Part shown: piece after piece, positions 1-64,000 of the stretch
How the letters are laid out: every line of letters starts with the position of its first letter
Numbering within the stretch: position 1 is the first letter of the stretch
IMG/VR virus record: IMGVR_UViG_3300028025_000091
Span: 62,001-126,000 of that record
Strand: one strand, 5' to 3'
DNA length: 64,000 nt
Source: a virus
The notes under the pieces: generated by a model
Database searches by the model: none
What the model was told of the DNA's origin: nothing
The model's input: the letters and a program-made list of their open reading frames with translations, nothing else
Translations under genes and position numbers: made by a program

Positions 1-1
1 A

Positions 2-166
2 AACACAAACGCTAACCAATTATTTGTAGGTAAAGACCCAGCATATCCATATAACGAAAATCCACTTAATCCTGGATTAGAAAACTATGGTACCAATTTA
101 TCTATTATGTGTGTATGTCATTATGTACCTGCTGATAGAGTTCAAATTACTAAAGAAAGGATATAA
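2..166 (+). CDS. 3' end of a structural-region gene, unidentified
   Basis: An open frame enters from the left edge and ends in TAA at 164-166, giving the last 54 codons of a protein. The visible part is rich in Asn, Pro and Tyr, with ..MCVCHYVPADRVQITKERI at its end. It lies 3 nt upstream of the gp15-like gene, so by T4 gene order a neck protein (gp13 or gp14 type) is a natural guess, but nothing in the fragment confirms that. The 5' end lies outside the window. Confidence 0.6.
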   Translation, partial: NTNANQLFVGKDPAYPYNENPLNPGLENYGTNLSIMCVCHYVPADRVQITKERI

Positions 167-169
167 GAC

Positions 170-1075
170 ATGCCATCAGTAAGAAAACCCAATCCAAAAT
201 CTCAATTAGAGATCCAAAACGATCAGATAGAACCTTATGTTTTTCCTGATACCGGAGAATCTTATGGTAATCCTAACATACCTTCTAACTTTAACCAATT
301 TACAGCAAACGATCAAAGCGGAATAGATTTTAATCGTTCTGAAAAAATGTCTTTTAAAGACGATCCATCCCTTCCATTTACTGTTGGGTTACAAGATATA
401 GATGAATCCATAATGTATTACTTTCAAAATGTAATTCGACCTACAGTAATACAAAATGGTGTTCGTATTCCGGTTCCTATTATTTATGGTGCACCTGAAC
501 GTTGGAAATCTGTATCAAAAGATGGATACTATAAAGATAAAAATGGTGCTATTATGTCTCCTTTAATTATGTTTAAAAGAGATACAATGGATAAAAACCG
601 TTCTCTTACTAATAAACTGGATGCTAATACACCCCATTTATATACATCTTGGGTAAGAACATATAACCCAAAAAATGCATATTCTAATTTTAACGTTCTA
701 ACTAACCGCAAACCGGTTAAACAGTTTGTAGTAAATGTAGTACCGGATTATGTTACATTAACTTATAGTTGTGTTATTCAAACATATTATGTAGAACAAC
801 TTAATAAAATTATTGAAGCAGTAAACTATGCTTCAGATTCATATTGGGGTGACCCAGAGCGTTTTAAATTTAAATCAACTATTGACTCATATTCTACAGT
901 TGTGGAAATAGGTGATACAACAAACCGTGTTGTAAAAGGTACATTCTCAATCAAATTATTTGGTTATATTGTACCAGACACAATTCAAAAAGAGGTTACA
1001 GCTATTAAAAAATATAATAGTAAAGCCCAAGTTATTATTGGTGTTGAAACAGTTAATAATTTAAATAATCTATAA
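170..1075 (+). CDS. gp15: Tail sheath stabiliser / tail completion protein, T4 gp15-like
   Basis: 301 aa. In T4, gp15 caps the contracted-tail tube and sheath and joins the tail to the neck. The region around residues 80-120 (DESIMYYFQNVIRPTV followed by IRPVPIIYGAPERW-like sequence) matches the gp15 pattern of a short helix followed by a basic I-x-VPI-x-YA/GAxE segment. The stretch near 185-220 (VVPDYVTLTYSCVIQTYY then EQLNKIIEAV) matches the gp15 beta-strand and helix that precede its C-terminal domain. The N-terminal 60 residues are polar and look disordered. Its position just before the sheath and tube genes fits. It starts at ATG 170, 3 nt after the preceding stop, and its own stop TAA overlaps the next ATG. 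Confidence 0.7.
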   Translation: MPSVRKPNPKSQLEIQNDQIEPYVFPDTGESYGNPNIPSNFNQFTANDQSGIDFNRSEKMSFKDDPSLPFTVGLQDIDESIMYYFQNVIRPTVIQNGVRIPVPIIYGAPERWKSVSKDGYYKDKNGAIMSPLIMFKRDTMDKNRSLTNKLDANTPHLYTSWVRTYNPKNAYSNFNVLTNRKPVKQFVVNVVPDYVTLTYSCVIQTYYVEQLNKIIEAVNYASDSYWGDPERFKFKSTIDSYSTVVEIGDTTNRVVKGTFSIKLFGYIVPDTIQKEVTAIKKYNSKAQVIIGVETVNNLNNL

Positions 1076-1221
1076 TGGCAGCAAAAGCAAAAGGACAAAC
1101 CGCAGTTTCATTCGTGAGAAAACCTAAAAAGAAAAACCCAGGTGTTCACGCAAAATCAAAATCAAGTAAAAACAAAAACAGTAAAAATTACACTAAAGTG
1201 TATGTTTCACAGGGAAAATGA
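1075..1221 (+). CDS. Small, highly basic protein (48 aa), unknown function
   Basis: ATG at 1075 overlaps the TAA of the previous gene (TAATG), giving a 48-residue protein that starts MAAKAKGQTAVSFVRKPKKK and ends ..KVYVSQGK. About a third of the residues are Lys or Arg, and no hydrophobic segment is present. The stop-start overlap and the Lys-rich, Ser/Asn-rich composition favour a real, translationally coupled gene. Very small basic proteins of this look recur in tail clusters of marine myoviruses. A nucleic-acid or structural binding role is possible but unsupported. Confidence 0.6.
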   Translation: MAAKAKGQTAVSFVRKPKKKNPGVHAKSKSSKNKNSKNYTKVYVSQGK

Positions 1222-1234
1222 TATTTATAATAAA
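1221..1234 (+). promoter_or_regulatory. Candidate late promoter element (ATATTTATAATAAA)
   Basis: The sequence ATATTTATAATAAA lies 8 nt before the ATG at 1243. It is one of the fullest matches to an element that recurs before virion genes in this window. It resembles, but is not identical to, T4-type late promoters (TATAAATA). Promoter function is inferred from recurrence and position only. Confidence 0.45.
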
Positions 1235-1242
1235 TTAAAATT

Positions 1243-1506
1243 ATGCCAATCGTTACAGAACAAAAGTTTTTATCAGAAGAAGAAAAAACAGTACTATTAG
1301 AAATTCGTCAAAAAACTCAAGCATTAATTGCTGAATTGGGTGAAATCGAGTTAATTAAATTACAATTAGAAGATCGTCATGATTCTGCTAAAACATTTTT
1401 AAGTGAACTCAAAACCAAAGAACAAGAATTTACTAAATCAGTATTCGACAAATATGGTAAAGTTAATGTTAACCCAGAAACCGGTGAAATTACACCAATG
1501 GATTAA
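1243..1506 (+). CDS. Small coiled-coil protein, unknown function
   Basis: 87 aa, strongly charged, with a long predicted helix over residues 8-70 (heptad-like Leu/Ile spacing in EEEKTVLLEIRQ..LIAELGEIELIKLQLEDR). The C-terminus (NPETGEITPMD) is a short extended tail. No family is recognised. It lies between the gp15-like gene and the first sheath gene, in the late tail operon, and has its own upstream ATATTTATAATAAA element. A tail assembly or structural accessory role is likely from context only. Confidence 0.7.
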   Translation: MPIVTEQKFLSEEEKTVLLEIRQKTQALIAELGEIELIKLQLEDRHDSAKTFLSELKTKEQEFTKSVFDKYGKVNVNPETGEITPMD

Positions 1507-1524
1507 TCTGGATTTAAATACACC

Positions 1525-1538
1525 ATATTTATAATAAA
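1525..1538 (+). promoter_or_regulatory. Candidate late promoter element (ATATTTATAATAAA)
   Basis: Exact 14-nt match to the recurring element, ending 13 nt before the ATG of the first sheath gene at 1552. The surrounding intergenic DNA carries no Shine-Dalgarno-like sequence. Confidence 0.5.
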
Positions 1539-1551
1539 ATAACATATTACA

Positions 1552-3321
1552 ATGGCAGAAACAATTGTATCACCTGGTGTATTAGCAATAGAAAATGATC
1601 AATCATTTATAACACAACAACCTGTACAAGCAGGTGCCGCTATCGTAGGTCCAACAGTAAAAGGTAAAGTAGGTATTCCTACAATTTGCACAACATATAG
1701 TGATTATCTAAATAAATATGGTGCTACTTTTTTAAGTGGAAGTACTACATATACTTATCTTACTTCAATTGCTGCTTACAACTATTTTGCAGGTGGTGGA
1801 AACACATTACTTGTTACTCGTGTAGTAAGTGGTAGTACAACCACAGCTTGGACCCCAGCTACTTCATCATTTATATCCTCATCTGCTCATGCAGCCGGTG
1901 CCCCTTATAATACTTCAACATTTGTTTTAGAAACATTAGCTGAAGGAGAAATTTTAAACAGTGTAGGTCCTACGGGTTCAAATGGTACACTTTTAAGTGG
2001 TTCTGCAGATAATTACAGATGGCAAATTGTTTCTCCTGATACTAATAATGGAACTTTTACACTTGTTATCCGTCAAGGGAATGATTCAAATATTCAAAAC
2101 TCTATTTTAGAAACTTGGGGTCCACTTTCATTAGATCCATATGCTTCAAACTATATTGAAAAAGTAATTGGTAATCAAATTGAAAATATAGCAATAGATA
2201 ATGGTGAATACTACATCCAATTATCTGGAAGTTATCAAAACCAATCAGCTTATGTTCGTGTTAAACAAGTAAATCAAACCACACCAAATTATTTCGATAA
2301 TGTAGGAAACCCTAAAAATGAATTTACTGGATCAATCCCAGTAACTCAAAGTGGTGTATTTGGAGATGCAAAAGGAAGTAATATTCCTACATTTGCTGCT
2401 GGAGCGTATTATGAAAATATTTCAAATACTAATGTTCAAGGTTTAAAAGCTAATGATTATACAGAATCTATTTCTTTATTAGCAAATAAGGATGCTTTTA
2501 AATATAATTTATTAATTGCTCCTGGTTTAATTGCTGACCCACAATCTTTTAATTTACATAATGCTGTAGTAAATCAAATGATTACAACAGTTCAAGAAAG
2601 AGGAGATTCAATGGTAGTAACAGATGTAGTTGGATATGGATCAAATATCACCCCAGTAGTTACTAGTGCACAATCAAAAGATACTTCATATGCTGCGACA
2701 TATTGGCCTTGGTTACTCACTGTAGATCCTAATACATCTAATTATGTTTGGGTTCCTACAGCTACATTAATTCCTAGAGTATATGCTCAAAACGATGCTA
2801 TTGCTTATCCTTGGTTTGCACCAGCAGGTGTTAATCGTGGAATAATGACATCTGTTATTAAAACTGAAAGAGTATTAACACAAGGAAATAGAGATACATT
2901 ATATAAAGCAAACATTAATCCAATCGCAAATATTGCTACAGCTGCTGGATCAGCAATATCAGTATTTGGACAAAAAACATTACAGAAAAAAACAACTGCT
3001 TTAGATCGTGTAAATGTACGTCGTTTATTAATTGAACTTAAAAATTATATATCTCAAGTAGCTGATACATTTGTATTTGAACAAAATAATGAAGCAACAA
3101 GAAATAGTTTATTATCATTAATTAATCCTTATTTATCACAAGTTCAACAACAACAAGGTTTAACATCATTCCAAGTTATAATTAATGAATCAAATAATAC
3201 ACCTACTACAGTAGATCAAAATCAATTAATAGGCCAAATTTATTTGCAACCAACTAAAACAGCTGAATTCATTATATTAGACTTTAATATATTACCTACA
3301 GGTGCAACGTTTCCTGCTTAG
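1552..3321 (+). CDS. gp18: Tail sheath protein, first paralogue (gp18-like)
   Basis: 589 aa. Subunit of the contractile sheath around the tail tube. The N-terminus (ETIVSPGVLAIENDQSF, then QAGAAIVGPTVKGK..TICTTYSDYLNKYG) is the classic sheath opening: an SPGV-x-(I/E) strand followed by a GP-x-x-G-P-like loop and an F/Y-x-x-x-YG motif. The C-terminal domain near 465-589 (RVNVRRLLIELKNYISQVADTFVFEQNN..TRNSL and a long Gln-rich helix, then QIYLQPTKTAEFIILDF) is the conserved sheath-sheath interlocking region. A tandem paralogue follows 46 nt downstream. The two align from end to end but differ in the middle domains, which are surface exposed in known sheaths. Confidence 0.93.
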   Translation: MAETIVSPGVLAIENDQSFITQQPVQAGAAIVGPTVKGKVGIPTICTTYSDYLNKYGATFLSGSTTYTYLTSIAAYNYFAGGGNTLLVTRVVSGSTTTAWTPATSSFISSSAHAAGAPYNTSTFVLETLAEGEILNSVGPTGSNGTLLSGSADNYRWQIVSPDTNNGTFTLVIRQGNDSNIQNSILETWGPLSLDPYASNYIEKVIGNQIENIAIDNGEYYIQLSGSYQNQSAYVRVKQVNQTTPNYFDNVGNPKNEFTGSIPVTQSGVFGDAKGSNIPTFAAGAYYENISNTNVQGLKANDYTESISLLANKDAFKYNLLIAPGLIADPQSFNLHNAVVNQMITTVQERGDSMVVTDVVGYGSNITPVVTSAQSKDTSYAATYWPWLLTVDPNTSNYVWVPTATLIPRVYAQNDAIAYPWFAPAGVNRGIMTSVIKTERVLTQGNRDTLYKANINPIANIATAAGSAISVFGQKTLQKKTTALDRVNVRRLLIELKNYISQVADTFVFEQNNEATRNSLLSLINPYLSQVQQQQGLTSFQVIINESNNTPTTVDQNQLIGQIYLQPTKTAEFIILDFNILPTGATFPA

Positions 3322-3345
3322 TAATATATTTTAAAGAGAATATTC

Positions 3346-3359
3346 ATATTTATAATAAA
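3346..3359 (+). promoter_or_regulatory. Candidate late promoter element (ATATTTATAATAAA)
   Basis: Exact match to the recurring element, ending 8 nt before ATG 3368 of the second sheath gene. It would give each sheath paralogue a separate transcript start. Confidence 0.5.
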
Positions 3360-3367
3360 AAGATAAA

Positions 3368-5086
3368 ATGGCAAATTTTACAACTTCTCCTGGAGTAGCA
3401 ATTAGCGAAATAGATAACACTTATTTGACAGGACAACCTGTTCAAGCGGGTGCTGCTATTGTAGGCCCAACAGTTAAAGGACCTGTTGAGACACCAACCT
3501 TAGTAACCTCTTATTCAGATTACGTAACAAAGTTTGGAGAAACATTTATTAGTGGTGGTCAATCATATTCATATTTAACTTCAATTGCTGCTTATAATTA
3601 TTTCAATTATGGAGGAACTTCATTATTAGTTGCTCGTGTAGTAACTGCATCAGCTAACTGGGCATCAGCTCAAAGCACAACCATTCCAAATTACTTCACT
3701 TCAGCATCATTTGTTTTAGAAACAATTTCTGAAGGAACTATTATGAATAACTCAGGCTCTAATGCTTTAGGAGCTAATGGAACATTAAATTCAGGATCAT
3801 CTGATAATATTCGTTGGGAAATTACCAATTCAAATACTGGATCAGGAACATTTAATGTTTTAGTTAGACGTGGTAATGATACTGAATCTAATAAAGCAGT
3901 ATTAGAAGCATGGAATAACTTAACACTTGACCCTAATTCAAATCGTTATATTTCTCAAGTAATTGGTGATCAAGTATTGAATTATAATGCCGCGAATAAT
4001 CAAATGGAATTATCTGGAAGTTATCCAAATATGTCCCAGTATATTCGTGTTAAAACTGTTAATTACTCAACACCAGATTATTTTGATGCAAACGGTGTAG
4101 CAATTAGTGCTTATACAGCTTCAATCCCAGTAAACGGTAGTGGTTCAGAAGGAGGTTCATTTTATAATGCTAGTGGAACAGTAAATAGTACCATCAATTT
4201 ATATAATAATATTTCAACTAACACTCAAGGATTGATTGGTGCTAGTTACAATAATATGATTGCGTTAATGGGTAATCCTGAAGCTTACCAATTTAATCTT
4301 TTATTCACTCCAGGATTATTAAACGATACTCATACCGCTCAAATTACAAATATTATCTCTAATACAATTGCACGAGGTGATAACATGTATGTAATGGATT
4401 TAGGAGCATTTGGAACAACAACAACCGGTGCCATAATCCAAGCTCAAACACGTGATACTTCATACGCTGCATCTTATTTCCCTTGGGTTCGAATCATTGA
4501 CCCATCAACAGGAAAACAAGTATGGGTTCCAGCTTCAACAGTAGTACCAGGTGTATATGCATTTAATGATAAAGTATCAGCTCCATGGTTCGCACCAGCA
4601 GGTATTAACAGAGGTGGATTAAGTACAGTATTACAAGCTGAGTTGAAATTAACTCAAGGTAATCGTGATACATTATATGCAAATAATATAAACCCAATTG
4701 CAACATTACCTAAACAAGGAGTTGTAGTATACGGACAAAAAACATTACAAAAATCCCAATCAGCTCTTGACCGTGTAAATGTTAGACGTTTGATGATTGA
4801 ATTAAAAGGATATATTCGTCAAATTGCAGATACAATAGTATTTGAACAAAACAATATCACAACAAGAAATTCATTTATAGCACGTGTTACTCCATATTTA
4901 GAAGGAATCCAACAAAAACAAGGACTATATGCTTATAAAGTTGTTATGGATGATACAAATAACGGACCAGCAGTAATTGACCAAAACCAATTAGTAGGAC
5001 AAATTTATATCCAACCAACACGCACAGCTGAATTTATTTCATTAGATTTCATCCTAATGCCTACAGGAGCTCAATTCCCAGGATAA
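3368..5086 (+). CDS. gp18: Tail sheath protein, second paralogue (gp18-like)
   Basis: 572 aa, clearly homologous to the preceding sheath protein along its whole length. Shared blocks include SPGVAISEIDNTYLTGQPVQ, GAAIVGPTVKGP, TSIAAYNYF, AASYFPWVRIIDP-type, RVNVRRLMIELKGYIRQIAD and QIYIQPTRTAEFISLDF. The N- and C-terminal sheath-core segments are the best conserved, and divergence is concentrated in the central domains (about residues 100-330). The pair could be co-assembled, used at different positions, or alternative products. Both frames are intact and each has its own upstream element, so neither looks like a pseudogene. Confidence 0.93.
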   Translation: MANFTTSPGVAISEIDNTYLTGQPVQAGAAIVGPTVKGPVETPTLVTSYSDYVTKFGETFISGGQSYSYLTSIAAYNYFNYGGTSLLVARVVTASANWASAQSTTIPNYFTSASFVLETISEGTIMNNSGSNALGANGTLNSGSSDNIRWEITNSNTGSGTFNVLVRRGNDTESNKAVLEAWNNLTLDPNSNRYISQVIGDQVLNYNAANNQMELSGSYPNMSQYIRVKTVNYSTPDYFDANGVAISAYTASIPVNGSGSEGGSFYNASGTVNSTINLYNNISTNTQGLIGASYNNMIALMGNPEAYQFNLLFTPGLLNDTHTAQITNIISNTIARGDNMYVMDLGAFGTTTTGAIIQAQTRDTSYAASYFPWVRIIDPSTGKQVWVPASTVVPGVYAFNDKVSAPWFAPAGINRGGLSTVLQAELKLTQGNRDTLYANNINPIATLPKQGVVVYGQKTLQKSQSALDRVNVRRLMIELKGYIRQIADTIVFEQNNITTRNSFIARVTPYLEGIQQKQGLYAYKVVMDDTNNGPAVIDQNQLVGQIYIQPTRTAEFISLDFILMPTGAQFPG

Positions 5087-5101
5087 AAACTAAAAAATAT
5101 A

Positions 5102-5115
5102 ATATTTATAATAAA
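5102..5115 (+). promoter_or_regulatory. Candidate late promoter element (ATATTTATAATAAA)
   Basis: Exact match to the recurring element, 16 nt before ATG 5132 of the tail tube gene. Confidence 0.48.
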
Positions 5116-5131
5116 ACTAAAATAAAATAAG

Positions 5132-5620
5132 ATGCCAATTTTAGATCAAAATCAGATATTTTTCACTCCATTTGAACCAAAACAAAGTAATCGTTTTGTC
5201 GTTTCAATCGATGGCGTTCCTGGATACTTAGTTAAAGGAGTTAGTGCAATTTCTGCTACACAAACAGCGGTTGCTCTTAACCATATCAACATTCAACGAT
5301 ATGTAAAAGGAAAAACTATCTGGGGACCTATTACATTTACAATGTACGAATCAATCACTCCATCTGGTGCACAATCAATAATGGAATGGGTACGTTTAGG
5401 TCACGAATCAGTAACAGGTAGAGATGGATATTCTGATTTCTATAAAAAAGATATCTACTTCAATGCTGTAGGACCTGTAGGTGATTATGTATCTGAATGG
5501 GTAATCAAAGGAGCTGTTATTACAAGCGTTAACTTTGGAGATTACAACTGGGATGATGACGGAACTGTAGTAAACATTACAGTTGAAGTTCAACCAGATT
5601 ACTGTGTATTGAACTACTAA
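5132..5620 (+). CDS. gp19: Tail tube protein (gp19-like)
   Basis: 162 aa, the usual size for the T4 gp19 family. Forms the inner tail tube through which DNA passes. Visible family features are the opening F-x-x-x-x-x-x-NRFVVSIDGVPGYLVKGVS, the central NIQRYVKGKTIWGPITFTMYE segment, and the closing WVIKGAVITSVNFGDYNW with a Val-rich strand ending in a Pro-Asp-Tyr-Cys turn. It directly follows the sheath genes, the conserved sheath-tube order. A rho-independent terminator lies just downstream. Confidence 0.92.
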   Translation: MPILDQNQIFFTPFEPKQSNRFVVSIDGVPGYLVKGVSAISATQTAVALNHINIQRYVKGKTIWGPITFTMYESITPSGAQSIMEWVRLGHESVTGRDGYSDFYKKDIYFNAVGPVGDYVSEWVIKGAVITSVNFGDYNWDDDGTVVNITVEVQPDYCVLNY

Positions 5621-5642
5621 GAACAAAACAACAAAGAATACG

Positions 5643-5668
5643 AAAGCTCCAAAGAAATTTGGGGCTTT
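5643..5668 (+). terminator. Rho-independent terminator after the tail tube gene
   Basis: Inverted repeat AAAGCTCCAAA / TTTGGGGCTTT (5643-5653 and 5658-5668; one T-G wobble), 4-nt loop, followed by a T-rich stretch (TTACTTTCTTTTC). It separates the sheath/tube transcript from the T9SS-type secreted protein. Confidence 0.8.
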
Positions 5669-5689
5669 TACTTTCTTTTCATATATTGG
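5658..5689 (+). promoter_or_regulatory. Possible host-type (Bacteroidetes) promoter before the secreted-protein gene
   Basis: TTTG at 5658-5661 and TATATTGG at 5682-5689 are separated by 20 nt. The Bacteroidetes primary-sigma consensus is TTTG / TAnnTTTG with about 19-21 nt spacing, so this is a one-mismatch candidate. The upstream box overlaps the terminator stem. No late-type ATATTTATAA element is present before this gene. Weak evidence. Confidence 0.3.
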
Positions 5690-5693
5690 GCTT

Positions 5694-7892
5694 ATGAAAA
5701 AATTATTGATATTTCTTTTATTGACTAGTATAGGATACGGTCAATATTGTCCTGCATTAGGACCCGATCAAATATTACCTTGTGGTGTAGGATCAACTAC
5801 ATTAACCGCAGATTTAAGCCAATGTGGAGCGGGTAATAACCCCAATCAAACAACAAACTACACTGTTGCTTCCATACCGTATGTAGCCCAAACCAATACT
5901 GGAACATCTGTGTTTATGACAGATGATTCTCAACAAGGACCATTTAATATTGGTTTTAATTTTTGTTTTTTTGGAACGACATATGCCCAATTTTATATTG
6001 GATCAAATGGATGGATTTCGTTTAGTGGAGGTCAACCAACAACATTTACAACTCAAACTATCCCAACGGGGAATGCTTTAGTACCTAAAAATTGTATTAT
6101 GGGACCATGGCAGGATTGGCATCCTGGAATTGGTGGTCAAATTAAATACCAAACAGTAGGTGTAGCTCCATGTAGAAAATTAATTGTAAGTTGGATTGGA
6201 GTCCCAATGTTCAGTTGTACTGGAAATCAAGGTACATTCCATATTGTAATTGAAGAATCCACTAACTATATCAGTAACTATATTCAATCAAAACCTTCTT
6301 GTACCCAATGGCAAGGTGGAACAGCTATTGAAGGAATCCATAATGCTGCCGGAACCGTTGCAGTAGCAGTACCTGGAAGAAATTCCACAGTTTGGACAGC
6401 TACTAATGATGCTTGGAGATGGACCCCTAGTGGACCAGTAGTTACCCCAGTATTAACTTGGTATCAAGTAGGAAATCCTGTAGCTATTGGAACAGGCCCA
6501 AGCATTAATGTTTCACCTTTAACACCAACACAATATACTTGTCATTTTGTTTATCCAACTTGTAATGCTGGATGGTCTTCATGTAATGCTGGAACAAGCT
6601 TAGGACCTGATACTGTATTAGTTGTACCGGGACCTCCAAATTTACCAAACCCAACTATTTTTAATATTGATCCAACTTGTAATGGAGATTGTGATGGAAG
6701 TATCTTTATTTCCCCAAATGGAGGTACAGGAGTTCAATTAATTTCATGGAATGGTCCCCAACTTGGATTTAATCCATCAAGTTTATGTGCTGGTGTATAT
6801 TCATTTACTCTTACAGACGCTGCTGGATGTACAGTCTCTAATACTGTTACATTAGTAAATCCACCTGTTCCTGTAATTAGCCCTATTACTTATAACGATA
6901 CTATTTGTTACCAATCACCAATTGAAATCTATTCAGTAACTTCACAACCTGGATACACATATCAATGGTCTTCACTTTCCCAAATCACTTCAGGACAAGG
7001 TACAAATACTATAAATGTAGATTGGAGCTCATTCTCTTCAGGTTTTATTCCGGGTGCTATTATGGTAACAGGATATAATCAAAACAATTGTCCTAGTTTA
7101 CCTGAATCAATTGATTTAATTGTATTTAATATTTTACCTGTAATTGATCCTGCAGGTCCGTTTTGTTCAAATGATGAGTTTTCAACATTAAATGCTACAC
7201 CTATTGGAGGTGTATTTAGTGGAACAGGAATGATGGGTAATGATTTTTATCCTTTATTTGCTGATACTTTAGACAATTTTATAACTTATACCTATTTGCA
7301 AAGTGGATGCTCATTCGATACTACAATTAATATTACTGTTTACGAACAGCCAACTATTACCTCAATTACACCATATAATGAATTCTTTGAACTGTGTGAT
7401 GGTGATTCTATACCAAGTACATACTCGGTAGTTGCTTCTTTACCCGGTTATAATGAATGGACTATATTGAATAATACCGTCCAAACAGAAACACTAAATA
7501 TCGCTTGGAACGCGCCCGGAATGTTTGATATTTCGGTAGTACATTATTCAAATGGATGTCCCTCCCCACAACAACAAACAGTAATTACTATTGTACAATG
7601 TCCTGAGCTATTATTCTTTGTTCCAAATTCATTCACCCCGGATGGAAACGAACATAATAATTCTTTTAAATGGACTTTTACAAGTGGATTTGATCCTTAT
7701 AATTTTCATGTAGAAATTTATAATAGGTGGGGAGAAATGATTTATGAAAGTCATGACCCTAATGATTATTGGGATGGAACATATGCTAATATCCCTTGCA
7801 CCCCAGGATTATACAATTACAAAGTTGATTTTAAAAGTCAAAAAGATGATGGTAAATATGAATTTGTAGGAAGTGTTAATCTTATTAGATAG
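5694..7892 (+). CDS. Secreted protein with T9SS type B (gliding motility-associated, CHU_C) C-terminal domain
   Basis: 732 aa. It starts with a Sec signal peptide (MKKLLIFLLLTSIGYGQ, probable cut near residue 17). Residues about 30-250 form a Cys-containing beta domain (GFNFCFFGTTYAQFYIGSNGWISF, a nidogen/PKD-neighbour type pattern seen in Bacteroidetes surface proteins). Residues about 250-640 are Pro/Gly/Cys-containing beta-sandwich repeats resembling SprB-like or PKD-like modules. The last ~90 residues are a textbook type B sorting domain: PNSFTPDGNEHNNSF, IYNRWGEMIYES, a W-DGT turn and a final GSVNLIR. In hosts this domain directs export through the type IX secretion system. The gene sits between tail tube and baseplate genes behind its own terminator, like a moron. 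Role is unknown: surface decoration, adhesion or superinfection exclusion are possibilities. Confidence 0.88.
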   Translation: MKKLLIFLLLTSIGYGQYCPALGPDQILPCGVGSTTLTADLSQCGAGNNPNQTTNYTVASIPYVAQTNTGTSVFMTDDSQQGPFNIGFNFCFFGTTYAQFYIGSNGWISFSGGQPTTFTTQTIPTGNALVPKNCIMGPWQDWHPGIGGQIKYQTVGVAPCRKLIVSWIGVPMFSCTGNQGTFHIVIEESTNYISNYIQSKPSCTQWQGGTAIEGIHNAAGTVAVAVPGRNSTVWTATNDAWRWTPSGPVVTPVLTWYQVGNPVAIGTGPSINVSPLTPTQYTCHFVYPTCNAGWSSCNAGTSLGPDTVLVVPGPPNLPNPTIFNIDPTCNGDCDGSIFISPNGGTGVQLISWNGPQLGFNPSSLCAGVYSFTLTDAAGCTVSNTVTLVNPPVPVISPITYNDTICYQSPIEIYSVTSQPGYTYQWSSLSQITSGQGTNTINVDWSSFSSGFIPGAIMVTGYNQNNCPSLPESIDLIVFNILPVIDPAGPFCSNDEFSTLNATPIGGVFSGTGMMGNDFYPLFADTLDNFITYTYLQSGCSFDTTINITVYEQPTITSITPYNEFFELCDGDSIPSTYSVVASLPGYNEWTILNNTVQTETLNIAWNAPGMFDISVVHYSNGCPSPQQQTVITIVQCPELLFFVPNSFTPDGNEHNNSFKWTFTSGFDPYNFHVEIYNRWGEMIYESHDPNDYWDGTYANIPCTPGLYNYKVDFKSQKDDGKYEFVGSVNLIR

Positions 7893-7896
7893 TACA

Positions 7897-7909
7897 ATAT
7901 TTATAACAG
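7897..7909 (+). promoter_or_regulatory. Candidate late promoter element (ATATTTATAACAG)
   Basis: The core ATATTTATAA is conserved but the 3' part is CAG instead of TAAA. It ends at the nucleotide pair before ATG 7911, so any transcript would have almost no leader. Confidence 0.38.
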
Positions 7910-7910
7910 T

Positions 7911-8282
7911 ATGAAATTAGAAAATCTACGTACGTTAGTAAAAGAAGAATTAAGCAGAAAGCTTAACGAAGAATACCAAGACAAATTCAAAATGGTTGGT
8001 ATGATTATCACTAACATTAAAAAACGCCCACAGAAAGAAATATTTTCCGACATCCGTTCACTTCCTGGCATTACAGTAGCATCAGCAAAAGAGCCACTTG
8101 AATATAGTCAACAGAATACAGAAAAATTTCAAACTATTTTAACTATTAAAGTTGATGGACATCCTTGGATTGTAAAAGGTGGTTTTGATAGATCAAAAAT
8201 GGAAGAAATACGCAAAGAAATATTGAAGATAGAAGGAGTATTATCATATAACGTAAATTCTGATAATATTACTTCTCTTTAA
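7911..8282 (+). CDS. Small alpha/beta protein of the tail region, unknown function
   Basis: 123 aa. The N-terminal ~35 residues form a charged helix (MKLENLRTLVKEELSRKLNEE). The rest reads as a beta-alpha-beta ferredoxin-like fold: KMVGMIITNI, a helix with IFSDIRSLPGITV, FQTILTIKVDGHPW, a basic helix and ..KIEGVLSYNV. No enzyme motif is seen. It lies between the secreted protein and the PF12322-like tail gene and restarts the structural operon after the inserted cargo gene. No confident family. Confidence 0.65.
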   Translation: MKLENLRTLVKEELSRKLNEEYQDKFKMVGMIITNIKKRPQKEIFSDIRSLPGITVASAKEPLEYSQQNTEKFQTILTIKVDGHPWIVKGGFDRSKMEEIRKEILKIEGVLSYNVNSDNITSL

Positions 8283-8323
8283 TATATGTATATAAAACAA
8301 TTAAGTTATAATAAATAAAAATT

Positions 8324-9055
8324 ATGGAAGAATTTAAAACACCAACCGAAAAGGTTGAATTACCCTCAAAAGGTTTAGTTTACCCCCCAGAAAATCCTTT
8401 ATCACAAGGTTATGTTGAAATGAAATACATGACCGCTAAAGAAGAAGATATTCTTCTTAATGCAAACTATATCAAAAGTGGTACTGCTATCGATAAATTA
8501 TTGAAATCAATGATTGTAACTCCAATTAACTATGATGATTTAATCACTGGAGATAAAAATGCAATTATGATTGCTTCTCGTATTTTAGGATATGGTTCTG
8601 AATATACATTTACATATAATGATGAAGAACATACAGTTGATTTATCCCAATTAGAACCTAAAGAATTAGACGAATCTAAATTCACCGCAGGGGTAAATGA
8701 ATTTGATTATATATTCCCATTCTCTAAAACAAATATTACATTTAAGTTACTCCAACACCGCGACGAAAATAATATCCAACGCGAATTAGATGGGCTTAAA
8801 AAAATCAATAAAGATAATTCACCTGAATTATCCACTCGAATGAAATTTCTTATTACATCAGTTGATGGAAGTAGAGATTCAAAGTTAATTCGAGAGTTTG
8901 TAGATAAACATCTCTTAGCACGAGACGCTAAGTCTCTTAGAACATATATTAAAGATTTCCAACCAGACGTAGATCTAACTTTTTTTCCCTCTGGGGAATC
9001 GGATAGAGTCTCTATCCCAATTGGGCTTAAGTTTTTTTGGCCTGACTTCGAGTGA
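8324..9055 (+). CDS. T4-type baseplate/tail assembly protein (PF12322-like, gp26 type)
   Basis: 243 aa. The N-terminus (VELPSKGLVYPPENPLSQGYVEMKYMTAKEED in its core) is the hallmark of the T4_baseplate family that includes gp26: an LPSKG-x-x-YP turn, then a strand and an MTAKEED helix. Position directly before the tape measure gene is that of tail assembly chaperones. The last 25 nt contain a run of seven T residues at 9032-9038, and the frame overlaps a second open frame with no good start of its own, suggesting a programmed frameshift (see next entry). In the zero frame the protein ends ..GLKFFWPDFE. Confidence 0.75.
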   Translation: MEEFKTPTEKVELPSKGLVYPPENPLSQGYVEMKYMTAKEEDILLNANYIKSGTAIDKLLKSMIVTPINYDDLITGDKNAIMIASRILGYGSEYTFTYNDEEHTVDLSQLEPKELDESKFTAGVNEFDYIFPFSKTNITFKLLQHRDENNIQRELDGLKKINKDNSPELSTRMKFLITSVDGSRDSKLIREFVDKHLLARDAKSLRTYIKDFQPDVDLTFFPSGESDRVSIPIGLKFFWPDFE

Positions 9056-9326
9056 TTCTTCATCACAAGTAAAATTAGCTATTTATAAGCAAATCCATCA
9101 AATTTGCTTTTTTGGAAAAGGAGGATATAGCTGGCCTGTTGTATATAATATGCCAGTTTATCTTCGCCGTTTTATTTTTAATGAAATGAGACAATTCTAT
9201 GATGAAGAAAAAGCAGCCAATGAAAAAGCTATAAAGAAACCATCCCGCCCCGGTTCACCATCTGAAACCCAAACATTTAATATGGGAGCTCCAACTAAAG
9301 GTAAACCACCTGTATCATACCAATAA
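9021..9326 (+). CDS. Frameshift extension of the PF12322-like protein (gpG-GT style tail assembly chaperone C-terminus)
   Basis: This frame is open from before 9021 and has only a TTG there and an internal ATG at 9150, which would lose the most conserved-looking part. It overlaps the upstream gene by 35 nt in the +1 frame. At the T7 run (9032-9038) a +1 (or -2) slip converts ..LKFF-WPDFE into ..LKFF-GLTSSDSSSQVKL. A -1 slip would hit TGA at once. The product continues IYKQIHQICFFGKGGYSW, MPVYLRRFIFNEM and a charged helix, ending in a disordered Pro/Gly tail. Frameshifted chaperones immediately upstream of the tape measure are common in long-tailed phages. Independent initiation at TTG is the alternative. 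Confidence 0.6.
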   Translation: MGLSFFGLTSSDSSSQVKLAIYKQIHQICFFGKGGYSWPVVYNMPVYLRRFIFNEMRQFYDEEKAANEKAIKKPSRPGSPSETQTFNMGAPTKGKPPVSYQ

Positions 9327-9336
9327 AAATTGGTAT
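9317..9336 (+). other. Hairpin over the stop codon before the tape measure gene
   Basis: Perfect 8-bp inverted repeat ATACCAAT / ATTGGTAT with an AAAA loop (9317-9324, 9329-9336). The stop TAA (9324-9326) lies at the stem-loop junction. There is no T tract after it, so it is probably not an intrinsic terminator. It could protect mRNA ends or insulate translation. Confidence 0.45.
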
Positions 9337-9341
9337 CCCTA

Positions 9342-9355
9342 ATATTTATAATAAA
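9342..9355 (+). promoter_or_regulatory. Candidate late promoter element (ATATTTATAATAAA)
   Basis: Exact match to the recurring element, 12 nt before ATG 9368 of the tape measure gene. Confidence 0.5.
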
Positions 9356-9367
9356 ATAATTTAGAAT

Positions 9368-11620
9368 ATGGCTGCTAAAGACGATACTGAAGGTTTAAAA
9401 AGTGCTGCAGATAAGTTAAAAGGTGACTTTGATAAGATTAATAAATCTTTAAAAGATACTAAGACTCTTCTTAATGATTCCATTTCTCCATTTGAATCTT
9501 TAGCTAAAATATCTGAACAATTCCTTTCTCATAAAACAGCCGAAAATAAATTAAGTGCTGAAGAATTAAAAAATTTAGCACTTAAAGTTAAAGCAGAACA
9601 AGATAATTTATTTCAATCCCAAAAAGCTTTAAAAGAAAGACAAAAATTTCTTAAAGAAGAATTAAAATCCAATCAACTTAATGCAAAGAGTTATAAAAGC
9701 ATTACAGAAGAAATTAAACAAAACGCTAAAGCCCAAAGTAATCTCACCAAACAAATCAATCTCACCTCAGGTGAAGTTGAAAATTTAGAAAAAAAACTTC
9801 AAAAAGCTGCAAAAACAGCAAAAACTGTAGAATTTGGAAAAAAACTCTCATCAAATCTAGATAAAATATCTACTCCTTTAGATGAGATTCTTAATCCTAT
9901 GAATCTAATTAATAAAACTATTGGATTTATTGTTAATACTGTTTTAGAGTTCGATCAAAGATTAGGTGATACTGCTAAAAGTATGAATTTAACATACAAA
10001 GAAGCAGAAGATTCTAATAGGGCAATGATTAAATTCGCTCTATCAACAGGAGATGCTTTTCTTAATTCACAAAATTTAAATAAAACCGTAGTAGATTTAA
10101 ATAAAAATTTAGGTACTTCAATAAAATTTGAACAACTTACTGGTGCTCTTAAAGAGGATGTAGCATTAATGTCCAAATTAGAAAACATGGCTGGGTTAAC
10201 CGCAGAGGAAACCCAAGGAATCCTCCAATATACTTTAGCTACTGGCCAATCAGCAACAAAAGCTACAAAAGATTTAATGGCTAACTACAAAGTAGCAGGT
10301 CTTAAACGTGGAGTTGTATTAAATGAAAAAGATGCTTTAAAAGAAATATCCAAATTATCAAATGCTATTAAATTATCCACAGCTGGAGGTGCTGCTGGAA
10401 TAGCTAAAGCAGCAGCTGCAGCAAAAGCATTAGGATCAGATTTAGGCAAAGTTGATGAGATAGCAGGCAGTATCCTTAATTTTGAAGAATCAATTGAAGC
10501 AGAATTAAGTGCAGAATTACTAACTGGTAAAGATTTAAATTTAGAAAAAGCACGTGAAGCTGCTTTAAATAATGACCTAGCAACCCTTTCAGATGAAATT
10601 GCTAAAAATGTAGGAAAAGCTGCTGACTTTAACAAAATGAATAGAATCCAACAGGATGCAATTGCAAAATCTGTTGGTATGTCTCGTGAAGAACTAGCAA
10701 CTACTTTAACTAATCAAGAATCTTTAAAAAATATTGGTGCTTCTTCTGTAGAACAAGCTCGAGAACAATATGATTTAGCGGTAGCACAGGGAAGAGAAAA
10801 AGAATTTTTAAATGAATTAGGTAACGAAGAATTAGAAAAACAATTTAAACAACAAAGTAGTCAAGAAATGTTAGTTGAATTGCAAAAACAATCAGCTGAT
10901 AAAATAATAGACACTATTGCAGGTTTTGATGAATGGAAAAAAAGAATTAAAGATATATATGATGCTTTTATGAAAGTATTTGACAAGTTTGGTGGATTTA
11001 AAACACTTATAGCTTCTATAGGTACTATTATGGCATTTAAAATTATTTCATCTTTGGGTAGAGCAGTAGTATTAGGTGCAGCTCAATTAGCATCTGCAGT
11101 AGCTTATACTAGAGAAATACGAAAACAACAAGCTCTAAAAACTGGAGAAATTAATAAAGAAGTAGCATTAACAGCCGCTAAAGTTGCGGGTGCTGAAGCC
11201 TCTACTTTAGGAGCAGCAACAGTTACAATCCTTGCAGGGATTGGTGCTGTTATGGCATTAGTTGGAAGCCTTACAATGATGAATGATGGTGTCATAGGCC
11301 CTTCAGGTGGAAGTGGTCATGGAAATAGAGTAATGTTCGGTCCTGAAGGTGCAATTTCATTCAACAATAAAGATACTATTGTAGCTGGAACTGATTTATT
11401 TAAAGCAGATGATATGGTATCTGCTCCTAAAGGTGCAGTTCAAATTTCAAACAATAGCTCATCTAAAGAAATAGCTGAATTAAGAAGCGCAATAATGGCC
11501 CTAGCAACTCGACCAGTTGATGTAGCAATTGATGGAACTAAAGTAATTGAAGCTACAACAGGTATGAATCCTAACACACAAGGATTAGAATCTGCTAAAA
11601 ATAGTTTTAAAATGCAATAA
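9368..11620 (+). CDS. Tail tape measure protein
   Basis: 750 aa. Sets tail length and is threaded through the tube. The first ~160 residues are Lys/Glu-rich coiled coil (SLKDTKTLLNDSISPFESLA, repeated ALKERQKFLKEELKS-type helices). The middle (about 260-420) is Ala/Gly/Leu-rich, with GLTAEETQGILQYTLATGQ and a small-residue AGGAAGIAKAAAAAKALGSD helix. Hydrophobic segments occur near 540-575 and 605-640 (ILAGIGAVMALVGSL), as usual for tape measures that later enter the host envelope. The C-terminus carries a Gly-rich DGVIGPSGGSGHGNR loop and ends with a helical tail. It directly follows the frameshifted assembly-chaperone pair. At 750 aa the implied tail is of ordinary length. Confidence 0.85.
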   Translation: MAAKDDTEGLKSAADKLKGDFDKINKSLKDTKTLLNDSISPFESLAKISEQFLSHKTAENKLSAEELKNLALKVKAEQDNLFQSQKALKERQKFLKEELKSNQLNAKSYKSITEEIKQNAKAQSNLTKQINLTSGEVENLEKKLQKAAKTAKTVEFGKKLSSNLDKISTPLDEILNPMNLINKTIGFIVNTVLEFDQRLGDTAKSMNLTYKEAEDSNRAMIKFALSTGDAFLNSQNLNKTVVDLNKNLGTSIKFEQLTGALKEDVALMSKLENMAGLTAEETQGILQYTLATGQSATKATKDLMANYKVAGLKRGVVLNEKDALKEISKLSNAIKLSTAGGAAGIAKAAAAAKALGSDLGKVDEIAGSILNFEESIEAELSAELLTGKDLNLEKAREAALNNDLATLSDEIAKNVGKAADFNKMNRIQQDAIAKSVGMSREELATTLTNQESLKNIGASSVEQAREQYDLAVAQGREKEFLNELGNEELEKQFKQQSSQEMLVELQKQSADKIIDTIAGFDEWKKRIKDIYDAFMKVFDKFGGFKTLIASIGTIMAFKIISSLGRAVVLGAAQLASAVAYTREIRKQQALKTGEINKEVALTAAKVAGAEASTLGAATVTILAGIGAVMALVGSLTMMNDGVIGPSGGSGHGNRVMFGPEGAISFNNKDTIVAGTDLFKADDMVSAPKGAVQISNNSSSKEIAELRSAIMALATRPVDVAIDGTKVIEATTGMNPNTQGLESAKNSFKMQ

Positions 11621-11626
11621 TATTTA

Positions 11627-11640
11627 ATATTTATAAACAA
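11627..11640 (+). promoter_or_regulatory. Candidate late promoter element (ATATTTATAAACAA)
   Basis: The core ATATTTATAA is followed by ACAA instead of TAAA. It ends 7 nt before ATG 11648. The same ACAA-type ending occurs before the holin-like gene at 37983. Confidence 0.42.
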
Positions 11641-11647
11641 AATAATC

Positions 11648-11953
11648 ATGGGAATTTTAACTAAACTTCAAAACCAAGGTTCAGTGTATGCATATGGTGC
11701 TAATAGTGCTTCTCCAACTAATGGAAATAATACCCCAAATGGACCACAATCTCCACTAGTAACCCCTCAATCCACATTACATGCGAGTCCTAATGGATCT
11801 CCAGGATATTCTTTAAATGGTGCTAATGGAACAACAGTAAATAGTTATTCTAACATATACCAAGATGGTGTACCAAATGCATTACCATCACCATCTACTT
11901 TAGACCTGAATGGTACTAACCCGACTCCATATTTATTGAACCCACCTCAATAA
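11648..11953 (+). CDS. Small Asn/Pro/Ser-rich structural protein, first of a pair
   Basis: 101 aa of low complexity, with no helix-rich or hydrophobic segment. It shares an ordered series of short motifs with the next protein: a (L)TKLxxQGSxY opening, an STLH segment near the middle, and a Y-x-DGV-x-N-x-(L/I)PSP-(S/T)TLD block towards the end. The two are tandem paralogues. They lie between the tape measure and baseplate genes, so a small tail or baseplate component is likely. Exact role unknown. Confidence 0.65.
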   Translation: MGILTKLQNQGSVYAYGANSASPTNGNNTPNGPQSPLVTPQSTLHASPNGSPGYSLNGANGTTVNSYSNIYQDGVPNALPSPSTLDLNGTNPTPYLLNPPQ

Positions 11954-11960
11954 GATAATT

Positions 11961-12290
11961 ATGTCTGATGGATTATTAGTTAAATTAACCACACAAGGTT
12001 CTCCATATTCAACCAATAATGGACAGAACCCTTATGTTAATCCATTATCTACCAAGCAGTCTACACTTCATTACGATTCTAAAACTAATACTGAAGGTTG
12101 GTCTGTTGGAGGGAAATTAACCCCAGCTAAACTGCAAACAATTCAAAATTATACGGCATATAATGATGGAGTATTTAATCCAATCCCATCTCCAACTACT
12201 TTAGATATTAATGATCCTGAAGGGGCCGATCCAAACTATAAATTAAAATATACACCAACAGACGGATATGAAAAAAGTAAATTTACTTAA
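11961..12290 (+). CDS. Small structural protein, second of a pair
   Basis: 109 aa. Paralogue of the preceding protein, starting 7 nt after it. Matching blocks are KLTTQGSPYS, QSTLHYDS, and AYNDGVFNPIPSPTTLDIND. It is less Asn-rich than its partner and carries an extra charged C-terminus (YEKSKFT). No known family is recognised. The conservation of PSP-TTLD spacing suggests a repeated binding peptide rather than an enzyme. Confidence 0.65.
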   Translation: MSDGLLVKLTTQGSPYSTNNGQNPYVNPLSTKQSTLHYDSKTNTEGWSVGGKLTPAKLQTIQNYTAYNDGVFNPIPSPTTLDINDPEGADPNYKLKYTPTDGYEKSKFT

Positions 12291-12310
12291 AATATCTACT
12301 TAACTAACAT

Positions 12311-14455
12311 ATGGGACTTTACCAAATACTTACAGCTCCACAAAATTTTAAATTTTACGCGGAAAAATCTTTTCCGAATGCTAATGCTGTATCTACTGCT
12401 AATTTTTTTGGGCAAAAAAGTATTGGATATGGAGACTCTAACCAACCATATGTTAAAATCCCATTTGCTGGCTCAGGCACATCTTTTTCTAAATTAAATG
12501 AACCATCAAAAGATTTTCCATGGTTTTTAAATGAATTTGGGAATCTTCCTTTAAATTTTATTAGTGGTATAGGAGGTCAACTTATAAATGGATTTGATTT
12601 AACATCTAGTAGCCCATTAAGATATAATTCACGATCTTGGGGCCCTGATTTTTTAACTAGAGGAAACGGTTTTGGATTTATTAGAACATCAGATGATGTA
12701 TTACGATTAACGAAATATTTTACTGATGATAGAAGTGTTAACGGAAACCTTTTTATAGCTAAACAGAATATTCTTTCAAGAGTTTCTCCAAAAACAGAAG
12801 CATCATATGGTCTTTCTTATGGGTTGGGTGCTTTAAATGGAGGTGTCTATACTCCTCTTTCAACCCTAGCACAAGCTGGAATAAGCCTAATAGAAGGACA
12901 TGTATACAAACAAGGACTTGATCCATTTAATACTATCCCAGGATCGGGTATAAGAACATACCAACAAGCTCTTATCCCTCAACTTGTTGGAGGTATTTTT
13001 CCTAGTAAAAACCGCTTAATTAAATTAAGTAGATTATCATATGCAACTGAAAGTGAAGTTGTCGCTTTAAATATAGAATCTCCTTACAATGTATCATCTA
13101 ATACAAATTATTTTATTTCTTACGGAGGAGGGCCAGATTCATTTTTAGGAATAGGAAAAACTAAACTTAAATACGCTACAGATAATACGGGTGAAGTTCC
13201 TCTCCGTACTCTTTCTCAAAAGGGGCCATATTCGTTTAATAATACTTATTGGTCTAGCACATACACTTCAAATCCATTAACATGGGATAGAAAAGATTTA
13301 GCCCAAGCAACTTCATCTATATATGATGAATCACCAATAGTAACGGAAGATTTTAGAAAACAATTATTAGATACTTCTACTATTGGTCAACAAACATTTC
13401 TTAGCTTATCCCCTAGTTATAAAATAGAAGCTCTTAATACAGGTAATATTGAAAAAAGAACTAATTTTAGAGGAGCGGGGGCTAGAGGAAACTTAAGAAA
13501 TTTTCAAGCAGGTAAAAAAAGCGTTAATGCTGGAAAAGTCTTAGGCCCTACTGATCTTATCAATGCTTTTCCTATATATCAAGGAACAACACCATCCAAT
13601 AATGATTTATTAAAGGATATGGTTGATTTTCGTATAGGGATTTATGATAATGATACTATTGGATTAGGTGGTACTATTAAACTTAACTGGATGCACTTTA
13701 GGGTTCTTTTAGATGATTTTTCTGATTCATATGGTGCTGATTGGAAAGCAATAAGTTATATGGGTAGAGCAGAAAATTTCTATAAATATGATTCATTTAA
13801 AAGAGATATTTCAATTTCATTTACTGTAGCAGCCCAATCAAAACAAGAATTATTACCAATATATAAAAAATTAAATTATTTAGCTTCTTCATTAGCACCT
13901 AGTTACTCGGCAAATGGATTTATTCGTGGAAATTTATCCCAAATTACTTTAGGTAATTGGTTATTTGAACAACCTGGATTCATCAGCTCAGTAGATTTAT
14001 CTATTCCTGATGATTCCCCTTGGGAAATTAATTTACCATTGGATGGAAAAACTGATGAACAAGTTAAACAAGTGCCCCATATGGTTAATGTAAAAATTAA
14101 ATTTACTCCAATCCATAAATTTAGACCTGAAATTAATAAATTATCAAACCTTCAAGACGCATCTACATTCTCTGAAAACAATATCCTATACAAAAATCCA
14201 ACATATGGACCTCAAAGATACATTGCCCTTTTGGATAATGAATCTAATGCATACGATACCCCATTAATTGACCCAGCTCAACTAAACCAACAAAATAATC
14301 CAGGTGCAGGTCAATCAAATACTCAACAAAACCAAATACCTTATGGTCCACTCAACTACTTAGAATCACTACCTCCCTCTATAGTTGATTTTTCAACAAC
14401 ACCAGAAATCCCACTCCCACAAAATCAATTCACAAATCCTAATTTTCCATATTAA
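12311..14455 (+). CDS. Large baseplate protein, tail-tube-like C-terminal fold
   Basis: 714 aa. The N-terminal ~370 residues are aromatic- and Asn-rich with no recognised motif (MGLYQILTAPQNFKFYAEKS..). Residues about 440-620 read as a tail-tube-like beta barrel: DFRIGIYDNDTIG, GRAENFYKYDSFKRDISISF, a helix with LLPIYKKLNYLASSLAPSY, an I-R-G-N-L strand and FISSVDLSIPDDSPWEI. This resembles the gp48/gp54 class of T4 baseplate/tube initiators that share the gp19 fold. The C-terminal ~90 residues are Gln/Pro/Asn-rich and probably disordered. Context (tape measure upstream, LysM-like baseplate protein downstream) supports a baseplate or tube-cap role. The exact T4 equivalent is uncertain. Confidence 0.65.
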   Translation: MGLYQILTAPQNFKFYAEKSFPNANAVSTANFFGQKSIGYGDSNQPYVKIPFAGSGTSFSKLNEPSKDFPWFLNEFGNLPLNFISGIGGQLINGFDLTSSSPLRYNSRSWGPDFLTRGNGFGFIRTSDDVLRLTKYFTDDRSVNGNLFIAKQNILSRVSPKTEASYGLSYGLGALNGGVYTPLSTLAQAGISLIEGHVYKQGLDPFNTIPGSGIRTYQQALIPQLVGGIFPSKNRLIKLSRLSYATESEVVALNIESPYNVSSNTNYFISYGGGPDSFLGIGKTKLKYATDNTGEVPLRTLSQKGPYSFNNTYWSSTYTSNPLTWDRKDLAQATSSIYDESPIVTEDFRKQLLDTSTIGQQTFLSLSPSYKIEALNTGNIEKRTNFRGAGARGNLRNFQAGKKSVNAGKVLGPTDLINAFPIYQGTTPSNNDLLKDMVDFRIGIYDNDTIGLGGTIKLNWMHFRVLLDDFSDSYGADWKAISYMGRAENFYKYDSFKRDISISFTVAAQSKQELLPIYKKLNYLASSLAPSYSANGFIRGNLSQITLGNWLFEQPGFISSVDLSIPDDSPWEINLPLDGKTDEQVKQVPHMVNVKIKFTPIHKFRPEINKLSNLQDASTFSENNILYKNPTYGPQRYIALLDNESNAYDTPLIDPAQLNQQNNPGAGQSNTQQNQIPYGPLNYLESLPPSIVDFSTTPEIPLPQNQFTNPNFPY

Positions 14456-14472
14456 CAATAAATTTTTAATTT

Positions 14473-14784
14473 ATGAATCGATATAATGTAGCTCAAGTAG
14501 TTAAAACTGTAGAAGATCCAAGAAGAAGATATACAAATATAAAGTATCCTTCAATTTTGCCATCTTCTGCTGATATTTATATATATACGGGTCAAGGAGA
14601 TAGATATGATACTTTGGCTTTAACATATTATAGTGATACTACGTTATGGTGGGTTATTAGTAGATCAAATCCTTCCCAACCAAACGATACATTATATCCG
14701 AATGTTGGAGCTCAAATTAGAATACCTGCCTCTTCTAGAATCCCACAATTAATATCTGCATTCCAGAATTTAAATAGTATTTAA
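14473..14784 (+). CDS. LysM-like baseplate protein (gp53 / gpX type)
   Basis: 103 aa. Residues about 30-90 form a LysM-like unit: IYIYTGQGDRYDTLALTYYSD, TLWWVISRSNPSQP, then a Val-Gly-x-x-(I)-RIPASSRI strand. This is the I-x-x-GD-x-x-x-x-(I/L)A-x-x-(Y/F)-x-x-x-x-x-W-x-(I)-x-x-x-N pattern shared by tail LysM proteins and T4 gp53. In T4, gp53 locks baseplate wedges together around the hub. It is followed 13 nt later by the large hub-like gene with an AAAAGTT-ATG start context. Confidence 0.7.
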   Translation: MNRYNVAQVVKTVEDPRRRYTNIKYPSILPSSADIYIYTGQGDRYDTLALTYYSDTTLWWVISRSNPSQPNDTLYPNVGAQIRIPASSRIPQLISAFQNLNSI

Positions 14785-14797
14785 AATTTAAAAAGTT

Positions 14798-17467
14798 ATG
14801 GCATTAATAGGAGAACCAATCCCTCAATACGTTCAAAATCAAATACAAGTTCGACAAGCTTCTTATGGTAGTGGTAGTCTTCCTGGTTTCCCAAGAACTG
14901 AGGAAATTTTACTCCACCAAAATTCCAATAATGCCTTTATTAAAATGGCATCTGGAGTTTCAATTTCAGCTGAGAAATTATCAGGATCAATGAATAGTTT
15001 AGGTTTTGGTGCTTTTGAAGTAGAAGCATTACAGGGGATGGGACTTGCTAAAAACTATGTTTTATTTGGTGGAACTGCTCAAATGGGAACATCCCCATCA
15101 GGTGAGGGAGTTCTTCAACAAAAGACTAATTTTTTAGGAAATCAAGGAGCATATGAAGCTACACCTAATTTCGGAATAGTTCCAATGCCAGGCATAGATA
15201 GTTTAGAAGTAAAATCACTAAATAGAGGATCATTAAAAAAAGCAACAGTAAAATTGACTGCCCAAACTAGAGATCAACTTGCTATTCTAGATGTTTTATA
15301 TATGCGTTTAGGATATACTGTTTTAATTGAATGGGGTAATTCTATTTATATGGCTTCTTCTGAACGGGAAACAAAAGATGGAAAAATTGAAGAAGGAAGA
15401 TTACAACAAATGTATACCTCTATTATAGAAAATAATTCTTTATTTTTTAATGCATCTTGGGAAAAGGGTAAGTCATATCTTGATCTTACAGAACAAATAG
15501 CTAAAGCTAGAAAAAATTATGATGGTAATTTTGATGCTTTACTAGGTAAAGTTTCAAATTTTAATTGGACATTTAACCCCGATGGATCATATACTATAGA
15601 ACTTACTGTTATCAGTTTGGGTGATGTAGTTGAATCTTTAAAAACTAACATTGCCGCTTCATATCAAACGTTAGCATATGTTGATACAAATGACCTTACT
15701 TGGGCTACTGAAGGTGAACCTATTGATACCTATAGAAAAGATAACATTATTCTTTCCATGCTCCATGTATTTAGACTACAAAATCTATCCCCTACAGGAG
15801 ACCCTATTACTATATATACTAAAAAAGGTGATGATTCTCTTCAAAAAAATGCTAAACTTGGAAATTTATTAGTTACAGGACCTCCTAGTATTAGTGGAAG
15901 TGATCATTATATAACTGAAACATTATATGTAGGATTTCAAGATAATGGAAAATGGATAGAACCTGGTGATTTAACAAATGAAGCCTATTGGGCCCCGGAT
16001 GGTCGAGAATTATCACAAGCTGAAGCCCAAACTCGAGCTAATGGTATTGCCGATAATGTTTTAGGTGGTAAATTAGAAGATTATAAAGGATATGGATATA
16101 AAGTAGTTGAAAGACCACTAAGTAGTGCTGTTGGTAGTGTTGGTATGACTGCAGGATCATATGCAAATTTCGCAACTTTAGTCTTTAAATACAAACGTGC
16201 CTTTCAAATATACACAGAAACATCCCCCAAATTTTCAGACGCTGCTTGGCTCCCATATATTGAGGTCCCTGCAGCTAGTAGAATGTCAGACCCTAAACTT
16301 GATACTAATCCTGTTGTTTTATACAGAAAAAACTTTGTAACTGAATACTCAGGTTACACATATGATGCTAAGAAAAAAGTCCCAGCAGCATCACTTGAGT
16401 ACATCACCCCATCAGCCCTCCTCTCCCCCTTATTTATCCAGGGTAATCCTTCTGCTATAGCTTCTGTTAAAGCAGGGACAAATGTCATTAAAGTTACTGA
16501 AGGTATTGATTCCAAAGAATCTTCCGTAAGTAGAGGATCTTTCAAAAATCCTTTAACAGGAACAGGATATGAAAAACAAGATGCTTTTGTAATAAAATTA
16601 GATAAACCCCAATATTATGTAAGATTTGGATATTTATTAAGTTTACTTAAACAAAAGGTTATTACTCGTATCAAAACTAATGATACCTCATATGAAAAAT
16701 ACCCAAACTTATTTGATATAAACACCTCTAATAATCAAAAAATGTTATGTTTACCCCTTCAAATATCTTTTGATTGGAGAACATGTATAGTAAAACGAGA
16801 AAATTTTTATAGAGATTCATGGAAACAAAATATTTTTAAAGAATTAGCAGACTGGGTGGATGGTAGTAATACCGCAAATATTATGAATATTTATTTGAAT
16901 TTTAATTTTCTTGCAAATTCTATGTCTTCTAATATGGATGAGCGAGGGAATGTCTCAGTATATGATTTTATTAAAGCGATATGTGATGGTATTAATAAAG
17001 CCATGGCCGGTGTAAACAACCTAGAACCTATTATAGATGAAGACACGAACACATTAAGTATTTTTGAATCATCCCCTATCCCTAAAGATTCCCCCGACCC
17101 AGGATATCATCTTCAACTTTATGGTTATGGAAATGGCGTTACTAGTCCGGCAGGAAATTCAACATTTGTTAGAAAAGTTGATTTAAAAACAGCAATCACC
17201 CCAGAATACGCTACAATGATTACTGTTGGAGCAACCGCTAATGGATACGTTAAAGGAGTAGAAGCAACAGCATTTGCTAGATGGAATGATGGATTAACAG
17301 ACAGATTCAAATCAGAACTTGTAGCAGCCGATAAAGATACTAACGACGATACCAAGGGAACTCGTGAGGATACCATTAATAGTTTTTTCCAAGCTATGAG
17401 TTGGAATGCTAAATGTTTTGGAATAGAAGGAGGAGGTAACCTCTGGGATATGTTCCCTAATCCGTAA
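14798..17467 (+). CDS. Large baseplate hub-like structural protein
   Basis: 889 aa. Residues about 125-280 carry the best-structured part: PNFGIVPMPGIDSLEVKS, GSLKKATVKLTAQTRDQLAIL, DVLYMRLGYTVLIEWGNSIY, and NFNWTFNPDGSYTIELTVIS. This reads as a hub-type beta barrel (gp27 or gp44 class) that tethers the spike. The C-terminal region (about 690-860) has DEDTNTLSIFESSP and SFFQAMSWNAKCFGIEGG, then stops. The next three genes begin with a short domain that looks like the continuation of such a hub, so the protein may be a split hub whose last domain is encoded separately and in three versions. Start context AAAAAGTT-ATG. Contractile-tail hub role is inferred from order and pattern. Confidence 0.65.
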   Translation: MALIGEPIPQYVQNQIQVRQASYGSGSLPGFPRTEEILLHQNSNNAFIKMASGVSISAEKLSGSMNSLGFGAFEVEALQGMGLAKNYVLFGGTAQMGTSPSGEGVLQQKTNFLGNQGAYEATPNFGIVPMPGIDSLEVKSLNRGSLKKATVKLTAQTRDQLAILDVLYMRLGYTVLIEWGNSIYMASSERETKDGKIEEGRLQQMYTSIIENNSLFFNASWEKGKSYLDLTEQIAKARKNYDGNFDALLGKVSNFNWTFNPDGSYTIELTVISLGDVVESLKTNIAASYQTLAYVDTNDLTWATEGEPIDTYRKDNIILSMLHVFRLQNLSPTGDPITIYTKKGDDSLQKNAKLGNLLVTGPPSISGSDHYITETLYVGFQDNGKWIEPGDLTNEAYWAPDGRELSQAEAQTRANGIADNVLGGKLEDYKGYGYKVVERPLSSAVGSVGMTAGSYANFATLVFKYKRAFQIYTETSPKFSDAAWLPYIEVPAASRMSDPKLDTNPVVLYRKNFVTEYSGYTYDAKKKVPAASLEYITPSALLSPLFIQGNPSAIASVKAGTNVIKVTEGIDSKESSVSRGSFKNPLTGTGYEKQDAFVIKLDKPQYYVRFGYLLSLLKQKVITRIKTNDTSYEKYPNLFDINTSNNQKMLCLPLQISFDWRTCIVKRENFYRDSWKQNIFKELADWVDGSNTANIMNIYLNFNFLANSMSSNMDERGNVSVYDFIKAICDGINKAMAGVNNLEPIIDEDTNTLSIFESSPIPKDSPDPGYHLQLYGYGNGVTSPAGNSTFVRKVDLKTAITPEYATMITVGATANGYVKGVEATAFARWNDGLTDRFKSELVAADKDTNDDTKGTREDTINSFFQAMSWNAKCFGIEGGGNLWDMFPNP

Positions 17468-17473
17468 TAAGTT

Positions 17474-18454
17474 ATGCCTAGTAGTTTCGTAGATTCAAGA
17501 ATAAACCAAAATTTAGAAGTAGCAACCGAATACTTTAGGGCTCTAGTATCCGAAAAAACCACTAATACTCTAAACAAAGTAAATAAATCCGCGGGTTCTA
17601 TAGGTTTTATTCCTTACAATGTATCATTCACTATGGATGGTATTAGCGGAATTAAAATTTATAACGAACTATCTTTAGATACAAGTTTTTTACCTCCTGG
17701 TTATTCCGAAGTTACTAATTTTATAGTAACGGGAGTAGATCATAAAATACAAAACGGTGATTGGGAAACTAATATAAATGTAACTCTTATTCCTAGAACT
17801 GATCCTATAGATAATGTCATTACAAGTAGTCTTACTATCTTTGGCCAAATTGAAACCGCTCCTCCTACCCCAACAACCCCAACAGGTCCAGGCAGTGGAA
17901 CAACAATTGTAGCTAGTAAATCATTAAAAGAAGTCCTTATAGCAGCAGGATATCCTACAGGTACATTCAAACATGAATTTGCACTTGTTATAGGTACTAA
18001 AGAGGGCTATGTAAAAGGTTCATCCAATAGGCCATCAAGAAATAACAACCCAGGTAATCTAGCAGGTGCAGATTTTAAAGACATAGACCCAGGTGTAGTA
18101 ATAGAACCACCAAATGCAAAAGGTGAACAAAAATTCGCTAAATTTACAACTCCAGAACTGGGTGCTAAAGCTTTGGTTGAGAGAAAGATTAAAACATGGG
18201 GGAATGGTGGATATCCACCAACACAGGTAAATGGAAAAGATACAACATACCAAAATAAATGGGGTGTACCTGCATCTACAAGAGATATTCAAGGAGACAA
18301 TGTTAAATTAACCATAGAACAATTTATGTATATATATGCCCCACCAAACCAAAATAACACTGAAGGATATATAAATTCAGTAATTAATGCTTTAAAAGGA
18401 AAATACCCAACAATAACAAGAACTTCAAGAATAATCGATTTTATAAATTTATAA
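17474..18454 (+). CDS. Spike-like protein 1: shared hub module plus lysozyme/glucosaminidase-like domain
   Basis: 326 aa. Residues 1-128 are the module shared with the next two proteins (MPSSFVDSRINQNLEVATEY, NFTMDGISGI-type, DTSFLPPGY, FIVTGVDHKIQNGDWETN, ITSSLTIFGQ). A Pro/Thr/Gly linker (129-145) leads to a C-terminal domain with an EFALVIGTKEGY helix (E177 a candidate catalytic acid), NNNPGNL (190-196) and a KFAKFTTPELGAKALVE helix. The NNNPGN pattern is typical of phage muramidase or glucosaminidase-type structural lysins. It would sit at the tail tip and open the peptidoglycan during infection, like the T4 gp5 lysozyme domain. Start context AATAAGTT-ATG. Confidence 0.72.
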   Translation: MPSSFVDSRINQNLEVATEYFRALVSEKTTNTLNKVNKSAGSIGFIPYNVSFTMDGISGIKIYNELSLDTSFLPPGYSEVTNFIVTGVDHKIQNGDWETNINVTLIPRTDPIDNVITSSLTIFGQIETAPPTPTTPTGPGSGTTIVASKSLKEVLIAAGYPTGTFKHEFALVIGTKEGYVKGSSNRPSRNNNPGNLAGADFKDIDPGVVIEPPNAKGEQKFAKFTTPELGAKALVERKIKTWGNGGYPPTQVNGKDTTYQNKWGVPASTRDIQGDNVKLTIEQFMYIYAPPNQNNTEGYINSVINALKGKYPTITRTSRIIDFINL

Positions 18455-18488
18455 TATATTACTTAAAACTTAAATATTTACCCCAATC

Positions 18489-19559
18489 ATGCCTAGTAGC
18501 TTTGTAGATTCAAGAATAAACCAAAACCTAGAAGTAGCAACAGAATACTTCAAGGCTCTTGTGTCTAAAAGGACCTATGATGCAGACAATAAATTGAATA
18601 CCGCTGCTGGGTCTTTAGGTTTTATTCCTTTTAACATGAATTTTACTATGGATGGAATAAGCGGTATTAAAATCTATAATAAATTATCCGTTGATACAAG
18701 TTTTTTACCTCCTGGATACACCAATACAATGGAATTTATAGTAACGGGAGTAGATCATAAAATACAAAACGGAGACTGGGAGACAAATATTAAAACTACT
18801 TTTATTCCAAAAACAGGTAAAATAGACAATTACATAACAAGTAGTCTTACCATCTTTGGTCAAGTTGAACAAGCACCCACTAATACACCCCCATCAGACC
18901 CAGGTGTAGTTTCAGGTACAGTCACAGATAATGATCTTTGGATATATTTAACTTGGCAACAAGGTGAGGGTGGTGCTGCAGAACATTATAAAATTGCTAA
19001 AGGAACTAGAGCTTCCTATAGTCTTGTTACAAAAGCAGCTATTAAAAACAACTGGCCTGGTAGTTTAGTAGCCTCTAATGGAGTTAAAAAATCAGATATT
19101 GATTCTTTATACACATCAAATCCTCAAAAATTATCTCAAGGTTTTATAGATGTTTGGAAAACACAATATAAATCAAGAACATCAACGGCCCCATCAAAGA
19201 TAGATAGTGCTGGATCAAATGAAGTTGGCCTTCCATACTCTACTATAAAAGCAGCATTCATTACCGCCGCTGATCCTTCAAATGGAATAGGATATTCAAA
19301 TCTTGTCAATTTTGCATATATAGAAAATTCTTTCCAAAATGATTCCGAAACTTCAAATCTATACCAAGGTATGTTCCAAATGAATAAAACTACTCCTAAA
19401 TATAAAGCAGTATTAGATAAATATAACGATGGTAAAGGACGTAATTCATCATATACTAAATATGGAACCTCAGATTTTACAGGTTTTATGAAAGATATAG
19501 TTCCATTAATAATCTCAAAATTTAAATCATTTAAAACCGCATCAGGTTACCCCAATTAA
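18489..19559 (+). CDS. Spike-like protein 2: shared hub module plus transglycosylase (SLT)-like domain
   Basis: 356 aa. Residues 1-128 repeat the shared hub module. The first ~77 nt are identical to the third paralogue, suggesting recent duplication or gene conversion. Residues about 148-230 add a small helical insert (LTWQQGEGGAAEHYKIAKG). The C-terminal domain near 250-350 has FAYIENSF (E279) followed by YQGMFQMN (292-299), the E..S and G-(L/M)-FQ-(I/M)N signature of goose-lysozyme/SLT transglycosylases. It differs in enzyme class from both neighbours. A weak AAATATTTACC element lies before it at about 18471. Confidence 0.72.
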   Translation: MPSSFVDSRINQNLEVATEYFKALVSKRTYDADNKLNTAAGSLGFIPFNMNFTMDGISGIKIYNKLSVDTSFLPPGYTNTMEFIVTGVDHKIQNGDWETNIKTTFIPKTGKIDNYITSSLTIFGQVEQAPTNTPPSDPGVVSGTVTDNDLWIYLTWQQGEGGAAEHYKIAKGTRASYSLVTKAAIKNNWPGSLVASNGVKKSDIDSLYTSNPQKLSQGFIDVWKTQYKSRTSTAPSKIDSAGSNEVGLPYSTIKAAFITAADPSNGIGYSNLVNFAYIENSFQNDSETSNLYQGMFQMNKTTPKYKAVLDKYNDGKGRNSSYTKYGTSDFTGFMKDIVPLIISKFKSFKTASGYPN

Positions 19560-19570
19560 TAAAACTTTAT

Positions 19571-20488
19571 ATGCCTAGTAGCTTTGTAGATTCAAGAATA
19601 AACCAAAACCTAGAAGTAGCAACAGAATACTTCAAGGCTCTTGTGTCTGAGAAGACTTATGATATTAATAATAAATTAAATAAATCAGCGGGTTCTATAG
19701 GTTTCATCCCCTTTAATATTAATTTTACTATGGATGGAATAAGTGGTATTCAAATTTATAATCAATTATCTATTGATACAAGTTTTTTACCCCCTGGGTA
19801 TACTGATACTCTGGATTTCATAGTAACAGGGGTAGATCATAAAGTACAAAACGGAGATTGGGAAACAAATGTAAAAGTAACCCTTATCCCTAGCACCAAT
19901 CAGATAGACAATTCTATAACAAGTAGTCTTACTATCTTTGGTCAAGTTGAACAAGCACCTGCTACCCCATCATCAGGACCAACAGTAACAGCAACAGGGG
20001 CATGGAGGATTTGGAATAAAGGTATATTCATTACATCCCCATATGAATTAAATATCCACCATTCTGGTCCTGGTCAGGTTTTTGAAATAGATCCTTCAAA
20101 TACTAGAAGTGGAAAATGGTCAAAAAATTCTGTTGGAAAATACATTTATGATGTTTGCTTATTTAGAAACGAAGGTGGAATTGAACAAAATAGACCATTT
20201 GTTCCTTCCCCAACAAATGGAACTGTAATAAGTACATCCCCTGATTCTGGTGGAAATTCATTTTTCACTATCAAGGGAGATGATGGATTAATATATGATT
20301 TTCTTCATATGGATAATTATCAAGTAGGTGTAGGTGATAAAGTAACCAAAGGTCAATTAATTGCAAGACAAAGTGATGTCATGCAAGTAAGACCAGGATA
20401 CCCAAAAGCAAATCACTTACATATGCAGATGCCAACAAAACAAGCACTAATAGATTATATTAATAGTTTATTAAATAATAGTTTCTAA
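19571..20488 (+). CDS. Spike-like protein 3: shared hub module plus M23 (LytM-like) peptidase domain
   Basis: 305 aa. Residues 1-128 are the shared hub module. After a short linker, residues about 150-300 read as an M23 endopeptidase: PFVPSPTNGTVISTS, YDFLHMD (H246), VGVGDKVTKGQLIARQ and a closing NHLHMQM (H282, H284), equivalent to the GHL..GxxVxxGQxIG..HLHFE core. The upstream zinc ligands (usual H-x-x-x-D) are less clear; NIHHSGPGQVFEID is the candidate. It would cut peptide cross-links, complementing the glycan-cleaving neighbours. Confidence 0.75.
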   Translation: MPSSFVDSRINQNLEVATEYFKALVSEKTYDINNKLNKSAGSIGFIPFNINFTMDGISGIQIYNQLSIDTSFLPPGYTDTLDFIVTGVDHKVQNGDWETNVKVTLIPSTNQIDNSITSSLTIFGQVEQAPATPSSGPTVTATGAWRIWNKGIFITSPYELNIHHSGPGQVFEIDPSNTRSGKWSKNSVGKYIYDVCLFRNEGGIEQNRPFVPSPTNGTVISTSPDSGGNSFFTIKGDDGLIYDFLHMDNYQVGVGDKVTKGQLIARQSDVMQVRPGYPKANHLHMQMPTKQALIDYINSLLNNSF

Positions 20489-20499
20489 TAGTTATAATC

Positions 20500-21141
20500 A
20501 TGGCATATTATCCAAAATCCCAAGTCAAAACTAATTTATATACCAATGGTAATGAATATGCTCTTAGTACCACACAACAAGAGTATACAGGATATTATTA
20601 TAAAACATCAAGTGGAAAACTATATACAGGAAAAAATCCACAAACAAACCCCACAATCCTTTTACAAATAATTACTCCTACATTAGATGATGTCCCTTCT
20701 AATGACTCTCTACAACCCCAATCATCTATTAATCCCATACCAAGATCATCTAATAATATACAAATAGTTAATAATTCCCCATCATCAATTGACTATCGCC
20801 CAGGAAATGCTGTAGACCGTGTTATCCCACAATTTAATGTAACCCTACCAACTGCTTCAGATAAACAAAGAGGATTCCTTATTCGCTATTTCTGCAAAAA
20901 GAATAATGAACTAATCTACTTTGAAACTTCCCAAGCAGACTATGATAGAATTAAAAGCCAAGACCCATCAACCGCATATGATTTATATTCAGTTGCTGCA
21001 CTTAAATGGTATATAACTGGAATTACCACTCAAGTTGCTAATCAAAATATATCCCAAGTCAACCAAACATCAGCGGCAAACGGATGGTTAGGTTTTATTC
21101 AATATTTCCAAGGAGACTTTACTAAATACTTGGGAACTTAA
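20500..21141 (+). CDS. Structural protein at the end of the baseplate operon, unknown
   Basis: 213 aa. The N-terminus (YYPKSQVKTNLYTNGNEYAL) reads as an extended Tyr-rich arm and the middle is Pro/Ser/Asn-rich. Residues about 125-190 are better ordered (RGFLIRYFCKKNNELIYFET, then DLYSVAALKWYITG), followed by a Trp/Phe-rich tail. No motif is recognised. It ends the first structural block, 23 nt before the DNA polymerase ATG. A baseplate or virion component is likely from operon position. Confidence 0.6.
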   Translation: MAYYPKSQVKTNLYTNGNEYALSTTQQEYTGYYYKTSSGKLYTGKNPQTNPTILLQIITPTLDDVPSNDSLQPQSSINPIPRSSNNIQIVNNSPSSIDYRPGNAVDRVIPQFNVTLPTASDKQRGFLIRYFCKKNNELIYFETSQADYDRIKSQDPSTAYDLYSVAALKWYITGITTQVANQNISQVNQTSAANGWLGFIQYFQGDFTKYLGT

Positions 21142-21164
21142 TATATAGTTTGTATCTTCAAAGC

Positions 21165-22415
21165 ATGTATTGGCTCATAGAAGATATTGAACATATAGAA
21201 ACAATTTGTCGCATTAAGCACCAAGAGGCTTATGTAGACATTATTCCATGTTCACATACACTTCACCCTGTTGAAAACGAAGTATGTGCTATATATATTA
21301 GACCAAAAAATGATACAAAAGGATACATCATTGCTATAAACCATAGCGAAACAATAAACTTTGATTTAGAGGTAGTAGAAAGAGTATTAAACAGTATTGA
21401 AAATATTTATGTAAGGGATAGAAAAGAATTTTTACATTACTTCCCAATCAAGCACTGTTACCAACCATCACCCTCCCCCCATACGTATATACCTCAATTA
21501 ACACAAGCCCACACTCAGTTATATCATAGGTACCCACAAGTACAAAATCTAAACACAATTGTACCGATCGTAAAACACTATGAGGTATGTGAACAAAACT
21601 TTGCAAACTACGACAAAACAAACCTAAATCCGTTTTACAATAAGGCGGCATTAGTGTTTAATCAACTCGAACGAGCGGGTATAAAAGTGGATCAAATCAA
21701 ATTCGAGCAGTACTTCGACAAAGAAGCAAACGAGTTTATATACACGCAATATAATTTAAATACATTAACCACAAGACCTTCAAACGCATTTGGAGGCATT
21801 AACTTTTCAGCTTTAGATAAAAACAATGGAGAAAGAGAATGTTTCATACCGCGCAACAATTCGTTTATTGAAATGGATATTAGTGCTTACCATCCTACCC
21901 TTCTTGCTAATTTACTTGATTACACTTTCGATAGCAGTGATATCCATGGTAGTTTTGCTAAAATGTATGGAGTGGATTACGCCAAAGCAAAAGAGATCAC
22001 GTTTAAACAAATTTATGGTGGAATTTGGAAAGAGTATAGGGAACTTCCCTTCTTTAGAAAAGTAACAGCATATACGGACGATTTGTGGGATACATTCAAT
22101 TATGGGGGACACATCAAATGCCCAATTTCAGATCATAAGTTTTATAGCAAAGAACTGGAAAACATGAATCCACAAAAACTTTTGAATTATGTACTCCAAA
22201 ACTTGGAGACCGCAAATAATGTTTGTATACTATACGATATTTTTAAAATATTACGAGGGAAAAATACTAAACTCGTGTTGTATGTGTATGATTCGTTTTT
22301 ATTTGATTACGATAATAGTGAACCGGATGTAATGCTTAAAATATTAGGAATATTTAACAAATACAATTTACAAATAAAAACCAAAAAAGGCACAAACTAC
22401 GCCAATATAAAATAA
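21165..22415 (+). CDS. Compact family A DNA polymerase
   Basis: 416 aa from ATG 21165 (an upstream in-frame TTG at 21150 is less likely). The three palm/finger motifs of Pol I-type enzymes are visible. Motif A is FIEMDISAYHPTLLA with D238. Motif B is an AKAKEITFKQIYGG helix at 273-286, equivalent to the O-helix K..NFG..YG. Motif C is LVLYVYDSFLFDY with D376. The N-terminal ~150 residues look like a reduced exonuclease-like fold with no visible D-x-E exonuclease motif. At 416 aa it is less than half of E. coli Pol I and shorter than T7 polymerase. It precedes SSB, recombinase and helicase genes, so it is the likely replicative polymerase in this window. Proofreading may be absent or supplied by another protein. 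Confidence 0.82.
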   Translation: MYWLIEDIEHIETICRIKHQEAYVDIIPCSHTLHPVENEVCAIYIRPKNDTKGYIIAINHSETINFDLEVVERVLNSIENIYVRDRKEFLHYFPIKHCYQPSPSPHTYIPQLTQAHTQLYHRYPQVQNLNTIVPIVKHYEVCEQNFANYDKTNLNPFYNKAALVFNQLERAGIKVDQIKFEQYFDKEANEFIYTQYNLNTLTTRPSNAFGGINFSALDKNNGERECFIPRNNSFIEMDISAYHPTLLANLLDYTFDSSDIHGSFAKMYGVDYAKAKEITFKQIYGGIWKEYRELPFFRKVTAYTDDLWDTFNYGGHIKCPISDHKFYSKELENMNPQKLLNYVLQNLETANNVCILYDIFKILRGKNTKLVLYVYDSFLFDYDNSEPDVMLKILGIFNKYNLQIKTKKGTNYANIK

Positions 22416-22420
22416 AAGTT

Positions 22421-22882
22421 ATGTACAACACTCTTGAACAACCTCGTCATATGTATGATCAATACGACTATGATTCTACATTTGAAAATCTATTAATGAA
22501 TAACAGACTGTTTTGTACTTTTACTGCTTTGGCGGATTTGGAGGAGTTGGTGAGTGAATTATCAAGTCGTTATGTTATCATGTATGATAAAATGTTTGTA
22601 TTGCATATCAAAAGCAATAACGAGTATGTTGTAACATATAATGTAGATCAAGGAAATGTAAATGACATTCCCGACAATACAATTCTGGTACACAGAAAAA
22701 AAGAATCAAATACACTTTACACAATCAATGCTTTAAACGAATTAATCAAAAGATTAAATGGTGGAGTAGTTGACACACATTTCCCAGTGAATTGGCAACA
22801 TTATAAAAATTGTATATTGTTGACCCAACACAATGAAATTAAGCAACTTAATACAAAGATTTTTAAGATCGTTGAATTATAG
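22421..22882 (+). CDS. Unknown replication-region protein
   Basis: 153 aa, following the polymerase stop by 5 nt with an AAAAGTT-ATG start context. Ordered beta segments (YVIMYDKMFVLHIKSNNEYVV, TILVHRKK) are followed by helix-strand units with NALNELIKRLNGG and VNWQHYKNCILLTQ, ending IFKIVEL. No catalytic or nucleic-acid-binding signature is recognised. Being between polymerase and SSB it may be a polymerase or SSB accessory factor, but that is position-based inference only. Confidence 0.6.
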   Translation: MYNTLEQPRHMYDQYDYDSTFENLLMNNRLFCTFTALADLEELVSELSSRYVIMYDKMFVLHIKSNNEYVVTYNVDQGNVNDIPDNTILVHRKKESNTLYTINALNELIKRLNGGVVDTHFPVNWQHYKNCILLTQHNEIKQLNTKIFKIVEL

Positions 22883-22939
22883 TTGGTTTCCCAAATAAAG
22901 GTTATTATATTCAAGTTGTAAACAAATAAAAAGTTATAT

Positions 22940-23767
22940 ATGAATCTAGATGCAATCAAGAAAAAACTTGAGTCTATGCAGTCTAAACCTTCATCAGGTG
23001 GTGGCTCAACCAATCAGACAAAGCGATTTAAACCGCAGATTGGAAAACAAACGGTACGTGTTGTTCCGTTCAAATACAACAAAGAATTTCCATTCACGGA
23101 AATGAAATTTTACTATGGTATCGGAAGCAAAAAAGTGATCGCATCTCCATTAAACTGGGGTGAGAAAGATCCAATTGCTGAGTTTGCAAAACAATTGCGT
23201 GGTACAAATGACAAAGAAAACTGGCGTTTGGCTAAGAAATTAGATCCGAAAGTTCGTATCTTTGCTCCTGTAATCATTCGTGGACAAGAGTCTGAAGGTG
23301 TTCATATGTGGGAATTTGGTAAAGAAATTTACGAAGCGTTCTTGCAAATGGCAGCTGACGAGGAAGTAGGAGACTTTACAGACATCATGACTGGTCGTGA
23401 TATCAAATTGGTTACTGTAGGACCTGAATCAACTGGAACTGTCTATAATAAGACAACAATTCAACCATCTATGAAAATGTCATCATTATCAGATGATGAT
23501 AAAGAATTGGAATTGTGGTTAGAGGATCAAGTTAATCCAAAAGAGTCTTACAAAATGTTACCATTTGATGAGATTAAAGCAGCGTTACAAGAATGGTTAA
23601 ATCCTGAGGATGCAGCAGAAGAAGAATTTCCTGCAGATGGTAAACCACTTGTAAAAGAAGAACCACAATCAAATTACAGCCTATCAACTAAACCAGCGGC
23701 TAAAAAATCAAAAGCAGATTCATTTGACGAACTGTTTGATGACGAAGACGACGATCTACCATTTTAA
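22940..23767 (+). CDS. gp32: Single-stranded DNA-binding protein (gp32-like)
   Basis: 275 aa. A basic N-terminal arm (MNLDAIKKKLESMQSK, then a Ser/Gly linker) precedes an OB-type core with RVVPFKYNKEFPFTEMKFYYG, ASPLNWGEKDPIAEF, and PKVRIFAPVIIRGQE. The C-terminus is a long acidic linker ending DELFDDEDDDLPF, the SSB-type tip used to recruit replication proteins. Size and layout (basic N-arm for cooperativity, core, acidic C-tail) match T4 gp32. It precedes uvsX by 7 nt, the usual gp32-UvsX partnership in replication and recombination. Confidence 0.88.
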   Translation: MNLDAIKKKLESMQSKPSSGGGSTNQTKRFKPQIGKQTVRVVPFKYNKEFPFTEMKFYYGIGSKKVIASPLNWGEKDPIAEFAKQLRGTNDKENWRLAKKLDPKVRIFAPVIIRGQESEGVHMWEFGKEIYEAFLQMAADEEVGDFTDIMTGRDIKLVTVGPESTGTVYNKTTIQPSMKMSSLSDDDKELELWLEDQVNPKESYKMLPFDEIKAALQEWLNPEDAAEEEFPADGKPLVKEEPQSNYSLSTKPAAKKSKADSFDELFDDEDDDLPF

Positions 23768-23774
23768 TTAGATT

Positions 23775-24863
23775 ATGGCTAAGACAACAAGAAAATCACT
23801 AACTGAAGCGGCTAGTAAGGAACTGAAGACCGCTTTCAGTTTAGACAAATTCAAGGCAAATAAGGGTTTAGCGTCAAATGTTAAATTCAAAGATCAAAAA
23901 TGGATCCCATTTTCGCCTGCTTTACAAGAAGCACTTTCCATTCCTGGTATTCCTATGGGTCATAACTCAATGGTTCGAGGAAAATCAAACACTGGAAAAT
24001 CTACTATGACCATTGAGGTAGCAGTTAATGCTCAAAAAATGGGAATTTTGCCTGTATTGATCGTTACAGAGATGAAACACGATTGGAATCACTGGAAAAC
24101 AATGGGGTTTGAAATCGATGATGTTGTTGATGAGGAAACAGGTGAAATATTAGATCAAACTGGATTCTTTATTTACCGAGATAGAAGCTCATTAAATTCA
24201 ATTGAAGATATTGCAGCGTTTATTATCGATCTATTAACAGAACAGAAAAAAGGTAATTTACCATACGATCTACTATTCATTTGGGACTCAGTTGGTTCAA
24301 TTCCATGTCAAATGTCAATTGAGCAAGGTAAAAATAACCCAATGTGGAACGCAGGAGCTATCGCAACTCAATTCGGGAATTTTATCAATCAACAGATTGT
24401 AATGTCTCGTAAGGAAAGCTCAAAATACACGAATACATTGTTTATTGTGAACAAAGTAGGTGTTGCTCCGGCTCTAACTCCAATGTCACAACCTAGAATG
24501 ACAAACAAAGGTGGAGATACGTTCTACTATGATGTTTCATTATGTTTAACATTTGGTAACGTTACAAACGCTGGTACTTCTAAAATTAACGCTGTTAAGG
24601 ACAAGAAGAAAGTTGAATTTGCACTGCGTACAAAGATTGCTTGTGATAAAAACCACATCAATGGAATTACTACAATGGGAACTATTGTTTCAACAGTACA
24701 CGGATTTATTAAAGATGATCCAAATGCGATTAAAAAGTACAAAGATGCACACACTAGCGAATGGGCTGACATTTTAGGACAAGGTACATACTCTGTACAA
24801 GAAGACAATAGTGAATGGGACGAGAAAGCCCCAACACCAGATTTATTTGAAAACGAAGATTAA
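23775..24863 (+). CDS. uvsX: UvsX/RecA-like recombinase
   Basis: 362 aa. ATP-dependent strand-exchange protein for recombination-dependent replication and repair. Walker A is GKSNTGKST at 69-77. A catalytic-Glu strand appears as VLIVTEMKHDW (residues ~96-106) and Walker B as LLFIWDSVGSIP. MSQPRMTNKGGDTFYYD is the L2-like DNA-contact region. The acidic C-terminus ends DLFENED. It pairs with the gp32-like gene immediately upstream, and the exonuclease gene begins 1 nt after its stop. Confidence 0.9.
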   Translation: MAKTTRKSLTEAASKELKTAFSLDKFKANKGLASNVKFKDQKWIPFSPALQEALSIPGIPMGHNSMVRGKSNTGKSTMTIEVAVNAQKMGILPVLIVTEMKHDWNHWKTMGFEIDDVVDEETGEILDQTGFFIYRDRSSLNSIEDIAAFIIDLLTEQKKGNLPYDLLFIWDSVGSIPCQMSIEQGKNNPMWNAGAIATQFGNFINQQIVMSRKESSKYTNTLFIVNKVGVAPALTPMSQPRMTNKGGDTFYYDVSLCLTFGNVTNAGTSKINAVKDKKKVEFALRTKIACDKNHINGITTMGTIVSTVHGFIKDDPNAIKKYKDAHTSEWADILGQGTYSVQEDNSEWDEKAPTPDLFENED

Positions 24864-24864
24864 T

Positions 24865-25896
24865 ATGAAAAAAGACCTCTTAAACCTCTTAGACAACATA
24901 CAAGAACACGGGGACGAAACCCCACAATCGGAGCGCTACTTGCTTATCGATGGACTCAATCTTTTCTTTAGAAATTTTAGTGCTATCAATGCCGTTAACT
25001 CAAACGGAGTCCATATAGGGGGTTTAGGAGGATTTTTTCGATCTTTGGGAGCTTTAATTCGCACCATCCAACCAACACAAGTTTATGTAGTGTTTGATGG
25101 TGTGGGTTCCTCCAACAATAGAAAAAACATTATCCCCGAATACAAATCAAACCGAAATGTATCTCGAGTAACTAAACATGAATTATTTGATAGTTTGGAA
25201 GAGGAAGACGATTCCAAAGTAGACCAAATCGTTCGCATCATCCAATACTTAAAAACGTTACCTGTTAAAACAGTATCGTTACCTAGAGTAGAAGCAGATG
25301 ATATTATCGCTTATTTAAGTGATACATTACTTACAAACCCTGAAGACAGAGCATTCATAGTATCCAGTGATAAAGATTATTTACAGTTGGTAAGCGATCA
25401 AGTAATTGTTTATCGTCCGATTGAAAAAGAATATTACACAACAGATACTGTAAGAGAAAAATTCAATGTATCTCCAAACAACTTTTTACTTTACAAGTTG
25501 CTAATGGGTGATAGCTCTGATGGTGTAACAGGTATTAAAGGATTAGGGGCAAAAGGATTATTCAAGAAATTCCCCGAACTATCAACAAGAGATCTATCAT
25601 TTGATGATTTGATCGACATTGCTGAAGCAAAATTAAAAGAACACGTAGTTTATGCAAGAGTATTACACGATATCCCATTGCTAGAAGACAAATACAGAGT
25701 TATGGACTTATCTAATCCTATGATGAGTGATAAAGATAAGATGTTTATCGACAAGTTTGTTGAAGAAACACATTTGCAATTCCTACCTCACACATTCGTT
25801 GAAATGTGTAATGAAGATCAACTTGGAAACTTAATTCGAAATACTGAATTTTGGGTTCAAGATATCTTTAAAGAATTGTTGGAAAACCAACAATAA
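24865..25896 (+). CDS. 5'-3' exonuclease / RNase H (FEN family)
   Basis: 343 aa from ATG 24865, just past the uvsX stop. A longer reading from 24811 would overlap uvsX and adds no family sequence. Features are LLIDGLNLFFRNFSA at the N-terminus, VYVVFDGVGSSNNRKNIIPEYK, the acid cluster PRVEADDIIAYLSD and VSSDKDYLQLVSD, and a helix-hairpin-helix-like GVTGIKGLGAKGLFKKFPEL. These are the metal-binding and DNA-binding blocks of T4 RNase H/FEN-type nucleases that remove RNA primers from Okazaki fragments. It sits with SSB and recombinase in the replication cluster. Confidence 0.88.
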   Translation: MKKDLLNLLDNIQEHGDETPQSERYLLIDGLNLFFRNFSAINAVNSNGVHIGGLGGFFRSLGALIRTIQPTQVYVVFDGVGSSNNRKNIIPEYKSNRNVSRVTKHELFDSLEEEDDSKVDQIVRIIQYLKTLPVKTVSLPRVEADDIIAYLSDTLLTNPEDRAFIVSSDKDYLQLVSDQVIVYRPIEKEYYTTDTVREKFNVSPNNFLLYKLLMGDSSDGVTGIKGLGAKGLFKKFPELSTRDLSFDDLIDIAEAKLKEHVVYARVLHDIPLLEDKYRVMDLSNPMMSDKDKMFIDKFVEETHLQFLPHTFVEMCNEDQLGNLIRNTEFWVQDIFKELLENQQ

Positions 25897-25930
25897 GTTA
25901 TTATGTTGAAGAAAAATAAGAGTTATATTT

Positions 25931-25944
25931 AAACAACAAGAACA
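25931..25944 (+). promoter_or_regulatory. Conserved leader AAACAACAAGAACA before ATG 25945
   Basis: First of five copies of a 14-nt element placed exactly against a start codon (others end at 26220, 57392, 57608 and 57832; a degenerate copy without ATG lies at 26819). It probably helps translation start in this Shine-Dalgarno-free genome. Confidence 0.6.
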
Positions 25945-26169
25945 ATGAAAATAAAAATAACAATTAGACAAAGAATAAAGGCATTTTTTATGTTGATAAA
26001 AAGCAAAAGTACTTTAGCGTATGTTATTGATTTAGAAGAACGATGTAAAAAAGCCAATTTTGCACCATTTAGTTTAAGAGTACCGCAAGAAGGTGAATAT
26101 TTTGCTTGGAATGAAGAAACAATACAAAATGCTGAAAATTGGCTCAAAACAAAAATTAAATCAATCTAG
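25945..26169 (+). CDS. Small basic protein, unknown function
   Basis: 74 aa. Starts MKIKITIRQRIKAFFMLIKSK, an amphipathic basic helix with some hydrophobic content, followed by TLAYVIDLEERCKKAN and a short beta-like segment (FSLRVPQEGEYFAWN). The reading frame is supported by the AAACAACAAGAACA leader directly upstream. No family is recognised. It opens a run of three small genes between the exonuclease and a homing endonuclease. Confidence 0.55.
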   Translation: MKIKITIRQRIKAFFMLIKSKSTLAYVIDLEERCKKANFAPFSLRVPQEGEYFAWNEETIQNAENWLKTKIKSI

Positions 26170-26206
26170 TTTATATAAGGTGAAAAATCCATTAAATAAT
26201 AACTTT

Positions 26207-26220
26207 AAACAACAAGAACA
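26207..26220 (+). promoter_or_regulatory. Conserved leader AAACAACAAGAACA before ATG 26221
   Basis: Exact copy of the element, abutting the ATG. It is preceded by an A/T-rich stretch (CATTAAATAATAACTTT) with no Shine-Dalgarno sequence. Confidence 0.6.
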
Positions 26221-26439
26221 ATGAAACCTTTAAATCAGAATAAGATGGAGAAGCCAAAGCAATTAATTGAAGTAAACTTAGATGAATTAAGAAAGATTTG
26301 CCAAGAGTATGTTGACTTTGTTGATAGTGATGATGAATACTATGAGGACAACAATTATGACCAATACATTTTTGGAAGAGCGATGGTGGCTTTATACGGG
26401 AAAGATGTATTTAATTGGATTAACGAACGTAGAGATTAA
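26221..26439 (+). CDS. Small acidic protein, unknown function
   Basis: 72 aa. An amphipathic helix (LIEVNLDELRKICQEYVDFV) is followed by an acidic loop (DSDDEYYEDNNYDQY) and a second helix ending GKDVFNWINERRD. Net strongly negative. The leader element fixes the start at 26221 rather than the internal ATG at 26245. DNA-mimic or regulator roles are possible, but nothing specific is seen. Confidence 0.55.
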   Translation: MKPLNQNKMEKPKQLIEVNLDELRKICQEYVDFVDSDDEYYEDNNYDQYIFGRAMVALYGKDVFNWINERRD

Positions 26440-26449
26440 ACTTTAAATA

Positions 26450-26836
26450 ATGAAAGTAAGTGAGTTAAGAATTGGAAACTTATTGAGAGATAAAGTAACC
26501 AAAACCGAATTAAGAGTAACCAAATTAACAGAGCAAGATATTGTTACCTATGTTATTGACAGGTCAATGTTTCCCTTACAAGATGGTTGGGGAATTGAAC
26601 CAATCCCACTAACCGAAGAACGGTTGTTAAAGTTTGGGTTTGAAGATGACAGAGATAATCTAATGATACTTAGAAAAGGTGTTTTTGAGTTCTATTTCGA
26701 TAAAGTTGATAAAGATGGTATTAGTCTTTATGAAAAATGGGATGGTAATTTTTTATGTAATGTTGAATATGTTCATGAATTTCAAAACCTACACTTTGCA
26801 TTAACAGGAGAAGAACTTAAACAACAAGAACAATAA
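26450..26836 (+). CDS. Bacteroidetes-phage-type small protein ending in a KQQEQ tail, unknown function
   Basis: 128 aa. MKVSELRIGNLLRD at the start and a closing YVHEFQNLHFALTGEEL are a combination I associate with small hypothetical proteins of Bacteroides and Flavobacterium phages; PIPLTEERLLKFGFE near the middle also fits. The last five residues (KQQEQ) are encoded by a copy of the AAACAACAAGAACA leader that overlaps the stop codon. Function unknown. Confidence 0.6.
   Translation: MKVSELRIGNLLRDKVTKTELRVTKLTEQDIVTYVIDRSMFPLQDGWGIEPIPLTEERLLKFGFEDDRDNLMILRKGVFEFYFDKVDKDGISLYEKWDGNFLCNVEYVHEFQNLHFALTGEELKQQEQ
26819..26832 (+). promoter_or_regulatory. Leader copy AAACAACAAGAACA without a following ATG
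   Basis: The element is followed by ATAAAAACATG instead of ATG, so it does not abut a start codon. The next gene is a homing endonuclease 51 nt downstream. The junction may have been altered when that gene inserted. Confidence 0.5.
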
Positions 26837-26862
26837 AAACATGACATTTCCAATTGTTGTTA

Positions 26863-26876
26863 ATATGTATAATAAA
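26863..26876 (+). promoter_or_regulatory. Candidate late promoter variant (ATATGTATAATAAA)
   Basis: G-variant of the late element, 7 nt before ATG 26884 of the GIY-YIG gene. The same variant lies before the second GIY-YIG gene (56803) and before a fibre gene (59068). Free-standing homing endonuclease genes in T4-type phages often carry their own late promoter. Confidence 0.45.
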
Positions 26877-26883
26877 ACAACAT

Positions 26884-27507
26884 ATGGTGATTTATTTAAC
26901 AACTCATGTTATAACTGGAAAAAAATATATTGGAAAGGATGTATCAAATAGTCCTAGTTATTTTGGAAGTGGAGCTGAAATTAAACAGATAATTAAAACA
27001 GAAGGTAAAAGTAATTTAGTTAAAACTATACTTGAACATTGTGATTGTAAAGAAGATTTAGCTAAACGAGAAGAATTTTGGTTGCAAAAGTTTGATGCCG
27101 AAAACAATCCATTGTTTATGAACAGAACAAACAAAGCTTTTGGAAATAGTGGACTTTCGGATGAAACAAAATTAAAGATTAAAATATCTAGTTTAGGTAA
27201 ACCAAAATCTACCGAAGCAAGAAATAATATGAGTAAAGGAAGAACAGGTAAAACTAGAAACCAAACAAAAGTTAGATCAGATAAGGGAAAACCAAGAGGA
27301 ATTAGCCCATGGGTTTCAGAAAGTCTTAAAACTAGAAATAGAGAATCTACCTTCAAACCAGTTATACAATATGATCTAGAAGGTAATATTGTTAGAGAAT
27401 ACAAATCTGCCCAAGAAGCAAAAGATATTACAAATTTAAAAATCCAGAATGCTCTTTTAGGAACTACTAAAACTTCTGGAGGTTATATTTGGAAATACAA
27501 AGAATAA
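26884..27507 (+). CDS. GIY-YIG homing endonuclease
   Basis: About 207 aa from ATG 26884 (the longer reading to 26854 begins at TTG inside the promoter-like element). The N-terminus MVIYLTTHVITGKKYIGKD is the GIY-YIG core, followed by SYFGSGAEIKQ and an EEFWLQKFDAENNP helix. The middle has a NUMOD3-like basic repeat (SDETKLKIKISSLGKPKSTEARNNMSKG in outline) and the C-terminus a NUMOD1-like unit (VIQYDLEGNIVREY..SAQEA..GGYIWKYKE). These endonucleases cut DNA of related phages to spread their gene. It interrupts the replication operon before the helicase. Confidence 0.85.
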   Translation: MVIYLTTHVITGKKYIGKDVSNSPSYFGSGAEIKQIIKTEGKSNLVKTILEHCDCKEDLAKREEFWLQKFDAENNPLFMNRTNKAFGNSGLSDETKLKIKISSLGKPKSTEARNNMSKGRTGKTRNQTKVRSDKGKPRGISPWVSESLKTRNRESTFKPVIQYDLEGNIVREYKSAQEAKDITNLKIQNALLGTTKTSGGYIWKYKE

Positions 27508-27559
27508 ATATTATATTTACATTAAATAAAAGTTATTAACAATTTAAAAAATAAAAGTT

Positions 27560-28918
27560 TTGACCTTAGCCAGCATAGACGAATATGGACCATCGTTCCA
27601 GATGAAAGTGATATCTTCTTTACTAACACATAAAGAATTCTTACAAAACATAAACGACGTACTAAGTGATGAATACTTTAGTAATCCGGCTCATAAATGG
27701 ATAATTAACCAAATTATACAATACTACGAAAAGTATCATACAACTATTTCAATGGACATCTTAAAGGTGGAAATGAAGAAATTGGACAATGAAGTACTTA
27801 AAGTATCTGTTAAAGAACAATTACGAGAAGCATATAGAGCTGATATTGAGGATCTAGAATATGTTCAAGGTGAGTTTTCTACATTCTGTAAAAACCAACA
27901 ATTGAAAAAAGCACTATTGAATAGTGTAGATTTATTAAAAGCTGGAGATTATGACTCGATTAAATATATGATTGAATCAGCAATGAAAGCAGGACAAGAT
28001 AAAAACATTGGTCACGAGTATAAAAAAGATACTGAATCACGTTACCGTGAAGATCATAGATCAATTGTACCTACACCATGGGAACCAATTAATGAATTAA
28101 TTCAAGGTGGTTTAGGTAATGGAGATTTAGGATTGATTTTTGGTAATCCTGGAGGAGGTAAGTCATGGACTTTAGTTGCTTTAGGTGGACATGCTGTTAA
28201 AATGGGTTACAATGTTATCCACTATACTTTAGAATTAAGTGAAGCATATACTGGAAGACGATATGACGCTTTCTTTACAGGTACACCTGTAGATCAATTA
28301 GAAAAACATAAAGCAGAGGTAGAAACCCTAACAGCTGATCTGCCAGGAGAATTGATTATTCGCGAATATCCTATGGGAAAAACCACAATCAATACTATAG
28401 AATCGCATATTAAAAAAGTAATTGATTTAGGAATCCAACCAGATCTTATCCTAATAGATTACATTGATCTACTTTCAACAAGAAAAAGAAATGTTGACCG
28501 TAAGGGAGAGATTGATGATATTTATACAAGCACCAAGGGATTAGCTCGCGAATTAAACATACCAATTTGGTCAGTTTCGCAAGTAAATCGCGCAGGAGCC
28601 AAAGATGATATTATTGAAGGCGATAAAGCAGCGGGATCATATGATAAAATGATGATTACCGATTTATCAATGTCGTTGTCAAGAAAGAAAGAAGATAAAG
28701 TTAACGGTACCGGAAGACTTCATATTATGAAAAACAGATATGGTATGGATGGTTTGACATTTCAAGCAGATGTTAACACATCAAATGGTCATATTGCGAT
28801 TGGAGATCATTATGATGAAGAAGCCGATACAGTGACACCAAAAAAACAACAGTCGAATGACTTTGACAATTTAGATATAAAAATGTTAAGTAATAAATTT
28901 TTCGAATTAAACGCATGA
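27560..28918 (+). CDS. gp41: Replicative DNA helicase (DnaB / gp41-like)
   Basis: 452 aa starting at TTG 27560. That start is supported by the upstream ATAAAAGTT, the same context (AAAAGTT-ATG) used by many ATG starts here. The N-terminal ~160 residues are helical. Walker A is GNPGGGKS at 195-202, Walker B LILIDYIDLLS near 293-303, and an H4-like SVSQVNRAGAKDD follows, then YDKMMITDLSMSLSRK. Unwinds the duplex ahead of the replication fork. The stop overlaps the nrdB start by 4 nt (ATGATC). Confidence 0.88.
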   Translation: MTLASIDEYGPSFQMKVISSLLTHKEFLQNINDVLSDEYFSNPAHKWIINQIIQYYEKYHTTISMDILKVEMKKLDNEVLKVSVKEQLREAYRADIEDLEYVQGEFSTFCKNQQLKKALLNSVDLLKAGDYDSIKYMIESAMKAGQDKNIGHEYKKDTESRYREDHRSIVPTPWEPINELIQGGLGNGDLGLIFGNPGGGKSWTLVALGGHAVKMGYNVIHYTLELSEAYTGRRYDAFFTGTPVDQLEKHKAEVETLTADLPGELIIREYPMGKTTINTIESHIKKVIDLGIQPDLILIDYIDLLSTRKRNVDRKGEIDDIYTSTKGLARELNIPIWSVSQVNRAGAKDDIIEGDKAAGSYDKMMITDLSMSLSRKKEDKVNGTGRLHIMKNRYGMDGLTFQADVNTSNGHIAIGDHYDEEADTVTPKKQQSNDFDNLDIKMLSNKFFELNA

Positions 28919-29862
28919 TCACAGAACTAAGACCACATTACAAACCTTTCGAGTACCAAACAGCATTCGAATTTTACAAAGATCAACACCGAGCACACTG
29001 GTTAGCAGATGAAGTTCCATTATCATCAGATTTGAATGACTGGAAACTTAAACTAAGCGAATCAGAAAAAAGCCTAATCGGTAACATCTTGAAATCGTTT
29101 GCTCAAACTGAGACGTATGTCAACGATTATTGGGCTACAAAGGTGGCGGTATGGTTCCCTAAACATGAAATCAAAGCTATGGCGTGTGCATTCGCTGATT
29201 TCGAATCGATACATGCTGAGGCTTATGCTCGTTTAAATGAAGAACTTGGGTTAGATGACTTTGAGGCATTCATGGAAGATGAGGAAGCAAAAGCTAAAAT
29301 TGATCGTCTAGTTGAATTGCCTGGAGATACATTACGTGAGAAAGCACTTTCATTAGCTATATTCTCTGCGTTTACTGAAGGTGTAAATTTATTTTCATCA
29401 TTCGCTATTTTGATGTCTTTTCAATTACGTAACTTGATGAAAGGAACAGGCCAAATTGTAGAATGGAGCGTACGGGATGAATCATTACATTCAAAAGCGG
29501 GATGTTGGTTATTCAGAACAATGATGGAAGAAATGCCTGAATTAAATGATGGAATGGAGTCTCAAATTTATGATGCTTGTGATTTATCAGTTAAATTAGA
29601 ATTTGACTTTATTGACAAAGCATTTGAAATGGGTGAAATTGAAGGTTTAAACATAAACCAATTAAAAAACTTCATCAAGGAACGCGCCAACCAAAAATTA
29701 ATTGAACTAGGTTATAACCCTTTATACAACGATATCGATCCCAATCTTTTAAAATCAATGGAATGGTTCGGACATTTAACAAGTGGTAAAACACACCAAG
29801 ATTTCTTCGCAGGAAGAGTAACAGATTATTCAAAATCAACCGCTGACTGGAGCGATTTATAA
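28915..29862 (+). CDS. nrdB: Ribonucleotide reductase, class I small subunit (NrdB)
   Basis: 315 aa. Carries the di-metal/tyrosyl radical site for dNTP synthesis. The conserved helices show E97, H100 and Y104 in FESIHAEAY (the E-x-x-H-x-x-x-Y radical site), an FTEGVNLFSSFA Glu helix, and RDESLHSKAG with the E-x-x-H pair. The first ligand position, usually Asp, reads as Glu66 in FAQTETY. ATG 28915 overlaps the helicase stop. Order is nrdB then nrdA. It supplies deoxynucleotides for phage replication. Confidence 0.92.
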   Translation: MITELRPHYKPFEYQTAFEFYKDQHRAHWLADEVPLSSDLNDWKLKLSESEKSLIGNILKSFAQTETYVNDYWATKVAVWFPKHEIKAMACAFADFESIHAEAYARLNEELGLDDFEAFMEDEEAKAKIDRLVELPGDTLREKALSLAIFSAFTEGVNLFSSFAILMSFQLRNLMKGTGQIVEWSVRDESLHSKAGCWLFRTMMEEMPELNDGMESQIYDACDLSVKLEFDFIDKAFEMGEIEGLNINQLKNFIKERANQKLIELGYNPLYNDIDPNLLKSMEWFGHLTSGKTHQDFFAGRVTDYSKSTADWSDL

Positions 29863-29871
29863 AAACAACAA

Positions 29872-31599
29872 ATGAGCAAATTAAACGTAGACACAAGTAA
29901 ATGGGTGAAGGGTAAAGATTTCCCTGAATGGATGGATGAGATTGGTACTTCAATCATCTCACAAGGATACTTACTCCCAGAAGAGAATGTATTTAAAGCA
30001 TTCAATCGAGTAAGTAAAGCAGCAGGACGTAGATTAAAACGTAAAGATTTAATTCCGTTTTTTGCTGAAGCGATGGAAAAAAATTGGTTGTGTCTTGCGT
30101 CACCTGTACTTTCAAATTTAGGTACTGAACGTGGTATGCCTATCTCATGTTTTGGGATTGATACAGACGATTCAATTGAAGGGATTGCATTAGCAAATTC
30201 TGAGTTGATGCGTTTGTCATCTCAAGGTGGAGGTGTAGGTATTGGTGTATCTAGAATTAGAGGTAGAGGTAAAGAAATTTCTGGAAACGGTGTTTCTGAA
30301 GGTGTAGTTCCATGGGCTAAAATCTATGATTCAACTATCCTAGCAACAAACCAAGGTTCAGTTAGACGCGGAGCAGCTTCAGTTAACTTACACATCAACC
30401 ACCCAGATATTGAGGAATTCTTAATGATTCGTCGACCAAAAGGAGATGTAAACCGTCAATGTCTTAACTTACACCAGTGTGTAGTGATTGATGATGATTT
30501 TATGAACAAACTAGAGGATAAAGAACCACGCGCTTTAAGATTGTGGGGAGAAATTCTTAAAACACGTTTGGAAACAGGTGAACCTTATATCATGTTTGAA
30601 GACAATGTGAACAACAATAATCCTCAAGCGTATAAAAACAATAATTTGCATGTTTCGATGACAAACATTTGTTCCGAAATTTCACTTTATACAGATCCAT
30701 TACACTCATTTATTTGCTGTTTATCTTCATTGAATTTAGCACGTTGGGAAGAATGGAAAGACTATACATTTGAAAATGGTATGACTTTACCTGAACTATC
30801 ATGTTGGTTCTTAGAAGGAGTATTACAAGAATTTATTGATAGAGCAAAGAATGTTAAATTCATGGAAAACACATACCGCTCAGCACTTAAAGGTAGAGCA
30901 ATTGGTATTGGTGTTTTAGGATGGCATACATTCTTACAAGAAAAAGGTATTCCATTTGCGGGTTTACAAGCAAATTCTTACACTCGAATCATGTCTCAAT
31001 TTATTGAAGAAGGAGCATTAAAAGCATCTCGTGACCAAGCAAAAGAATATGGCGAACCAGAATGGTGTAAAGGAACAGGTTTGAGACATACACACCATTT
31101 AGCAATTGCACCAACAGTATCAAACGCTAACATTTCAGGTGGTGTTTCACCTTCAATTGAACCAATCCCTGCAAATGTATTTAACTTAAAAACAGCTAAA
31201 GGTACATTTATCAAGAAAAACCCAACATTGGAGCGTTTATTAGCTTCAAAAGGATATAACATTGATAGTATTTGGGAACAAATTGCCAAAGATAAAGGTT
31301 CAGTAATGGGGTTACCTGATCATATTTTATCTGATGAAGAAAAAGAGGTATTCTTGACATTCAAAGAAATTAACCCATATGAAATTGTTCGCCAAAATGG
31401 TATTCGTCAAAAATATGTTGATCAAGCTATTTCATTGAATTTGACATTTGATCCATCTGATTCACCTAAATACATTAGTGAGGTACATAAATTAGCTTGG
31501 AAAGAAGGTATCAAAACATTATATTACATGCGCTCAGAAAGTATTTTAAGAGGAGATAATCTTCAACGTACTGCTGATTGTGTTAGCTGCGAAGGGTAG
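29872..31599 (+). CDS. nrdA: Ribonucleotide reductase, class I large subunit (NrdA), short form
   Basis: 575 aa. Reduces ribonucleoside diphosphates using the radical from NrdB. Active-site residues are visible: C93 in PISCFGI, N265-C267-E269 in TNICSEIS, the partner Cys in SFICCLSSLNL, and the C-terminal redox pair CVSC (570-573). Phosphate-binding residues are in APTVSNANISGGVSPSIEP. It is shorter than E. coli NrdA and has no N-terminal ATP-cone, so overall activity regulation by dATP is probably absent, as in several phage enzymes. The start context AAAACAACAA-ATG resembles the leader seen elsewhere. Confidence 0.92.
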   Translation: MSKLNVDTSKWVKGKDFPEWMDEIGTSIISQGYLLPEENVFKAFNRVSKAAGRRLKRKDLIPFFAEAMEKNWLCLASPVLSNLGTERGMPISCFGIDTDDSIEGIALANSELMRLSSQGGGVGIGVSRIRGRGKEISGNGVSEGVVPWAKIYDSTILATNQGSVRRGAASVNLHINHPDIEEFLMIRRPKGDVNRQCLNLHQCVVIDDDFMNKLEDKEPRALRLWGEILKTRLETGEPYIMFEDNVNNNNPQAYKNNNLHVSMTNICSEISLYTDPLHSFICCLSSLNLARWEEWKDYTFENGMTLPELSCWFLEGVLQEFIDRAKNVKFMENTYRSALKGRAIGIGVLGWHTFLQEKGIPFAGLQANSYTRIMSQFIEEGALKASRDQAKEYGEPEWCKGTGLRHTHHLAIAPTVSNANISGGVSPSIEPIPANVFNLKTAKGTFIKKNPTLERLLASKGYNIDSIWEQIAKDKGSVMGLPDHILSDEEKEVFLTFKEINPYEIVRQNGIRQKYVDQAISLNLTFDPSDSPKYISEVHKLAWKEGIKTLYYMRSESILRGDNLQRTADCVSCEG

Positions 31600-31666
31600 C
31601 ATACGTATAACAGTAATAGGTTTTTCTTAATTGTTTTTTTTATTTTTAAACAAAACTAAACAAAAA

Positions 31667-33571
31667 ATGAAAAACCTTTTATTGTCCTTGTTACTTTTAA
31701 TAGTAACATTTAATGTATTTTCACAGGCACCGAATGCACCAGGAAATGGTATCTATGCCCTAATCCACCCAACTTATCAAGTTGGTCCTACTGCTACTGG
31801 TTTCACAACAGCTAATGTAACGTTGCAAAATACTACATTAACGAAATTTACAGCAACTCAATTTCGTGTGTTTTACGACAAAATTGCATTTACAAATGCT
31901 ACAGTTGCTTTAATTGGTTCTACAACTAACTTAGATATGCAATATGTAGTTAATGCTGCTAACGGTTACATTACTATTACGCTTGTATACACAGGTGCTT
32001 CTTCAACTTATACTTTAGCTGGTGGAGAAAGATTTGCAATTACATTCACACATGCTGCTCCTGCTGTATTTAACAATTTAGCTTCAATTACCAACTTAAC
32101 TTGGACAGGTGCTGCAACATTTTCACAATATGCTGCTAAACAAAATGGTATTGATACTACTTTGACATTGTACAATTATGGTGGTGTATTTACGTTACCT
32201 ACATTTACATTTGCTGGTACATTTACAAATACAACAGGTACTCCTGCTAAAAACTTACCATTAGCTTTACAAACTCGCCCTGCAGGTGGTTCCACTTGGA
32301 CACAACACTCAGCTTACTCAACTGATTTAACTGGTAACTTTACATTCACCGTTAACTTAGATACAACTTATTGGGATGTACGTTTAGCAATCCAAGGCGA
32401 TACAATGGGTATTGGAAATGCCATTTCAGCAACTGATGCACAATTGATTAATCAGTGGGTATTAGGAAACAGCACAATGTCTGGATTTGATTATTACACA
32501 GCAGATGTGAATGGCTCAAATAACGTAACAATCTCAGATGCTTATGGTGTATTTGCTAAAGTATCAGGTAACTTTACAATGTGGCCAAATAACGTTAAAA
32601 ACGTTAAATTCTTTACAGCAACCGAGTATACTACAATTAATAACTCGTCTACCAACTACACATCAACTATTGCAGGTGTCACCAACTTTACATACGAAAT
32701 CATAGCTGGACAACCTTCAACAGTAACATATTATGTTTGTGTACCGGGTGATGCGAATGGAACAGGATATCATATGGCTCGCCAAACACCAATTGAAATC
32801 TTGATTGATCCAATCCCTGGAATTCAAAATCAAATCTATAACGTAATCGATAACACAGTAGAATATGATTTTCCAACTGCACAAATTGAAGTAAACGTAC
32901 CTTATTTATCTGTACAAGCAGGAAATTTAGTTAACATTCCTGTAAAAGTGTTTACAAATGGGCAAGAATTGAATTCATTGCAATTTGGATTAAAATACGA
33001 TCCAACAGTACTTGAATTTAAAAATGCTTACTCTACTTCAAACGTAATGAAATGGTTAACATATATCAACCTAAATAACGACGAAGTTAAATGGGGTGGA
33101 TATGATGCAACAAATAATTTGAATCCATTACAAGATGGTGATGAAGTAATGACATTGCAATTTTTAGCTAAACAACCACAAAACGAATGGTTAGAAAGTC
33201 CACTTTATACAACTGATAAATTTGCAGGAGCTATCAATTCAAAAGATCTCGAAATTACACCTACAAACGGAATTTTACAAGTACTTAAATCAATCGGAGG
33301 CAAAGTAATTGACCCAAATACAATTGAAATCCAACCAAACCCAGTAACAGAAGATGTTGCAATTACATTCAACGTAACTTCAACTACAGAAGCTCATTTG
33401 GCGATTTATGATTTGCAAGGTAGAAAAATTATTACAATCCTAGACGGACAATTACCAGCAGGACAATTCACATATGTAAAAGATTTAGGTAAATTAGCTC
33501 AAGGAATGTATGTAGTTAATTTATCATTAGATAACGAAAACCCAATAAACACAAAGTTAATTAAACAATAA
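31667..33571 (+). CDS. Secreted cohesin/dockerin-like protein with T9SS type A sorting domain
   Basis: 634 aa from ATG 31667 (an upstream TTG at 31631 adds a tail that would spoil the signal peptide). Signal peptide MKNLLLSLLLLIVTFNVFSQ. Then two beta-sandwich regions. The second (FAGTFTNTTGTPAKNLPLAL onward) leads to a dockerin-like segment, GNAISATDAQLINQW and YTADVNGSNNVTISDAYG. A cohesin-like domain follows at about 395-540 (VPYLSVQAGNLVNIPVKVF, SLQFGLKYDPTVLEF). The end is a canonical Por sorting domain: IEIQPNPVTEDVAITF, HLAIYDLQGRKI, LAQGMYVVNL and KLIKQ. It heads the exported-protein cassette and shares its middle domain with the C-type lectin protein downstream. Probably displayed on the infected cell surface. 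Confidence 0.85.
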   Translation: MKNLLLSLLLLIVTFNVFSQAPNAPGNGIYALIHPTYQVGPTATGFTTANVTLQNTTLTKFTATQFRVFYDKIAFTNATVALIGSTTNLDMQYVVNAANGYITITLVYTGASSTYTLAGGERFAITFTHAAPAVFNNLASITNLTWTGAATFSQYAAKQNGIDTTLTLYNYGGVFTLPTFTFAGTFTNTTGTPAKNLPLALQTRPAGGSTWTQHSAYSTDLTGNFTFTVNLDTTYWDVRLAIQGDTMGIGNAISATDAQLINQWVLGNSTMSGFDYYTADVNGSNNVTISDAYGVFAKVSGNFTMWPNNVKNVKFFTATEYTTINNSSTNYTSTIAGVTNFTYEIIAGQPSTVTYYVCVPGDANGTGYHMARQTPIEILIDPIPGIQNQIYNVIDNTVEYDFPTAQIEVNVPYLSVQAGNLVNIPVKVFTNGQELNSLQFGLKYDPTVLEFKNAYSTSNVMKWLTYINLNNDEVKWGGYDATNNLNPLQDGDEVMTLQFLAKQPQNEWLESPLYTTDKFAGAINSKDLEITPTNGILQVLKSIGGKVIDPNTIEIQPNPVTEDVAITFNVTSTTEAHLAIYDLQGRKIITILDGQLPAGQFTYVKDLGKLAQGMYVVNLSLDNENPINTKLIKQ

Positions 33572-33574
33572 GCT

Positions 33575-33898
33575 ATGTCAGAAACAGAAACAAACGACGG
33601 CACTTGGTCAGGCCTTAAAAAAACGATCGTTGGAACATTGTCAACAGTAATCACTGGAGGTGGTGTATGGTTAGGAACAACTCTTTATGGTGGTGGACAT
33701 AATGAAGAGCCTAAAGAAGAAACCAAAACAGAACAACCAGCAGCTGCTCCGGTAATTGTAAACGTTCAACAAAACCAAGAAAACAAACAAAAAGTTGAAA
33801 ATGGTGGGGGAACAATAATCCACGAACGAGTAATTGAAAAACCAGTAGTTACTCAACCAACTACACCAACACCAAAACCTCAAGAGGAATCATGGTAA
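33575..33898 (+). CDS. Membrane-anchored Pro/Gln-rich protein, unknown function
   Basis: 107 aa. A polar N-terminus (MSETETNDGTWSGLKK) is followed by one transmembrane or weakly hydrophobic segment (TIVGTLSTVITGGGVWLGTTLYG) and an acidic/Gln/Pro-rich tail (KPVVTQPTTPTPKPQEESW) that would extend across the periplasm. It starts 3 nt after the T9SS-type gene and overlaps the CsgG-like lipoprotein gene by 7 nt. The layout resembles inner-membrane spanins, but the hydrophobic segment is Gly-rich and the partner is not a typical outer-membrane spanin. Role uncertain. Confidence 0.6.
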   Translation: MSETETNDGTWSGLKKTIVGTLSTVITGGGVWLGTTLYGGGHNEEPKEETKTEQPAAAPVIVNVQQNQENKQKVENGGGTIIHERVIEKPVVTQPTTPTPKPQEESW

Positions 33899-34620
33899 AA
33901 TTTTTATTTATATTATTGACGCTAGGGTTGTTTTCTTGCAAAACAGCCCAAGCTCAAGGTGGTATAGGTACTGTTAAAACAGAACAATATCAAGCGGATT
34001 TTGAAAAAAAACAGTCACTTGATGTTGTATCCGATTATGATGGTTCAATTCAAATTCCCATCCAATTACTTAAAATTGGAATCAATGAGGAATTATATGA
34101 AATGTACCCTGAACTTAAAGACAAACGTGTTGGTTTAGGTGTAACAAACATTGTGATCGAATATCTTGAATATACTAATCGCTTTACGTTTACTGAGGAA
34201 AAAGAAGACATTAAGCAACGTATGATTGCTCAAGATAAAGCATCTGATAAAGGCATTTCATCAAATAAAATAGAGGTAAAAGGAAATGTAGTACTTGCCA
34301 AATATTTCGTTTATATTGAAGTCTATGATTTCAGTGTATCAGAAGACGAGATAGTTAAAGTAAATGGTAAACAAACCACAACACAAACAACACGTTTAGG
34401 ATTGCAGATTAAATTCGTAGATGCTGAAACCGGCCAAATCATTGTAGGTTCTGGTTTAGGCGAAGCAAACACGGTAAAAATGTCTTCTATATTAGAAGAT
34501 ATTACTGATGAAGTAAAATTCAACCAATCCACCATAGGTACTTCAACTAAAAAAGCATTAGAAACCGCATCATCCCGAGTTGTATCACGATTAATTAGTA
34601 AAGGTGTATTCAAGAATTGA
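33892..34620 (+). CDS. CsgG-like outer-membrane lipoprotein
   Basis: 242 aa. A lipobox ends at C16 (LGLFSC) after MVKFLFILLT. The body follows the CsgG/HfaB pattern: GLGVTNIVIEYLEYTNRF then a Glu-rich EEKEDIKQRM helix, IEVKGNVVLAKYFVYIEVYDFSV (the A-x-Y-x-V-x-G-x-I strand), TRLGLQIKFVDAETGQIIVGSGLGEA (the L-R-x-V-D-x-x-TG strand) and a C-terminal helix with ALETASSRVVSRLI. CsgG forms the curli export pore in the outer membrane. CsgG-like genes are known in some marine T4-like phages. It is in the middle of the exported-protein cassette, overlapping both neighbours. Confidence 0.68.
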   Translation: MVKFLFILLTLGLFSCKTAQAQGGIGTVKTEQYQADFEKKQSLDVVSDYDGSIQIPIQLLKIGINEELYEMYPELKDKRVGLGVTNIVIEYLEYTNRFTFTEEKEDIKQRMIAQDKASDKGISSNKIEVKGNVVLAKYFVYIEVYDFSVSEDEIVKVNGKQTTTQTTRLGLQIKFVDAETGQIIVGSGLGEANTVKMSSILEDITDEVKFNQSTIGTSTKKALETASSRVVSRLISKGVFKN

Positions 34621-36113
34621 AAAAATACTTGTTTATATTATTTCTCCTGTGTACATTTAATATAAGCGCACAGACGTATAATTATAGTTATACTGATCCT
34701 TGTACTGGAAATTTAAAAACAATAATAGTTCCAATAAACGGTAATGTTACTGTTTCTTATTACGGTGAATTAGGATCATTTAATGCAAATGATTTTACAA
34801 ACGGAAATTTTGAGTCGTGGGCAAGTGGAATTTTTAACCAATATGGTCAAGATTCTCCATGTTCTCAAATTGTGGGGTTAGGAACTGCGGTTAATGTGAC
34901 ACAAAGTACAACTTTAAATGTTATGGGAATTTTAAATTCCCTATCAACAATAGCAAGTTTAACAGGTGGAGCAACAAATGTTTTAGGAGGAGCAGTTGGA
35001 TCAGTATCCAATTCTTCCGGAGATGGAGAAAGTAATAGTAACAATAACAAAAATAACAATGGAAACAATAATCCCAGTAATAATCCTAGTAACCCTAGTG
35101 GGGGTGGGAGTAGCATCCCTAATCAGCCTAATCAAAACCCACAAACTCAAAGTGGAGGAACACAAGAAGGAACAGGAACAAGCAGTAGCGAAACTAGTTC
35201 AAACCCTGAAGGAAGCGGGAGTACCGGTTCTACCTCATCCCCTGAAGGAGGAGGAAGTGAAGGAACAACCACAAGTGGTGAAAATGGAGGAACCAGTAGC
35301 GACCCAGGTAGTGGAAGCACCAGTAGTACTTCAGGAAACGGTAACGGTGGGCAAACCAGTCCGAACCAAGAAGGCTCGCAAACCACGTCCGAAAAAACAG
35401 AAGGCAAAACAAATATAACTGCCGGAGCTTCAACAACAGCTAAATCAACTCCAACCTCTAAAGAGGGAGGAAAACCAAGTGTAGTCGCGTCAAGCGACTT
35501 TGTTGGTTTTAACTTTAGAAACTCAGATGTTAAGACTGGATTAAAAGCAACAGGTGGTTATACAGCCATGAAATGGGATGGGAAACGTAGTTGGGGCGCA
35601 TTAGCCGATTATACTTCAGCTTTAAAAGGCCCAAACATTACATGCTTTTATGCTTGGATGAGACCAAAATCAGTAATTTTACTTTCAGGCACTGCAACTA
35701 TTGGATTTGAAGGAAATAAATCCTTATATGGCACTCTAGCATTTGGACAAATGTTCAAATTTAAAAAAGCACCTACCCTTAAAGTAGTTTATATGGCCAC
35801 AGCATCATACGGTCAAGTTTATAGAGTATCATTTTTGGGTACAGCAGTAATTGGTGGTGTAATGTATGATGTTAAAGTGGGTAAACGCATAGATATTAAA
35901 TTAATGAATTTGATGGTTTATGCTCCATATGTTTCATATTATAATGATGTTTTATTAAAGTCACCCTATGTAATGCTTCCTAGCATTGGAACAAACATAG
36001 GTATAACCAAGAAATTTAAATTTAACATAAACGCAGGAGGTGCTTGGGATTTAAAAACCGCAGCTCTAAACTATACAGTAACATGTGGTACAAGAATATT
36101 GGTAGGACAATAA
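34617..36113 (+). CDS. Secreted protein with low-complexity linker and putative outer-membrane beta-barrel domain
   Basis: 498 aa starting at TTG 34617, which overlaps the TGA of the CsgG-like gene (TTGA). No nearby ATG would keep the signal peptide MKKYLFILFLLCTFNISAQ. Residues about 20-135 contain a Cys-containing domain (YTDPCTGNLKTI.., DSPCSQIVG). Then follows ~150 residues of Asn/Gly/Ser/Thr repeats (about 137-285). The C-terminal ~205 residues consist of alternating amphipathic strands (DVKTGLKATGGYTAMKWDG, SVILLSGTATIGFEG, GQVYRVSFLGTAVIGGV) ending in an aliphatic strand, as in 8- to 12-stranded OMPs. The gene could be a surface adhesin or a component working with the CsgG-like pore. 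No curli repeat is seen. Confidence 0.6.
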   Translation: MKKYLFILFLLCTFNISAQTYNYSYTDPCTGNLKTIIVPINGNVTVSYYGELGSFNANDFTNGNFESWASGIFNQYGQDSPCSQIVGLGTAVNVTQSTTLNVMGILNSLSTIASLTGGATNVLGGAVGSVSNSSGDGESNSNNNKNNNGNNNPSNNPSNPSGGGSSIPNQPNQNPQTQSGGTQEGTGTSSSETSSNPEGSGSTGSTSSPEGGGSEGTTTSGENGGTSSDPGSGSTSSTSGNGNGGQTSPNQEGSQTTSEKTEGKTNITAGASTTAKSTPTSKEGGKPSVVASSDFVGFNFRNSDVKTGLKATGGYTAMKWDGKRSWGALADYTSALKGPNITCFYAWMRPKSVILLSGTATIGFEGNKSLYGTLAFGQMFKFKKAPTLKVVYMATASYGQVYRVSFLGTAVIGGVMYDVKVGKRIDIKLMNLMVYAPYVSYYNDVLLKSPYVMLPSIGTNIGITKKFKFNINAGGAWDLKTAALNYTVTCGTRILVGQ

Positions 36114-37081
36114 CATTACTCGTATTATTTTCATGTAACTTGTTTTCCCAAACATTTACATATTCCGGTTACATCAGAAATGCTGATGGTACTGGAGCTG
36201 TAAATGTACCTGTTAAATTATACAAACGTACTACTCCGACATTAACTGGCTTTACATCTCAACAAAACTATAACGGACATTCATATTATCGCTCAACTGG
36301 AAATGCTTTTTGGACAGATGCAAGAACTGCTTGTTCAAACATGGGTGGTTATCTAGTAACTGTAACTTCAGCTGCTGAAAATAATTTTATATTCGGCTTA
36401 TGGCCTTCTGGTTGGATTGGTTTAACAGATGAGGTAAACGAAGGTGTGTGGAGATGGGTAACTGGAGAAGCTTACTCATATTCTTCATGGAACCCAGGCG
36501 AACCAAATAATGCGGGTAATGAAGATTATATTCAATTTGTTGGTGGGGGTAAATGGAATGATTTACCTAACAATCAATCATTACCTTATGTTATCGAATT
36601 TGATTATATTGTCACATATACTGCTTGGACAGTACAACAAACCGTTTATACAAATTCTTTAGGATATTATTCATTTTCCCAACCAACAAACCCTTCAGTT
36701 GAATGGTATATACAATTAGATGCTCCTACACCAGTAACATCTCACACTATAACAGATATTAGAGGTGTAACAGATAATATACTAGGCAATACAGTGCGAA
36801 AAAGCATACATTGGATACAATATGATACAAACAACGATGGAAAAATAAGCGTTTCAGATGCAATATATATCAATAGAAAACAAAACTTATTAGCAACATT
36901 CCCCTATACATCTAGAATATTTACTCCAACACAATATACCTCTTTAACAACGGGTACAACTGATTTACGCTCAACTATACCAGGTGTAAGTTCAATTACA
37001 ATTAACACTCCTGTAAGTGGTACCACAACAGGAAATTATTATTTAATCGCTCCTGGGTATAAGGGGCAAGTAACTTATTGA
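36083..37081 (+). CDS. Secreted C-type lectin protein with dockerin-like repeat
   Basis: 332 aa from ATG 36083, overlapping the previous gene by 31 nt. Signal sequence MWYKNIGRTITLLVLFSCNLFSQ. A beta-sandwich domain (YSGYIRNADGTGAVNVPVKLY) is interrupted at about residue 55 by a C-type lectin domain (about 62-175). The lectin carries NGHSYYRS, WTDARTAC, WIGLTDEVNEGVWRW, the EPN motif (140-142) and WND (158-160), the Ca2+- and sugar-binding signatures of mannose/GlcNAc-type lectins. The sandwich resumes at TAWTVQQTVYT, followed by dockerin-like YDTNNDGKISVSDAIYINRK. The flanking parts match the middle of the T9SS type A protein at 31667. No T9SS sorting domain is present. Likely sugar-binding surface or virion-associated protein. 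Confidence 0.8.
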   Translation: MWYKNIGRTITLLVLFSCNLFSQTFTYSGYIRNADGTGAVNVPVKLYKRTTPTLTGFTSQQNYNGHSYYRSTGNAFWTDARTACSNMGGYLVTVTSAAENNFIFGLWPSGWIGLTDEVNEGVWRWVTGEAYSYSSWNPGEPNNAGNEDYIQFVGGGKWNDLPNNQSLPYVIEFDYIVTYTAWTVQQTVYTNSLGYYSFSQPTNPSVEWYIQLDAPTPVTSHTITDIRGVTDNILGNTVRKSIHWIQYDTNNDGKISVSDAIYINRKQNLLATFPYTSRIFTPTQYTSLTTGTTDLRSTIPGVSSITINTPVSGTTTGNYYLIAPGYKGQVTY

Positions 37082-37082
37082 C

Positions 37083-37532
37083 ATGAAACAGCTATTTTTA
37101 TCGTTATTTTTATTCCCGTTTATGCTAGTTGCACAACAATGTGTTTATGTAGATACAGTGTTTGTAACCGCAAAAGTAAGAGAATTAGGCACACGTGATA
37201 TTCGTTTTGGTATCAAACAAATTGCTGAAGATGCATTATCTGAAAAATATTGTTTGGATGAAACCGGTTTACCTATTAAAATTGAAATATACTATTTTGG
37301 TATTCCAAAAAATACCATTCGAGTGATGGGGGTAGAACGTTCAAACGTAATCACTCAAGTTGGAGTACGTTTACACTACAATAACTGTAAATATGAAGGT
37401 ATAGGCGAATCCGAAACCGAAATTACAGCAGTTTTAATCGAGGTAAAAGAAGGTACAATCCCATTTGAAAAAATGACTGTATCTAATTCCTTAAAAAAAG
37501 CCATAAATGAAGCAGTTAGTAAAATGCCTTAG
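37083..37532 (+). CDS. Secreted small protein of the exported cassette, unknown
   Basis: 149 aa. Signal peptide MKQLFLSLFLFPFMLVAQQ, starting 1 nt after the lectin stop. The mature part has alternating strands and helices (VTAKVRELGTRDIRFGIKQIAEDAL, PIKIEIYYFGI, NVITQVGVRLHYNNCKYEGIGESET) and a helix near the end (NSLKKAINEAVSKM). The strand-strand-helix finish resembles the C-terminal half of the CsgG-like protein upstream, so a partner or distant relative is conceivable. Not recognised as CsgE or CsgF. Confidence 0.6.
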   Translation: MKQLFLSLFLFPFMLVAQQCVYVDTVFVTAKVRELGTRDIRFGIKQIAEDALSEKYCLDETGLPIKIEIYYFGIPKNTIRVMGVERSNVITQVGVRLHYNNCKYEGIGESETEITAVLIEVKEGTIPFEKMTVSNSLKKAINEAVSKMP

Positions 37533-37959
37533 TATATTCTTCCCACTTATACTTTCAGCTCAAATTAAAATAGATGATGTTGGAGATGGATGGAAAAATA
37601 AAGTTGAACAAGCAATAGAGGTTGTAAAACAATACGATTCGGAAAAGTATACTTTACTTACAGAAAATTGTAACCATATCAGCTATTCTCTTTTACCTTT
37701 TTCTACTACCGAAAGTAAAAATACAATCTTAATTTCTCAAAAAGAAATTTTAAAAGGAAATGTAAACGATATAGCTGCTATTTTAGTTCATGAATCTTTA
37801 CATTTATATTTTTTAAAAAACAACATAATCCTCCCCGAAAATGAGGAAGAAATATTGTGTTACACGTATGAGCTTGAATTGCTTTTTAAAATACCTGATG
37901 TAGAACCGTGGTTAATAGACCATGCAAAAAAACAAATTGAATTTTATACAAACCCTTAA
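37507..37959 (+). CDS. Secreted HExxH metalloprotease-like protein
   Basis: 150 aa from ATG 37507, overlapping the previous gene by 26 nt. Signal peptide MKQLVKCLSIFFPLILSAQ. A short zincin-like core follows: ILVHESLHLYF with H95-E96-x-x-H99, and a downstream Glu-rich NEEEILCYTYELEL helix that could give the third ligand. The mature part is only ~130 residues, smaller than most secreted metalloproteases, and has no pro-domain. It ends the exported-protein cassette directly before the late element of the lysis genes. Could process cassette proteins or envelope proteins. Catalysis is inferred from motif only. Confidence 0.6.
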   Translation: MKQLVKCLSIFFPLILSAQIKIDDVGDGWKNKVEQAIEVVKQYDSEKYTLLTENCNHISYSLLPFSTTESKNTILISQKEILKGNVNDIAAILVHESLHLYFLKNNIILPENEEEILCYTYELELLFKIPDVEPWLIDHAKKQIEFYTNP

Positions 37960-37972
37960 TATTTATAAACAA
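37959..37972 (+). promoter_or_regulatory. Candidate late promoter element (ATATTTATAAACAA)
   Basis: Same ACAA-type variant as before 11648. It overlaps the stop of the metalloprotease-like gene and lies 10 nt before ATG 37983, separating the lysis genes from the exported cassette. Confidence 0.45.
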
Positions 37973-37982
37973 AAGAACGCTT

Positions 37983-38231
37983 ATGAAAAAATTTTTTAAT
38001 CAATTGTTTGACGACAATAACTCAATCAACGAAAAAGCAGTAGTTGGTTTTATTGCATTTATTATGCTTTGCATATCATTAGCAGTAGATTTAATTACTG
38101 GAGCATGGGGTAAAGAATTATTAATTAACAAATTCATTTTTGATGGATTTATGGTAATTGTATTAGGGTCATTCGGAATTGCTTCCGTTGACAAGTGGAT
38201 TAACAAGAAAAAAGATAAAGACGAAGAGTAA
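37983..38231 (+). CDS. Holin-like membrane protein
   Basis: 82 aa with two hydrophobic segments: AVVGFIAFIMLCISLAVDLI (about 19-38) and FDGFMVIVLGSFGIASV (about 53-69). The N-terminus is charged and short and the C-terminus is strongly basic/acidic (KWINKKKDKDEE). Two-pass size and adjacency to the GH19 endolysin (ATG overlaps by 1 nt) fit a class II-type holin. No specific family is confirmed. Confidence 0.72.
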   Translation: MKKFFNQLFDDNNSINEKAVVGFIAFIMLCISLAVDLITGAWGKELLINKFIFDGFMVIVLGSFGIASVDKWINKKKDKDEE

Positions 38232-38842
38232 TGAGTTTAAAAAGTTTACAAGAAAAGATCGGAGTTACCGCGGATGGTGCTTTTGGTCCCGGAACGTTGA
38301 AAGCCGCAATGGCATTTTACAAACTAACCCCAGTACGTGCAGCACATTTCTTTGCACAAACAGCACATGAAACTGGTGAGTATAAATTGTTTAGTGAAAA
38401 CCTAAACTATTCAGCAGCAGGTTTGCAAGGTACTTTTGGAAAATATTTTCCTGGTACACTAGAAGAATCTTACGCTCGTAACCCTGAAAAAATTGCTAAC
38501 AGAGTTTATGCAGATAGAATGGGTAACGGAAACGAAGCTTCAGGTGACGGATGGAAATACAGAGGTCGTGGTGCATTACAATTAACTGGAAAAGCTAATT
38601 ATAAAGCATTTGCTGATTATTTGAAAAAACCTGAAATTATGGAAACACCTGATTTAGTAGCATCAACATATGCTTTTGAATCAGCAATGTTCTTCTTTGA
38701 CAAAAACAAATTATGGTCAATTTGTGATCAAGGTGTGAATGAAGCAGCTATTTTGGCTTTAACAAAACGCATCAATGGTGGAACAAATGGTTTAGACCAT
38801 AGAAAATTATTAACTAACAAATATTACGGATACGTAAAATAA
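38231..38842 (+). CDS. Endolysin, GH19 chitinase-type glycoside hydrolase
   Basis: 203 aa. The first ~30 residues look like part of a peptidoglycan-binding unit (LQEKIGVTADGAFGPGTLKA). The rest is a GH19 lysozyme-like domain: AAHFFAQTAHETGEYKLFSE with E47 as the likely acid, NRVYADRMGNG, GWKYRGRGALQLTGKANY (the conserved FRGRGxxQxTG core) and a final RINGGTNGLDHR. It hydrolyses the glycan of peptidoglycan at lysis. No signal peptide, so it depends on the holin. Starts within the last base of the holin stop. Confidence 0.9.
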   Translation: MSLKSLQEKIGVTADGAFGPGTLKAAMAFYKLTPVRAAHFFAQTAHETGEYKLFSENLNYSAAGLQGTFGKYFPGTLEESYARNPEKIANRVYADRMGNGNEASGDGWKYRGRGALQLTGKANYKAFADYLKKPEIMETPDLVASTYAFESAMFFFDKNKLWSICDQGVNEAAILALTKRINGGTNGLDHRKLLTNKYYGYVK

Positions 38843-38847
38843 GAATT

Positions 38848-39315
38848 ATGCAATTAAGTGAACATTTAGCATTAGCAGAAGTTACAAAAAGTGACACTGC
38901 AAAACGTAAAGGAATTTCAAACATGCCTACTGAAGCGCATTTAGCAAATTTCAAATTATTGGCAGAAAATATTTTTGAACCAATCAGAGTTCATTTTGGA
39001 GTCCCAATCCATTTATCTTCAGGATACCGCTCAGCTGAATTAAATAAAGCTGTTGGTGGTGCTCTTTCTTCCCAACATTGTAGTGGTGAAGCAATTGATA
39101 TTGATATGGATGGACGTCCTGGTGGAGTTACCAATAAAATGGTGTTTGATTATATCAAAGATAATTTAAATTTTGATCAATTAATTTGGGAATTTGGAAC
39201 ATCTACAGCTCCAGATTGGGTACACGTTTCTTATGAATCAACAGGTAAACAAAGAAAGCAAATCCTTAAAGCAGTTCGCAAAGGTAGTGCTACATCTTAT
39301 GTACCATATAAATAA
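38848..39315 (+). CDS. Peptidase M15-type D-Ala-D-Ala carboxypeptidase / endolysin
   Basis: 155 aa. Zinc-binding set: H77 and D84 in SSQHCSGEAIDID (SxHxxGxAxD) and H126 in WVHVSY, with E115 in LIWEFG as the catalytic Glu position. The N-terminal helix pair (LNKAVGGALS; LSSGYRSAELN) is the M15_3 signature. It trims peptide stems or cross-links in peptidoglycan, complementing the GH19 enzyme. The full length matches phage M15 proteins. It follows the endolysin by 5 nt. Confidence 0.88.
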   Translation: MQLSEHLALAEVTKSDTAKRKGISNMPTEAHLANFKLLAENIFEPIRVHFGVPIHLSSGYRSAELNKAVGGALSSQHCSGEAIDIDMDGRPGGVTNKMVFDYIKDNLNFDQLIWEFGTSTAPDWVHVSYESTGKQRKQILKAVRKGSATSYVPYK

Positions 39316-39333
39316 ACCATAAATTAAATTAAC

Positions 39334-39498
39334 ATGAAAAAAGAGCAAGTTTTAGGAATTATCCGTCACTCCTTAACATTTATTGGAGGTATCCTTTTAA
39401 TGAAAGGATTGATTGACGAAGCTACTTGGACTGAAATCTCAGGAAGTGCTTTAACATTAGTTGGTACTGTTTGGTCAGTAGTAGATAAAAACAAGTAA
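39334..39498 (+). CDS. Small two-segment membrane protein, holin-like (Pam3 gp28 type)
   Basis: 54 aa, ATG at 39334, TAA at 39496-39498. MKKEQVLGIIRHSLTFIGGILLM is followed by a short turn (KGLIDEATW) and TEISGSALTLVGTVWSVV, then DKNK. The RH-x-LTF-x-GG-x-L-x-x-KG-x-(I/L)DE pattern and size match small putative holins of the Pam3_gp28 class. It is the last gene before the lysis terminator. Either this or the 82-aa protein is the main holin; the other may be an antiholin or pinholin partner. Confidence 0.68.
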   Translation: MKKEQVLGIIRHSLTFIGGILLMKGLIDEATWTEISGSALTLVGTVWSVVDKNK

Positions 39499-39517
39499 TT
39501 AAATTATTTAAAAATTT

Positions 39518-39545
39518 AGAGCCCCAATTAGGGGCTCTTTTTTTC
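39518..39545 (+). terminator. Strong rho-independent terminator after the lysis genes
   Basis: Perfect inverted repeat AGAGCCCC / GGGGCTCT (39518-39525, 39531-39538) with loop AATTA, followed by about eight T residues. It closes the lysis module before the fibre genes. Confidence 0.92.
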
Positions 39546-39560
39546 CTTATATACTTTTCA

Positions 39561-39574
39561 ATATTTATCACCCG
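39561..39574 (+). promoter_or_regulatory. Candidate late promoter element (ATATTTATCACC variant)
   Basis: The core ATATTTAT is kept but the 3' part is CACCC. It lies 2-3 nt before ATG 39577 of the first fibre gene, directly after the terminator. Weaker than the full matches. Confidence 0.35.
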
Positions 39575-39576
39575 AC

Positions 39577-39942
39577 ATGGAGAAGTTTTTAAATAATCAA
39601 CAAATACCCTTAACACAAGTTATAGACCCTAATACAGGTCAGGTATATTATGCTCCCCAAAATGTTGTATATGACGATAAAAATGATTCGGGTCCTACAA
39701 CACTTAAAGATGTAATAGTTGACAGTGCAACTTCTGCTTCATATGCTTTAACAGCTTCATATGCATTAAATGGAGGAAGTGGAGGAAGTGCAGATACTGG
39801 TTCTTTATTAATTACTGCTTCATTTTTAGACCCAAATTTAACATTTGAAAAAGGTGATAAAAGTACATTTAATGTAAATATATCTTCTTTAACAGTTACA
39901 AATGCAGCTACGGCATCATATATAAATGGAGGAACTTTTTAA
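39577..39942 (+). CDS. Short fibre-like protein with ASYA repeats, first of the appendage block
   Basis: 121 aa. The N-terminus (PLTQVIDPNTGQVYYAPQNVV) is a short head. Two ASYA-type units follow near residues 50-62 (SATSASYALTASYALNGG), then a beta-rich part and a C-terminal ASYINGGTF. The ASYA units and the GGTF end recur in the downstream proteins, which suggests joined or coaxially stacked fibre parts. Its TAA overlaps the next ATG. No sugar-binding motif is seen. Confidence 0.65.
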   Translation: MEKFLNNQQIPLTQVIDPNTGQVYYAPQNVVYDDKNDSGPTTLKDVIVDSATSASYALTASYALNGGSGGSADTGSLLITASFLDPNLTFEKGDKSTFNVNISSLTVTNAATASYINGGTF

Positions 39943-40292
39943 TGTCAACTAGAATACCTTTTCAATGGAATACTGCCAACTTCAATTGGGATGCAACAAA
40001 CCCAACTGATGGAAAAACATATCCACCAAATGAAATAGTTATTGGAACTAATTTGTGGGATGATTGCGCTTTAATTATAGAAATAATTGAAGCAATGCGA
40101 GGAGGAAAATCTCCTGATGAATACTTTAACCAAAAACCTGAAAAGAAAAAACAATTTATTAAACTTCTTTGCCAAGTTCAGGGAAAAGAATACAAAGAAA
40201 CTAAAGAGGTACATAAGACCAAAATATTTATATCAGACATAAAACTAGTAGCTAAAGAAGTACTAGGAGTAGACGTAAAAATAGACAGATAA
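39942..40292 (+). CDS. Small protein of the appendage block, unknown
   Basis: 116 aa. The N-terminus (FQWNTANFNWDATNPTDGKTYPPNEI) is Trp/Asn-rich, and the C-terminal half is a basic helical region (EIIEAMRGGKSPDEYFNQKPEKKKQF..LIKLLCQ). The terminal ~45 residues are mostly Lys/Glu/Val. No known family. Stop-start overlap with both neighbours places it in the fibre operon. Could be an assembly or connector protein. Confidence 0.6.
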   Translation: MSTRIPFQWNTANFNWDATNPTDGKTYPPNEIVIGTNLWDDCALIIEIIEAMRGGKSPDEYFNQKPEKKKQFIKLLCQVQGKEYKETKEVHKTKIFISDIKLVAKEVLGVDVKIDR

Positions 40293-40837
40293 TGTATACA
40301 TTATACACAGACAAACAGGAATTATTTGAATGTTCCATTTCACTAGAGGGCGCTTCTGTTAAAAACAGCCAAGCTCGTTTAATAGTTGAATCAGATAATT
40401 TAAATCTTTTATTTAAAGGAACCATCGATTCTAGCGGTAAATGTACCGTTCCTATTAAGAAATTAAAAAATCTTTTAGAAGAATCAACAAAAGGTAAAAT
40501 AAGACTTGAAGTTATAGCAGACGATACGTATTTTACACCTTGGGAATCAGATTTCGAGGTAGAAACTGCTAAAAAATTAACCGTAGAAGTGAAATCTCAA
40601 TCAAATAAAACAACAATAGCGGAAGTTAAGACCGGAGTTACTGTAAAAAATATTAAGGTTGGAGATCACGTTGAAAACTTGTCAAAAATGCTTGTAAAAG
40701 AAAATATTAACGTACACAATATTGGTAAACATAGAGCCAAATTGAATAACGTTATAGCTTCTTACTTAAAAACAAACAAAATAAGCGATGGTGAAAAAGG
40801 CAGAATAATCGAAGGAATTATTCAAACACTAATCTAA
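40292..40837 (+). CDS. Beta-sandwich plus helical protein of the appendage block, unknown
   Basis: 181 aa. Residues about 1-95 form a beta-sandwich-like pattern (ELFECSISLEGASVKNSQARLIVE, KGTIDSSGKCTVPIKKLK, KIRLEVIADDTYFTPWESDFEVE). A Lys/Thr-rich linker follows, and the C-terminal ~60 residues are helical (VENLSKMLVKENI, DGEKGRIIEGIIQTLI). Overlaps the previous gene's TAA by 1 nt. A capsid- or fibre-associated accessory role is possible; no family recognised. Confidence 0.6.
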   Translation: MYTLYTDKQELFECSISLEGASVKNSQARLIVESDNLNLLFKGTIDSSGKCTVPIKKLKNLLEESTKGKIRLEVIADDTYFTPWESDFEVETAKKLTVEVKSQSNKTTIAEVKTGVTVKNIKVGDHVENLSKMLVKENINVHNIGKHRAKLNNVIASYLKTNKISDGEKGRIIEGIIQTLI

Positions 40838-40845
40838 AATAAGTT

Positions 40846-41109
40846 ATGGCTGGACCTTTTGATTTAACGGGCCAAAATATAGAGACAACATATCAGAGGG
40901 TTCTACAAACTGATGGAGTTAACATATATGATGGTACAGGATCACTTTTTGTGGTCTCGGGGTCTGGAGGCAACATCAATACCAGTTCATTTGCAACTAC
41001 GGGTTCAAACATTTTTATAGGAAACCAAACAGTAACAGGAAGCATTTCGGTAACAAATTCCGTGACTGCTTCCTACTTTGTTGGTACAATCGATGGAGGT
41101 ACATTTTAA
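40846..41109 (+). CDS. Short fibre-like protein with ASYF/GGTF end
   Basis: 87 aa. Start context AAAATAAGTT-ATG. Polar beta-strands (DGVNIYDGTGSLFVVSGSGG) lead to NSVTASYFVGTIDGGTF, the same C-terminal GGTF signature as the protein at 39577 and an ASY unit like those downstream. It looks like a compact fibre element between two longer ones. Function beyond appendage role unknown. Confidence 0.6.
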   Translation: MAGPFDLTGQNIETTYQRVLQTDGVNIYDGTGSLFVVSGSGGNINTSSFATTGSNIFIGNQTVTGSISVTNSVTASYFVGTIDGGTF

Positions 41110-41110
41110 A

Positions 41111-41123
41111 ATATTTATAATTA
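41111..41123 (+). promoter_or_regulatory. Late-type element adjoining the giant fibre gene (ATATTTATAATTA)
   Basis: ATATTTATAATTA ends at the nucleotide before ATG 41124. If it is a promoter core, the transcript would start at or inside the gene. This placement argues that the element may sometimes act with translation or that the true start is downstream. Confidence 0.35.
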
Positions 41124-44100
41124 ATGAGCACAATAATAACAAGAAATAGCGCAACATCAGGAAGTACTCCTTCTTCACTTGTACAAGGTGAATTAGCAAT
41201 CAATGTAACTGATGGTCGTTTATTCTATGGTTCGGGTTCTGGAAATATTGTAAAAGAATTTACTGGAAGTGCTAGTGGTGGAACAATTGATACTGGTTCA
41301 TTTGTAACGACTTCATCATTTAATGCTTATACTGGTTCTAATACGTCTCAATTCGCAGGAACTGCGTCATATGCTACAACAGCATCGTATGCTTTAAACG
41401 CTTTAAGTGCTTCTTATGCCTTAACAGCATCATTTATTACTGCTTCAAATGTTTATGGACCTTTTGGTTCAAACAGTATTGTTTCTGCATCATATGCTGC
41501 TACTGCTTCATATGCAACTACAACCTCAGATATTTTAGTATTAGTTAAAAACCAAACTGGGGACACTATTGCAAAAGGTGTTGTAGTTCGAATTACAGGT
41601 TCAAACACATCTAGTGATATCCCTCGTATTGTAACAGCATCTTATGAAAATGATAACAATTCTGCAAATACTTTAGGTATTACCAACCAATCCATTGCAA
41701 ATGGAGACGATGGTTATGTAATGACCGAAGGAATCTTACTTGGAATTGATACAAATGCATTTATTTCAGGTCAGTTAATTTATCTAGGTGCAACAGGATC
41801 CATTATAGGATATGCACCTCAAGCACCTTTACATAATGTTCGTTTAGGTGAAGTTGTTCGTCAACAATCTAATAATGGTTCAATTTATGTTCGTATAGAC
41901 AATGGATATGAATTAGAAGAATTACATGATGTACGAATCACTAGCGCTTCTTCAGGTGACTTATTAATCCGTTCAGCTAGTGTTTGGATTAATTCCAAAC
42001 AACTTTCAGGTTCATATGGCTTAACAGGTAGTTTAACTGCTACTTCATTTACAGGAAGTTTATTTGGAACTTCAAGTTGGGCAAATAATGCTCAAACGTC
42101 TCAAACTTCTAGTTATGTTTTAAATGCAATAAGTGCTTCATATTCTCAAACAGCATCATATCTAAATACACTTAATCAAGATTTAACATTTAATGGAAAT
42201 CTAACATTAAATGGTACTGCATCAATCTCATTTTTAAATGTGGCTTATGAATCTGCTTCTGTAATATACTCAAGTGGTTCAAACCAATTTGGAGATGCTT
42301 CAAACGACGTTCAAACGCTTTGGGGAACAGTTGATGTAAAAACAGGTCCTGTTTTAGTAACTGGATCTTTAAATGTATCTGGAGGTATAACAGGTAGTTT
42401 GCTTGGAACTTCTTCATATGCTGTTCAATCATTGTCTAGTTCATATGCTCAAACAGCTTCATATGTTCAAAACGCTCAAACAGCTTCTTATGTTTTAAAT
42501 GCTGTTTCAAGTTCATATGCATCAAATGCTTTAAGTGCTTCTTATGCTGTAACCTCTTCATATTCAAATAATTCAACTAGTGCTTCATATGCAATTAATT
42601 CTACAACAGCACAAACTGCTAGTTATGTTTTAAATGCAGTAAGCGCCTCTTATGCTACAACGGCATCATATTATGGAGGAAGTGTTATAAGTGCTTCATA
42701 TGCTGCAACTGCTTCATATGTTCAAAACGCTCAAACGGCATCGTATGTTTTAAATGCTATTTCAAGTTCATATGCATTAAGTGCTTCTTATTCTACAACT
42801 TCATCATATTCAAATAATTCAACTAGTGCGTCATATGCAATCAATGCTACAACATCACAAACCGCTAGTTATGTTTTAAATGCAATAAGTGCTTCATATG
42901 CTACTCAAGCATTATCAAGTTCATTTTCTTCAACTGCTTCTTATTATGGTGGAAATGTTGTAAGTGCCTCATATGCAACAACCGCTTCATATGTACAAAA
43001 TGCTATAAGTGCCTCATATGCTACAAACGCATCTAGTGCTTCTGTCTTAGACCTATACAGTATTACTTCCAATACAAATAGCTACTTACTCTTTTCAAAT
43101 ACAATAGCTGCTACGGGACAAATTGTAGGAGGGGATAATGATTTACGATATAACTCTAGTACAAATACATTAACAGCAGTTAATATTTCTGCATCAAGTT
43201 TAACAGGTTCTTTATTTGGAACTGCTTCATATGCTACACAAGCTATAACCGCTCAAACAGCTTCATACGTTATAAACTCTATAAGTTCTTCATACGCTCA
43301 GACAGCTTCGTATGTTTTAAATGCAATAAGTTCTTCATATACTACTCAAGCATTGTCAAGTTCGTATTCTATAACTGCTTCATACTCAACGTTAGCACAA
43401 ACTGCATCTTACGTTCTACAAGCTGTAAGTGCATCATATGCTGCAACTGCTTCATATGTTCAAACAGCACAAACAGCATCTTACGTTCAAAATGCTCAAA
43501 CAGCATCTTATGTTTTAAATGCCATAAGCGCTTCATATGCTTTAAATGCTACAACAGCACAAACTGCATCTTACGTTCAAAATGCTCAAACCGCTTCATA
43601 CGTTTTAAATGCTCAAACCGCTTCATATATTCAAACGGCTCAAACCGCATCATATGTTTTAAACGCTGTAAGTGCATCATATGTTACTCAAGCATTATCA
43701 AGTTCATTTGCATCAACTGCTTCATATGTTAATCCACTTAACCAAAATGTATTAATTACAGGTAGTGCTACAATTGGATCATCTAGTTTAGGTCCATTTG
43801 AAAATACTATAACTTTAGGAGCACGTGATAGTGCAAATGAAGGTGGTCAAATAGGATTCAATGCACCTGGAGGAACATATACATCTGCCTCATTTATTGA
43901 CAACTGGTCAAATTACGCCCGCATATTACGTGGAACAAATGCAAGTAGTACCGGATTGGTAGCTCAGTGGAACCTTCACACTCTTCAAATGCAGTTACCT
44001 GCATACACTAATGCATCATCATTTCCAGGAACCGCTACAGCTAATTTAGCAATTGACTCAGGTGGTAACATTATAACAGTATCAACAACCGGAGGATCAG

Positions 44101-45422
44101 TTTTCCCTTATGTTGGAGACGCAGTTATAACAGGTTCATTAACTACAACTGGTATAATTTATGCTCAACCAAATGGAGGTATGTACTTCCAAGGTGGAGA
44201 TGATGCTGCCTTATATGACATCAACGTAGCAAATACTATGGGTATCTATGGTATGCAAACCGTTACAGAAGGAGCAATAAAGTTAGGAAGTAATGGCCCT
44301 GTACTCTATGGCTCAGGCAGTAGACTTGGATTAGGCACAACAACTCCTACTTCAGCCTCTTTAACTGTTAATGGTAACGTGTGGGCAAACTCATTTACTG
44401 GATCATTACAAGGAACATCCTCATATGCAACTCAAGCGTTAAGTGCTTCATATGCTTTAAGTGCTACAACTGCAAATACTGCTTCATATGTTCAAAATGC
44501 TCAAACAGCATCTTATGTTCAAACAGCACAAACTGCTTCATATGTTTTAAATGCTATATCAAGCTCATATGCTTTAAGTGCCTCATTTTCAGTATCTTCA
44601 TCTAGAGCAGTAAGTGCTTCATTTGCAACTACTGCATCTTATTATGGAGGAAGTGTGATTAGTGCTTCATATGCAGCTACCGCTTCATATGTTAACCCAT
44701 TAATACAAAATGTAATAGTTACCGGTTCATTAGATATAAGTGGTTCATTTATTGCATATGATGAAAGTAATGTTAAAGCAATACAAGCAAATTTATCAAA
44801 ACGTTCATTATTTGATACAAGTGCTGTTGTATCTGTAAATTGGAGTGGTAGAGGTTTATACACTCCATCTTCTATATTAGCTATAGATTGGAGCGATAAC
44901 AATTACTTAGATTCAAACGTTTACCAAAGAGATTATAAATCTGCAACTACACAAAATGCAGTATCAAATACAATTAATAATGCTTATTCTTCATATCTAG
45001 GAGACATAATTGAAGTAGATGGTGTAAATACAATTATCAATGGGACTGTAAATGATGGTATGTTAGTTTATTTGGATACTGATGCTACTTGGTATCCTGT
45101 TAATCAAAGTAGTACTACGGCTACTAAAATGATAGGAATAGCATGTAACGTTGCAGGTCCTACAGGATTTATACTCCTAGAAGGACATGTTGTTATTGAT
45201 GATTCTGGAGCTAATAGACCAACCGTAACAGGAGCAGACCATGGACTTCCAGTTTATATTGAAGATAGTACAACCAATGGTAGAATGTCTACAACGTTAC
45301 CAACAACTGCTGGTGGAAATAATGTAATACGCGTAGTAGGACATTGTTATTGGAATAACACAGGAACATCCTCCCAATGGATGATGAAATTTAGACCATC
45401 AAATGATTGGATCACAATATAA
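41124..45422 (+). CDS. Giant ASYA-repeat fibre protein
   Basis: 1,432 aa. N-terminus: a GELAINVTDGRLFYGSGSG unit, typical of fibre heads that follow a trimerisation region. Dozens of ASYA/ASYV-x-x-A units then fill about residues 70-900 and 1100-1190 (pattern: (S/T)ASY(A/V)-x-x-A-(I/V/Q)). Three spacer domains interrupt them: a beta-rich domain (DILVLVKNQTGDTIAKGVVVRITG), one near 860-1000 with a TLGARDSANEGGQIGFN core, and a C-terminal unit (GMLVYLDTDATWYPV, GFILLEGHVVID). The C-terminus ends WMMKFRPSNDWITI. Reads as a long rod with repeat segments and small globular heads, for host attachment. The DNA repeats are near-identical in places. Confidence 0.8.
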   Translation: MSTIITRNSATSGSTPSSLVQGELAINVTDGRLFYGSGSGNIVKEFTGSASGGTIDTGSFVTTSSFNAYTGSNTSQFAGTASYATTASYALNALSASYALTASFITASNVYGPFGSNSIVSASYAATASYATTTSDILVLVKNQTGDTIAKGVVVRITGSNTSSDIPRIVTASYENDNNSANTLGITNQSIANGDDGYVMTEGILLGIDTNAFISGQLIYLGATGSIIGYAPQAPLHNVRLGEVVRQQSNNGSIYVRIDNGYELEELHDVRITSASSGDLLIRSASVWINSKQLSGSYGLTGSLTATSFTGSLFGTSSWANNAQTSQTSSYVLNAISASYSQTASYLNTLNQDLTFNGNLTLNGTASISFLNVAYESASVIYSSGSNQFGDASNDVQTLWGTVDVKTGPVLVTGSLNVSGGITGSLLGTSSYAVQSLSSSYAQTASYVQNAQTASYVLNAVSSSYASNALSASYAVTSSYSNNSTSASYAINSTTAQTASYVLNAVSASYATTASYYGGSVISASYAATASYVQNAQTASYVLNAISSSYALSASYSTTSSYSNNSTSASYAINATTSQTASYVLNAISASYATQALSSSFSSTASYYGGNVVSASYATTASYVQNAISASYATNASSASVLDLYSITSNTNSYLLFSNTIAATGQIVGGDNDLRYNSSTNTLTAVNISASSLTGSLFGTASYATQAITAQTASYVINSISSSYAQTASYVLNAISSSYTTQALSSSYSITASYSTLAQTASYVLQAVSASYAATASYVQTAQTASYVQNAQTASYVLNAISASYALNATTAQTASYVQNAQTASYVLNAQTASYIQTAQTASYVLNAVSASYVTQALSSSFASTASYVNPLNQNVLITGSATIGSSSLGPFENTITLGARDSANEGGQIGFNAPGGTYTSASFIDNWSNYARILRGTNASSTGLVAQWNLHTLQMQLPAYTNASSFPGTATANLAIDSGGNIITVSTTGGSVFPYVGDAVITGSLTTTGIIYAQPNGGMYFQGGDDAALYDINVANTMGIYGMQTVTEGAIKLGSNGPVLYGSGSRLGLGTTTPTSASLTVNGNVWANSFTGSLQGTSSYATQALSASYALSATTANTASYVQNAQTASYVQTAQTASYVLNAISSSYALSASFSVSSSRAVSASFATTASYYGGSVISASYAATASYVNPLIQNVIVTGSLDISGSFIAYDESNVKAIQANLSKRSLFDTSAVVSVNWSGRGLYTPSSILAIDWSDNNYLDSNVYQRDYKSATTQNAVSNTINNAYSSYLGDIIEVDGVNTIINGTVNDGMLVYLDTDATWYPVNQSSTTATKMIGIACNVAGPTGFILLEGHVVIDDSGANRPTVTGADHGLPVYIEDSTTNGRMSTTLPTTAGGNNVIRVVGHCYWNNTGTSSQWMMKFRPSNDWITI
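42400..43740 (+). repeat. Tandem coding repeats of the ASYA type
   Basis: Short imperfect units, typically CAAAC-GCTTCATATGTT-TTAAATGCT and related, repeat through this stretch of the giant fibre gene. Units of about 24-60 nt are nearly identical and probably expand or contract by recombination. They also occur at lower density in the rest of the gene and in its neighbours (39577, 40846, 45432). Long-read or assembly errors are likely here. Confidence 0.75.
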
Positions 45423-45431
45423 GAATAAAAC

Positions 45432-45923
45432 ATGGCTACAACAAAAATATTAGGTTCAGAGATTACGGCATCAAATGCAATAAGTGCTTCATTTGCTACT
45501 TCCGCTCAAACAGTGTTAGGAAGTGTAACAAGTGCTTCATTTGCATCCACTGCTTCTTCTGTCAATCCACTTAACCAGAATGTAATCTTAACCGGATCCT
45601 TAAGAGGACAAGTATCTCTTCTTTCAATAGCATCTAATACTGCTTCTGTTAATATGTCATCTAATAACTTTTTTACTTTAACCCTAGTAAACGGAGCAAA
45701 CACTCATATTAACCCCACCAATATACAACCAGGACAAACAGTTAATATACGTGTTACCCAAGGATCTTTAGGAACAGGAACCGTAAGTTTTCCATCTTTC
45801 GTTGATCAACCCAGTGGTTCTTTGTATACGGGATCTATGATAGCAAATGCTATTGATATAGTAACAATGATTACTTTTGATTCATCAGTGGTATTTATGA
45901 GTTCTGTAAGAAATATGATATAA
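45432..45923 (+). CDS. Fibre-associated protein with ASFA units
   Basis: 163 aa. Residues about 13-50 repeat the ASFA/ASY unit (ASNAISASFATSAQTV, TSASFASTASS). A beta-rich C-terminal domain follows (FFTLTLVNGANTHINPTNI, QPGQTVNIRVTQGSLGTGTVSFPSF). It resembles a fibre tip or a connector for the 1,145-aa protein immediately downstream, which starts after 3 nt (ATAAGTT-ATG). Confidence 0.65.
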   Translation: MATTKILGSEITASNAISASFATSAQTVLGSVTSASFASTASSVNPLNQNVILTGSLRGQVSLLSIASNTASVNMSSNNFFTLTLVNGANTHINPTNIQPGQTVNIRVTQGSLGTGTVSFPSFVDQPSGSLYTGSMIANAIDIVTMITFDSSVVFMSSVRNMI

Positions 45924-45926
45924 GTT

Positions 45927-48900
45927 ATGTTTACACCATTTGCCTTCATACAACCTATAACAACAGCTATCCCGATTACTCCCTCAACACAGTATTTGTT
46001 GATTGGAGGATCGTTTACTTTATATAATGTTCCCGTATTAAACCGAATGGTTAAAATAGATGCAAATGGTGATATAGATAATTCGTTTAATATAGGAACA
46101 GGTTTTGGTAATGTTCCATTTGATATCAAACAACAACCCGATGGAAAATATGTTGTAGGAGGAAACTTTACTTCATATAGTGGTTCTAGTGTAAATTATT
46201 TAACACGTTTAAATCATAATGGTACTAGAGATACTTCACTTAATATAGGAACTGGATTCAATTCTGCTCTATATACTGTTTCTCCCCAATCAGATAATTC
46301 GAATATAGTAGTAGGAGCATTTACTTCATATAATGGTTCTGCAGGGAAAAATTATATAGCAAAAATTACCCCTTCGGGTAGCCTAGATGCAACTTTCAAT
46401 ACGGGAATAGGCTTTAATAATAGTAGCACATATACTATAATTACCCAAGCAGACGGTAAACCTATAATTGGTGGAATATTTACCCAATATAGTAGTTCTA
46501 ATAATTATATAACCAGAACCGATTTATCAGGCTCATACAACGCAGGCCCGGGAACGGGATTTAATACTGGTGTTGGATTTAATAATGTTGTCTATACATA
46601 TGCTACACAATCCGATGGAAAAATCATTTTAGGAGGATCATTCACCCAATACAGTGGTTCCTCAACTAATACTACAAGATTAATTCGATTAAATACTAAT
46701 GGTACCCAAGATACTTCATTTGTAACCGGAGTTGGATTTAATACAGATGTTTATACAATTAAAGTACAAACAGATGGAAAAATAATTGTAGGTGGACTTT
46801 TTACTACTTATAGTGGTTCAACTGTAAACTACATTACAAGACTTAATTCAAGTGGTTCCATAGACACTACATTTAATACAGGAACAGCTGCTTCTTCAAC
46901 GGTATGGGATAGTCATATCCAATCAGATGGAAAAATTGTTATAGTAGGTGGATTTGGTACATATAGTGGATCTTCAAACCCAGGTATTGTAAGAATTAAT
47001 AATAGTGGATCTAAAGATGCTACTTTTAATGTAGGAGCAGGAACTGTTGGTGCTGCATATTCAATAAACCCTACTGGGTCTCAATATATTGTAGGAGGAA
47101 ACTTTACTTCATATAGTGGTTCTTCTAATAATTACATAGTTCGTATAAATTCTGATGGTACTAAAGATACATCATTTAATATTGGTACAGGATTTAGTAG
47201 CACAGTAAATGATACTACAATAGAACCTAATGGAAAAATTTTAGCAATAGGACAATTTACAACATATAGTGGTTCCTCAACAAACACCACTAGAATAATC
47301 AGATTAAACCCAAATGGTACCCAAGACACAACATTTGTAACAGGAACGGGATTGAATCAAGTTACCCCCAACGGAAACCACCTTTCAATAGAATCAGATG
47401 GTAAAATATATGTTGGATCTCAAATGGCTACTTATAGTGGGTCAACTGTTAACTTTTTTGCTAGGATTAATCCTAGTGGAACTTTAGACACTACATTTAA
47501 TGGATATACATCCAACATTGCTTATGGAATAGGATTTAATAATGTTATAAGAACATTATTTATATCTGGGTCTAATATCTATTTTGGAGGAAGTTACATA
47601 GCCTATAAACCAACAAACCGAATTATTAGATTAAACACTAATGGTACTCAAGATACTACATTTTCTCTTGGAGAAGGAATTACTGGTGGTCAAAATACTA
47701 TTTATTCCTTAGTTTCTCAATCTGATGGAAAAATTATAGCAGTAGGAGCATTTTCTACTTATCAAGGATTCTCCCAAAATAACATTACTAGACTTAATAC
47801 AGATGGTACTAGAGATACAACATTTAATATAGGTACAGGATTTAATAATACTGCAACCTCAGCAACTGTACAACCAGATGGAAAAATAGTTATTATGGGA
47901 CTTTTTACTACATATAGTGGTTCCTCTTCAAACCGTATAATTCGCCTTAACCCTAGTGGTACTTTAGATACAACATTTAATATTGGAGCTGGAATTGATA
48001 CCGTAAGCAGCGCAGTTGGAGCTTCTAAGATTATTTCCACCCCAGATAACAAAGTTTATGCTACTACAGTAGGTATGGCTAGTTATAGTGGTTCATCTAT
48101 TGGTAATCTTGTTAAAATTAATTCAAGTGGTTCTATAGATACCACATTTGGTACTACTTCTTCATTTTCTTTTAATAGTACTGGAAGGGGATTTTATGCT
48201 GCATCTAGCCCTGGTGGATACACATTGATTCTTAGTGGTTCAAGCGTAATAGTAGGAGGACAATTCTTAACATATAAAAATACAGCATTTCTGTATGGTG
48301 GCATGATAGATACAACAGGTGCCATTTCTTCTTCATTTAACATAGGGGCAGGATTTAGTACTACAGTTCGAACATGGGTTACTCAATCTGATGGTAAAAT
48401 TTTAGCAGCCGGAGCATTTACCACATATAGTGGTTCCTCAACTAATACAACACGAATTATTCGTTTAAATAGAAATGGTACCCGAGATACTTCATTTGTA
48501 ATAGGAACTGGATTCAACAGTACTGTAACAGATCTTAGAATACAATCTGATGGAAAAATATTAGCAATAGGACAATTCACAACATATAGTGGATCCTCAA
48601 CTAGTGGAATAGTTCGTTTAAACATAAGCGGTACTCGTGATACTACATTTAATGTAGGAACAGGTTTTACATTAGCACCAGATGCTAGACATTGTAAAAT
48701 TCAATCAGATGGAAAAGTTGTAGTAGTAGGTAACTTTACTACATATAGTGGCTCTACACAACAATATATTACTCGAATTAATACTGATGGTACTAGAGAT
48801 ACAACCTTTAATATAGGCACAGGATTTAATAACACTGCAGAAGCAGTGATTCTTCAACCTGATGGAAAATTAATTGTAGGAGGACAATTTACAACATATA

Positions 48901-49364
48901 GCGGATCAAGTCAAAACCGTATAACCCGAATAAATACAGATGGTACTCTTGATACTACATTCAATTCAGGAACAGGATTTGGTGGACCGACATATGCTTT
49001 AGCACTCCAATCTGATGGAAAAATAATATGTACCCATCAAAATCAAACATATAGTGGTTCTACAACTAGATATATAACACGGATTAACCCTAGTGGTACT
49101 TTTGATAATACATTTAACGCGGATGCAAATTCTTCTTTATCCTCTACATCAAATACCCAAAATAGTTTAGTAATTGCTAATGATGGCTCAATATATTGGG
49201 GAAATGCTTTTACTACTTTTAGTGGATCTTTTATACCAAACCGTATAGTAAGATTAAATACTAATGGATCAGTAGATGAAACATTTAACCAAGCATTCCC
49301 TAATTTTGTTAACAATACAGGAAAAGGAGCAGATAGTACAGTAAACGCAGTATTATTAATATAA
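45927..49364 (+). CDS. Delta-60-repeat adhesin/fibre (about 21 repeats)
   Basis: 1,145 aa, almost entirely made of ~53-residue repeats. Consensus: (I/V)QSDGKI(I/V)(V/A)GG-x-FT-x-YSGSS-x-x-x-(I)-x-R(L/I)N-x-(N/S/D)GT-x-DTTFN-x-G-x-GF(N)-x-x-V. I count 21 units (first at about residue 26, last ending about 1,120), several of them degenerate. The pattern matches the delta-60 repeat family, thought to fold as blades of beta-propellers, as in bacterial surface adhesins. The C-terminal ~25 residues are separate (NTGKGADSTVNAVLLI). No signal peptide, so it is a virion protein rather than an exported one. It may form successive propellers along a fibre. Confidence 0.85.
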   Translation: MFTPFAFIQPITTAIPITPSTQYLLIGGSFTLYNVPVLNRMVKIDANGDIDNSFNIGTGFGNVPFDIKQQPDGKYVVGGNFTSYSGSSVNYLTRLNHNGTRDTSLNIGTGFNSALYTVSPQSDNSNIVVGAFTSYNGSAGKNYIAKITPSGSLDATFNTGIGFNNSSTYTIITQADGKPIIGGIFTQYSSSNNYITRTDLSGSYNAGPGTGFNTGVGFNNVVYTYATQSDGKIILGGSFTQYSGSSTNTTRLIRLNTNGTQDTSFVTGVGFNTDVYTIKVQTDGKIIVGGLFTTYSGSTVNYITRLNSSGSIDTTFNTGTAASSTVWDSHIQSDGKIVIVGGFGTYSGSSNPGIVRINNSGSKDATFNVGAGTVGAAYSINPTGSQYIVGGNFTSYSGSSNNYIVRINSDGTKDTSFNIGTGFSSTVNDTTIEPNGKILAIGQFTTYSGSSTNTTRIIRLNPNGTQDTTFVTGTGLNQVTPNGNHLSIESDGKIYVGSQMATYSGSTVNFFARINPSGTLDTTFNGYTSNIAYGIGFNNVIRTLFISGSNIYFGGSYIAYKPTNRIIRLNTNGTQDTTFSLGEGITGGQNTIYSLVSQSDGKIIAVGAFSTYQGFSQNNITRLNTDGTRDTTFNIGTGFNNTATSATVQPDGKIVIMGLFTTYSGSSSNRIIRLNPSGTLDTTFNIGAGIDTVSSAVGASKIISTPDNKVYATTVGMASYSGSSIGNLVKINSSGSIDTTFGTTSSFSFNSTGRGFYAASSPGGYTLILSGSSVIVGGQFLTYKNTAFLYGGMIDTTGAISSSFNIGAGFSTTVRTWVTQSDGKILAAGAFTTYSGSSTNTTRIIRLNRNGTRDTSFVIGTGFNSTVTDLRIQSDGKILAIGQFTTYSGSSTSGIVRLNISGTRDTTFNVGTGFTLAPDARHCKIQSDGKVVVVGNFTTYSGSTQQYITRINTDGTRDTTFNIGTGFNNTAEAVILQPDGKLIVGGQFTTYSGSSQNRITRINTDGTLDTTFNSGTGFGGPTYALALQSDGKIICTHQNQTYSGSTTRYITRINPSGTFDNTFNADANSSLSSTSNTQNSLVIANDGSIYWGNAFTTFSGSFIPNRIVRLNTNGSVDETFNQAFPNFVNNTGKGADSTVNAVLLI

Positions 49365-49382
49365 ATTTAAAAAATAAAAACT

Positions 49383-49619
49383 ATGACACTTAAAGAATTT
49401 TTACAAGACAAAACATTAACAGCTGTTGAACTAATCGACTATGATTACAACCAAGTTATCAACGTTTATGTTGATGGAGCAGGCTATGGCTTAGCTATAG
49501 ATACATCCAATATCCCTGCCGGAACCCCATTAACATATACTACAGAATTTACATTAGAAGGAGATGTTTTATCTGTAAGTGATTTCTCTATCAATACAAA
49601 TGATATAGATATGCTTTAA
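49383..49619 (+). CDS. Small acidic protein at the end of the appendage block, unknown
   Basis: 78 aa. One beta-rich domain (VELIDYDYNQVINVYVDGAGYGLAIDT, TTEFTLEGDVLSVSDFSI) with Asp/Thr-rich loops. No signal, coiled coil or motif. It is the last gene of the fibre block, so it may be a fibre assembly factor or minor structural protein. A GC-rich run (GGCCCCCC) follows the stop but does not make a convincing terminator. Confidence 0.55.
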   Translation: MTLKEFLQDKTLTAVELIDYDYNQVINVYVDGAGYGLAIDTSNIPAGTPLTYTTEFTLEGDVLSVSDFSINTNDIDML

Positions 49620-49671
49620 AAAAATTAGGCCCCCCAAAGGGACCTTCGTACATTTAATGAAAATAAAGGTT

Positions 49672-50256
49672 ATGTACGCATTTATTAAAGAAGGAAGTAT
49701 TCGTCACAGTAGAGAAACGGTTATGGAGCATATCAAAAAACTTCAACCACTCAACTACAACCGATTCATGTGGTGGAGAACACATACTGATAAAGTTACT
49801 CCACTAGGAAAACGTGCTTTACTCAAAGACCGTATCCTAAATGGTGATTTCAATCCATCTTCCTATTTTTGGCAAGCACAATTAGCACTTTATGTTGCTA
49901 AAGACAAACTTGACTTGAGAATCCACGATACTCGTTATCAACTTGATCTTGCTGGTGTTGATTTTATGCGTCACAAAAAATTAATGGAAGACTTTGAGAA
50001 GGAAGAAAAAAACCGTATGTTTGCTTTGTATGAAGCGTTTACTTCCGAATACAACATTACCAAAGAAGAATTAGAGGAGGCATTCCTCAAATCCCATGGC
50101 ACCATTTTAGATTTCTATTACTATGCCGAGGAATTTTTGTACAAAACACCATCTTCCAACCGTAAAGACATGCGTGGACGACCTAAAAAAGTAAGAACTG
50201 AATCCGTACCTAGAGTTTTACAAAAAAAACGAGGTAGACCAAAAAAGAATAAATGA
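49672..50256 (+). CDS. Protein with two C-terminal AT-hook motifs, DNA-binding, function unknown
   Basis: 194 aa from ATG 49672, chosen because AAAATAAAGGTT-ATG (the local start context) precedes it; an earlier ATG at 49657 is in-frame. The body is helical and acidic/basic mixed (MYAFIKEGSIRHSRETVMEH, LEEAFLKSHGTILDFYYY). The C-terminus has RGRPKK at 168-173 and again at 187-192, separated by a basic linker: two AT-hook cores that bind the minor groove of AT-rich DNA. It opens the nucleotide/DNA-modification block. Could be a transcription or replication regulator or nucleoid-like protein. Stop overlaps the next start. Confidence 0.68.
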   Translation: MYAFIKEGSIRHSRETVMEHIKKLQPLNYNRFMWWRTHTDKVTPLGKRALLKDRILNGDFNPSSYFWQAQLALYVAKDKLDLRIHDTRYQLDLAGVDFMRHKKLMEDFEKEEKNRMFALYEAFTSEYNITKEELEEAFLKSHGTILDFYYYAEEFLYKTPSSNRKDMRGRPKKVRTESVPRVLQKKRGRPKKNK

Positions 50257-50657
50257 AAACAGGAGTTATAGCAGGAAATTTTGACGTAATCCATCCAGGA
50301 TACATTTATATGTTTGATGAATGTAAACAAAATTGTGATCACCTTGTAGTATACCTACATAAAGATCCATCAATTGAACGTCCCGAAAAACTAAAACCGA
50401 TTTTATCGGTTGAGGAACGTCGTAAAATTCTATTTGCTTTAGATATCCCTACAGTTATAGCTTACGATACTGAAAAGGAGTTGTATTGGATGCTTCATGA
50501 TGGGAATTTTGATGTTCGATTTTTAGGAGATGATTACATTGGAAAACCATTCACGGGTGATGATTTAGATATACCCATCCATTATCTTAGTAGAGATCAT
50601 GGTTGGTCAACAACAAAATATAAACAATTAATAGCAAATAGTTTAAATGAAAAATAA
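50253..50657 (+). CDS. Cytidylyltransferase-like protein (TagD / RfaE type)
   Basis: 134 aa. Short nucleotidyltransferase: AGNFDVIHPGYIYMFDECK at the N-terminus, an SVEERRKILFALDIPT helix, and a STTKYK end. The usual HxGH signature reads HPGY (H14-P-G-Y17), so one active-site His is replaced. The remaining fold elements (LVVYLHKDPS, DVRFLGDDYIGKP) fit a glycerol-3-phosphate cytidylyltransferase-like Rossmann domain. Such genes are common in marine T4-like phages. Substrate unknown; activity with the His change is uncertain. Confidence 0.72.
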   Translation: MKTGVIAGNFDVIHPGYIYMFDECKQNCDHLVVYLHKDPSIERPEKLKPILSVEERRKILFALDIPTVIAYDTEKELYWMLHDGNFDVRFLGDDYIGKPFTGDDLDIPIHYLSRDHGWSTTKYKQLIANSLNEK

Positions 50658-50874
50658 CCAATACCCACAACCAAATGAGATTTGGCAACACTACAAAGGT
50701 GGAAAATACCAAATTGTAGCAATGTGTAATCACACAAATACAGATGAAGTACTTGTAATATATAAATCAATGTCATTTGGAGGTTTCCATGCTCGTCCGT
50801 ATAGTGAATGGCATGAACAAGTTGGAGAAACAGGAGCCGCAGGATATCCAATTTATCGTTTTGAAAAATTATGA
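50647..50874 (+). CDS. DUF1653-like small protein
   Basis: 75 aa, overlapping the previous gene by 11 nt. IWQHYKGGKYQIVAMCNHTNTDE then LVIYKSMSFGGFHARPYSEW is the characteristic DUF1653 pattern (HYKG-x-x-Y-x-(V)-x-x-x-x-(H)-(S/T)-x-T-x-E plus a V-x-Y-x-S strand). This domain occurs in bacterial and phage proteins of unsettled function. It precedes thymidylate synthase, overlapping its start. Confidence 0.78.
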   Translation: MKNNQYPQPNEIWQHYKGGKYQIVAMCNHTNTDEVLVIYKSMSFGGFHARPYSEWHEQVGETGAAGYPIYRFEKL

Positions 50875-51971
50875 ATATAGAACATGATTACCTTAGACTC
50901 CTAAAGGATATCCTAGACAATGGAGTACAAAAACAAGATAGAACTGGAACAGGTACTATCTCAGTATTTGGAAGACAGATTAGACATAAGATGTCTGAGG
51001 GATTTCCTTTGATTACAACTAAGAAAATGCCATTTCGTCTTATAGCAACTGAATTGTTATGGTTCTTACGTGGTGATTCTGATATTAGATTTTTATGGGA
51101 AAATAATTGTACAATCTGGGATGGTGATTGGTATAAGAAGTATAAAACTACTTGTTCTGAACCATACACATTAGAAGAGGTTAAACAGAAAGTAAAAGAT
51201 GGTAACCATTCTTTTCACGATTCAATGTTTGATATGGGTCCTGTTTATGGTAGACAATGGAGAAGTTGGAGACGATATAGAAAATTACCAAAAGATGATT
51301 ACACTACAGATTACAGAGAAAATGAACCAATAGATCAAATCCAAAATCTAATCAATGACCTTAAAACAAACCCAGATTCTAGACGATTGATGGTTAATGC
51401 TTGGAATGTAGGTGAATTAGACCAAATGGTTCTTCCACCTTGTCATTATGGATTTCAAGTTTATACAAGAGAGTTGAGTTTCGCGGAGAGAGTTGTTTGG
51501 ATAAAAAATAATTCATCAACCCAACAAATAACTCTACCACAATATATAGATGATAAATTTTCTTTGGATGAATTTTTTAAACCATATGGAGTTCCAACCA
51601 GAGCAATCTCCCTAATGTGGAATCAAAGATCAGTAGATACATTCTTAGGTTTACCATTCAACATTGCTTCATATGGTTTGTTATTAGAAATTATTGCTAG
51701 AGAAGTCAATATGGTACCTGATGAATTGATTGGGAATTTAGGTGATGTACATTTATATTCAAATCATTTAAATCAAGCAAAAGAACAAATTACGAGAGAG
51801 CCATTTAAATTACCTGAACTTCAGTGTTTAGATGAATATCATTACTTAATGGATGAAGAATTGGTTGATCCAATTCCACTCGATAAGAAAATACAACAAT
51901 TTAGACCCGACTTTTTTATAATGAACAATTACGAATCCCACCCACATATTAAAGCACCTTTATCAAATTAA
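50871..51971 (+). CDS. thyA: Thymidylate synthase
   Basis: 366 aa. Makes dTMP from dUMP with methylene-tetrahydrofolate. RTGTGTISVFGRQIRHKM at the N-terminus, LITTKKMPFRLIATELLWFL, YGRQWRSW, the catalytic Cys191 in VLPPCHYGFQVY, the RSVDTFLGLPFNIASYG loop and GDVHLYSNHL are all standard. About 55 residues at positions 90-145 (TCSEPYTLEEVKQK..) are an insert relative to compact bacterial enzymes, and the C-terminus carries an extended HPHIKAPLSN tail. Completes phage nucleotide supply with NrdA/NrdB. No dihydrofolate reductase gene is in the window. Confidence 0.93.
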   Translation: MNIEHDYLRLLKDILDNGVQKQDRTGTGTISVFGRQIRHKMSEGFPLITTKKMPFRLIATELLWFLRGDSDIRFLWENNCTIWDGDWYKKYKTTCSEPYTLEEVKQKVKDGNHSFHDSMFDMGPVYGRQWRSWRRYRKLPKDDYTTDYRENEPIDQIQNLINDLKTNPDSRRLMVNAWNVGELDQMVLPPCHYGFQVYTRELSFAERVVWIKNNSSTQQITLPQYIDDKFSLDEFFKPYGVPTRAISLMWNQRSVDTFLGLPFNIASYGLLLEIIAREVNMVPDELIGNLGDVHLYSNHLNQAKEQITREPFKLPELQCLDEYHYLMDEELVDPIPLDKKIQQFRPDFFIMNNYESHPHIKAPLSN

Positions 51972-51975
51972 AATT

Positions 51976-52215
51976 ATGAAAAAATTAGTATTAATATTAG
52001 CAGTATTAGGATTAACAAGTTGTGTTAATCAAATGGACCGTCTAAAAGACGCTCAAAAAAAGTATCCAAAATGTATTGTACAACCAACAACAAGTTTACT
52101 AGCCAGAGATGGATATGAAATTATGGTAGAAGATACCATCACTAATCAAATTTATGTATTGAGTTACTACTCATTTAGTACAACAAAAATTTCAAGTATC
52201 CGAAACATCAAGTAA
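51976..52215 (+). CDS. Small lipoprotein, unknown
   Basis: 79 aa. A lipoprotein signal with lipobox LGLTSC (C16) after MKKLVLILAV. The mature part is short, with a beta-rich C-terminus (YEIMVEDTITNQIYVLSYYSF). No spanin partner of the right form sits next to it. Could be a small outer-membrane or periplasmic lipoprotein for lysis or exclusion. Overlaps the following ATG by 1 nt. Confidence 0.65.
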   Translation: MKKLVLILAVLGLTSCVNQMDRLKDAQKKYPKCIVQPTTSLLARDGYEIMVEDTITNQIYVLSYYSFSTTKISSIRNIK

Positions 52216-52631
52216 TGGAACTACTAAACACACACCCAATTAAAAAATCCGATTTAGGTTTCCATGGAAATCTATTTGGTGGCAAATTACTATCATGGAT
52301 AGATGCTTCAGCTGCAGGTTATGCAATGCAACTTTGTGATACCCCGAGAATGGTAACAGTATCGATTGATCAATGCAACTTTGAGAAACCAGCCAAGGAA
52401 TCCCAACTATTAAAAATTTATGGATATCCAAAACGTGTAGGAAACAGCTCAATGACTCTTTATATGGAAGCAAGAGCCCATAATGTTTATACAGGCAAAC
52501 AGGATATTGTATTGAAAACAAACACTACATTTGTTCAGATTGATGAAGGTGGAAATTCAATCCCACTTGGTGAAAAAGCTAAAAAGAGAATTAATGGGAT
52601 GCTTGGAGAAAACTTGGTTTTTGAAAAATAA
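52215..52631 (+). CDS. Acyl-CoA thioesterase (hotdog fold)
   Basis: 138 aa. Hydrolyses acyl-CoA thioesters. Pattern of the BFIT/YciA-type hotdog: FHGNLFGGKLLSWIDASAAGYA (H-x-N-x-x-G-G-x-L-(M/L)-x-W-(M/I)-D), VTVSIDQCNFEKPAKESQLLKIYG, and YMEARAHNV..TNTTFVQIDEGG. The D near the helix and the N/G of HGNLFGG are the usual catalytic positions. A full-length cytoplasmic enzyme in a phage is unusual; likely an auxiliary metabolic gene affecting fatty-acid or membrane-lipid pools. Confidence 0.88.
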   Translation: MELLNTHPIKKSDLGFHGNLFGGKLLSWIDASAAGYAMQLCDTPRMVTVSIDQCNFEKPAKESQLLKIYGYPKRVGNSSMTLYMEARAHNVYTGKQDIVLKTNTTFVQIDEGGNSIPLGEKAKKRINGMLGENLVFEK

Positions 52632-52663
52632 TTTTGTATATTCCGGGTATAAAAATAAGAGTT

Positions 52664-52900
52664 ATGATATTTAGAAAAAAAACAAAAGCCAAATTTAAAT
52701 TATTCCTACGAAATTTAGGAATGCTTTGTAAAGGACCAACTGGATCCTCAAAACGAATTAGAATCTCCAAAACAGTTTACCCAGACAATACAGTTGTTGA
52801 ACATGGTTATATTACAGAAGTACCTCAAAACAAAGATTCATTTGCTTCCGAGTTGCATGTTTACAATGAAATTAAAAAATCCGTAAAGAAAAATAAATAA
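52664..52900 (+). CDS. Small basic protein, unknown
   Basis: 78 aa from ATG 52664, chosen because AAAATAAGAGTT-ATG precedes it; an earlier TTG frame exists. Highly basic N-terminus (MIFRKKTKAKFKLFLRNLG), a Gly/Lys loop (GPTGSSKRIRIS) and an acidic-to-basic C-terminus ending KKSVKKNK. No family is recognised. Could bind DNA. Confidence 0.55.
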   Translation: MIFRKKTKAKFKLFLRNLGMLCKGPTGSSKRIRISKTVYPDNTVVEHGYITEVPQNKDSFASELHVYNEIKKSVKKNK

Positions 52901-52920
52901 ATCCCCTAAAAATAAAAGTT

Positions 52921-53244
52921 ATGAAAATCGAGAGAGAAAAAGTTATGAATTTGTTAAAGCCGGCTATGAACCTTATTATTGTAGCAGCTGTTGGAACAGC
53001 TATGTTCCGTTTAGGAATTGCTTATCAATCACATGAAAGCAAAGAAAATATCAAAGTAGATAACCCATATGCACACGCATTTTCCCCTGAGGAAATTTCA
53101 ATCGCAGTTAACGAATCAAACGAGTTGATCATGATTGAACGTTCAACTGGAAAATACATTGTATATTCAGATCAAATTGGCCAAACCATCTTTGGAATGT
53201 ATGCCAATCGTATTCACCAAGAGGTAACTAATGTTAGTAAATAG
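52921..53244 (+). CDS. Single-pass membrane protein, unknown
   Basis: 107 aa with an AAAAGTT-ATG start. The N-terminus is charged (MKIEREKVMNLLKP), followed by one transmembrane segment (AMNLIIVAAVGTAMFRLGIAYQ, about 16-37) and a soluble C-terminal domain (ISIAVNESNELIMIERSTGKYIV). It overlaps the lytic transglycosylase gene by 14 nt. Inner-membrane anchoring of lysis or envelope factors is plausible from that pairing. Confidence 0.6.
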   Translation: MKIEREKVMNLLKPAMNLIIVAAVGTAMFRLGIAYQSHESKENIKVDNPYAHAFSPEEISIAVNESNELIMIERSTGKYIVYSDQIGQTIFGMYANRIHQEVTNVSK

Positions 53245-53752
53245 TATCAAAATCGGTATTGTAGCGGGGGCAGTTATTGCCACCGCTCTTACTGTTACTG
53301 AACCGGAAGTTCAAGCAACTCAAGACGTGCGCATTCCGGACAGTATCGATCAAAGTTCACCCCCATGTCTGCAGATGTATGAGTACATTAAAGCATACGC
53401 TGATACGTTTGATATTCCATTAAATTATGCATTTGGAATAGCATATTGTGAAACAAGATATGAAGGTCCATTTCAGTGGAAATATAACCCTGCCCAAACC
53501 TCCCCTACAGGTGCTGAAGGACCAATGCAAATTTTGCTTTCAACAGCACGTTACTTAAACAAAGATAAAGTTTCACGTGAACGTTTACGTACTGACATTG
53601 GGTATAACGTGAAAACTTCAATGGGTTATTTAAGACGTTTATACAATCGTTACAAAAGTTGGCCAATTGTGTTTGGATACTACAATACAGGTTACCCTAG
53701 AGTAAATGATTATGCAAGAAAAGTTGTAAATTTTAAAATGAATTGGATATGA
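53231..53752 (+). CDS. Lytic transglycosylase, signal-anchored
   Basis: 173 aa. A signal anchor (IGIVAGAVIATALTV, about 8-22) precedes an SLT/goose-type domain: YAFGIAYCETRYEGPF (E74 likely catalytic), GAEGPMQILLSTARYL, a NVKTSMGYLRRLY helix, and IVFGYYNTGYPRVNDYA. This is the E-(S/T)-x-(F/Y).. plus GP/G-(L/M)-x-Q-(I/L) plus YN-x-G pattern. A second cell-wall enzyme outside the lysis cassette. Could act in entry, lysis, or in controlling superinfection. Confidence 0.8.
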   Translation: MLVNSIKIGIVAGAVIATALTVTEPEVQATQDVRIPDSIDQSSPPCLQMYEYIKAYADTFDIPLNYAFGIAYCETRYEGPFQWKYNPAQTSPTGAEGPMQILLSTARYLNKDKVSRERLRTDIGYNVKTSMGYLRRLYNRYKSWPIVFGYYNTGYPRVNDYARKVVNFKMNWI

Positions 53753-53997
53753 AAGAAGTAGTTTGTATAAACGATAAAAACCTACCTGAAGGTGCAGCAG
53801 TAGTAAAGGGTAGAGAATATAATGTAGTAGAAGAATTTATAAACAACTATGACCAGCGAGTTTATATCATTGAAGGTATTGTAAATGAAGGTACTACTAA
53901 AATGGGATTACGTTGGGTTGGATATGATGCATCTCGATTTGCAATCCCCGAAACATTAATGGAAGAAACTTACGAACACGCATACGCAGAAGCTTAA
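53749..53997 (+). CDS. Small acidic protein, unknown
   Basis: 82 aa from ATG 53749 (ATGA overlap with the previous stop); the frame also opens at TTG 53743. KEVVCINDKNLPEGAAVVKGREYNVVEEF and VYIIEGIVNEGTTKMGLRWVG suggest a small SH3/OB-like barrel with an acidic C-terminus (EETYEHAYAEA). No family is recognised. It precedes the DpdA-like gene by 1 nt. Confidence 0.55.
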   Translation: MKEVVCINDKNLPEGAAVVKGREYNVVEEFINNYDQRVYIIEGIVNEGTTKMGLRWVGYDASRFAIPETLMEETYEHAYAEA

Positions 53998-53998
53998 T

Positions 53999-54796
53999 AT
54001 GAAAAAAGTAAAAATTAGTCACGAGGTACCATTTTGCCTCTTAGAACAAAGTAGAAAATTTAACGACTACGATTATTGTTTACCCCACTTGATGGACGAA
54101 AATGAAGAATATCGCAACTTCTTCTACGAATCAAAGAAAATGGGTCGATATATTGTAATGGACAATTCACTCCATGAACTAGGTGAAGCATACAATACAG
54201 AACGTTTAATGCACTGGATTGGAGAAATCAAACCAAATGAATTCATAGTTCCAGATGTATGGGAGAACTATGCTGAGTCAGTTAGAAATGCAAAACAATG
54301 GGCTCAAGTAGAATTACCAGACGGAGTAACTAAAGTAGCAGTAGTACAAGCAAAATCAATGTATGAAGCAGGATTATGTGTTCAAGCATATCGTGATTTT
54401 GGATACAAGAAAATTGCATTTTCATATGGTGCAGAATACTACCACAGTGAAATGTGTCCACATCCAAACAAAGATTTAGGTAAAGCAATTGGTCGTTACA
54501 TGGTTTTATCAACTTTCCAAAACAATAAAACACTTTTGCCAAACGATAGAGTACATTTGCTTGGAACCGCATCCCCAATTGAATTTGGAATGTATAAAAA
54601 TATGCCATTTATTGAATCAATTGATACTTCAAATCCAATTATGGCAGCAATTGGTGAAATGCCTTATACAAAAATGGGGTTATATCAAAAACCACTTGCA
54701 AACATGAACAAATACCAAGATATAAGCATTGATTTTGTAAACGAAGATCTTATAGAATACAATGTTGAAATGTTTCGTACAATAAATGGACTCTAA
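53999..54796 (+). CDS. dpdA: TGT-like DNA guanine transglycosylase, DpdA type
   Basis: 265 aa, shorter than tRNA-guanine transglycosylases. The pattern fits the TIM-barrel of that superfamily: YIVMDNSLHELG (D55 a candidate nucleophile position), NEFIVPDVWEN, TKVAVVQAKSMYEAG and KKIAFSYGAEYYH. No tRNA-binding C-terminal domain is seen. Phage TGT homologues of the DpdA family swap guanine in DNA for a 7-deazaguanine. The three pathway genes (QueC-like, QueD, QueE) lie within 5 kb downstream, the strongest support for this call. The stop is followed by a terminator. Confidence 0.68.
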   Translation: MKKVKISHEVPFCLLEQSRKFNDYDYCLPHLMDENEEYRNFFYESKKMGRYIVMDNSLHELGEAYNTERLMHWIGEIKPNEFIVPDVWENYAESVRNAKQWAQVELPDGVTKVAVVQAKSMYEAGLCVQAYRDFGYKKIAFSYGAEYYHSEMCPHPNKDLGKAIGRYMVLSTFQNNKTLLPNDRVHLLGTASPIEFGMYKNMPFIESIDTSNPIMAAIGEMPYTKMGLYQKPLANMNKYQDISIDFVNEDLIEYNVEMFRTINGL

Positions 54797-54808
54797 TTTG
54801 GAGTCCAT
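54786..54808 (+). terminator. Rho-independent terminator overlapping the end of the DpdA-like gene
   Basis: Perfect 8-bp inverted repeat ATGGACTC / GAGTCCAT (54786-54793, 54801-54808) with a 7-nt loop holding the stop codon, followed by ATTTTATTTTA. The stem begins within the last codons of the gene. Confidence 0.75.
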
Positions 54809-54821
54809 ATTTTATTTTAGT

Positions 54822-54835
54822 ATATTTATACAAAC
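54822..54835 (+). promoter_or_regulatory. Candidate late-type element (ATATTTATACAAAC)
   Basis: The core ATATTTATA is followed by CAAAC, then AATAAGTT-ATG 54844. It sits right after the terminator, so it may restart transcription into the 7-deazaguanine genes. Confidence 0.35.
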
Positions 54836-54843
54836 AATAAGTT

Positions 54844-55101
54844 ATGGAATATTTAAGTTTATATGATTACCTAAAAAGACCCGCAGGTGGTGAATTAGGT
54901 AGAGAAGTAGCACAAGCAGCTAGTAAAGCAGGTGTTAAATTAGAAACTCGAGAGGTTTCAACCCCAAATTATACAGGAATAGTATATTTGTATCCTAATG
55001 ATTTCTTAGATTTTTATTTTAGAGAACCTGATTCAAATCTAATGGATGAATTACCTGGAGAATTAAATTATAATATTGGAGACGACGATTTACCATTTTA
55101 A
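54844..55101 (+). CDS. Small protein with SSB-like acidic C-terminal tip
   Basis: 85 aa. MEYLSLYDYLKRPAGGELGREVAQAA is a short helix-turn region, then a beta-rich middle (RGVSTPNYTGIVYLYPND-like) and an acidic C-terminus NIGDDDLPF. The last six residues (DDDLPF) equal the tip of the phage gp32-like protein and of Bacteroidetes SSBs, which recruit replication and repair partners. Starts in an AATAAGTT-ATG context. Could mimic or compete with SSB, or be brought to the same partner. Function unproven. Confidence 0.62.
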   Translation: MEYLSLYDYLKRPAGGELGREVAQAASKAGVKLETREVSTPNYTGIVYLYPNDFLDFYFREPDSNLMDELPGELNYNIGDDDLPF

Positions 55102-55110
55102 TAAAAAAAT

Positions 55111-55959
55111 ATGAAACACGTAGTAGTATCCTTATCTGGAGGGATGGATTCCTCCACATTGTTACTTCGTTGCTTGAAAGAGTACGATACCGTAACAGCA
55201 ATTTCATTTGACTATGGTCAAAAACATCGAGTTGAGCTTGAACGTGCTCAATCGTTGGTAGATTATATTAATCATATTAATTCTGCCTATTCATCAATTC
55301 GTTATCGTCAAATCCAATTAAATGGATTAGTTGATCTTTTAGATTCAGCTCTGGTAACAGGTGGAGATGATGTACCTGAAGGACATTATGCTGAAGAAAA
55401 CATGAAAGCAACAGTTGTTCCAAATAGAAACAAAATATTTGCTTCAATCGTACAAGCAGTTGCACTTTCAGTAGCAAATAAAACAGGAGAAAATTGTGAT
55501 ATTGCAATGGGAATCCATGCAGGTGATCATGCAATTTACCCTGATTGCCGACAAGAATTTAGAGATGCAGACGACCATGCTTTTAGAATGGGGAATTGGG
55601 ATGCAGAGCGAGTAGGTTACTTTACACCATACCTTGAAGGTGATAAATTTACCATCTTACAAGATGGAGAAGTATTATGTGGTGAATTAGGTTTAGACTT
55701 TAATGAAGTATATAAACGTACAAACACTTCATACAAACCAATTTTCCTTAATTTAGCATTTGTAAATAATGAAGATGAAATAGTTGATTGTTCAGATTGG
55801 TTCTCTGATTATAAATCAGCAAGTTCCGTGGAGCGAGTAGAGGCCTTTATTAAATTAGGAAGACCTGATCCCGCAGGATATGCAGATGAAGAAGGTCCTG
55901 TAAGTTGGGAACATGTAGTAACAGAAGTAACAAAAGTACTAGAAAACCATGAAGGATAG
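55111..55959 (+). CDS. queC: QueC-like PP-loop enzyme without the usual zinc cysteines
   Basis: 282 aa. PP-loop ATP pyrophosphatase: VVSLSGGMDSSTLLLR with SGGMDSS at 9-15, FDYGQKHRVELERA, VVPNRNKIFASIVQAVA and IHAGDHAIYPDCRQEF are the QueC signature blocks. Canonical QueC makes preQ0 from 7-carboxy-7-deazaguanine and has a four-Cys zinc site near the C-terminus. Here the matching region reads KRTNTSYKP (about 202-210) and EIVDCSDWFSDYKSASSVER (about 223-242), with only one Cys (C227), and the C-terminus is longer than usual. That suggests altered activity, for example a decarboxylase of the DpdL type, or zinc loss. The gene still ends GRPDPAGYA as in QueC. Confidence 0.8.
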   Translation: MKHVVVSLSGGMDSSTLLLRCLKEYDTVTAISFDYGQKHRVELERAQSLVDYINHINSAYSSIRYRQIQLNGLVDLLDSALVTGGDDVPEGHYAEENMKATVVPNRNKIFASIVQAVALSVANKTGENCDIAMGIHAGDHAIYPDCRQEFRDADDHAFRMGNWDAERVGYFTPYLEGDKFTILQDGEVLCGELGLDFNEVYKRTNTSYKPIFLNLAFVNNEDEIVDCSDWFSDYKSASSVERVEAFIKLGRPDPAGYADEEGPVSWEHVVTEVTKVLENHEG

Positions 55960-55993
55960 TTGTATTATAGACTGGGAATTATACCAAAAAGTT

Positions 55994-56128
55994 ATGGCAA
56001 AGAAAAGAACAATTAAAGTATGTACCGGGATTGGATTGAATATGTTTTTTCCCGAATACATTACTATCGAATTAACCGATATAGATACAGAAATTAAAAC
56101 ACCTAAAAAAACAAAGAAAAATGGGTAG
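55994..56128 (+). CDS. Small basic protein between queC and queD, unknown
   Basis: 44 aa. ATG 55994 follows AAAAAGTT; TAG at 56126-56128 overlaps the queD start by 8 nt. MAKKRTIKVCTGIGLNMFFP, then a short TIELTDIDTEIK strand and a KTPKKTKKNG basic tail. The start context and stop overlap favour a real gene. No family is recognised. Confidence 0.5.
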   Translation: MAKKRTIKVCTGIGLNMFFPEYITIELTDIDTEIKTPKKTKKNG

Positions 56129-56606
56129 ATATATTAGCACAAAATTATTTGAAAATTATTCCGTTGCACTTAGACAATGGAGAGCATCTCACTCACATTG
56201 TGAATTGTTACATGGTTATGCTTTGAAATTCAAAGTATGGTTTGCTTCAAACGAACCGCTAGAGGAAAACCAATTAGATGACATGAACTGGATCGTTGAT
56301 TACGGTGGGTTCAAAGATGCACCTAAAGGTAATGGTTTGAAATCTTGGATGAATTATATGTGGGATCACACATTGTTGATCGAGAAGGACGATCCATACT
56401 TAGACTTTTTCGAATCGGCAGCAATGGAAGGTTTATGCGCACTTCGAGTAATGGACAAAATGGGCGCAGAATCATGTGCTAAATTAGTGTTTGATCATTT
56501 TAACGACGTTTTAGCCAAAACAGACGCCGGAAGATGCAAAGTAATTAAAGTAGAATGTTTCGAAAACGACAATAACTCTAGTATTTATGAAGAAACGGAA
56601 GCCTAA
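56121..56606 (+). CDS. queD: 6-carboxytetrahydropterin synthase (QueD)
   Basis: 161 aa. Converts dihydroneopterin triphosphate to 6-carboxytetrahydropterin, the substrate of QueE. YSVALRQWRASHSHCELLHGYAL carries H24, C27 (catalytic Cys position) and H31. The second HGH His is replaced by Tyr33 (HGY), a change also seen, to my knowledge, in some marine QueD-like proteins. WIVDYGGFK and MWDHTLLIEKDDPYL supply the other conserved Asp/His. The last ~25 residues (NSSIYEETEA) are an acidic tail. Third gene of the 7-deazaguanine set. Confidence 0.85.
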   Translation: MGRYISTKLFENYSVALRQWRASHSHCELLHGYALKFKVWFASNEPLEENQLDDMNWIVDYGGFKDAPKGNGLKSWMNYMWDHTLLIEKDDPYLDFFESAAMEGLCALRVMDKMGAESCAKLVFDHFNDVLAKTDAGRCKVIKVECFENDNNSSIYEETEA

Positions 56607-56718
56607 ACAACTTAAACCTGTTCCTCCAATTACAATAGGACCATTTAGTCCTAGAGTAGCAAAAATTCTTACAGATGCTGATAAAGAATATCAAAAAAAT
56701 AGAAAAGATGAACAATAG
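56587..56718 (+). CDS. Small basic protein after queD, unknown
   Basis: 43 aa. ATG 56587 lies within the end of queD (overlap of 20 nt); TAG at 56716-56718. MKKRKPKQLKPVPPITIGPFSP then a charged helix (RVAKILTDADKEYQKNRKDEQ). The overlapping start is the only support besides an intact frame and biased composition. No family. Confidence 0.4.
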   Translation: MKKRKPKQLKPVPPITIGPFSPRVAKILTDADKEYQKNRKDEQ

Positions 56719-56814
56719 CTATTACACAACAACCACCACTTTTGGTGACATTAAATTCACTTATATATTTTAACAAAATAGCGACTTTGGTGCGTTTTTA
56801 CCATATGTATAATC
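56719..56814 (+). other. Intergenic gap before the second homing endonuclease
   Basis: No gene. It holds a short CACCA / TGGTG hairpin near 56732 and the ATATGTATAATC late-type element at 56803-56814 directly before ATG 56815. Confidence 0.5.
56803..56814 (+). promoter_or_regulatory. Candidate late promoter variant (ATATGTATAATC)
   Basis: Same G-variant as before the first GIY-YIG gene (26863) and the fibre gene (59068). It abuts ATG 56815, leaving almost no leader. Confidence 0.42.
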
Positions 56815-57396
56815 ATGGAACGCACCAAAATTTACTATCTACATTACGGAAATAATGTACCAATTTATGTAGGAAAATCTAATAGAATCCAAGGTAGAAT
56901 ATCTAATCATAGAAAAAATTTCGGAAAAGATATTATAGCTGAAGTGTTAGATGATGTACCTTTACATGAATGGAAGTTTTGGGAGTGTTTTTGGATAGAA
57001 CAATTTAAACAATGGGGGTATGTTCTTTCAAACAAAAACAATGGTGGTGGAGGAGCTACTAAACAAAATTTTTCCCCTATTAGAAGTCAAAAAATAAGTA
57101 AAGCTAGACTAGGTAAACCTATGCCCCATAAAGGAAAAAAATTCACAGAAGAGCATAAAGAGAAAATTAAATCTACTCGAGGTTTTCTCCAATCCCGCCC
57201 AAATACTTGGACAAATCAACCAGTTCTTCAATATAATTTAGATGGAACTTTTATAAGGGAATTTGGTTCCCAATTAGAAGCTTCGTATTTTTTACAGGTA
57301 AAAGGAGATGGAGTTGGAGCCTGTTGTAGAGGTAAACAAAAATCTGCTTATGGTTACATATGGAAATTTAAAAATATAAAACAACAAGAACAATGA
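56815..57396 (+). CDS. GIY-YIG homing endonuclease, second copy
   Basis: 193 aa. MERTKIYYLHYGNNVPIYVGKS is the GIY-YIG core (IYYL.. then YVGK), with SNHRKNFGKDIIAEVLDD and a WECFWIEQFKQWGY helix. A NUMOD3-like basic region (SQKISKARLGKPMPHKGK) and a NUMOD1-like end (PVLQYNLDGTFIREFGS, YGYIWKFKN) follow. It differs clearly from the first copy but shares the domain order. The final KQQEQ is encoded by a leader element overlapping the next ATG. Lies between queD and thioredoxin, so it interrupts the 7-deazaguanine genes. Confidence 0.85.
   Translation: MERTKIYYLHYGNNVPIYVGKSNRIQGRISNHRKNFGKDIIAEVLDDVPLHEWKFWECFWIEQFKQWGYVLSNKNNGGGGATKQNFSPIRSQKISKARLGKPMPHKGKKFTEEHKEKIKSTRGFLQSRPNTWTNQPVLQYNLDGTFIREFGSQLEASYFLQVKGDGVGACCRGKQKSAYGYIWKFKNIKQQEQ
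57379..57392 (+). promoter_or_regulatory. Conserved leader AAACAACAAGAACA before ATG 57393
   Basis: Exact element, in-frame with the end of the homing endonuclease: it encodes the KQQEQ tail, and the shared ATGA gives both the next start and the stop. Confidence 0.62.
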
Positions 57397-57596
57397 AGAC
57401 AAAATTTTTACAAAGTGTAGAGAGATACACAAACACGAAAGGAAAAACAGGTTACAAAGCTATTTATAGCAATGGAATTGATTTTCAAACATTATTCTTC
57501 CCAATTAGAAATGGAGTAGATGTTATTAATATTCCTTCAATTATTAACTCAGTTCAAACAATAGATGATTTAGAAGCTATTGGAGCAGAACTTTAA
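57393..57596 (+). CDS. Small protein, unknown
   Basis: 67 aa starting in the leader-plus-ATG context. Beta-rich (GKTGYKAIYSNGIDFQTLFF) with a short C-terminal acidic helix (IDDLEAIGAEL). No motif. It is the first of three short reading frames joined by copies of the AAACAACAAGAACA leader. Confidence 0.58.
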   Translation: MKTKFLQSVERYTNTKGKTGYKAIYSNGIDFQTLFFPIRNGVDVINIPSIINSVQTIDDLEAIGAEL

Positions 57597-57608
57597 AAAA
57601 CAAGAACA
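57595..57608 (+). promoter_or_regulatory. Leader variant AAAAAACAAGAACA before ATG 57609
   Basis: One base differs from the exact element (AAAAAAC for AAACAAC). It abuts ATG 57609 and overlaps the stop of the previous gene. Confidence 0.58.
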
Positions 57609-57836
57609 ATGAAAGAGAAACAATTAACAGCAGTAGAACAAGCAGCAGTTGCTTTAAGATTATGGTCAAATGCTTGGAGGGAATTTGATAAGACAGGTAA
57701 AAATAAACCTGAATCATTTGAAAAAGTAATTGAACCGTTTATTAAAATGGAGAAGGAGTCACTCCAGGAATCCTATGTTAATGGATATGCAAAAACCAAA
57801 AAGATGCTTATACAATTTAAACAACAAGAACAATGA
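57609..57836 (+). CDS. Small helical protein with KQQEQ tail, unknown
   Basis: 75 aa. Mostly helical (MKEKQLTAVEQAAVALRLWSNAWREF, then KVIEPFIKMEKESLQ), ending QFKQQEQ. The tail is again the translated leader of the next gene. No family recognised. Acts as coupling partner for the thioredoxin gene. Confidence 0.58.
   Translation: MKEKQLTAVEQAAVALRLWSNAWREFDKTGKNKPESFEKVIEPFIKMEKESLQESYVNGYAKTKKMLIQFKQQEQ
57819..57832 (+). promoter_or_regulatory. Conserved leader AAACAACAAGAACA before ATG 57833
   Basis: Exact element, encoding the KQQEQ end of the previous gene and followed directly by the thioredoxin ATG. Confidence 0.62.
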
Positions 57837-58081
57837 AAGAAATCCTTTATTTCTCAGCCAGCTGGTGTATGCCTTGTAAACGCTTCAAACCAGTTATGGA
57901 ACAGGTAGGACAAAGTATACCTGTACGATTTGTAAATGTAGATGAAGACCCTCAATTGTCTTCCCAATACAATATCAGAAGCGTACCTACATTGGTATTT
58001 TTAAAAGACGGACAAGAAGCAGACAAATCAATCGGAGTTTTAACGGAATCACAAGTAAAAGAAAAATGGAATCTACTTTAG
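57833..58081 (+). CDS. Thioredoxin / glutaredoxin-like
   Basis: 82 aa. MKEILYFSASWCMPCKRFKPVM holds the W-C-x-x-C active site (C12, C15), FVNVDEDPQLSSQYNIRSVPTLVFLKDGQ is the thioredoxin strand-helix with the cis-Pro (VP), and a GVLTES-type helix ends it. Shorter than a full thioredoxin (about 105 aa), so probably a compact form. Likely reduces ribonucleotide reductase or other phage proteins. Starts from a leader element; its end overlaps queE. Confidence 0.88.
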   Translation: MKEILYFSASWCMPCKRFKPVMEQVGQSIPVRFVNVDEDPQLSSQYNIRSVPTLVFLKDGQEADKSIGVLTESQVKEKWNLL

Positions 58082-58848
58082 GAAGAATAGAAGATTATAA
58101 CAAAACGTTACCTATTATAGAATTGTATCGTTGCGTTCAAAGCGAGGGATCTCGTTTTGGACGCCCAACGATTGCAGTTCGCACAACAGGTTGTACTCAC
58201 CGTTGCTACTTTGGTGAAGGGGGTTGGTGTGATTCTTGGTACACAAGCATCCACCCCGAGAAAGGAACATTCAACTTTAACGATATTATTCGTATTTATG
58301 ATGAAAACCCACATATCAAAGAAATGATGCTAACGGGTGGTTCACCTACTATGCATCCTAAATTGGTTAATGAATTAACACATTTTGCACATGAAAGAGG
58401 TATTCTCATTACTATTGAAACCGAAGGTTCTCATTTCCTCGCTACTGACTATCCTATATCTCTTATTAGTCTCAGTCCTAAGTTTAGCAATAGTGTTCCC
58501 GTTGTGGGTGTTGCCACGCCGAATGGTTCTATTACGGATGAGAAGATGGTTACCCAACATAACAAACATCGATTAAAATTAGATACAATCAAACAAACAC
58601 TGGAATACCACTCAGATTATCACTATAAACCAGTTTGGGATGGTACAGAAGAAAATCTAAATGAAATTGAAACATTCCGCTTAGCATTAGATATCCCTAA
58701 AGACAAAACCTATATCATGCCCGCTGGCGATACAAGAGAAGAATTAATTAAAATGTATCCACTTGTATTTGATATGTGTGCTGAAAAAGGATACAACATG
58801 ACAGGAAGAGATCATATTATTGCATTTGACACTAAAAGAGGAGTATAA
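58066..58848 (+). CDS. queE: 7-carboxy-7-deazaguanine synthase (QueE), radical SAM
   Basis: 260 aa. Radical SAM enzyme making 7-carboxy-7-deazaguanine. The cluster motif is TGCTHRCYFGEGGWCDS with C43, C47 and C55: CX3C followed by X7C, instead of the usual CX2C, because of a short insertion. The SEGSRFGRPTIAVR loop, MLTGGSPTMHP (SAM-binding GG region), ITIETEGSHF and SLSPKFSNSVP complete the fold. With QueD, QueC-like and DpdA-like it gives a 7-deazaguanine DNA-modification pathway. No FolE gene is in the window; the host could supply dihydroneopterin triphosphate. Confidence 0.85.
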   Translation: MESTLGRIEDYNKTLPIIELYRCVQSEGSRFGRPTIAVRTTGCTHRCYFGEGGWCDSWYTSIHPEKGTFNFNDIIRIYDENPHIKEMMLTGGSPTMHPKLVNELTHFAHERGILITIETEGSHFLATDYPISLISLSPKFSNSVPVVGVATPNGSITDEKMVTQHNKHRLKLDTIKQTLEYHSDYHYKPVWDGTEENLNEIETFRLALDIPKDKTYIMPAGDTREELIKMYPLVFDMCAEKGYNMTGRDHIIAFDTKRGV

Positions 58849-59045
58849 TGAAAAGAGAAACACCAATGAAAAGACCAAAACGTAAAGAAAAACACCTCCA
58901 TATGGTTACTTGGGATGGTACACGTTATGAATCAATTAACATGCCTGATTATTTAGCAGATGACTATGTTAGAGAGTTTGATTTAGTACATACCCCAAAA
59001 ACTATTGAATTAAAGGAATGGATTAATAAAAAAACCAGGAAGTAG
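58848..59045 (+). CDS. Small basic protein, unknown
   Basis: 65 aa, ATG overlapping the queE stop by 1 nt. A basic N-terminus (MKRETPMKRPKRKEKHLHMVTWD) is followed by a Tyr/Asp-rich middle and an acidic/basic helix (TIELKEWINKKTRK). No family. Ends the 7-deazaguanine block. Confidence 0.52.
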   Translation: MKRETPMKRPKRKEKHLHMVTWDGTRYESINMPDYLADDYVREFDLVHTPKTIELKEWINKKTRK

Positions 59046-59067
59046 ATAATTATCCGTTAGGTATCTG

Positions 59068-59081
59068 ATATGTATAATAAA
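59068..59081 (+). promoter_or_regulatory. Candidate late promoter variant (ATATGTATAATAAA)
   Basis: The full G-variant, 5 nt before ATG 59087. Matches the element before both homing endonucleases. It restarts the virion genes after the modification block. Confidence 0.48.
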
Positions 59082-59086
59082 AACAG

Positions 59087-60058
59087 ATGCCTACATATCC
59101 TTTTTTAACCCGAGCGTATGGACCTAATGCAAAAGGATCTACACTAACATGGGAAGATTTAGATAATAGTTTATTATTCCTCTCAGAATCTATCAATGAA
59201 CTTAATTTTGAACCATTATCAGGTTCAAATTATCTTTTTGTAGAAGCAAATAGTACACCAACTCAAAATGGTTTATCACTATCTGCTTCTTACGCTCAAG
59301 CAAAAGCTAGTTCCCCATCAGCTACAAATAGAATTTCTATTTTAGTTAGTCCTGGTGAATATACTTTTGCCTCTACTTTTACTTTAAATACTCAATATAT
59401 TGATGTAGTATCTCTTACAGGTGAATGTGATGTATTAGTAACTGGTAGTGGTACTATTCAAATCGGTGCAAACGATGTTTATGTAAGAGGTATTGATGTT
59501 GATGTTAAAAACTTTACTATAACAGCAAGTTTACCTTTACTTAAAGTAAAAAATTGTAAAGGTGGAGATTTCAGTTTTGGAGGCTATCCAGACCCAACAA
59601 CAGGAGGTACTCCTTCTCCTGGATACACTGTTGTAGGAACATTTATAGACTGTGAAGGTGGGAATATTAGCTTTGCCGGTAATGGATCAGCATATGGTAC
59701 TTTTATAAATTGTACTGCAGGTAGTGGTTCATTTGGTAATTATTGTGATGGTACATTTATAGATTGTATTGCTGGTGATTCTAGTTTCGCTACTCTTGGA
59801 GATATTGAAGGAGGAACTTTAGAAAATTGTGTTGGTGGGGCAGATAGTTTTGCCTCTGTTGGAAATATATCTGAATCTATTCTTAGAAACTGTACAGGTG
59901 GACAAAATAGTTTTGCTTTCAACACCAATATTTCCGGAATATTACAAGATTGCAGATTAACAAATGGAAGTTTTTCCTCAACTGGTACAAATATTGCCCC
60001 TGGAGGTCAATTAATTACATGCATTAACTCAGATAACACTCCTATAACATACCCATAA
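59087..60058 (+). CDS. Tail-fibre-like protein with parallel beta-helix
   Basis: 323 aa. The N-terminal ~45 residues (MPTYPFLTRAYGPNAKGSTL, then TWEDLDNSLLFLSESI) look like a virion attachment domain. Residues about 75-310 are short beta-helix rungs rich in G-x-F-x-(N/D)C and IDCxxG (TFIDCEGGNISFAG, GTFINCTAGSGSFG, GTFIDCIAGDSSFA, GTLENCVGGADSFA), about seven rungs with an N-C/D-C stack. No signal peptide. A parallel beta-helix fibre or tip that could carry enzymatic or binding activity. Confidence 0.7.
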   Translation: MPTYPFLTRAYGPNAKGSTLTWEDLDNSLLFLSESINELNFEPLSGSNYLFVEANSTPTQNGLSLSASYAQAKASSPSATNRISILVSPGEYTFASTFTLNTQYIDVVSLTGECDVLVTGSGTIQIGANDVYVRGIDVDVKNFTITASLPLLKVKNCKGGDFSFGGYPDPTTGGTPSPGYTVVGTFIDCEGGNISFAGNGSAYGTFINCTAGSGSFGNYCDGTFIDCIAGDSSFATLGDIEGGTLENCVGGADSFASVGNISESILRNCTGGQNSFAFNTNISGILQDCRLTNGSFSSTGTNIAPGGQLITCINSDNTPITYP

Positions 60059-60071
60059 TTTAAATAAGAAT

Positions 60072-63000
60072 ATGACAACTTATTCATTTATACAATACGA
60101 TGTTTTAAACAATTTGATGTCCTTTAAAGGAACACCAACCCCAGGTTTAAAGACACTTATTAAAAACAATAATTCTAATATTTCTTCTATTAGAGATATT
60201 TTACAAAATGACCAATATGCAGGCGATACTGTAGTCCCAACAGCAGCATCTTCAGCAATAATTAGTTTTTTAGGGGCTACTCCTGAAATTAATTTAGCTA
60301 ATTCAAAAACAATTATTTTAACTATTGAAATCATTGATGATACATCAATAGGAAATACAGTTATAGTTTCTAAAAACTTAGACGGAACTAAAACAGTTGT
60401 TACTAAAGGAGGATTATCATTAGCTATTGAAAACATCAAACCATCTAAAAAATGGGATACGATGGGCAAATGTGATAACTGTCTTAAATTTGCATTTAGT
60501 TCATCAAACGCATATAATTTTACAGGAAATTTAGGAGGTGCATGGAACGGTACATTTAAAAATGGACAAAAAGTTTATGAATTTTATATACCAAACTATT
60601 CATCTCCTGTAGGATTTGGATCTACTGAATTATATAGAATATATTGGAAACCTAACATCACATATTCGGGTATTAATTACAATGGTACTCCATTTACTAT
60701 TACTAATAAACATAAGTGGATAGCTACTCCTGCATCTACAATGGATGTACTTAATGATAATACATTTTTCCACGTTTTAGATAATTTTGATGCTCCTTGT
60801 CCGTATGCTTTAGCTCCTTCATGGTATAATTTCTTTGGAAAGGAAGGATTTTTCCTATTAAATTCTGTTCCACAAACAACTCAAACAAAACCTTGCCCTA
60901 ATTTTATCCCAACCCCAGGAACAGTAAATTGGGGATACAATTGTGGAACAAATGGTTGTGTATCCTCCCCTTCAGGATCAATAGGTGAATTTGCTACTCT
61001 AGCGGCATGTCAAGTAAGTTGTAGTTTACCTACTCCTCCAGCAAGTAGCAGCAATGGATATAACTGTATTGATGGAGATTGTGTTGAAAGTCAAATTTCA
61101 GGAACATTTCAATATACTACTTTAGCTCAATGTGAAGCAAGTTGTAGTGCTCCTTCCCCTGTAACAAGTAGCTGGTATGCTTGTACTCAAAATGGATGTG
61201 TTCAAGTACCATCTGGTTCAGCAGGAGCATTCGTAACTCAAGCAGAATGTGAATCTATTTGTAATATCCCAGTAGGTGGAACTCCAACAACATGTAGTTG
61301 TGATCCTGATTTAAGTCCTGTTATAAACCCAAGTTTTTTCTTAGGATCAACAGGATGGACATTTTCACCATCTGCTTTCACCCCAGGAATTGGTAGTTGG
61401 GATTTTTCACAAGGATATGCTCAAGCTGAGACTGGTGTTACTATGAGTGCACAAAATACTTCAAGTGTATCTTTAACTCAAGCTAACTTGTTTACACTTT
61501 CATGTTCATATGACGTATGTTTCCAAGCATGGACTGGAAATCCTACAAATAATGCCTTAATTACTATTGATACAGGAAATTATACTACTAATTTACCTCA
61601 AGGAACTAGTCCTTTAACAACTGTACCAACAGCATATTCATTTACTATAAACAATATTGAAACTAATGATCTAACTTTATTCTTTGGATTAGATATTACT
61701 GGCTCAAGTGCAAGAATAAATGTAGATAATGTTTGTGTAACTTTAATTGGATGTCCTCCACCTCCACCACCACCATCTGAAGGTACAGGATCAGTAATTC
61801 CACCTGAAGATTGTTACATTACTGGATCTATATATTCTTATGTATCTGCTTCTTATGATTGTTTATGCCCTGAAGGATATGTATCTGATGGAAGTGGAAG
61901 TTGTATTAATAATACCCCAACAATTGTACTTGCTAATTCAGGTCTTTATACTCCATCAAGTATATCCCAATCAAATATAGGTTGGCCTCAAGGTAATGGT
62001 AATATAATACCTGGTTTTTCAATTAACCAACCAAGTACATTATATGCAATTGACCCAACTAATGTTGCAGGATATATCCCGGCAATGGTTGGTATGGCTC
62101 AACCTATATTATTTTACAGTTGGAGTTTTAATGGTGCTGGTTACTCATCAACAAATAACACATCTTCATTTTCTGGAAGTTCTTTAGTGTATAATACTCA
62201 ATATACTTTTGATATATTAAAAAATAATTTCTGGTACCAACCAGATTTAGGTCAAAACTGGACTGCAAGATGGGTTGCTCAACTAGCAAGACAAACAACA
62301 ATTGGAACACCAAGTAATGGGTTTCCTTCAAATGATAGATGGACAGGAATGGGTACTACTATAAGTGCATCCTCCGCAAAGACATATTATATCGGGATTA
62401 TAGGTCAAGGAGCCATGAAAATTAAATTGGATGGTAACACAATACTTTGCACATCCCCTTCAGTAACAAATACTCCTTTATACAACCAAGCTACTTATCC
62501 AGCATATGCCCAAAACGGCTATGCAAGATACCCAAATTATCCTTATGGTCTTTATAATTGGGGGGTATTACCATCACCACTATTTGGTTTTAATAATACT
62601 CTTACTAGTTCGATCTCAAGTTCTTATTTTGACTTTTATTTTCAAAATGCTGGTCCTGAATATGCTTTTGTTGATCCACCAAACACATTTGCAGGAAATG
62701 GTAAATTCCTTTCAGCATATAATTTATACCTTTACCCAGTAACTATGTCTGCGGGATGTCATCAAATTAATATTGAAGCTAATCCTGATAATTTTAAATA
62801 TTGTATATCTTATCAAGGTTTCTTAGGTGGAATTATTTTAGATAATACAGCAGAACAATTAGTTAGTGCTAGTAATTATAACGATTTAAATATTGTTTGG
62901 GATTCAACATATTTAGACCCAATTACTTCTTCATTTCTAGGATATAGTAATAATAATGCAATTACTGAAAGTTATTACCTTTACACATATGATGTAACCA

Positions 63001-64000
63001 CAATCCCTCCAACATCATCATATATTTCCTGGTGCCCTTCAGGATCAACTGCTATTAGTGGAAGTCCATGTAATGGATGTTTAAAATCTGGAAGTATAAA
63101 TAGTACAATAGCATGTGGTAATTGTTTAGAATGTACTCATGGTTTATTATATAACGGATATGTAGTAGATAAAGGTAGTGCTCCTCTACAAGGACGTGGT
63201 CCTGGTGGAATTGTCAATACTGGATCAGCTAATGCTACCACTTGGGTTATACCAACCGAATCAGATTGGAATAACTTAGTAACTTTCTTAAACAATAATA
63301 CAGCACCTGTTGATGTAACTATAACAGGTAGTTTAGGAACAATTGCTGGTGGTAAATTAAAAGATTACACTAGAGATTTAGAAGCTACTTGTTGGGAAAA
63401 TCCAAATATTGGAGCCCAAACAAATACAGGTTCAAGTGGATGGACAGGAACAGCAGGTGGAAGACGTAAAGACGACGGTACATTTGAAGGTCTTGGATTT
63501 GAAGGATTATGGTGGAGTGCTAACTCGTTATCAACCCCACCAATTCAAAATGGAGCATTAATGGCCGCTCGCCGTTTAGAACACTATTCAGCTGATGTTT
63601 ATAGAGATATTTTCCCTAAAAGCTATGGTTGTTCAATCCGTTTAGTTAGACCTGCTACAACCGGTGAAACAAATGGAATGTTTATCCCGGATGCATATGT
63701 TGGTAAAAACGGAACCATGTATGATGGTATTGTAATTAATGATCAAGTTTGGATTGATAAAAACTTATCTGAAACATTATATAATAATGGTACTGCGATT
63801 ACAATTACTACCCCAAATGGTCTTTGGAGTTCAACCCCAGCAGTAGCAACAGCAACATCATGTTATTACGATAATAATGCTACTAATGCTAACATTTTAA
63901 ATGGAAATATAAACCCTGTAACTCAAGAATGTTATATCTTCCCAACATATTACATATATGAAAAATGTGATGGGTCTGAATTTTTAGTACAACCTGTTTC
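60072..64000 (+). CDS. Very large virion protein with Cys-rich repeats and Fib_succ_major-like domains, 3' end outside the window
   Basis: Open from ATG 60072 (after TAAATAAGAAT) to the right edge without a stop: at least 1,309 codons. N-terminal ~250 residues: a beta-rich domain with PSKKWDTMGKCDNCLKF. About residues 275-410: three Cys-rich repeats of ~40 aa (YNC-x-x-x-GCV-x-(S/P)SGS-x-G-x-F-x-T-x-A-x-C-x-x-x-C). A Pro-rich stretch (CPPPPPPPS) and an EGF-like CLCPEGYVSDGSGSC unit come next. The last ~280 residues match the Fibrobacter succinogenes major domain (PF09603): WVIPTESDWNNLVTFL, FEGLWWSANSLS, CSIRLVRPA, then a second copy starting QVWIDKNLSETLYNNG. No signal peptide. Probably a tail fibre or tip adhesin. 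Confidence 0.75.
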   Translation, partial: MTTYSFIQYDVLNNLMSFKGTPTPGLKTLIKNNNSNISSIRDILQNDQYAGDTVVPTAASSAIISFLGATPEINLANSKTIILTIEIIDDTSIGNTVIVSKNLDGTKTVVTKGGLSLAIENIKPSKKWDTMGKCDNCLKFAFSSSNAYNFTGNLGGAWNGTFKNGQKVYEFYIPNYSSPVGFGSTELYRIYWKPNITYSGINYNGTPFTITNKHKWIATPASTMDVLNDNTFFHVLDNFDAPCPYALAPSWYNFFGKEGFFLLNSVPQTTQTKPCPNFIPTPGTVNWGYNCGTNGCVSSPSGSIGEFATLAACQVSCSLPTPPASSSNGYNCIDGDCVESQISGTFQYTTLAQCEASCSAPSPVTSSWYACTQNGCVQVPSGSAGAFVTQAECESICNIPVGGTPTTCSCDPDLSPVINPSFFLGSTGWTFSPSAFTPGIGSWDFSQGYAQAETGVTMSAQNTSSVSLTQANLFTLSCSYDVCFQAWTGNPTNNALITIDTGNYTTNLPQGTSPLTTVPTAYSFTINNIETNDLTLFFGLDITGSSARINVDNVCVTLIGCPPPPPPPSEGTGSVIPPEDCYITGSIYSYVSASYDCLCPEGYVSDGSGSCINNTPTIVLANSGLYTPSSISQSNIGWPQGNGNIIPGFSINQPSTLYAIDPTNVAGYIPAMVGMAQPILFYSWSFNGAGYSSTNNTSSFSGSSLVYNTQYTFDILKNNFWYQPDLGQNWTARWVAQLARQTTIGTPSNGFPSNDRWTGMGTTISASSAKTYYIGIIGQGAMKIKLDGNTILCTSPSVTNTPLYNQATYPAYAQNGYARYPNYPYGLYNWGVLPSPLFGFNNTLTSSISSSYFDFYFQNAGPEYAFVDPPNTFAGNGKFLSAYNLYLYPVTMSAGCHQINIEANPDNFKYCISYQGFLGGIILDNTAEQLVSASNYNDLNIVWDSTYLDPITSSFLGYSNNNAITESYYLYTYDVTTIPPTSSYISWCPSGSTAISGSPCNGCLKSGSINSTIACGNCLECTHGLLYNGYVVDKGSAPLQGRGPGGIVNTGSANATTWVIPTESDWNNLVTFLNNNTAPVDVTITGSLGTIAGGKLKDYTRDLEATCWENPNIGAQTNTGSSGWTGTAGGRRKDDGTFEGLGFEGLWWSANSLSTPPIQNGALMAARRLEHYSADVYRDIFPKSYGCSIRLVRPATTGETNGMFIPDAYVGKNGTMYDGIVINDQVWIDKNLSETLYNNGTAITITTPNGLWSSTPAVATATSCYYDNNATNANILNGNINPVTQECYIFPTYYIYEKCDGSEFLVQPV

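Follow-up and report, generated by a model that had tools for sequence, protein, structure and literature searches.

Three alternative module-enzyme genes may complete a split tail hub core in a contractile-tailed phage

In the stretch of viral DNA analysed here (the window: 64,000 nucleotides, positions 62,001 to 126,000 of IMG/VR record IMGVR_UViG_3300028025_000091), the core of a tail hub is encoded once and is followed by three genes, each of which begins with a module homologous to the part of the hub that the core lacks. Taken as a whole, this arrangement is best explained by a split hub core that is completed in trans by three alternative module-enzyme versions; we give this reading a probability of about 0.7. 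Comparison of related loci strongly supports the view that the module is the last domain of the hub, present in three swappable versions.

Results

One hub core and three copies of one module

The first-pass annotation described three consecutive genes with a common N-terminal module, and the open reading frames were found where it had placed them, together with the motifs that it had read in their C-terminal parts (Table 1). The N-terminal 128 residues align with hardly a gap; identity to copy 1 is 77% for copy 2 and 80% for copy 3. The C-terminal parts (hereafter cassettes A, B and C) show no relatedness to one another. In the 173,789-base viral contig, the module occurs exactly three times, in these genes only (E 5e-65 to 5e-83), and the hub core occurs once. 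Because sheath genes, a tube gene, a gp53/LysM-like wedge gene and the gene for the 889-aa protein lie in one block, the virus is a contractile-tailed phage. The position of the 889-aa protein, within this block and adjoining wedge genes, is that of a hub. Across relatives the order of genes in this slot is gp53-like gene, hub, modules where present, MYYPKSQ gene and MYWLIED gene; the gp53-like gene is syntenic in both the fused and the split loci that were read. A PADLOC search gave no match, and a Pfam search with genes 1 and 2, the hub and the neighbouring genes gave no useful match.

Table 1. Features of the tail block in the window.
Feature	Position	Strand	Remarks
Sheath gene	1552-3321		
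Sheath gene	3368-5086		
Tube gene	5132-5620		
LysM/gp53-like baseplate wedge protein	14473..14784	+	phrog_7145 baseplate wedge subunit, E 5.6e-11; directly 5' of hub
Hub core, 889 aa	14798..17467	+	C-terminal tail GGGNLWDMFPNP; single copy in contig
Gene 1	17474-18454	+	326 aa
Module copy 1, 128 aa	17474..17857	+	in frame with hub, after TAA TAA
Cassette A, RNNNPGN lytic-transglycosylase/lysozyme-like (E177, NNNPGN 190)	17858..18451	+	phrog_7182, 9vvp_L
Gene 2	18489-19559	+	356 aa
Module copy 2	18489..18872	+	initial 78 nt identical to those of copy 3
Cassette B, possible SLT-type muramidase (E279 ENSFQND...YQGMFQMN)	18873..19556	+	motif; L042/L063
Gene 3	19571-20488	+	305 aa
Module copy 3	19571..19954	+	homology to copies 1 and 2
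Cassette C, M23 metallopeptidase-like (H246, HLHMQM 282)	19955..20485	+	PF01551, E 9.8e-10
MxYYPKSQ family gene, 213 aa	20500..21141	+	function unassigned; syntenic in fused and split loci

Relatives encode the hub core and the module in one gene

A hub alignment from six relatives was used for a profile search of IMG/VR, which gave 41 loci. A further search with the module gave 222 relatives, and 79 loci were kept. The module tree was built from 93 distinct sequences, 70 of which lie in hub open reading frames, a few of them truncated by the end of a contig, and 23 in stand-alone genes. In distant relatives, one open reading frame spans the hub core (profile positions 1 to ~868) and the module (profile positions 9 to ~122). 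In these fused hubs, the module is followed by at most one enzyme-like domain, usually of ~150-300 residues. Fused versions were thus found in about 70 distinct relatives, including isolates of Flavobacterium phage immuto. Among isolates, the Flavobacterium phages vB_FspM_immuto come closest in hub sequence; in the phage isolate collection, the hub was matched only by these (fused) and no split or tripled state was found.

The aligned join shows where the clade of the window departs from the fused relatives: its hubs are split in the linker after ...CFGIEGG, at which fused hubs continue into IExNLSVVTEYFK. The upstream protein therefore ends where a hub would be expected to go on, as had been proposed, and core, module and enzyme do not lie in one polypeptide in the window. 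Every module copy retains the residues that are conserved in fused hubs. The hubs of L045 and L046 have the module and no enzyme, and the hub of L038 is without a C-terminal enzyme but has a separate 175-aa gene directly after it.

Predicted structure of the hub with the module

We modelled the hub and module by AF2 as one read-through chain of 1020 aa, in which TAA was read as Gly, with a 26-row alignment. The model is of moderate confidence (pLDDT 66, pTM 0.63), and the C-terminal strands of the module form blocks of pLDDT ~70-89. In the model of gene 2, where the hub core is absent, the module has a pLDDT of ~35-50. These values would fit a dependence of the module on the hub core, although the alignments used for the two models differ. 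In Foldseek searches, where the E-values refer to the whole hub+module query and the matched part of the query is not given, the PDB matches were led by hub-class chains, namely the T5 tail-tip chain 7zqp_b (E 4.8e-6) and 3d37 (E 9.8e-4), and weaker matches were to VgrG, injection-system and T4 gp27 chains. Among the BFVD viral models, the best match was a phage protein of 1239 aa, annotated as glucosaminidase-like and aligned over 1159 columns (E 3.4e-52); lower in the ranking came tail lysins and a protein that bears a peptidase. By these matches the core and module together have a predicted hub-family fold, as far as a moderate-confidence single-chain model can indicate.

Sequence comparison with known hubs gave little. 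The best hhalign match of the module to T4 gp27 lies at the C-terminal residues 333-358 and falls short of significance, with E 0.07; among 200 column shuffles, 6 scored as high. Comparison with the Mu gp44 sequence gave no match, and module or hub profiles against PDB sequences gave chance matches only. The assignment of the module as the last hub domain, which had been suggested from the sequence of the window, is borne out by the approximately 70 fused relatives on the same hub core and by the hub-family fold of hub plus module. The label "spike-like" that the three genes had received was dropped: the modules are parts of a hub, not spikes.

The split recurs with one to three module genes

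Across the clade of the window, module and enzyme recur as one to three tandem genes in the same slot. There are three stand-alone copies each in the window, L001 and L002, two each in L003, L005, L006, L015, L122 and L138, one in L121 and at least two in L183. Among split loci with complete flanks, none is without a module gene. The spacer between the hub stop and the start of module 1 is 6-21 nt, and the reading frame is kept from one to the other in 8 of 10 loci, the exceptions being L002 and L015 (nominal P 0.003, a value that ignores the shared ancestry of the loci). In-frame arrangement and short spacers are as expected if a stop in the linker within one gene made the split. The module tree calls for two changes of the split label, yet the split may have had a single origin. 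The tree also separates two old paralogue lineages within the split clade, one in first position and one in last position, which have been kept across genomes; the pairs of L122 and L138, by contrast, seem to have arisen by duplication on the spot. In L121, L122 and the clade of the window, a W(D/E)xFP tail closes the hub core. This tail is absent from that place in fused hubs and may be a new docking tail.

Cassettes have been exchanged next to the module

Orthologous modules bear unrelated cassettes. For example, the modules of L003_2 and L005_2 are 96% identical, and their cassettes, M23 and VanY respectively, cannot be aligned. The same was found for L001_1 and L002_1 (modules 92% identical), L001_2 and L002_2 (90%), L006_1 and L015_1 (89%) and L006_2 and L015_2 (88%). 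The cassettes on stand-alone modules include the Hydrolase_2/SleB, VanY, M15_4, M23, Phage_lysozyme2, RNNNPGN and B types. Several of these also occur on fused hubs: type B on L042 and L063, RNNNPGN on L040, VanY-like on L029 and immuto, and the type of L001_1 on L052. Thus, the earlier proposal that the last hub domain exists in interchangeable versions holds in the evolutionary sense.

Three different putative peptidoglycan hydrolases

Cassette A matches phrog_7182, tail injection transglycosylase (E 3.4e-13), and PDB entry 9vvp_L (profile match, E 8e-6). The glutamate and NNPGN are invariant in six relatives, and with the profile match they place gene 1 among RNNNPGN transglycosylase/lysozyme-like proteins. 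The NNNPGN motif noted at first stands, and the family, initially called muramidase/glucosaminidase-like, is corrected to one whose matches bear the names tail injection transglycosylase and endolysin. L185 has three complete hubs, and the cassette of the first shares 59% identity with cassette A.

Cassette B is 46-50% identical to the C-termini of the fused hubs L042 and L063. The SLT-like pattern, a catalytic Glu followed by G-x-(F/M)-Q, is present, E279 and YQGMFQMN being conserved in L042 and L063 and the E...GMFQ pattern in three relatives. Pfam and PDB profiles gave no match of this cassette to the lysozyme superfamily. A viral scan with the cassette alone gave no match, a scan with a two-sequence alignment returned the L042 contig again and L063, and no relative was found in a bacterial genome collection at the sensitivity used. 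The AF2 model of gene 2 with its cassette has a pLDDT of 46, at which a fold search from the model is meaningless. For the SLT assignment of gene 2, the motif is thus present, and the profile searches and the low-confidence model lend nothing to it.

Cassette C scores 39 bits against the Pfam M23 family (curated cut-off 28.7) and has the HxH motif (HLH at 282). However, the first zinc motif, HxxxD, is replaced by K-Y-I-Y-D at 190-194, and the lysine at the histidine position is common to gene 3 of the window, L003_2 and L006_2. The M23 call made earlier for gene 3 is upheld by Pfam, with the reservation that the usual first zinc-ligand histidine is absent. Because the fold of gene 2 is unconfirmed and gene 3 has no HxxxD histidine, one or two cassettes could be non-catalytic. 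PDB matches of cassette C include residues 791-896 of 8kea_A, a phage hub. Separately, we observed a conserved HHS in the gene 3 cassette, at about position 163.

An old duplication with a recent conversion tract

The starts of genes 2 and 3 had been described as identical for about 77 nt and taken as a sign of recent duplication or conversion. We found 78 identical nt. Between modules 2 and 3, dS is 0 over the first 26 codons and ~1.06 over the remainder; among comparable codons, 25 of 25 are identical in the tract against 48 of 74 beyond it (Fisher P = 0.0002). These values indicate an old duplication in which a short tract was recently made uniform by conversion or recombination, and the dS of ~1.06 beyond the first 26 codons rules out a recent duplication of the two genes. 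All module copies are under purifying selection (dN/dS ~0.1-0.2 between copies).

Complete hubs in tandem

Two contigs, 3300042549_010437 (L114/L118) and 3300008448_001074 (L119/L185), each encode three complete hubs in tandem. Every hub has a module of its own, and the C-terminal domains differ from hub to hub; in L114, one of the hubs is divided between two genes. The module tree pairs the contigs at two of the three positions, at one of them weakly. This pairing suggests that the tripling is probably older than both contigs and has been retained. Among about a dozen loci, no contig with more than three versions was found. Known hubs have three subunits, and that the ceiling of three versions, in this sample of about a dozen loci, equals the number of hub subunits is suggestive only.

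Discussion

We propose the following course of events. The ancestor was probably one fused gene for core, module and enzyme. A stop and a restart within the linker would have detached the second half of the hub gene, and the detached half would then have been duplicated in tandem, with repeated exchange of the enzyme by recombination just 3' of the module. In each version, a Pro/Thr-rich linker joins the module to a different putative peptidoglycan hydrolase, and all versions would share one docking site on the trimeric hub core. A tail tip with three docking positions could then bear as many as three different hydrolases. Some would cut glycan and others peptide, and they may act jointly at wall penetration, or may hedge across hosts.

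A single virion may plausibly hold several versions. We infer such mixing from the single hub core, the adjacent co-oriented genes and the conserved module residues. For the full form of this idea, a heterotypic tail tip in which three different subunits complete the trimeric core in trans, so that each virion has several peptidoglycan-cleaving activities, we hold the chances to be about even. Alternatively, one version may fill all three positions in a given virion or host condition, and a burst would be a mixture of particles that differ in their enzyme, with no mixing of enzymes on one particle. The modules differ outside the conserved core, and the two old paralogue lineages have been kept by position; like-with-like association would therefore be possible. 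Furthermore, VgrG1 and VgrG2 of one type VI system were reported without heterotrimers (PMC4924876). Nevertheless, all copies keep the fused-hub residues and there is a single hub core; moreover, with the genes side by side and little space between them, all versions are probably co-expressed and would compete for the same sites. We regard such uniform tips as rather unlikely, though less so than the explanations that follow.

The stand-alone modules might instead be accessory lysins or chaperone-like factors, which act elsewhere in the baseplate or in lysis while the core works alone. The hubs without an enzyme in L045 and L046, and the separate 175-aa gene in L038, indicate that enzyme and hub are separable. 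However, L045 and L046 lose the enzyme and keep the module, which is the reverse of what this explanation predicts, and the module genes present in every split locus with complete flanks keep the hub-conserved residues. We judge it improbable. Readthrough of the stop codon could also fuse the hub to module 1, with modules 2 and 3 as extras, and the in-frame arrangement in 8 of 10 loci would suit it. Readthrough is nevertheless very unlikely, since the window has a double in-frame TAA and the frame is not kept in L002 and L015; moreover, module gene 1 starts with an ATG of its own and shares its N-terminus with copies 2 and 3. An assembly artefact or chance repeat has next to no probability, since the same arrangement, with continuous open reading frames under purifying selection, occurs in many contigs from separate metagenomes, and these independent contigs refute an artefact.

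The proposed completion of the core in trans by three module-enzyme versions can be compared with known systems. The baseplate hub family (T4 gp27, Mu gp44, the T5 tail-tip chain 7zqp_b and the N-terminal part of VgrG) is like the window in gene context, with sheath, tube, gp53-like wedge and hub, and in the predicted hub+module fold. In the window, by contrast, the last domain is made as a polypeptide apart from the core, and in several copies. The general view of phage hubs is of homotrimers in which a chain bears no more than one set of enzyme domains. Virion-associated peptidoglycan hydrolases such as T4 gp5 and tail lysins are likewise tail-tip hydrolases for wall penetration. They are usually encoded by one gene with one or more domains in cis, whereas the window has alternative versions that would act in trans on a common docking module. 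The hub of vB_FspM_immuto (YP_010114650, annotated carboxypeptidase) has a homologous core, module and carboxypeptidase-type C-terminus in a similar neighbourhood, but it is a single fused gene with one enzyme.

Two precedents come nearest, namely the VgrG spikes of type VI secretion and the hub of cyanophage A-1(L), which has several enzymes. The latter, gp15 (PDB 8kea, PMC10966104), is a trimeric myophage hub whose C-terminal peptidase aligns to the cassette of gene 3. It has more than one hydrolytic activity, as proposed for the hub of the window, and its peptidase and endoglucanase domains were shown to be active on host cells (PMC10966104). However, all domains of the A-1(L) hub lie in one chain, so its subunits are identical, whereas in the window each putative activity has its own chain. 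VgrG spikes resemble the window in having several hub-type versions with different C-terminal cargo. They differ in that they belong to a secretion system, are paralogues of the whole VgrG and have an unsplit hub. Mixed VgrG complexes were reported to be required in V. cholerae and A. dhakensis, and in a later view multiple effectors rather than a VgrG heterotrimer are needed (PMC8668125); mixing of VgrG1 and VgrG2 was not found in another type VI system (PMC4924876). In a literature search, no phage was found in which alternative subunits complete a hub in trans, which does not prove absence.

In this family, a hub domain has apparently turned into an independent, multi-copy adaptor, at the edge of which enzymes have been exchanged among relatives. 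The window offers a definite instance in which to ask whether a phage tail tip can be a hetero-oligomer, for what reason several wall-cutting specificities are kept together and how penetration enzymes move between lineages. If our proposal is true, the adaptor would provide a plug-in site that lets lineages swap enzymes with the hub untouched, and the tandem triplication of whole hubs elsewhere would be a second arrangement giving the same mixed trimer.

Split points and tandem copies of the hub gene

In many relatives, the hub gene is divided into an N-half gene and a C-half gene within its variable middle region (IMG/VR loci L036/L087, L066, L067, L069, L072, L083, L084, L089, L101, L105, L106 and L108), and the module (the last hub domain) and the enzyme are retained on the C-half gene. 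This break is another split point of the same protein, distinct from that before the module. Hubs split before the module (the window hub, L001-L006, L121 and L122) are closed by a conserved (L/I)W(D/E).FP tail; none was seen at the corresponding place in fused hubs. This tail is possibly a docking peptide. Because a hub without a C-terminal enzyme precedes a separate 175-aa gene in L038, the enzyme of this locus may have been detached from the hub without the module.

Contigs 3300042549_010437 (L114/L118) and 3300008448_001074 (L119/L185) each carry three whole hub genes in tandem, which differ in their C-terminal domain. These domains include the RNNNPGN type (lytic-transglycosylase/lysozyme-like) and a CHAP-like domain, and one reads by eye like an SGNH/GDS hydrolase.

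Other genes of the window

Locations of the features described
Feature	Sequence	Positions
Tail sheath genes, tandem	window	1552-3321; 3368-5086
(L/I)W(D/E).FP tail	window	17438-17467
MYWLIED gene	window	21150-22415
GIY-YIG-like ORF	window	26854-27507
DUF5122-repeat protein gene	window	45927-49364
QueC and radical SAM matches	window	55111-55959; 58066-58848
175-aa gene	L038	11522-12049

Both sheath genes match phrog_23 (E 3e-66 and 2e-70), and the sheath is possibly two-component. The 1145-aa protein with 19 DUF5122 beta-propeller repeats could be a fibre or receptor-binding protein. Downstream of the module slot, the conserved MYWLIED gene encodes a product of only 421 aa without a clear family match, in which the stretch EMDISAYHPTLLANL looks by eye like a polymerase palm motif. 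An ORF resembling, by eye, a GIY-YIG-type endonuclease is flanked by replication genes. The QueC homologue (E 6e-36) and the weak radical SAM match suggest possible 7-deazaguanine DNA modification.

Follow-up and report, generated by a model that had tools for sequence, protein, structure and literature searches.

The analysed window, a 64,000-nucleotide stretch covering bases 62001-126000 of the 173.8-kb IMG/VR virus record IMGVR_UViG_3300028025_000091, contains a gene (gene A) whose product is predicted to carry two cohesin folds, together with a dockerin-like segment and a T9SS type A sorting domain. We put the probability that gene A anchors a surface-display module encoded by the phage at roughly 0.5. 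In such a module, the phage probably uses the T9SS of its host to place the scaffold on the surface of the infected cell, an exchangeable sugar-binding protein may clip onto this scaffold, and cell stickiness, or the range of viruses that attach, is possibly altered.

Domain organization of gene A

The open frame of gene A extends over 31631-33571 with a mechanical start at TTG 31631, and translation from ATG 31667 yields the signal-peptide-like N-terminus MKNLLLSLLLLIVTFNVFSQ expected from the first-pass annotation. A model of the protein was built with AlphaFold2 (AF2) from 37 aligned relatives (mean pLDDT 63.9), and its structural neighbours were scored by VIA-align. The following segments are distinguished.

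31667..33571, + strand: gene A, the scaffold, 634 aa, ordered as signal peptide, Coh1, TTR-like, dockerin-like, X, Coh2 and T9SS type A C-terminal domain (CTD)
31667..31726, + strand: predicted Sec signal peptide, with a sequence typical of Bacteroidota
31739..32206, + strand: Coh1, N-terminal cohesin fold, aa 25-180, from AF2 and VIA-align
32207..32401, + strand: TTR/carboxypeptidase-regulatory-like segment, aa 181-245, also present in the passenger protein
32402..32596, + strand: dockerin-like segment, aa 246-310, with a degenerate loop 1 and a loop 2 reading DVNGSNNVTISD
32597..32782, + strand: X segment, aa 311-372, following the dockerin, ending in PGDANGTG and common to the passenger
32879..33271, + strand: Coh2, cohesin, aa 405-535, from PF00963 and 2jh2_C (Z 10.7)
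33323..33568, + strand: T9SS type A C-terminal sorting domain, aa 553-634, from PF18962, TIGR04183 and the fold

The C-terminal sorting domain is the most clearly recognized part of gene A. It exceeds the cut-offs of both Por_Secre_tail PF18962 (38 bits against 27, E 2.1e-9) and TIGR04183 (35.7 bits against 23, E 6.3e-9), in agreement with the complete type A Por domain proposed earlier, and the motifs quoted for the protein, including PNPVTED, LAIYDLQGRKI and KLIKQ, are all present. In the model, this domain resembles the CTD of PorU (6za2_A, Z 10.5) and that of mirolase (8qb1_A, Z 9.9). A chance match is ruled out, since gene A alone matches TIGR04183 in the 173.8-kb record and every Por-positive relative retains the domain. 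Within the scaffold family, Por is found in 36 of 37 rows, the exception being gp014 of the Flavobacterium phage vB_FspM_immuto_2-6A (hereafter immuto), where Por is split off. The type A domain and the cohesin are retained in relatives as low as about 26-50% identity, and every folded domain shows purifying selection when close relatives are compared (dN/dS about 0.04-0.25). Among the pairs of this dN/dS analysis, the most divergent one shows no such constraint on the signal peptide. A hydrophobic core is seen at the N-terminus of all 78 relatives and a cleavage-like motif in 71, as scored by our own heuristic and not by SignalP.

Coh1 is well modelled. Its best neighbour is 3ul4_A (Z 12.7, 2.9 A over 136 residues), and the top rows are nearly all cohesins; Pfam gives no match for this domain. 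Coh2 extends over about 372-526 in the AF2 model and is also recognized by sequence, as Cohesin PF00963 scores 24.0-24.3 bits, i.e. at the cut-off of 24.1 (E about 4e-5), and matches 32 of 37 family rows (best 1.3e-11). The profile searches suggested by the first-pass annotation, for TIGR04183 and cohesin families, therefore back both its type A and its cohesin-like assignment. The second cohesin was absent from that annotation, as were the CsgG-fold partner described below and the cohesin label carried by a protein of a cultured relative.

The dockerin-like segment is supported as a family feature, so that domain searches did not refute the first-pass annotation. Taken alone, gene A stays below the cut-off of Dockerin_1 (PF00404; 17.1 bits against 22.9, E 0.007), whereas 23 of 37 family rows reach E values of 0.1 or better (best 7.8e-5) and the best PDB sequence match of gene A is the dockerin 4uyp_B (residues 242-309, E 0.0056). 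The second loop is EF-like in 77 of 79 scaffolds and in 62 of 70 passengers; the first calcium loop appears degenerate by eye in both gene A and the passenger. In the AF2 model, the stretch 248-312 has pLDDT below 50, and no fold was obtained. The preceding TTR-like segment matches Pfam CarboxypepD_reg in five of the 37 scaffold relatives (best 0.00049).

The conserved module and its lectin passenger

Gene A is followed on the same strand by a set of genes that includes the passenger, a lectin with a dockerin-like tail.

33575..33898, + strand: gene B, a small protein, hydrophobic in a single stretch near its N-terminus and rich in Pro/Gln in its tail, overlapping gene C by 7 nt
33892..34620, + strand: gene C, CsgG-fold protein with a signal peptide / lipobox-like start
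34617..36113, + strand: gene D, putative exported protein with a low-complexity middle and a possible beta-barrel C-terminus (by eye only)
36083..37081, + strand: passenger, with signal peptide, C-type lectin (EPN, WND) and TTR-dockerin-X tail; mechanical ORF from TTG 36044
36311..36592, + strand: C-type lectin domain of the passenger (PF00059, 61.6 bits, cut-off 22.6)
36704..37078, + strand: dockerin-like and X module of the passenger, loop DTNNDGKISVSD, A4
37083..37532, + strand: gene E, putative exported protein, weakly related to gene C
37507..37959, + strand: gene F, putative exported HExxH protein (VHESLHLYF), found in 35/85 loci
37983..38842, + strand: holin-like small membrane protein and GH19-type endolysin (PF00182, 3.1e-6), beside the module

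With a profile of gene C, relatives were detected in 217 viral stretches, and 80 loci from this set were retained. The module comprises the scaffold, a small membrane protein, the CsgG-fold lipoprotein, a putative outer-membrane protein, the dockerin passenger and a second CsgG-like protein. The scaffold lies upstream of gene C in all 76 distinct contigs with room for it (79 including three re-fetched), and the dockerin passenger is present in all 67 contigs with room (70 counting repeats); the misses are all cuts at contig ends, save immuto with its split scaffold. Many of these contigs are near-copies; at a divergence above about 10%, 36 scaffolds are distinct. Genes B (80/85 loci), D (85/85) and E are near-universal; neither Pfam nor NCBIfam gives a match for B or D. 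The gene E cluster occurs in 69 loci, and gene C profiles match E relatives at up to 9e-6. Between the passenger and gene E, 29 loci encode a DNA/RNA non-specific endonuclease whose start resembles a signal peptide, for example at 11191-11772 of locus L014 (PF01223, 2.2e-26); in immuto, an annotated NUC1 adjoins the lectin gene.

Gene C is assigned by its fold. Its AF2 model, a monomer (pLDDT 64.9), retrieves CsgG in all of the top 17 Foldseek matches (E 2.1e-7, prob 1.0) and aligns with the CsgFG complex 6l7a_A at VIA Z 12.1, followed by the lipoprotein folds PelC, LptE and HpaA at Z 8-10. By sequence, an identity as CsgG is ruled out: Pfam, PHROGs and NCBIfam give no match, the CsgG profile (PF03783) finds nothing over the whole record at E up to 1, and hhalign against six Flavobacterium CsgG proteins reaches a probability of 0.25%. 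Because this profile comparison fails, the protein is termed CsgG-fold and not CsgG. A host origin of gene C was also rejected, as a scan of GTDB genomes returned two MAG contigs, both with the module and more likely binned phage contigs. These contigs (L091 and L092) are labelled Bacteroidetes / Flavobacterium and probably represent phage contigs binned with host genomes. The 7-nt overlap of B and C, the hydrophobic stretch in B and the lipobox-like start of C recall inner/outer spanin genes; gene C of immuto is without the lipobox cysteine.

The passenger contains a C-type lectin domain (Lectin_C E = 1.4e-16) whose profile matches mannose-binding lectins in the PDB. In mannose-type C-type lectins, the EPN and WND motifs supply the ligands for sugar and calcium, and both motifs are found in 59 of 70 passengers. 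No T9SS signal was found in the passenger. Its TTR-dockerin-X part shares 25% identity with that of gene A, and an HMM of this part (TDX) built solely from scaffolds matches passenger tails at 1e-17 to 1e-27. A4, to which the window sequence itself belongs, matches the passenger module in its own record at 4.0e-57, and Dockerin_1 matches 9 of 38 passengers at 0.01. The heads are more variable. Among 38 passengers, 30 carry a C-type lectin, with a LamG insert in 10, four carry GEVED and four Ig_7, and in the gene C tree sister modules bear different heads in at least five places. Such pairs include lectin in L013 and GEVED in L015, lectin in L035 and another head in L036, L024 and L037, and lectin in L039 and L041 against lectin with LamG in L042 and L045. 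Heads thus change among close relatives, and the dockerin module is kept. Head swapping of this kind would be expected from a plug-in arrangement; simple recombination of adhesins would give the same pattern. That the head is exchangeable is consistent with an arms race over glycan specificity.

A second form of the scaffold is found in immuto and in 19 further contigs, which constitute one clade in the gene C tree. Here two genes one base apart encode Coh1-TTR-Doc-X and Coh2-Por, each with its own signal peptide in immuto, and only the second piece carries the T9SS tail. Any anchoring of the first piece would therefore need a non-covalent link, which a cohesin-dockerin bond would supply. One genome with a split scaffold (L112, 549-2825) has two dockerin passengers side by side, of 422 and 334 aa. 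In a third clade, composed of 29 contigs and one Flavobacterium MAG contig, the A-like protein contains a cohesin and lacks the Por tail. All 14 Por-positive large records contain one above-cut-off TIGR04183 match and the scaffold, accompanied by one or more passenger dockerins (a single record has two passengers), whereas all 14 Por-negative large records, mostly fragments, show the scaffold dockerin only. This association of Por and passenger is suggestive only, as it represents a single contrast between clades and not many independent events. The Por-negative clade retains A-like, B, C and E, which indicates that T9SS is dispensable for the central function of the module and that a CsgG-fold core can exist in its absence. 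The middle of the Por-negative scaffold has a weak hhalign link to the dockerin module (probability 18%, P 0.0013).

Proposed assembly and alternative explanations

Signal-peptide-like N-termini are seen across the family in A, C, D, the passenger, E and F, and these six proteins are predicted to cross the inner membrane via Sec. Judging from its sorting domain, A would then pass the outer membrane through the host T9SS and remain attached to the surface. The passenger, which shares the TTR-dockerin-X tail of A, would use its dockerin to bind one of the cohesins of A. It would do so either before export, riding along with the scaffold, or once it has crossed by some other path, and the CsgG-fold protein C is a candidate for providing that path. 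Chains of scaffolds, joined through the scaffold's own dockerin, might form as well. In the last and least certain step, the displayed calcium-dependent lectin would bind glycans and remodel the surface of the infected cell, so that receptors may be masked against other phages, or cells glued to neighbours or particles. The cohesin-dockerin surface complex suggested in the first-pass annotation is supported indirectly by the shared tail module, the fixed gene order, the swapped heads, the split scaffold and the co-occurrence with the T9SS tail. The fuller proposal credits large phages of Bacteroidota with an entire plug-in scaffold, made up of a T9SS-anchored double cohesin, exchangeable dockerin-tagged adhesins and an outer-membrane component of CsgG fold, that would give the infected host cell a new coat against competing phages or for altered adhesion. 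It is more tentative, and we consider the odds to lie somewhat against it.

A first alternative dispenses with docking. Gene A and the lectin could be independent exported adhesins, with the cohesin- and dockerin-like domains serving just as beta-sandwich and EF-hand building blocks. The degenerate first calcium loop and the dockerin that did not fold in the model are in line with this explanation, and passenger dockerins are about two thirds different between scaffolds that are 77% identical, a divergence that argues against a tightly co-evolved interface. Independent adhesins, however, leave unexplained why a passenger with the same tail accompanies every Por-positive scaffold, why heads are swapped onto a common tail and what would anchor the Coh1-Doc piece of the split scaffold. 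We regard independent export without docking as doubtful, though it deserves serious weight. It is far less probable that A and the lectin decorate the virion and aid sticking to host glycans or mucus. Phage virions do carry Ig-like and lectin domains, yet the signal-peptide-like N-termini and the conserved T9SS domain of this family indicate export and not virion assembly in the cytoplasm, and the module lies outside the tail genes.

A further alternative is that the module serves lysis or egress, with the CsgG-fold protein and the small membrane proteins forming an envelope channel that times or aids lysis and with A and the passenger as accessories. An envelope channel of this type was proposed to act in lysis for the CsgG of phage Melnitz (PMC9004378). 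Besides the fold of gene C, the spanin-like overlap of B and C agrees with such a function, relatives of the window's holin-like protein sit directly before gene C in many loci, and the endolysin follows the module in the window. It is because these holin-like and endolysin genes are close by that lysis is kept under consideration. Their existence as separate genes also speaks against it. Pore formation by C is hypothetical, and a lysis module would leave both the T9SS tail and the variable lectins unexplained; we judge this function quite unlikely.

If the surface-display reading is true, phages of the Flavobacterium world use the host T9SS to rebuild the infected cell surface. Their scaffold would be modular, so that its sugar-binding head could be exchanged with the remainder unchanged. 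For a widespread phage group, the module would then offer a specific candidate for how superinfection exclusion or adhesion of infected cells is brought about, and a single gene set would connect the puzzle of phage T9SS cargo with that of phage CsgG-fold proteins. The reading is testable in immuto, a cultured member with the split form of the module that was grown on Flavobacterium sp. LMO8.

Relation to known systems and other features of the window

In immuto (NC_055915, Immutovirus), gp013-gp018 form the same module as in the window, composed of the C-type lectin, Coh1-TTR-Doc-X, cohesin-Por, B, the CsgG-fold protein, D and E. It differs in that the scaffold is divided into two genes and the lectin is located upstream; identity to the window is 31% for A and 70% for C. 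The record labels gp013 'lectin C-type' and gp015 'cohesin domain-containing', and the T9SS tail and dockerin are unannotated. The paper on phages of LMO8 does not mention immuto (PMC7077304). The relationship to immuto and the T9SS signals suggest a Flavobacterium-type host for the phage of the window. SprA is present in all 21 Flavobacterium genomes sampled, and CsgG proper in six of them.

Phage proteins with T9SS type A sorting domains are shared with Cryophage, whose phage-encoded type A cargo varies between relatives and was suggested to act in competition or superinfection exclusion (Bellas et al. 2020, PMC7468147). That cargo consists of endoglucanase, GH39 and PA14 proteins, and the passages covered make no mention of cohesin, dockerin or a CsgG-fold partner (PMC7468147). 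Type A cargo has also been noted near the BACON genes of crAss-like phages (PMC6949934). The CsgG/CsgF proteins of pelagimyophages and Melnitz have the CsgG fold, occur without curli subunits and are of debated function (PMC7029224, PMC9004378). They are recognizable by sequence, are accompanied by CsgF and belong to phages of Proteobacteria, whereas gene C matches by fold only and is linked to a T9SS scaffold.

Cohesin-dockerin systems, both cellulosomal and non-cellulosomal, resemble the module of the window in combining a cohesin scaffold with exchangeable functional modules that bear a dockerin or, in the window, a dockerin-like segment. The module of the window differs from them in being phage-encoded and T9SS-anchored by prediction and in having one good calcium loop, and no enzymes or CBMs were found in it. 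Membership in a cellulosome is ruled out by Pfam scans, which detect no glycoside hydrolase or CBM in scaffolds or passengers. With the type A surface proteins of Bacteroidota, gene A shares the signal peptide and the C-terminal Por domain; unlike these, it is phage-encoded and linked to a dockerin-tagged lectin. No phage-encoded cohesin or dockerin was found in the open literature, a search of incomplete coverage that is not proof of absence, nor was any report found that joins T9SS cargo, a CsgG-fold protein and cohesin in one phage module. Phage T9SS cargo, phage CsgG and the cohesin label of immuto are each known separately, and their combination is new as far as we found.

The presence of both T9SS types in one phage, pointed out at first pass, is borne out by a type B protein at 5694-7892 (TIGR04131 37.1 bits, cut-off 35; CHU_C 48.8 bits, cut-off 27) in addition to gene A. 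A functional pair of type A and type B is ruled out, as the type B protein is sporadic and found in just 2 of 15 related records. It is located inside the tail gene cluster and also contains PKD_6 and a weak SprB repeat. By eye, its N-terminal domain (GPFNIGF...FFG..YIGSNGW) is like the passenger heads of L036, L037 and L091.

Several other genes of the window were recorded. Three tandem tail paralogues at 17474-20488 share an N-terminal part (MPSSFVDSRINQNLEVATEYF) and differ in their C-terminal domains; these resemble distinct cell-wall enzymes, with the third peptidase M23-like by eye. The 1432-aa protein at 41124-45422 is highly repetitive (ASYVLNAxSASYA-type repeats) and is probably a tail fibre, and the 1145-aa protein at 45927-49364 is composed of about 20 delta-60 / DUF5122 beta-propeller repeats (E 8.6e-208). 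QueC-, QueD- and QueE-like genes at 55111-58848, which make 7-deazaguanine DNA modification probable, are also present in immuto, where DpdA is annotated too. Finally, two GIY-YIG-type homing endonuclease-like genes are seen by eye at 26854-27507 and 56815-57396.

Follow-up and report, generated by a model that had tools for sequence, protein, structure and literature searches.

The open reading frame P0001 (positions 36083..37081, + strand) raises the question of how a C-type lectin came to lie inside another domain of a viral protein, and what such a protein might do for the phage that encodes it. We analysed P0001 within a window of 64,000 nucleotides that belongs to a virus record of 173,789 bases. 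The reading frame, its length of 332 aa, and the motifs EPN (residues 140-142) and WND (158-160) were exactly as an earlier note on this DNA had given them.

The lectin insertion in P0001

P0001 starts with a Bacteroidota-type signal peptide and consists of a lectin nested in an X-module, a small beta-sandwich, and followed by a dockerin-like segment. We placed the lectin at 36236..36616 (+; residues 52-178), using the excision peak described below, the Pfam Lectin_C match (residues 77-170; E 1.3e-16; 61.7 bits, above the curated cut-off of 22.6), and the residues of calcium site 2 (E140, P141, N142, E147, W158, N159, and D160), which were invariant in the 34 aligned sequences. AlphaFold confidence in the lectin was low (pLDDT 33-56), and a Foldseek search with the P0001 model returned no match at E <= 0.001 because this region was poorly modelled; the lectin identity rests on sequence, not on the model. 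A polycystin identity was rejected, as the NCBIfam match covers only the lectin and falls far below its cut-off. We also set aside a variable lectin driven by a retroelement: no reverse transcriptase (RVT_1) was found in the 173.8 kb record, which may be incomplete, so that a diversity-generating retroelement target is not supported, and conservation within the P0001 family, by our alignment of 34 relatives (A1), is highest in the lectin.

The earlier note had proposed that the lectin splits a beta-sandwich in two and that the type IX secretion system (T9SS) protein at 31667, P0002, has the same domain uninterrupted. BLASTP and profile alignment bore this out. P0001 residues 24-49 matched P0002 residues 179-204 (E 1e-3), and residues 182-325 matched 211-361 (E 2e-7). 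When the lectin was excised by deleting residues 52-180 of the family alignment, 178 profile columns aligned to P0002 179-364 with an E value of 9e-27, the lone gap being three residues at the insertion site; when it was retained, the E value was 1.8e-21 and the N-terminal half was lost. Sliding the excision boundaries gave the best score with starts at 52-56 and ends at 176-180. Judged by the BLASTP matches, the excised-profile E value, and this boundary peak, the similarity of the flanks is far more than chance would be expected to give.

In the AlphaFold2 model of P0001, the parts outside the lectin have pLDDT values of mostly 82-95. Half 1 of the X-module (36152..36235, +; residues 24-51) contributes strands 23-32 and 43-50, and half 2 (36623..36730, +; residues 181-216) contributes strands 183-189, 195-202, and 206-213, followed by three helices; both halves were delimited from the model and the profile alignment. 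P0002 is predicted to contain an unbroken series (179-188, 198-205, 212-218, 224-230, and 236-243), also followed by three helices. From these matching series, the models place the lectin in the loop between sandwich strands 2 and 3. The flanks therefore correspond, in the order of predicted strands and helices and in a profile alignment that runs across the closed site. The proposal that a lectin was inserted into one copy of a duplicated scaffold is supported by this correspondence with P0002 and, more strongly still, by uninterrupted copies that relatives carry in the place of the orthologous gene.

The dockerin-like segment and the STI-x-GV block had also been said to match P0002, and the longer BLASTP alignment spans both, with two corrections. 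First, the STI-x-GV block (36980..37060, +; about residues 300-326) appears in the model to supply the final part of the same sandwich, downstream of the dockerin. Using VIA-align, we matched the P0001 sandwich to B-like (UafA, SdrD), transthyretin-like, and pilin domains over model residues 24 to 324 (X-module against the UafA B domain: Z 8.1, 84 residues, 2.3 A). Since 84-95 residues were aligned, exceeding the two X-module halves, the last strands are most likely part of the sandwich, and since they follow the dockerin, it is probably nested as well. This reading comes from a single model with Z near 8 and could reflect only a common arrangement. An SdrD_B match (E 0.0022) was obtained on a relative.

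Second, the segment (36734..36907, +; about residues 218-275) is called dockerin-like because Dockerin_1 fell below the Pfam cut-off: the match in P0001 (223-265; E 0.022) and that in P0002 were both sub-threshold, with scores of 15.4 and 17.1 bits against a curated 22.9. By VIA alignment, the P0001 segment matched 8x39_A (Z 6.0, rmsd 2.1, 57 residues), and its helices, which are present in the model, matched dockerin chains at Z 5-6. The first calcium loop is degenerate. The second is a canonical, conserved D-x-N-x-D loop (D248-x-N250-x-D252...D259) in which D248, N250, and D259 are invariant and D252 is nearly so across the 34 sequences of A1.

One further explanation is that a host surface protein was captured whole and is carried as a passenger, as might be suggested by the many closest bacterial lectins that come from Bacteroidota. 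However, bacterial genome contigs matched only the lectin part (about residues 53-181; nearest lectins 47-52% identical, with matches ending at about 53 and 174-181), and the full architecture was missing from these matches except in one phage-like contig binned in a MAG. The scaffold profile matched none of 397 genomes in the family of Ulvibacter antarcticus, a flavobacterial family, yet the same profile does match the phage-like contig in a MAG. On these data, P0001 is not a common host protein taken over intact, which the earlier note had named as a possible refutation, and we regard the passenger explanation as highly improbable. A phage-like contig with the cassette described below, L092, is binned into a Sphingomonadaceae MAG.

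Lectins of the same family also occur in loops of HYR/Ig-like repeats in Bacteroidota surface proteins, several per protein, on three bacterial genome contigs (L123, L096, and L094). Closing the lectin site in one Bacteroidota protein restored a full-length, single-stretch HYR match. These nested lectins resemble P0001 in lying in a beta-sandwich loop, but the sandwich is a different one, the proteins lack a dockerin and are chromosomal, and no payload exchange has been shown for them.

Payload exchange at the X-module loop

Because a lectin-based search would bias a census of the slot, we anchored loci on CsgG and P0002 rather than on the lectin; the counted loci hold CsgG, g498, and g149. 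An X-dockerin protein was present in 111 of 114 anchored loci (46 with lectin, 47 with lectin plus LamG, and 18 other X-dockerin proteins), and the remaining three contained long, multi-domain ones. Some contigs are counted twice in this set. The slot proteins, 150 of them distinct, comprised 72 with lectin, 27 with lectin plus LamG, 25 with payload C, 10 with an N-terminal lectin, 5 with payload D, 5 with GEVED, and 6 other or partial proteins. Slot classes were assigned from profile hits and simple motifs, and individual assignments may err.

In some relatives (L071-L080 and L203-L206), there are two levels of nesting, with LamG inserted into a lectin that in turn lies within the X-module. 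In others, the same loop holds PA14, payload C (an unrelated, unnamed domain of about 200 aa), or payload D, a second unnamed domain. Still others have an unbroken X-module preceded by GEVED or a separate lectin, and thus provide natural empty loops at the orthologous gene. By these comparisons, which go beyond the view taken in the earlier note, the P0001 loop is a site where several unrelated domains were exchanged: an insertion point produced by natural evolution, at which no fewer than four unrelated payloads (C-type lectin, PA14, and the two unnamed domains) are tolerated.

Near-identical phages differ at this site. L022 and L177 share 96.2% identity over 3080 bp ahead of the payload and 94.4% over 3370 bp beyond it, and the payloads between these flanks are unrelated, one a lectin and the other payload C. 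Similarly, L047 and L183/L184 have identical CsgG proteins and are 96-97% identical in both flanks, but their payloads differ. Lectin and payload D are swapped at 91-95% flank identity, and lectin and GEVED at 86-89%. We counted at least 36 changes of payload class on a CsgG tree, a figure that is only approximate because the tree was built quickly and leaves many forks unresolved. A single clade (SH-aLRT 99) unites the inserted lectins and separates them from 117 bacterial lectins and 4 N-terminal phage lectins, from which we infer that the lectin entered the loop once within the sampled set and then spread by recombination. As related viruses carry other adhesion-type domains at the same loop, the lectin looks like an interchangeable binding head that would serve on the exterior of the infected cell.

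Genes of the exported cassette

P0001 is one of six genes that in relatives lie in the order P0002, 107-aa protein, CsgG-like protein, 498-aa protein, lectin protein, and 149-aa protein. The cassette is common to many phage contigs and to the cultured Flavobacterium phage immuto, and its carriers are viruses of Flavobacterium-like bacteria. The immuto orthologues (QQO91692-QQO91695; lectin protein 53% identical) carry no annotation beyond lectin and cohesin domain proteins. Gene order differs in the immuto clade, where P0002 is also split into proteins of 371 and 245 aa, with the cohesin and the sorting domain in the second.

P0002 (31667..33571, +; 634 aa) comprises a signal peptide, a cohesin-like region (about 25-170), the uninterrupted X-module (179-243), a dockerin-like segment (250-300), a cohesin (405-535), and a T9SS type A sorting domain (549-634). 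The Pfam Cohesin match met its cut-off narrowly (E 3.8e-5; 24.3 bits against 24.1), with 36.7 bits in the immuto counterpart, and the fold agreed (Z 13.3, rmsd 2.9 over 130 residues of 6kgf). The sorting domain matched Por_Secre_tail (E 2.1e-9) and TIGR04183 (E 6.2e-9; 35.7 bits against 23), as expected of T9SS type A cargo, and aligned with the PorU CTD in the PDB at Z 10. We compared 27 relatives in a second alignment (A2). By its module content, P0002 reads as a T9SS-anchored cohesin-dockerin scaffoldin, in which cohesin-dockerin binding is inferred. It resembles the cellulosome scaffoldin CipA (PDB 3kcp; Z 11.4, 229 residues, rmsd 9.8) in the order of its first three modules (cohesin, X-module, dockerin), which is found at the CipA end, in the cohesin fold, and in the calcium loop. 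Unlike CipA, it is phage-encoded, carries a T9SS sorting domain, and has no enzymes; moreover, in P0001 a payload is nested in the X-module and the dockerin is degenerate and probably nested too.

The other members are less well defined. The 107-aa protein (33575..33898, +), a conserved cassette member, has a single hydrophobic segment and ends in a polar tail rich in Pro and Glu. The next gene encodes a 242-aa CsgG-like lipoprotein (33892..34620, +) with the lipobox LFSC; lipobox-like motifs were found in 88 of 148 relatives. Confidence in the CsgG assignment is moderate, as only two of 14 family members matched Pfam CsgG (best 9.4e-5) and the window protein itself had no match. The 498-aa exported protein (34617..36113, +) has a low-complexity middle and no family match, and the 149-aa exported protein (37083..37532, +) is, by profile comparison with the CsgG-like family (hhalign, E 5.8e-6), a short relative of the CsgG-like protein; both are conserved in position. 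We saw no match to CsgA, CsgB, or CsgF within the cassette, nothing useful came from searching PDB profiles with the families of the CsgG-like, 149-aa, and 498-aa proteins and of payload C, and PHROGs contained no match for the lectin, T9SS, CsgG-like, 498-aa, or 149-aa proteins. A protein of 150 aa (37507-37959) that has an HESLH motif and only weakly matches Peptidase_C97 and SprT-like profiles is often found near the cassette, and a 1432-aa protein further on (41124-45422), with many TASYVLNAISASY-type repeats, is probably a tail fibre.

By a simple hydrophobicity rule, hydrophobic leaders were present in 67 of 72 lectin slot proteins, all 25 payload-C slot proteins, and 130 of 136 CsgG-like proteins. 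These export signals bear on the improbable explanation that the cassette proteins are virion components, decorating capsid or tail and sticking to glycans. Ig-like and C-type lectin domains are known from phage virions, on which the C-type lectin fold occurs commonly, but consistent N-terminal export signals, a CsgG-like lipobox, and a T9SS sorting domain are not what such components would lead us to expect.

Likely lysis genes, for a small membrane protein and GH19-type and M15-type enzymes, adjoin the cassette in the window (37983-39315). The cassette might therefore act in lysis and release, with the CsgG-like pore and the one-TM and 498-aa proteins breaching the outer membrane and the surface lectin as an accessory. 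A lysis role has been proposed for the phage CsgGF of methylophage Melnitz (PMC9004378). However, the endolysin neighbours vary among relatives, and this explanation, which we consider unlikely, leaves the T9SS-sorted cohesin scaffold and the exchangeable glycan-binding domains unaccounted for.

Possible roles of the cassette

C-type lectin, LamG, PA14, and GEVED families are linked to glycan binding or surface adhesion, and phages are known to change host surfaces. Since export signals are near-universal and the payloads belong to such families, we favour display on the infected cell, in which P0001 would act as an adhesin and serve a phage-encoded cell-surface display cassette as its exchangeable binding subunit; for this we see roughly even chances. 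At the level of sequence, the signal peptides, nested lectin, X-dockerin scaffold, T9SS-sorted cohesin partner, CsgG-like neighbour, and repeated lectin replacement are established, while display, docking, and ligand are inferred. During infection, the cassette proteins would leave by Sec, and the host type IX system would take over P0002, which would end up anchored to the outside of the cell. P0001 would dock on a P0002 cohesin through its dockerin-like segment, an interaction for which there are no binding data and no modelled complex. The lectin would then face outward and bind glycans in a calcium-dependent manner, EPN predicting mannose/GlcNAc-type sugars. The likely gain is that infected cells or debris would adhere to particles or other host cells, and recombination at the loop would change the ligand.

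Several points weigh against display. There are no binding, secretion, or localisation data. No C-terminal T9SS sorting domain was found in P0001 with Pfam or NCBIfam, so its route across the outer membrane is unexplained, and the CsgG-like protein is only a candidate. We also weighed the sub-cut-off dockerin with its degenerate first calcium loop, the low lectin pLDDT, and the split of P0002 in the immuto clade.

A displayed domain might instead cover or compete for receptor glycans and so exclude other phages, with payload diversity arising from that competition. The frequent exchange of payloads among near-identical phages and the surface location inferred from signals would fit, but the residues of the lectin's sugar site are invariant across the P0001 family, which would be odd for an arms race, and there are no direct data; we therefore doubt superinfection exclusion strongly. 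More tentatively than for adhesin display itself, the cassette may be an undescribed phage surface-display machine, in which a cohesin-dockerin scaffold is placed outside through the host type IX system and a plug-in loop for swapping adhesion domains sets what the infected cell sticks to.

In the literature on phage cohesin/dockerin with T9SS, we found no description of such a cassette, and an earlier study of Baltic Flavobacterium phages contains no mention of lectin or mass spectrometry. Among the closest parallels are the CsgGF cassettes of pelagimyophages, for which "sibling capture" was proposed (PMC7029224), and that of Melnitz (PMC9004378). They too contain a phage CsgG-type outer-membrane protein in a small conserved cluster of unclear function, but the present cassette differs in its cohesin-dockerin scaffold, which is T9SS-sorted, and in a glycan-binding subunit whose head can be exchanged.

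If adhesin display is correct, phages would have a new means of directing the contacts of infected cells, through a conserved cassette whose glycan-binding head can be swapped. The cassette also provides the "sibling capture" idea on phage CsgG cassettes with a concrete candidate effector, and its presence in the cultured phage immuto, which grows on Flavobacterium sp. LMO8, makes that idea directly testable.
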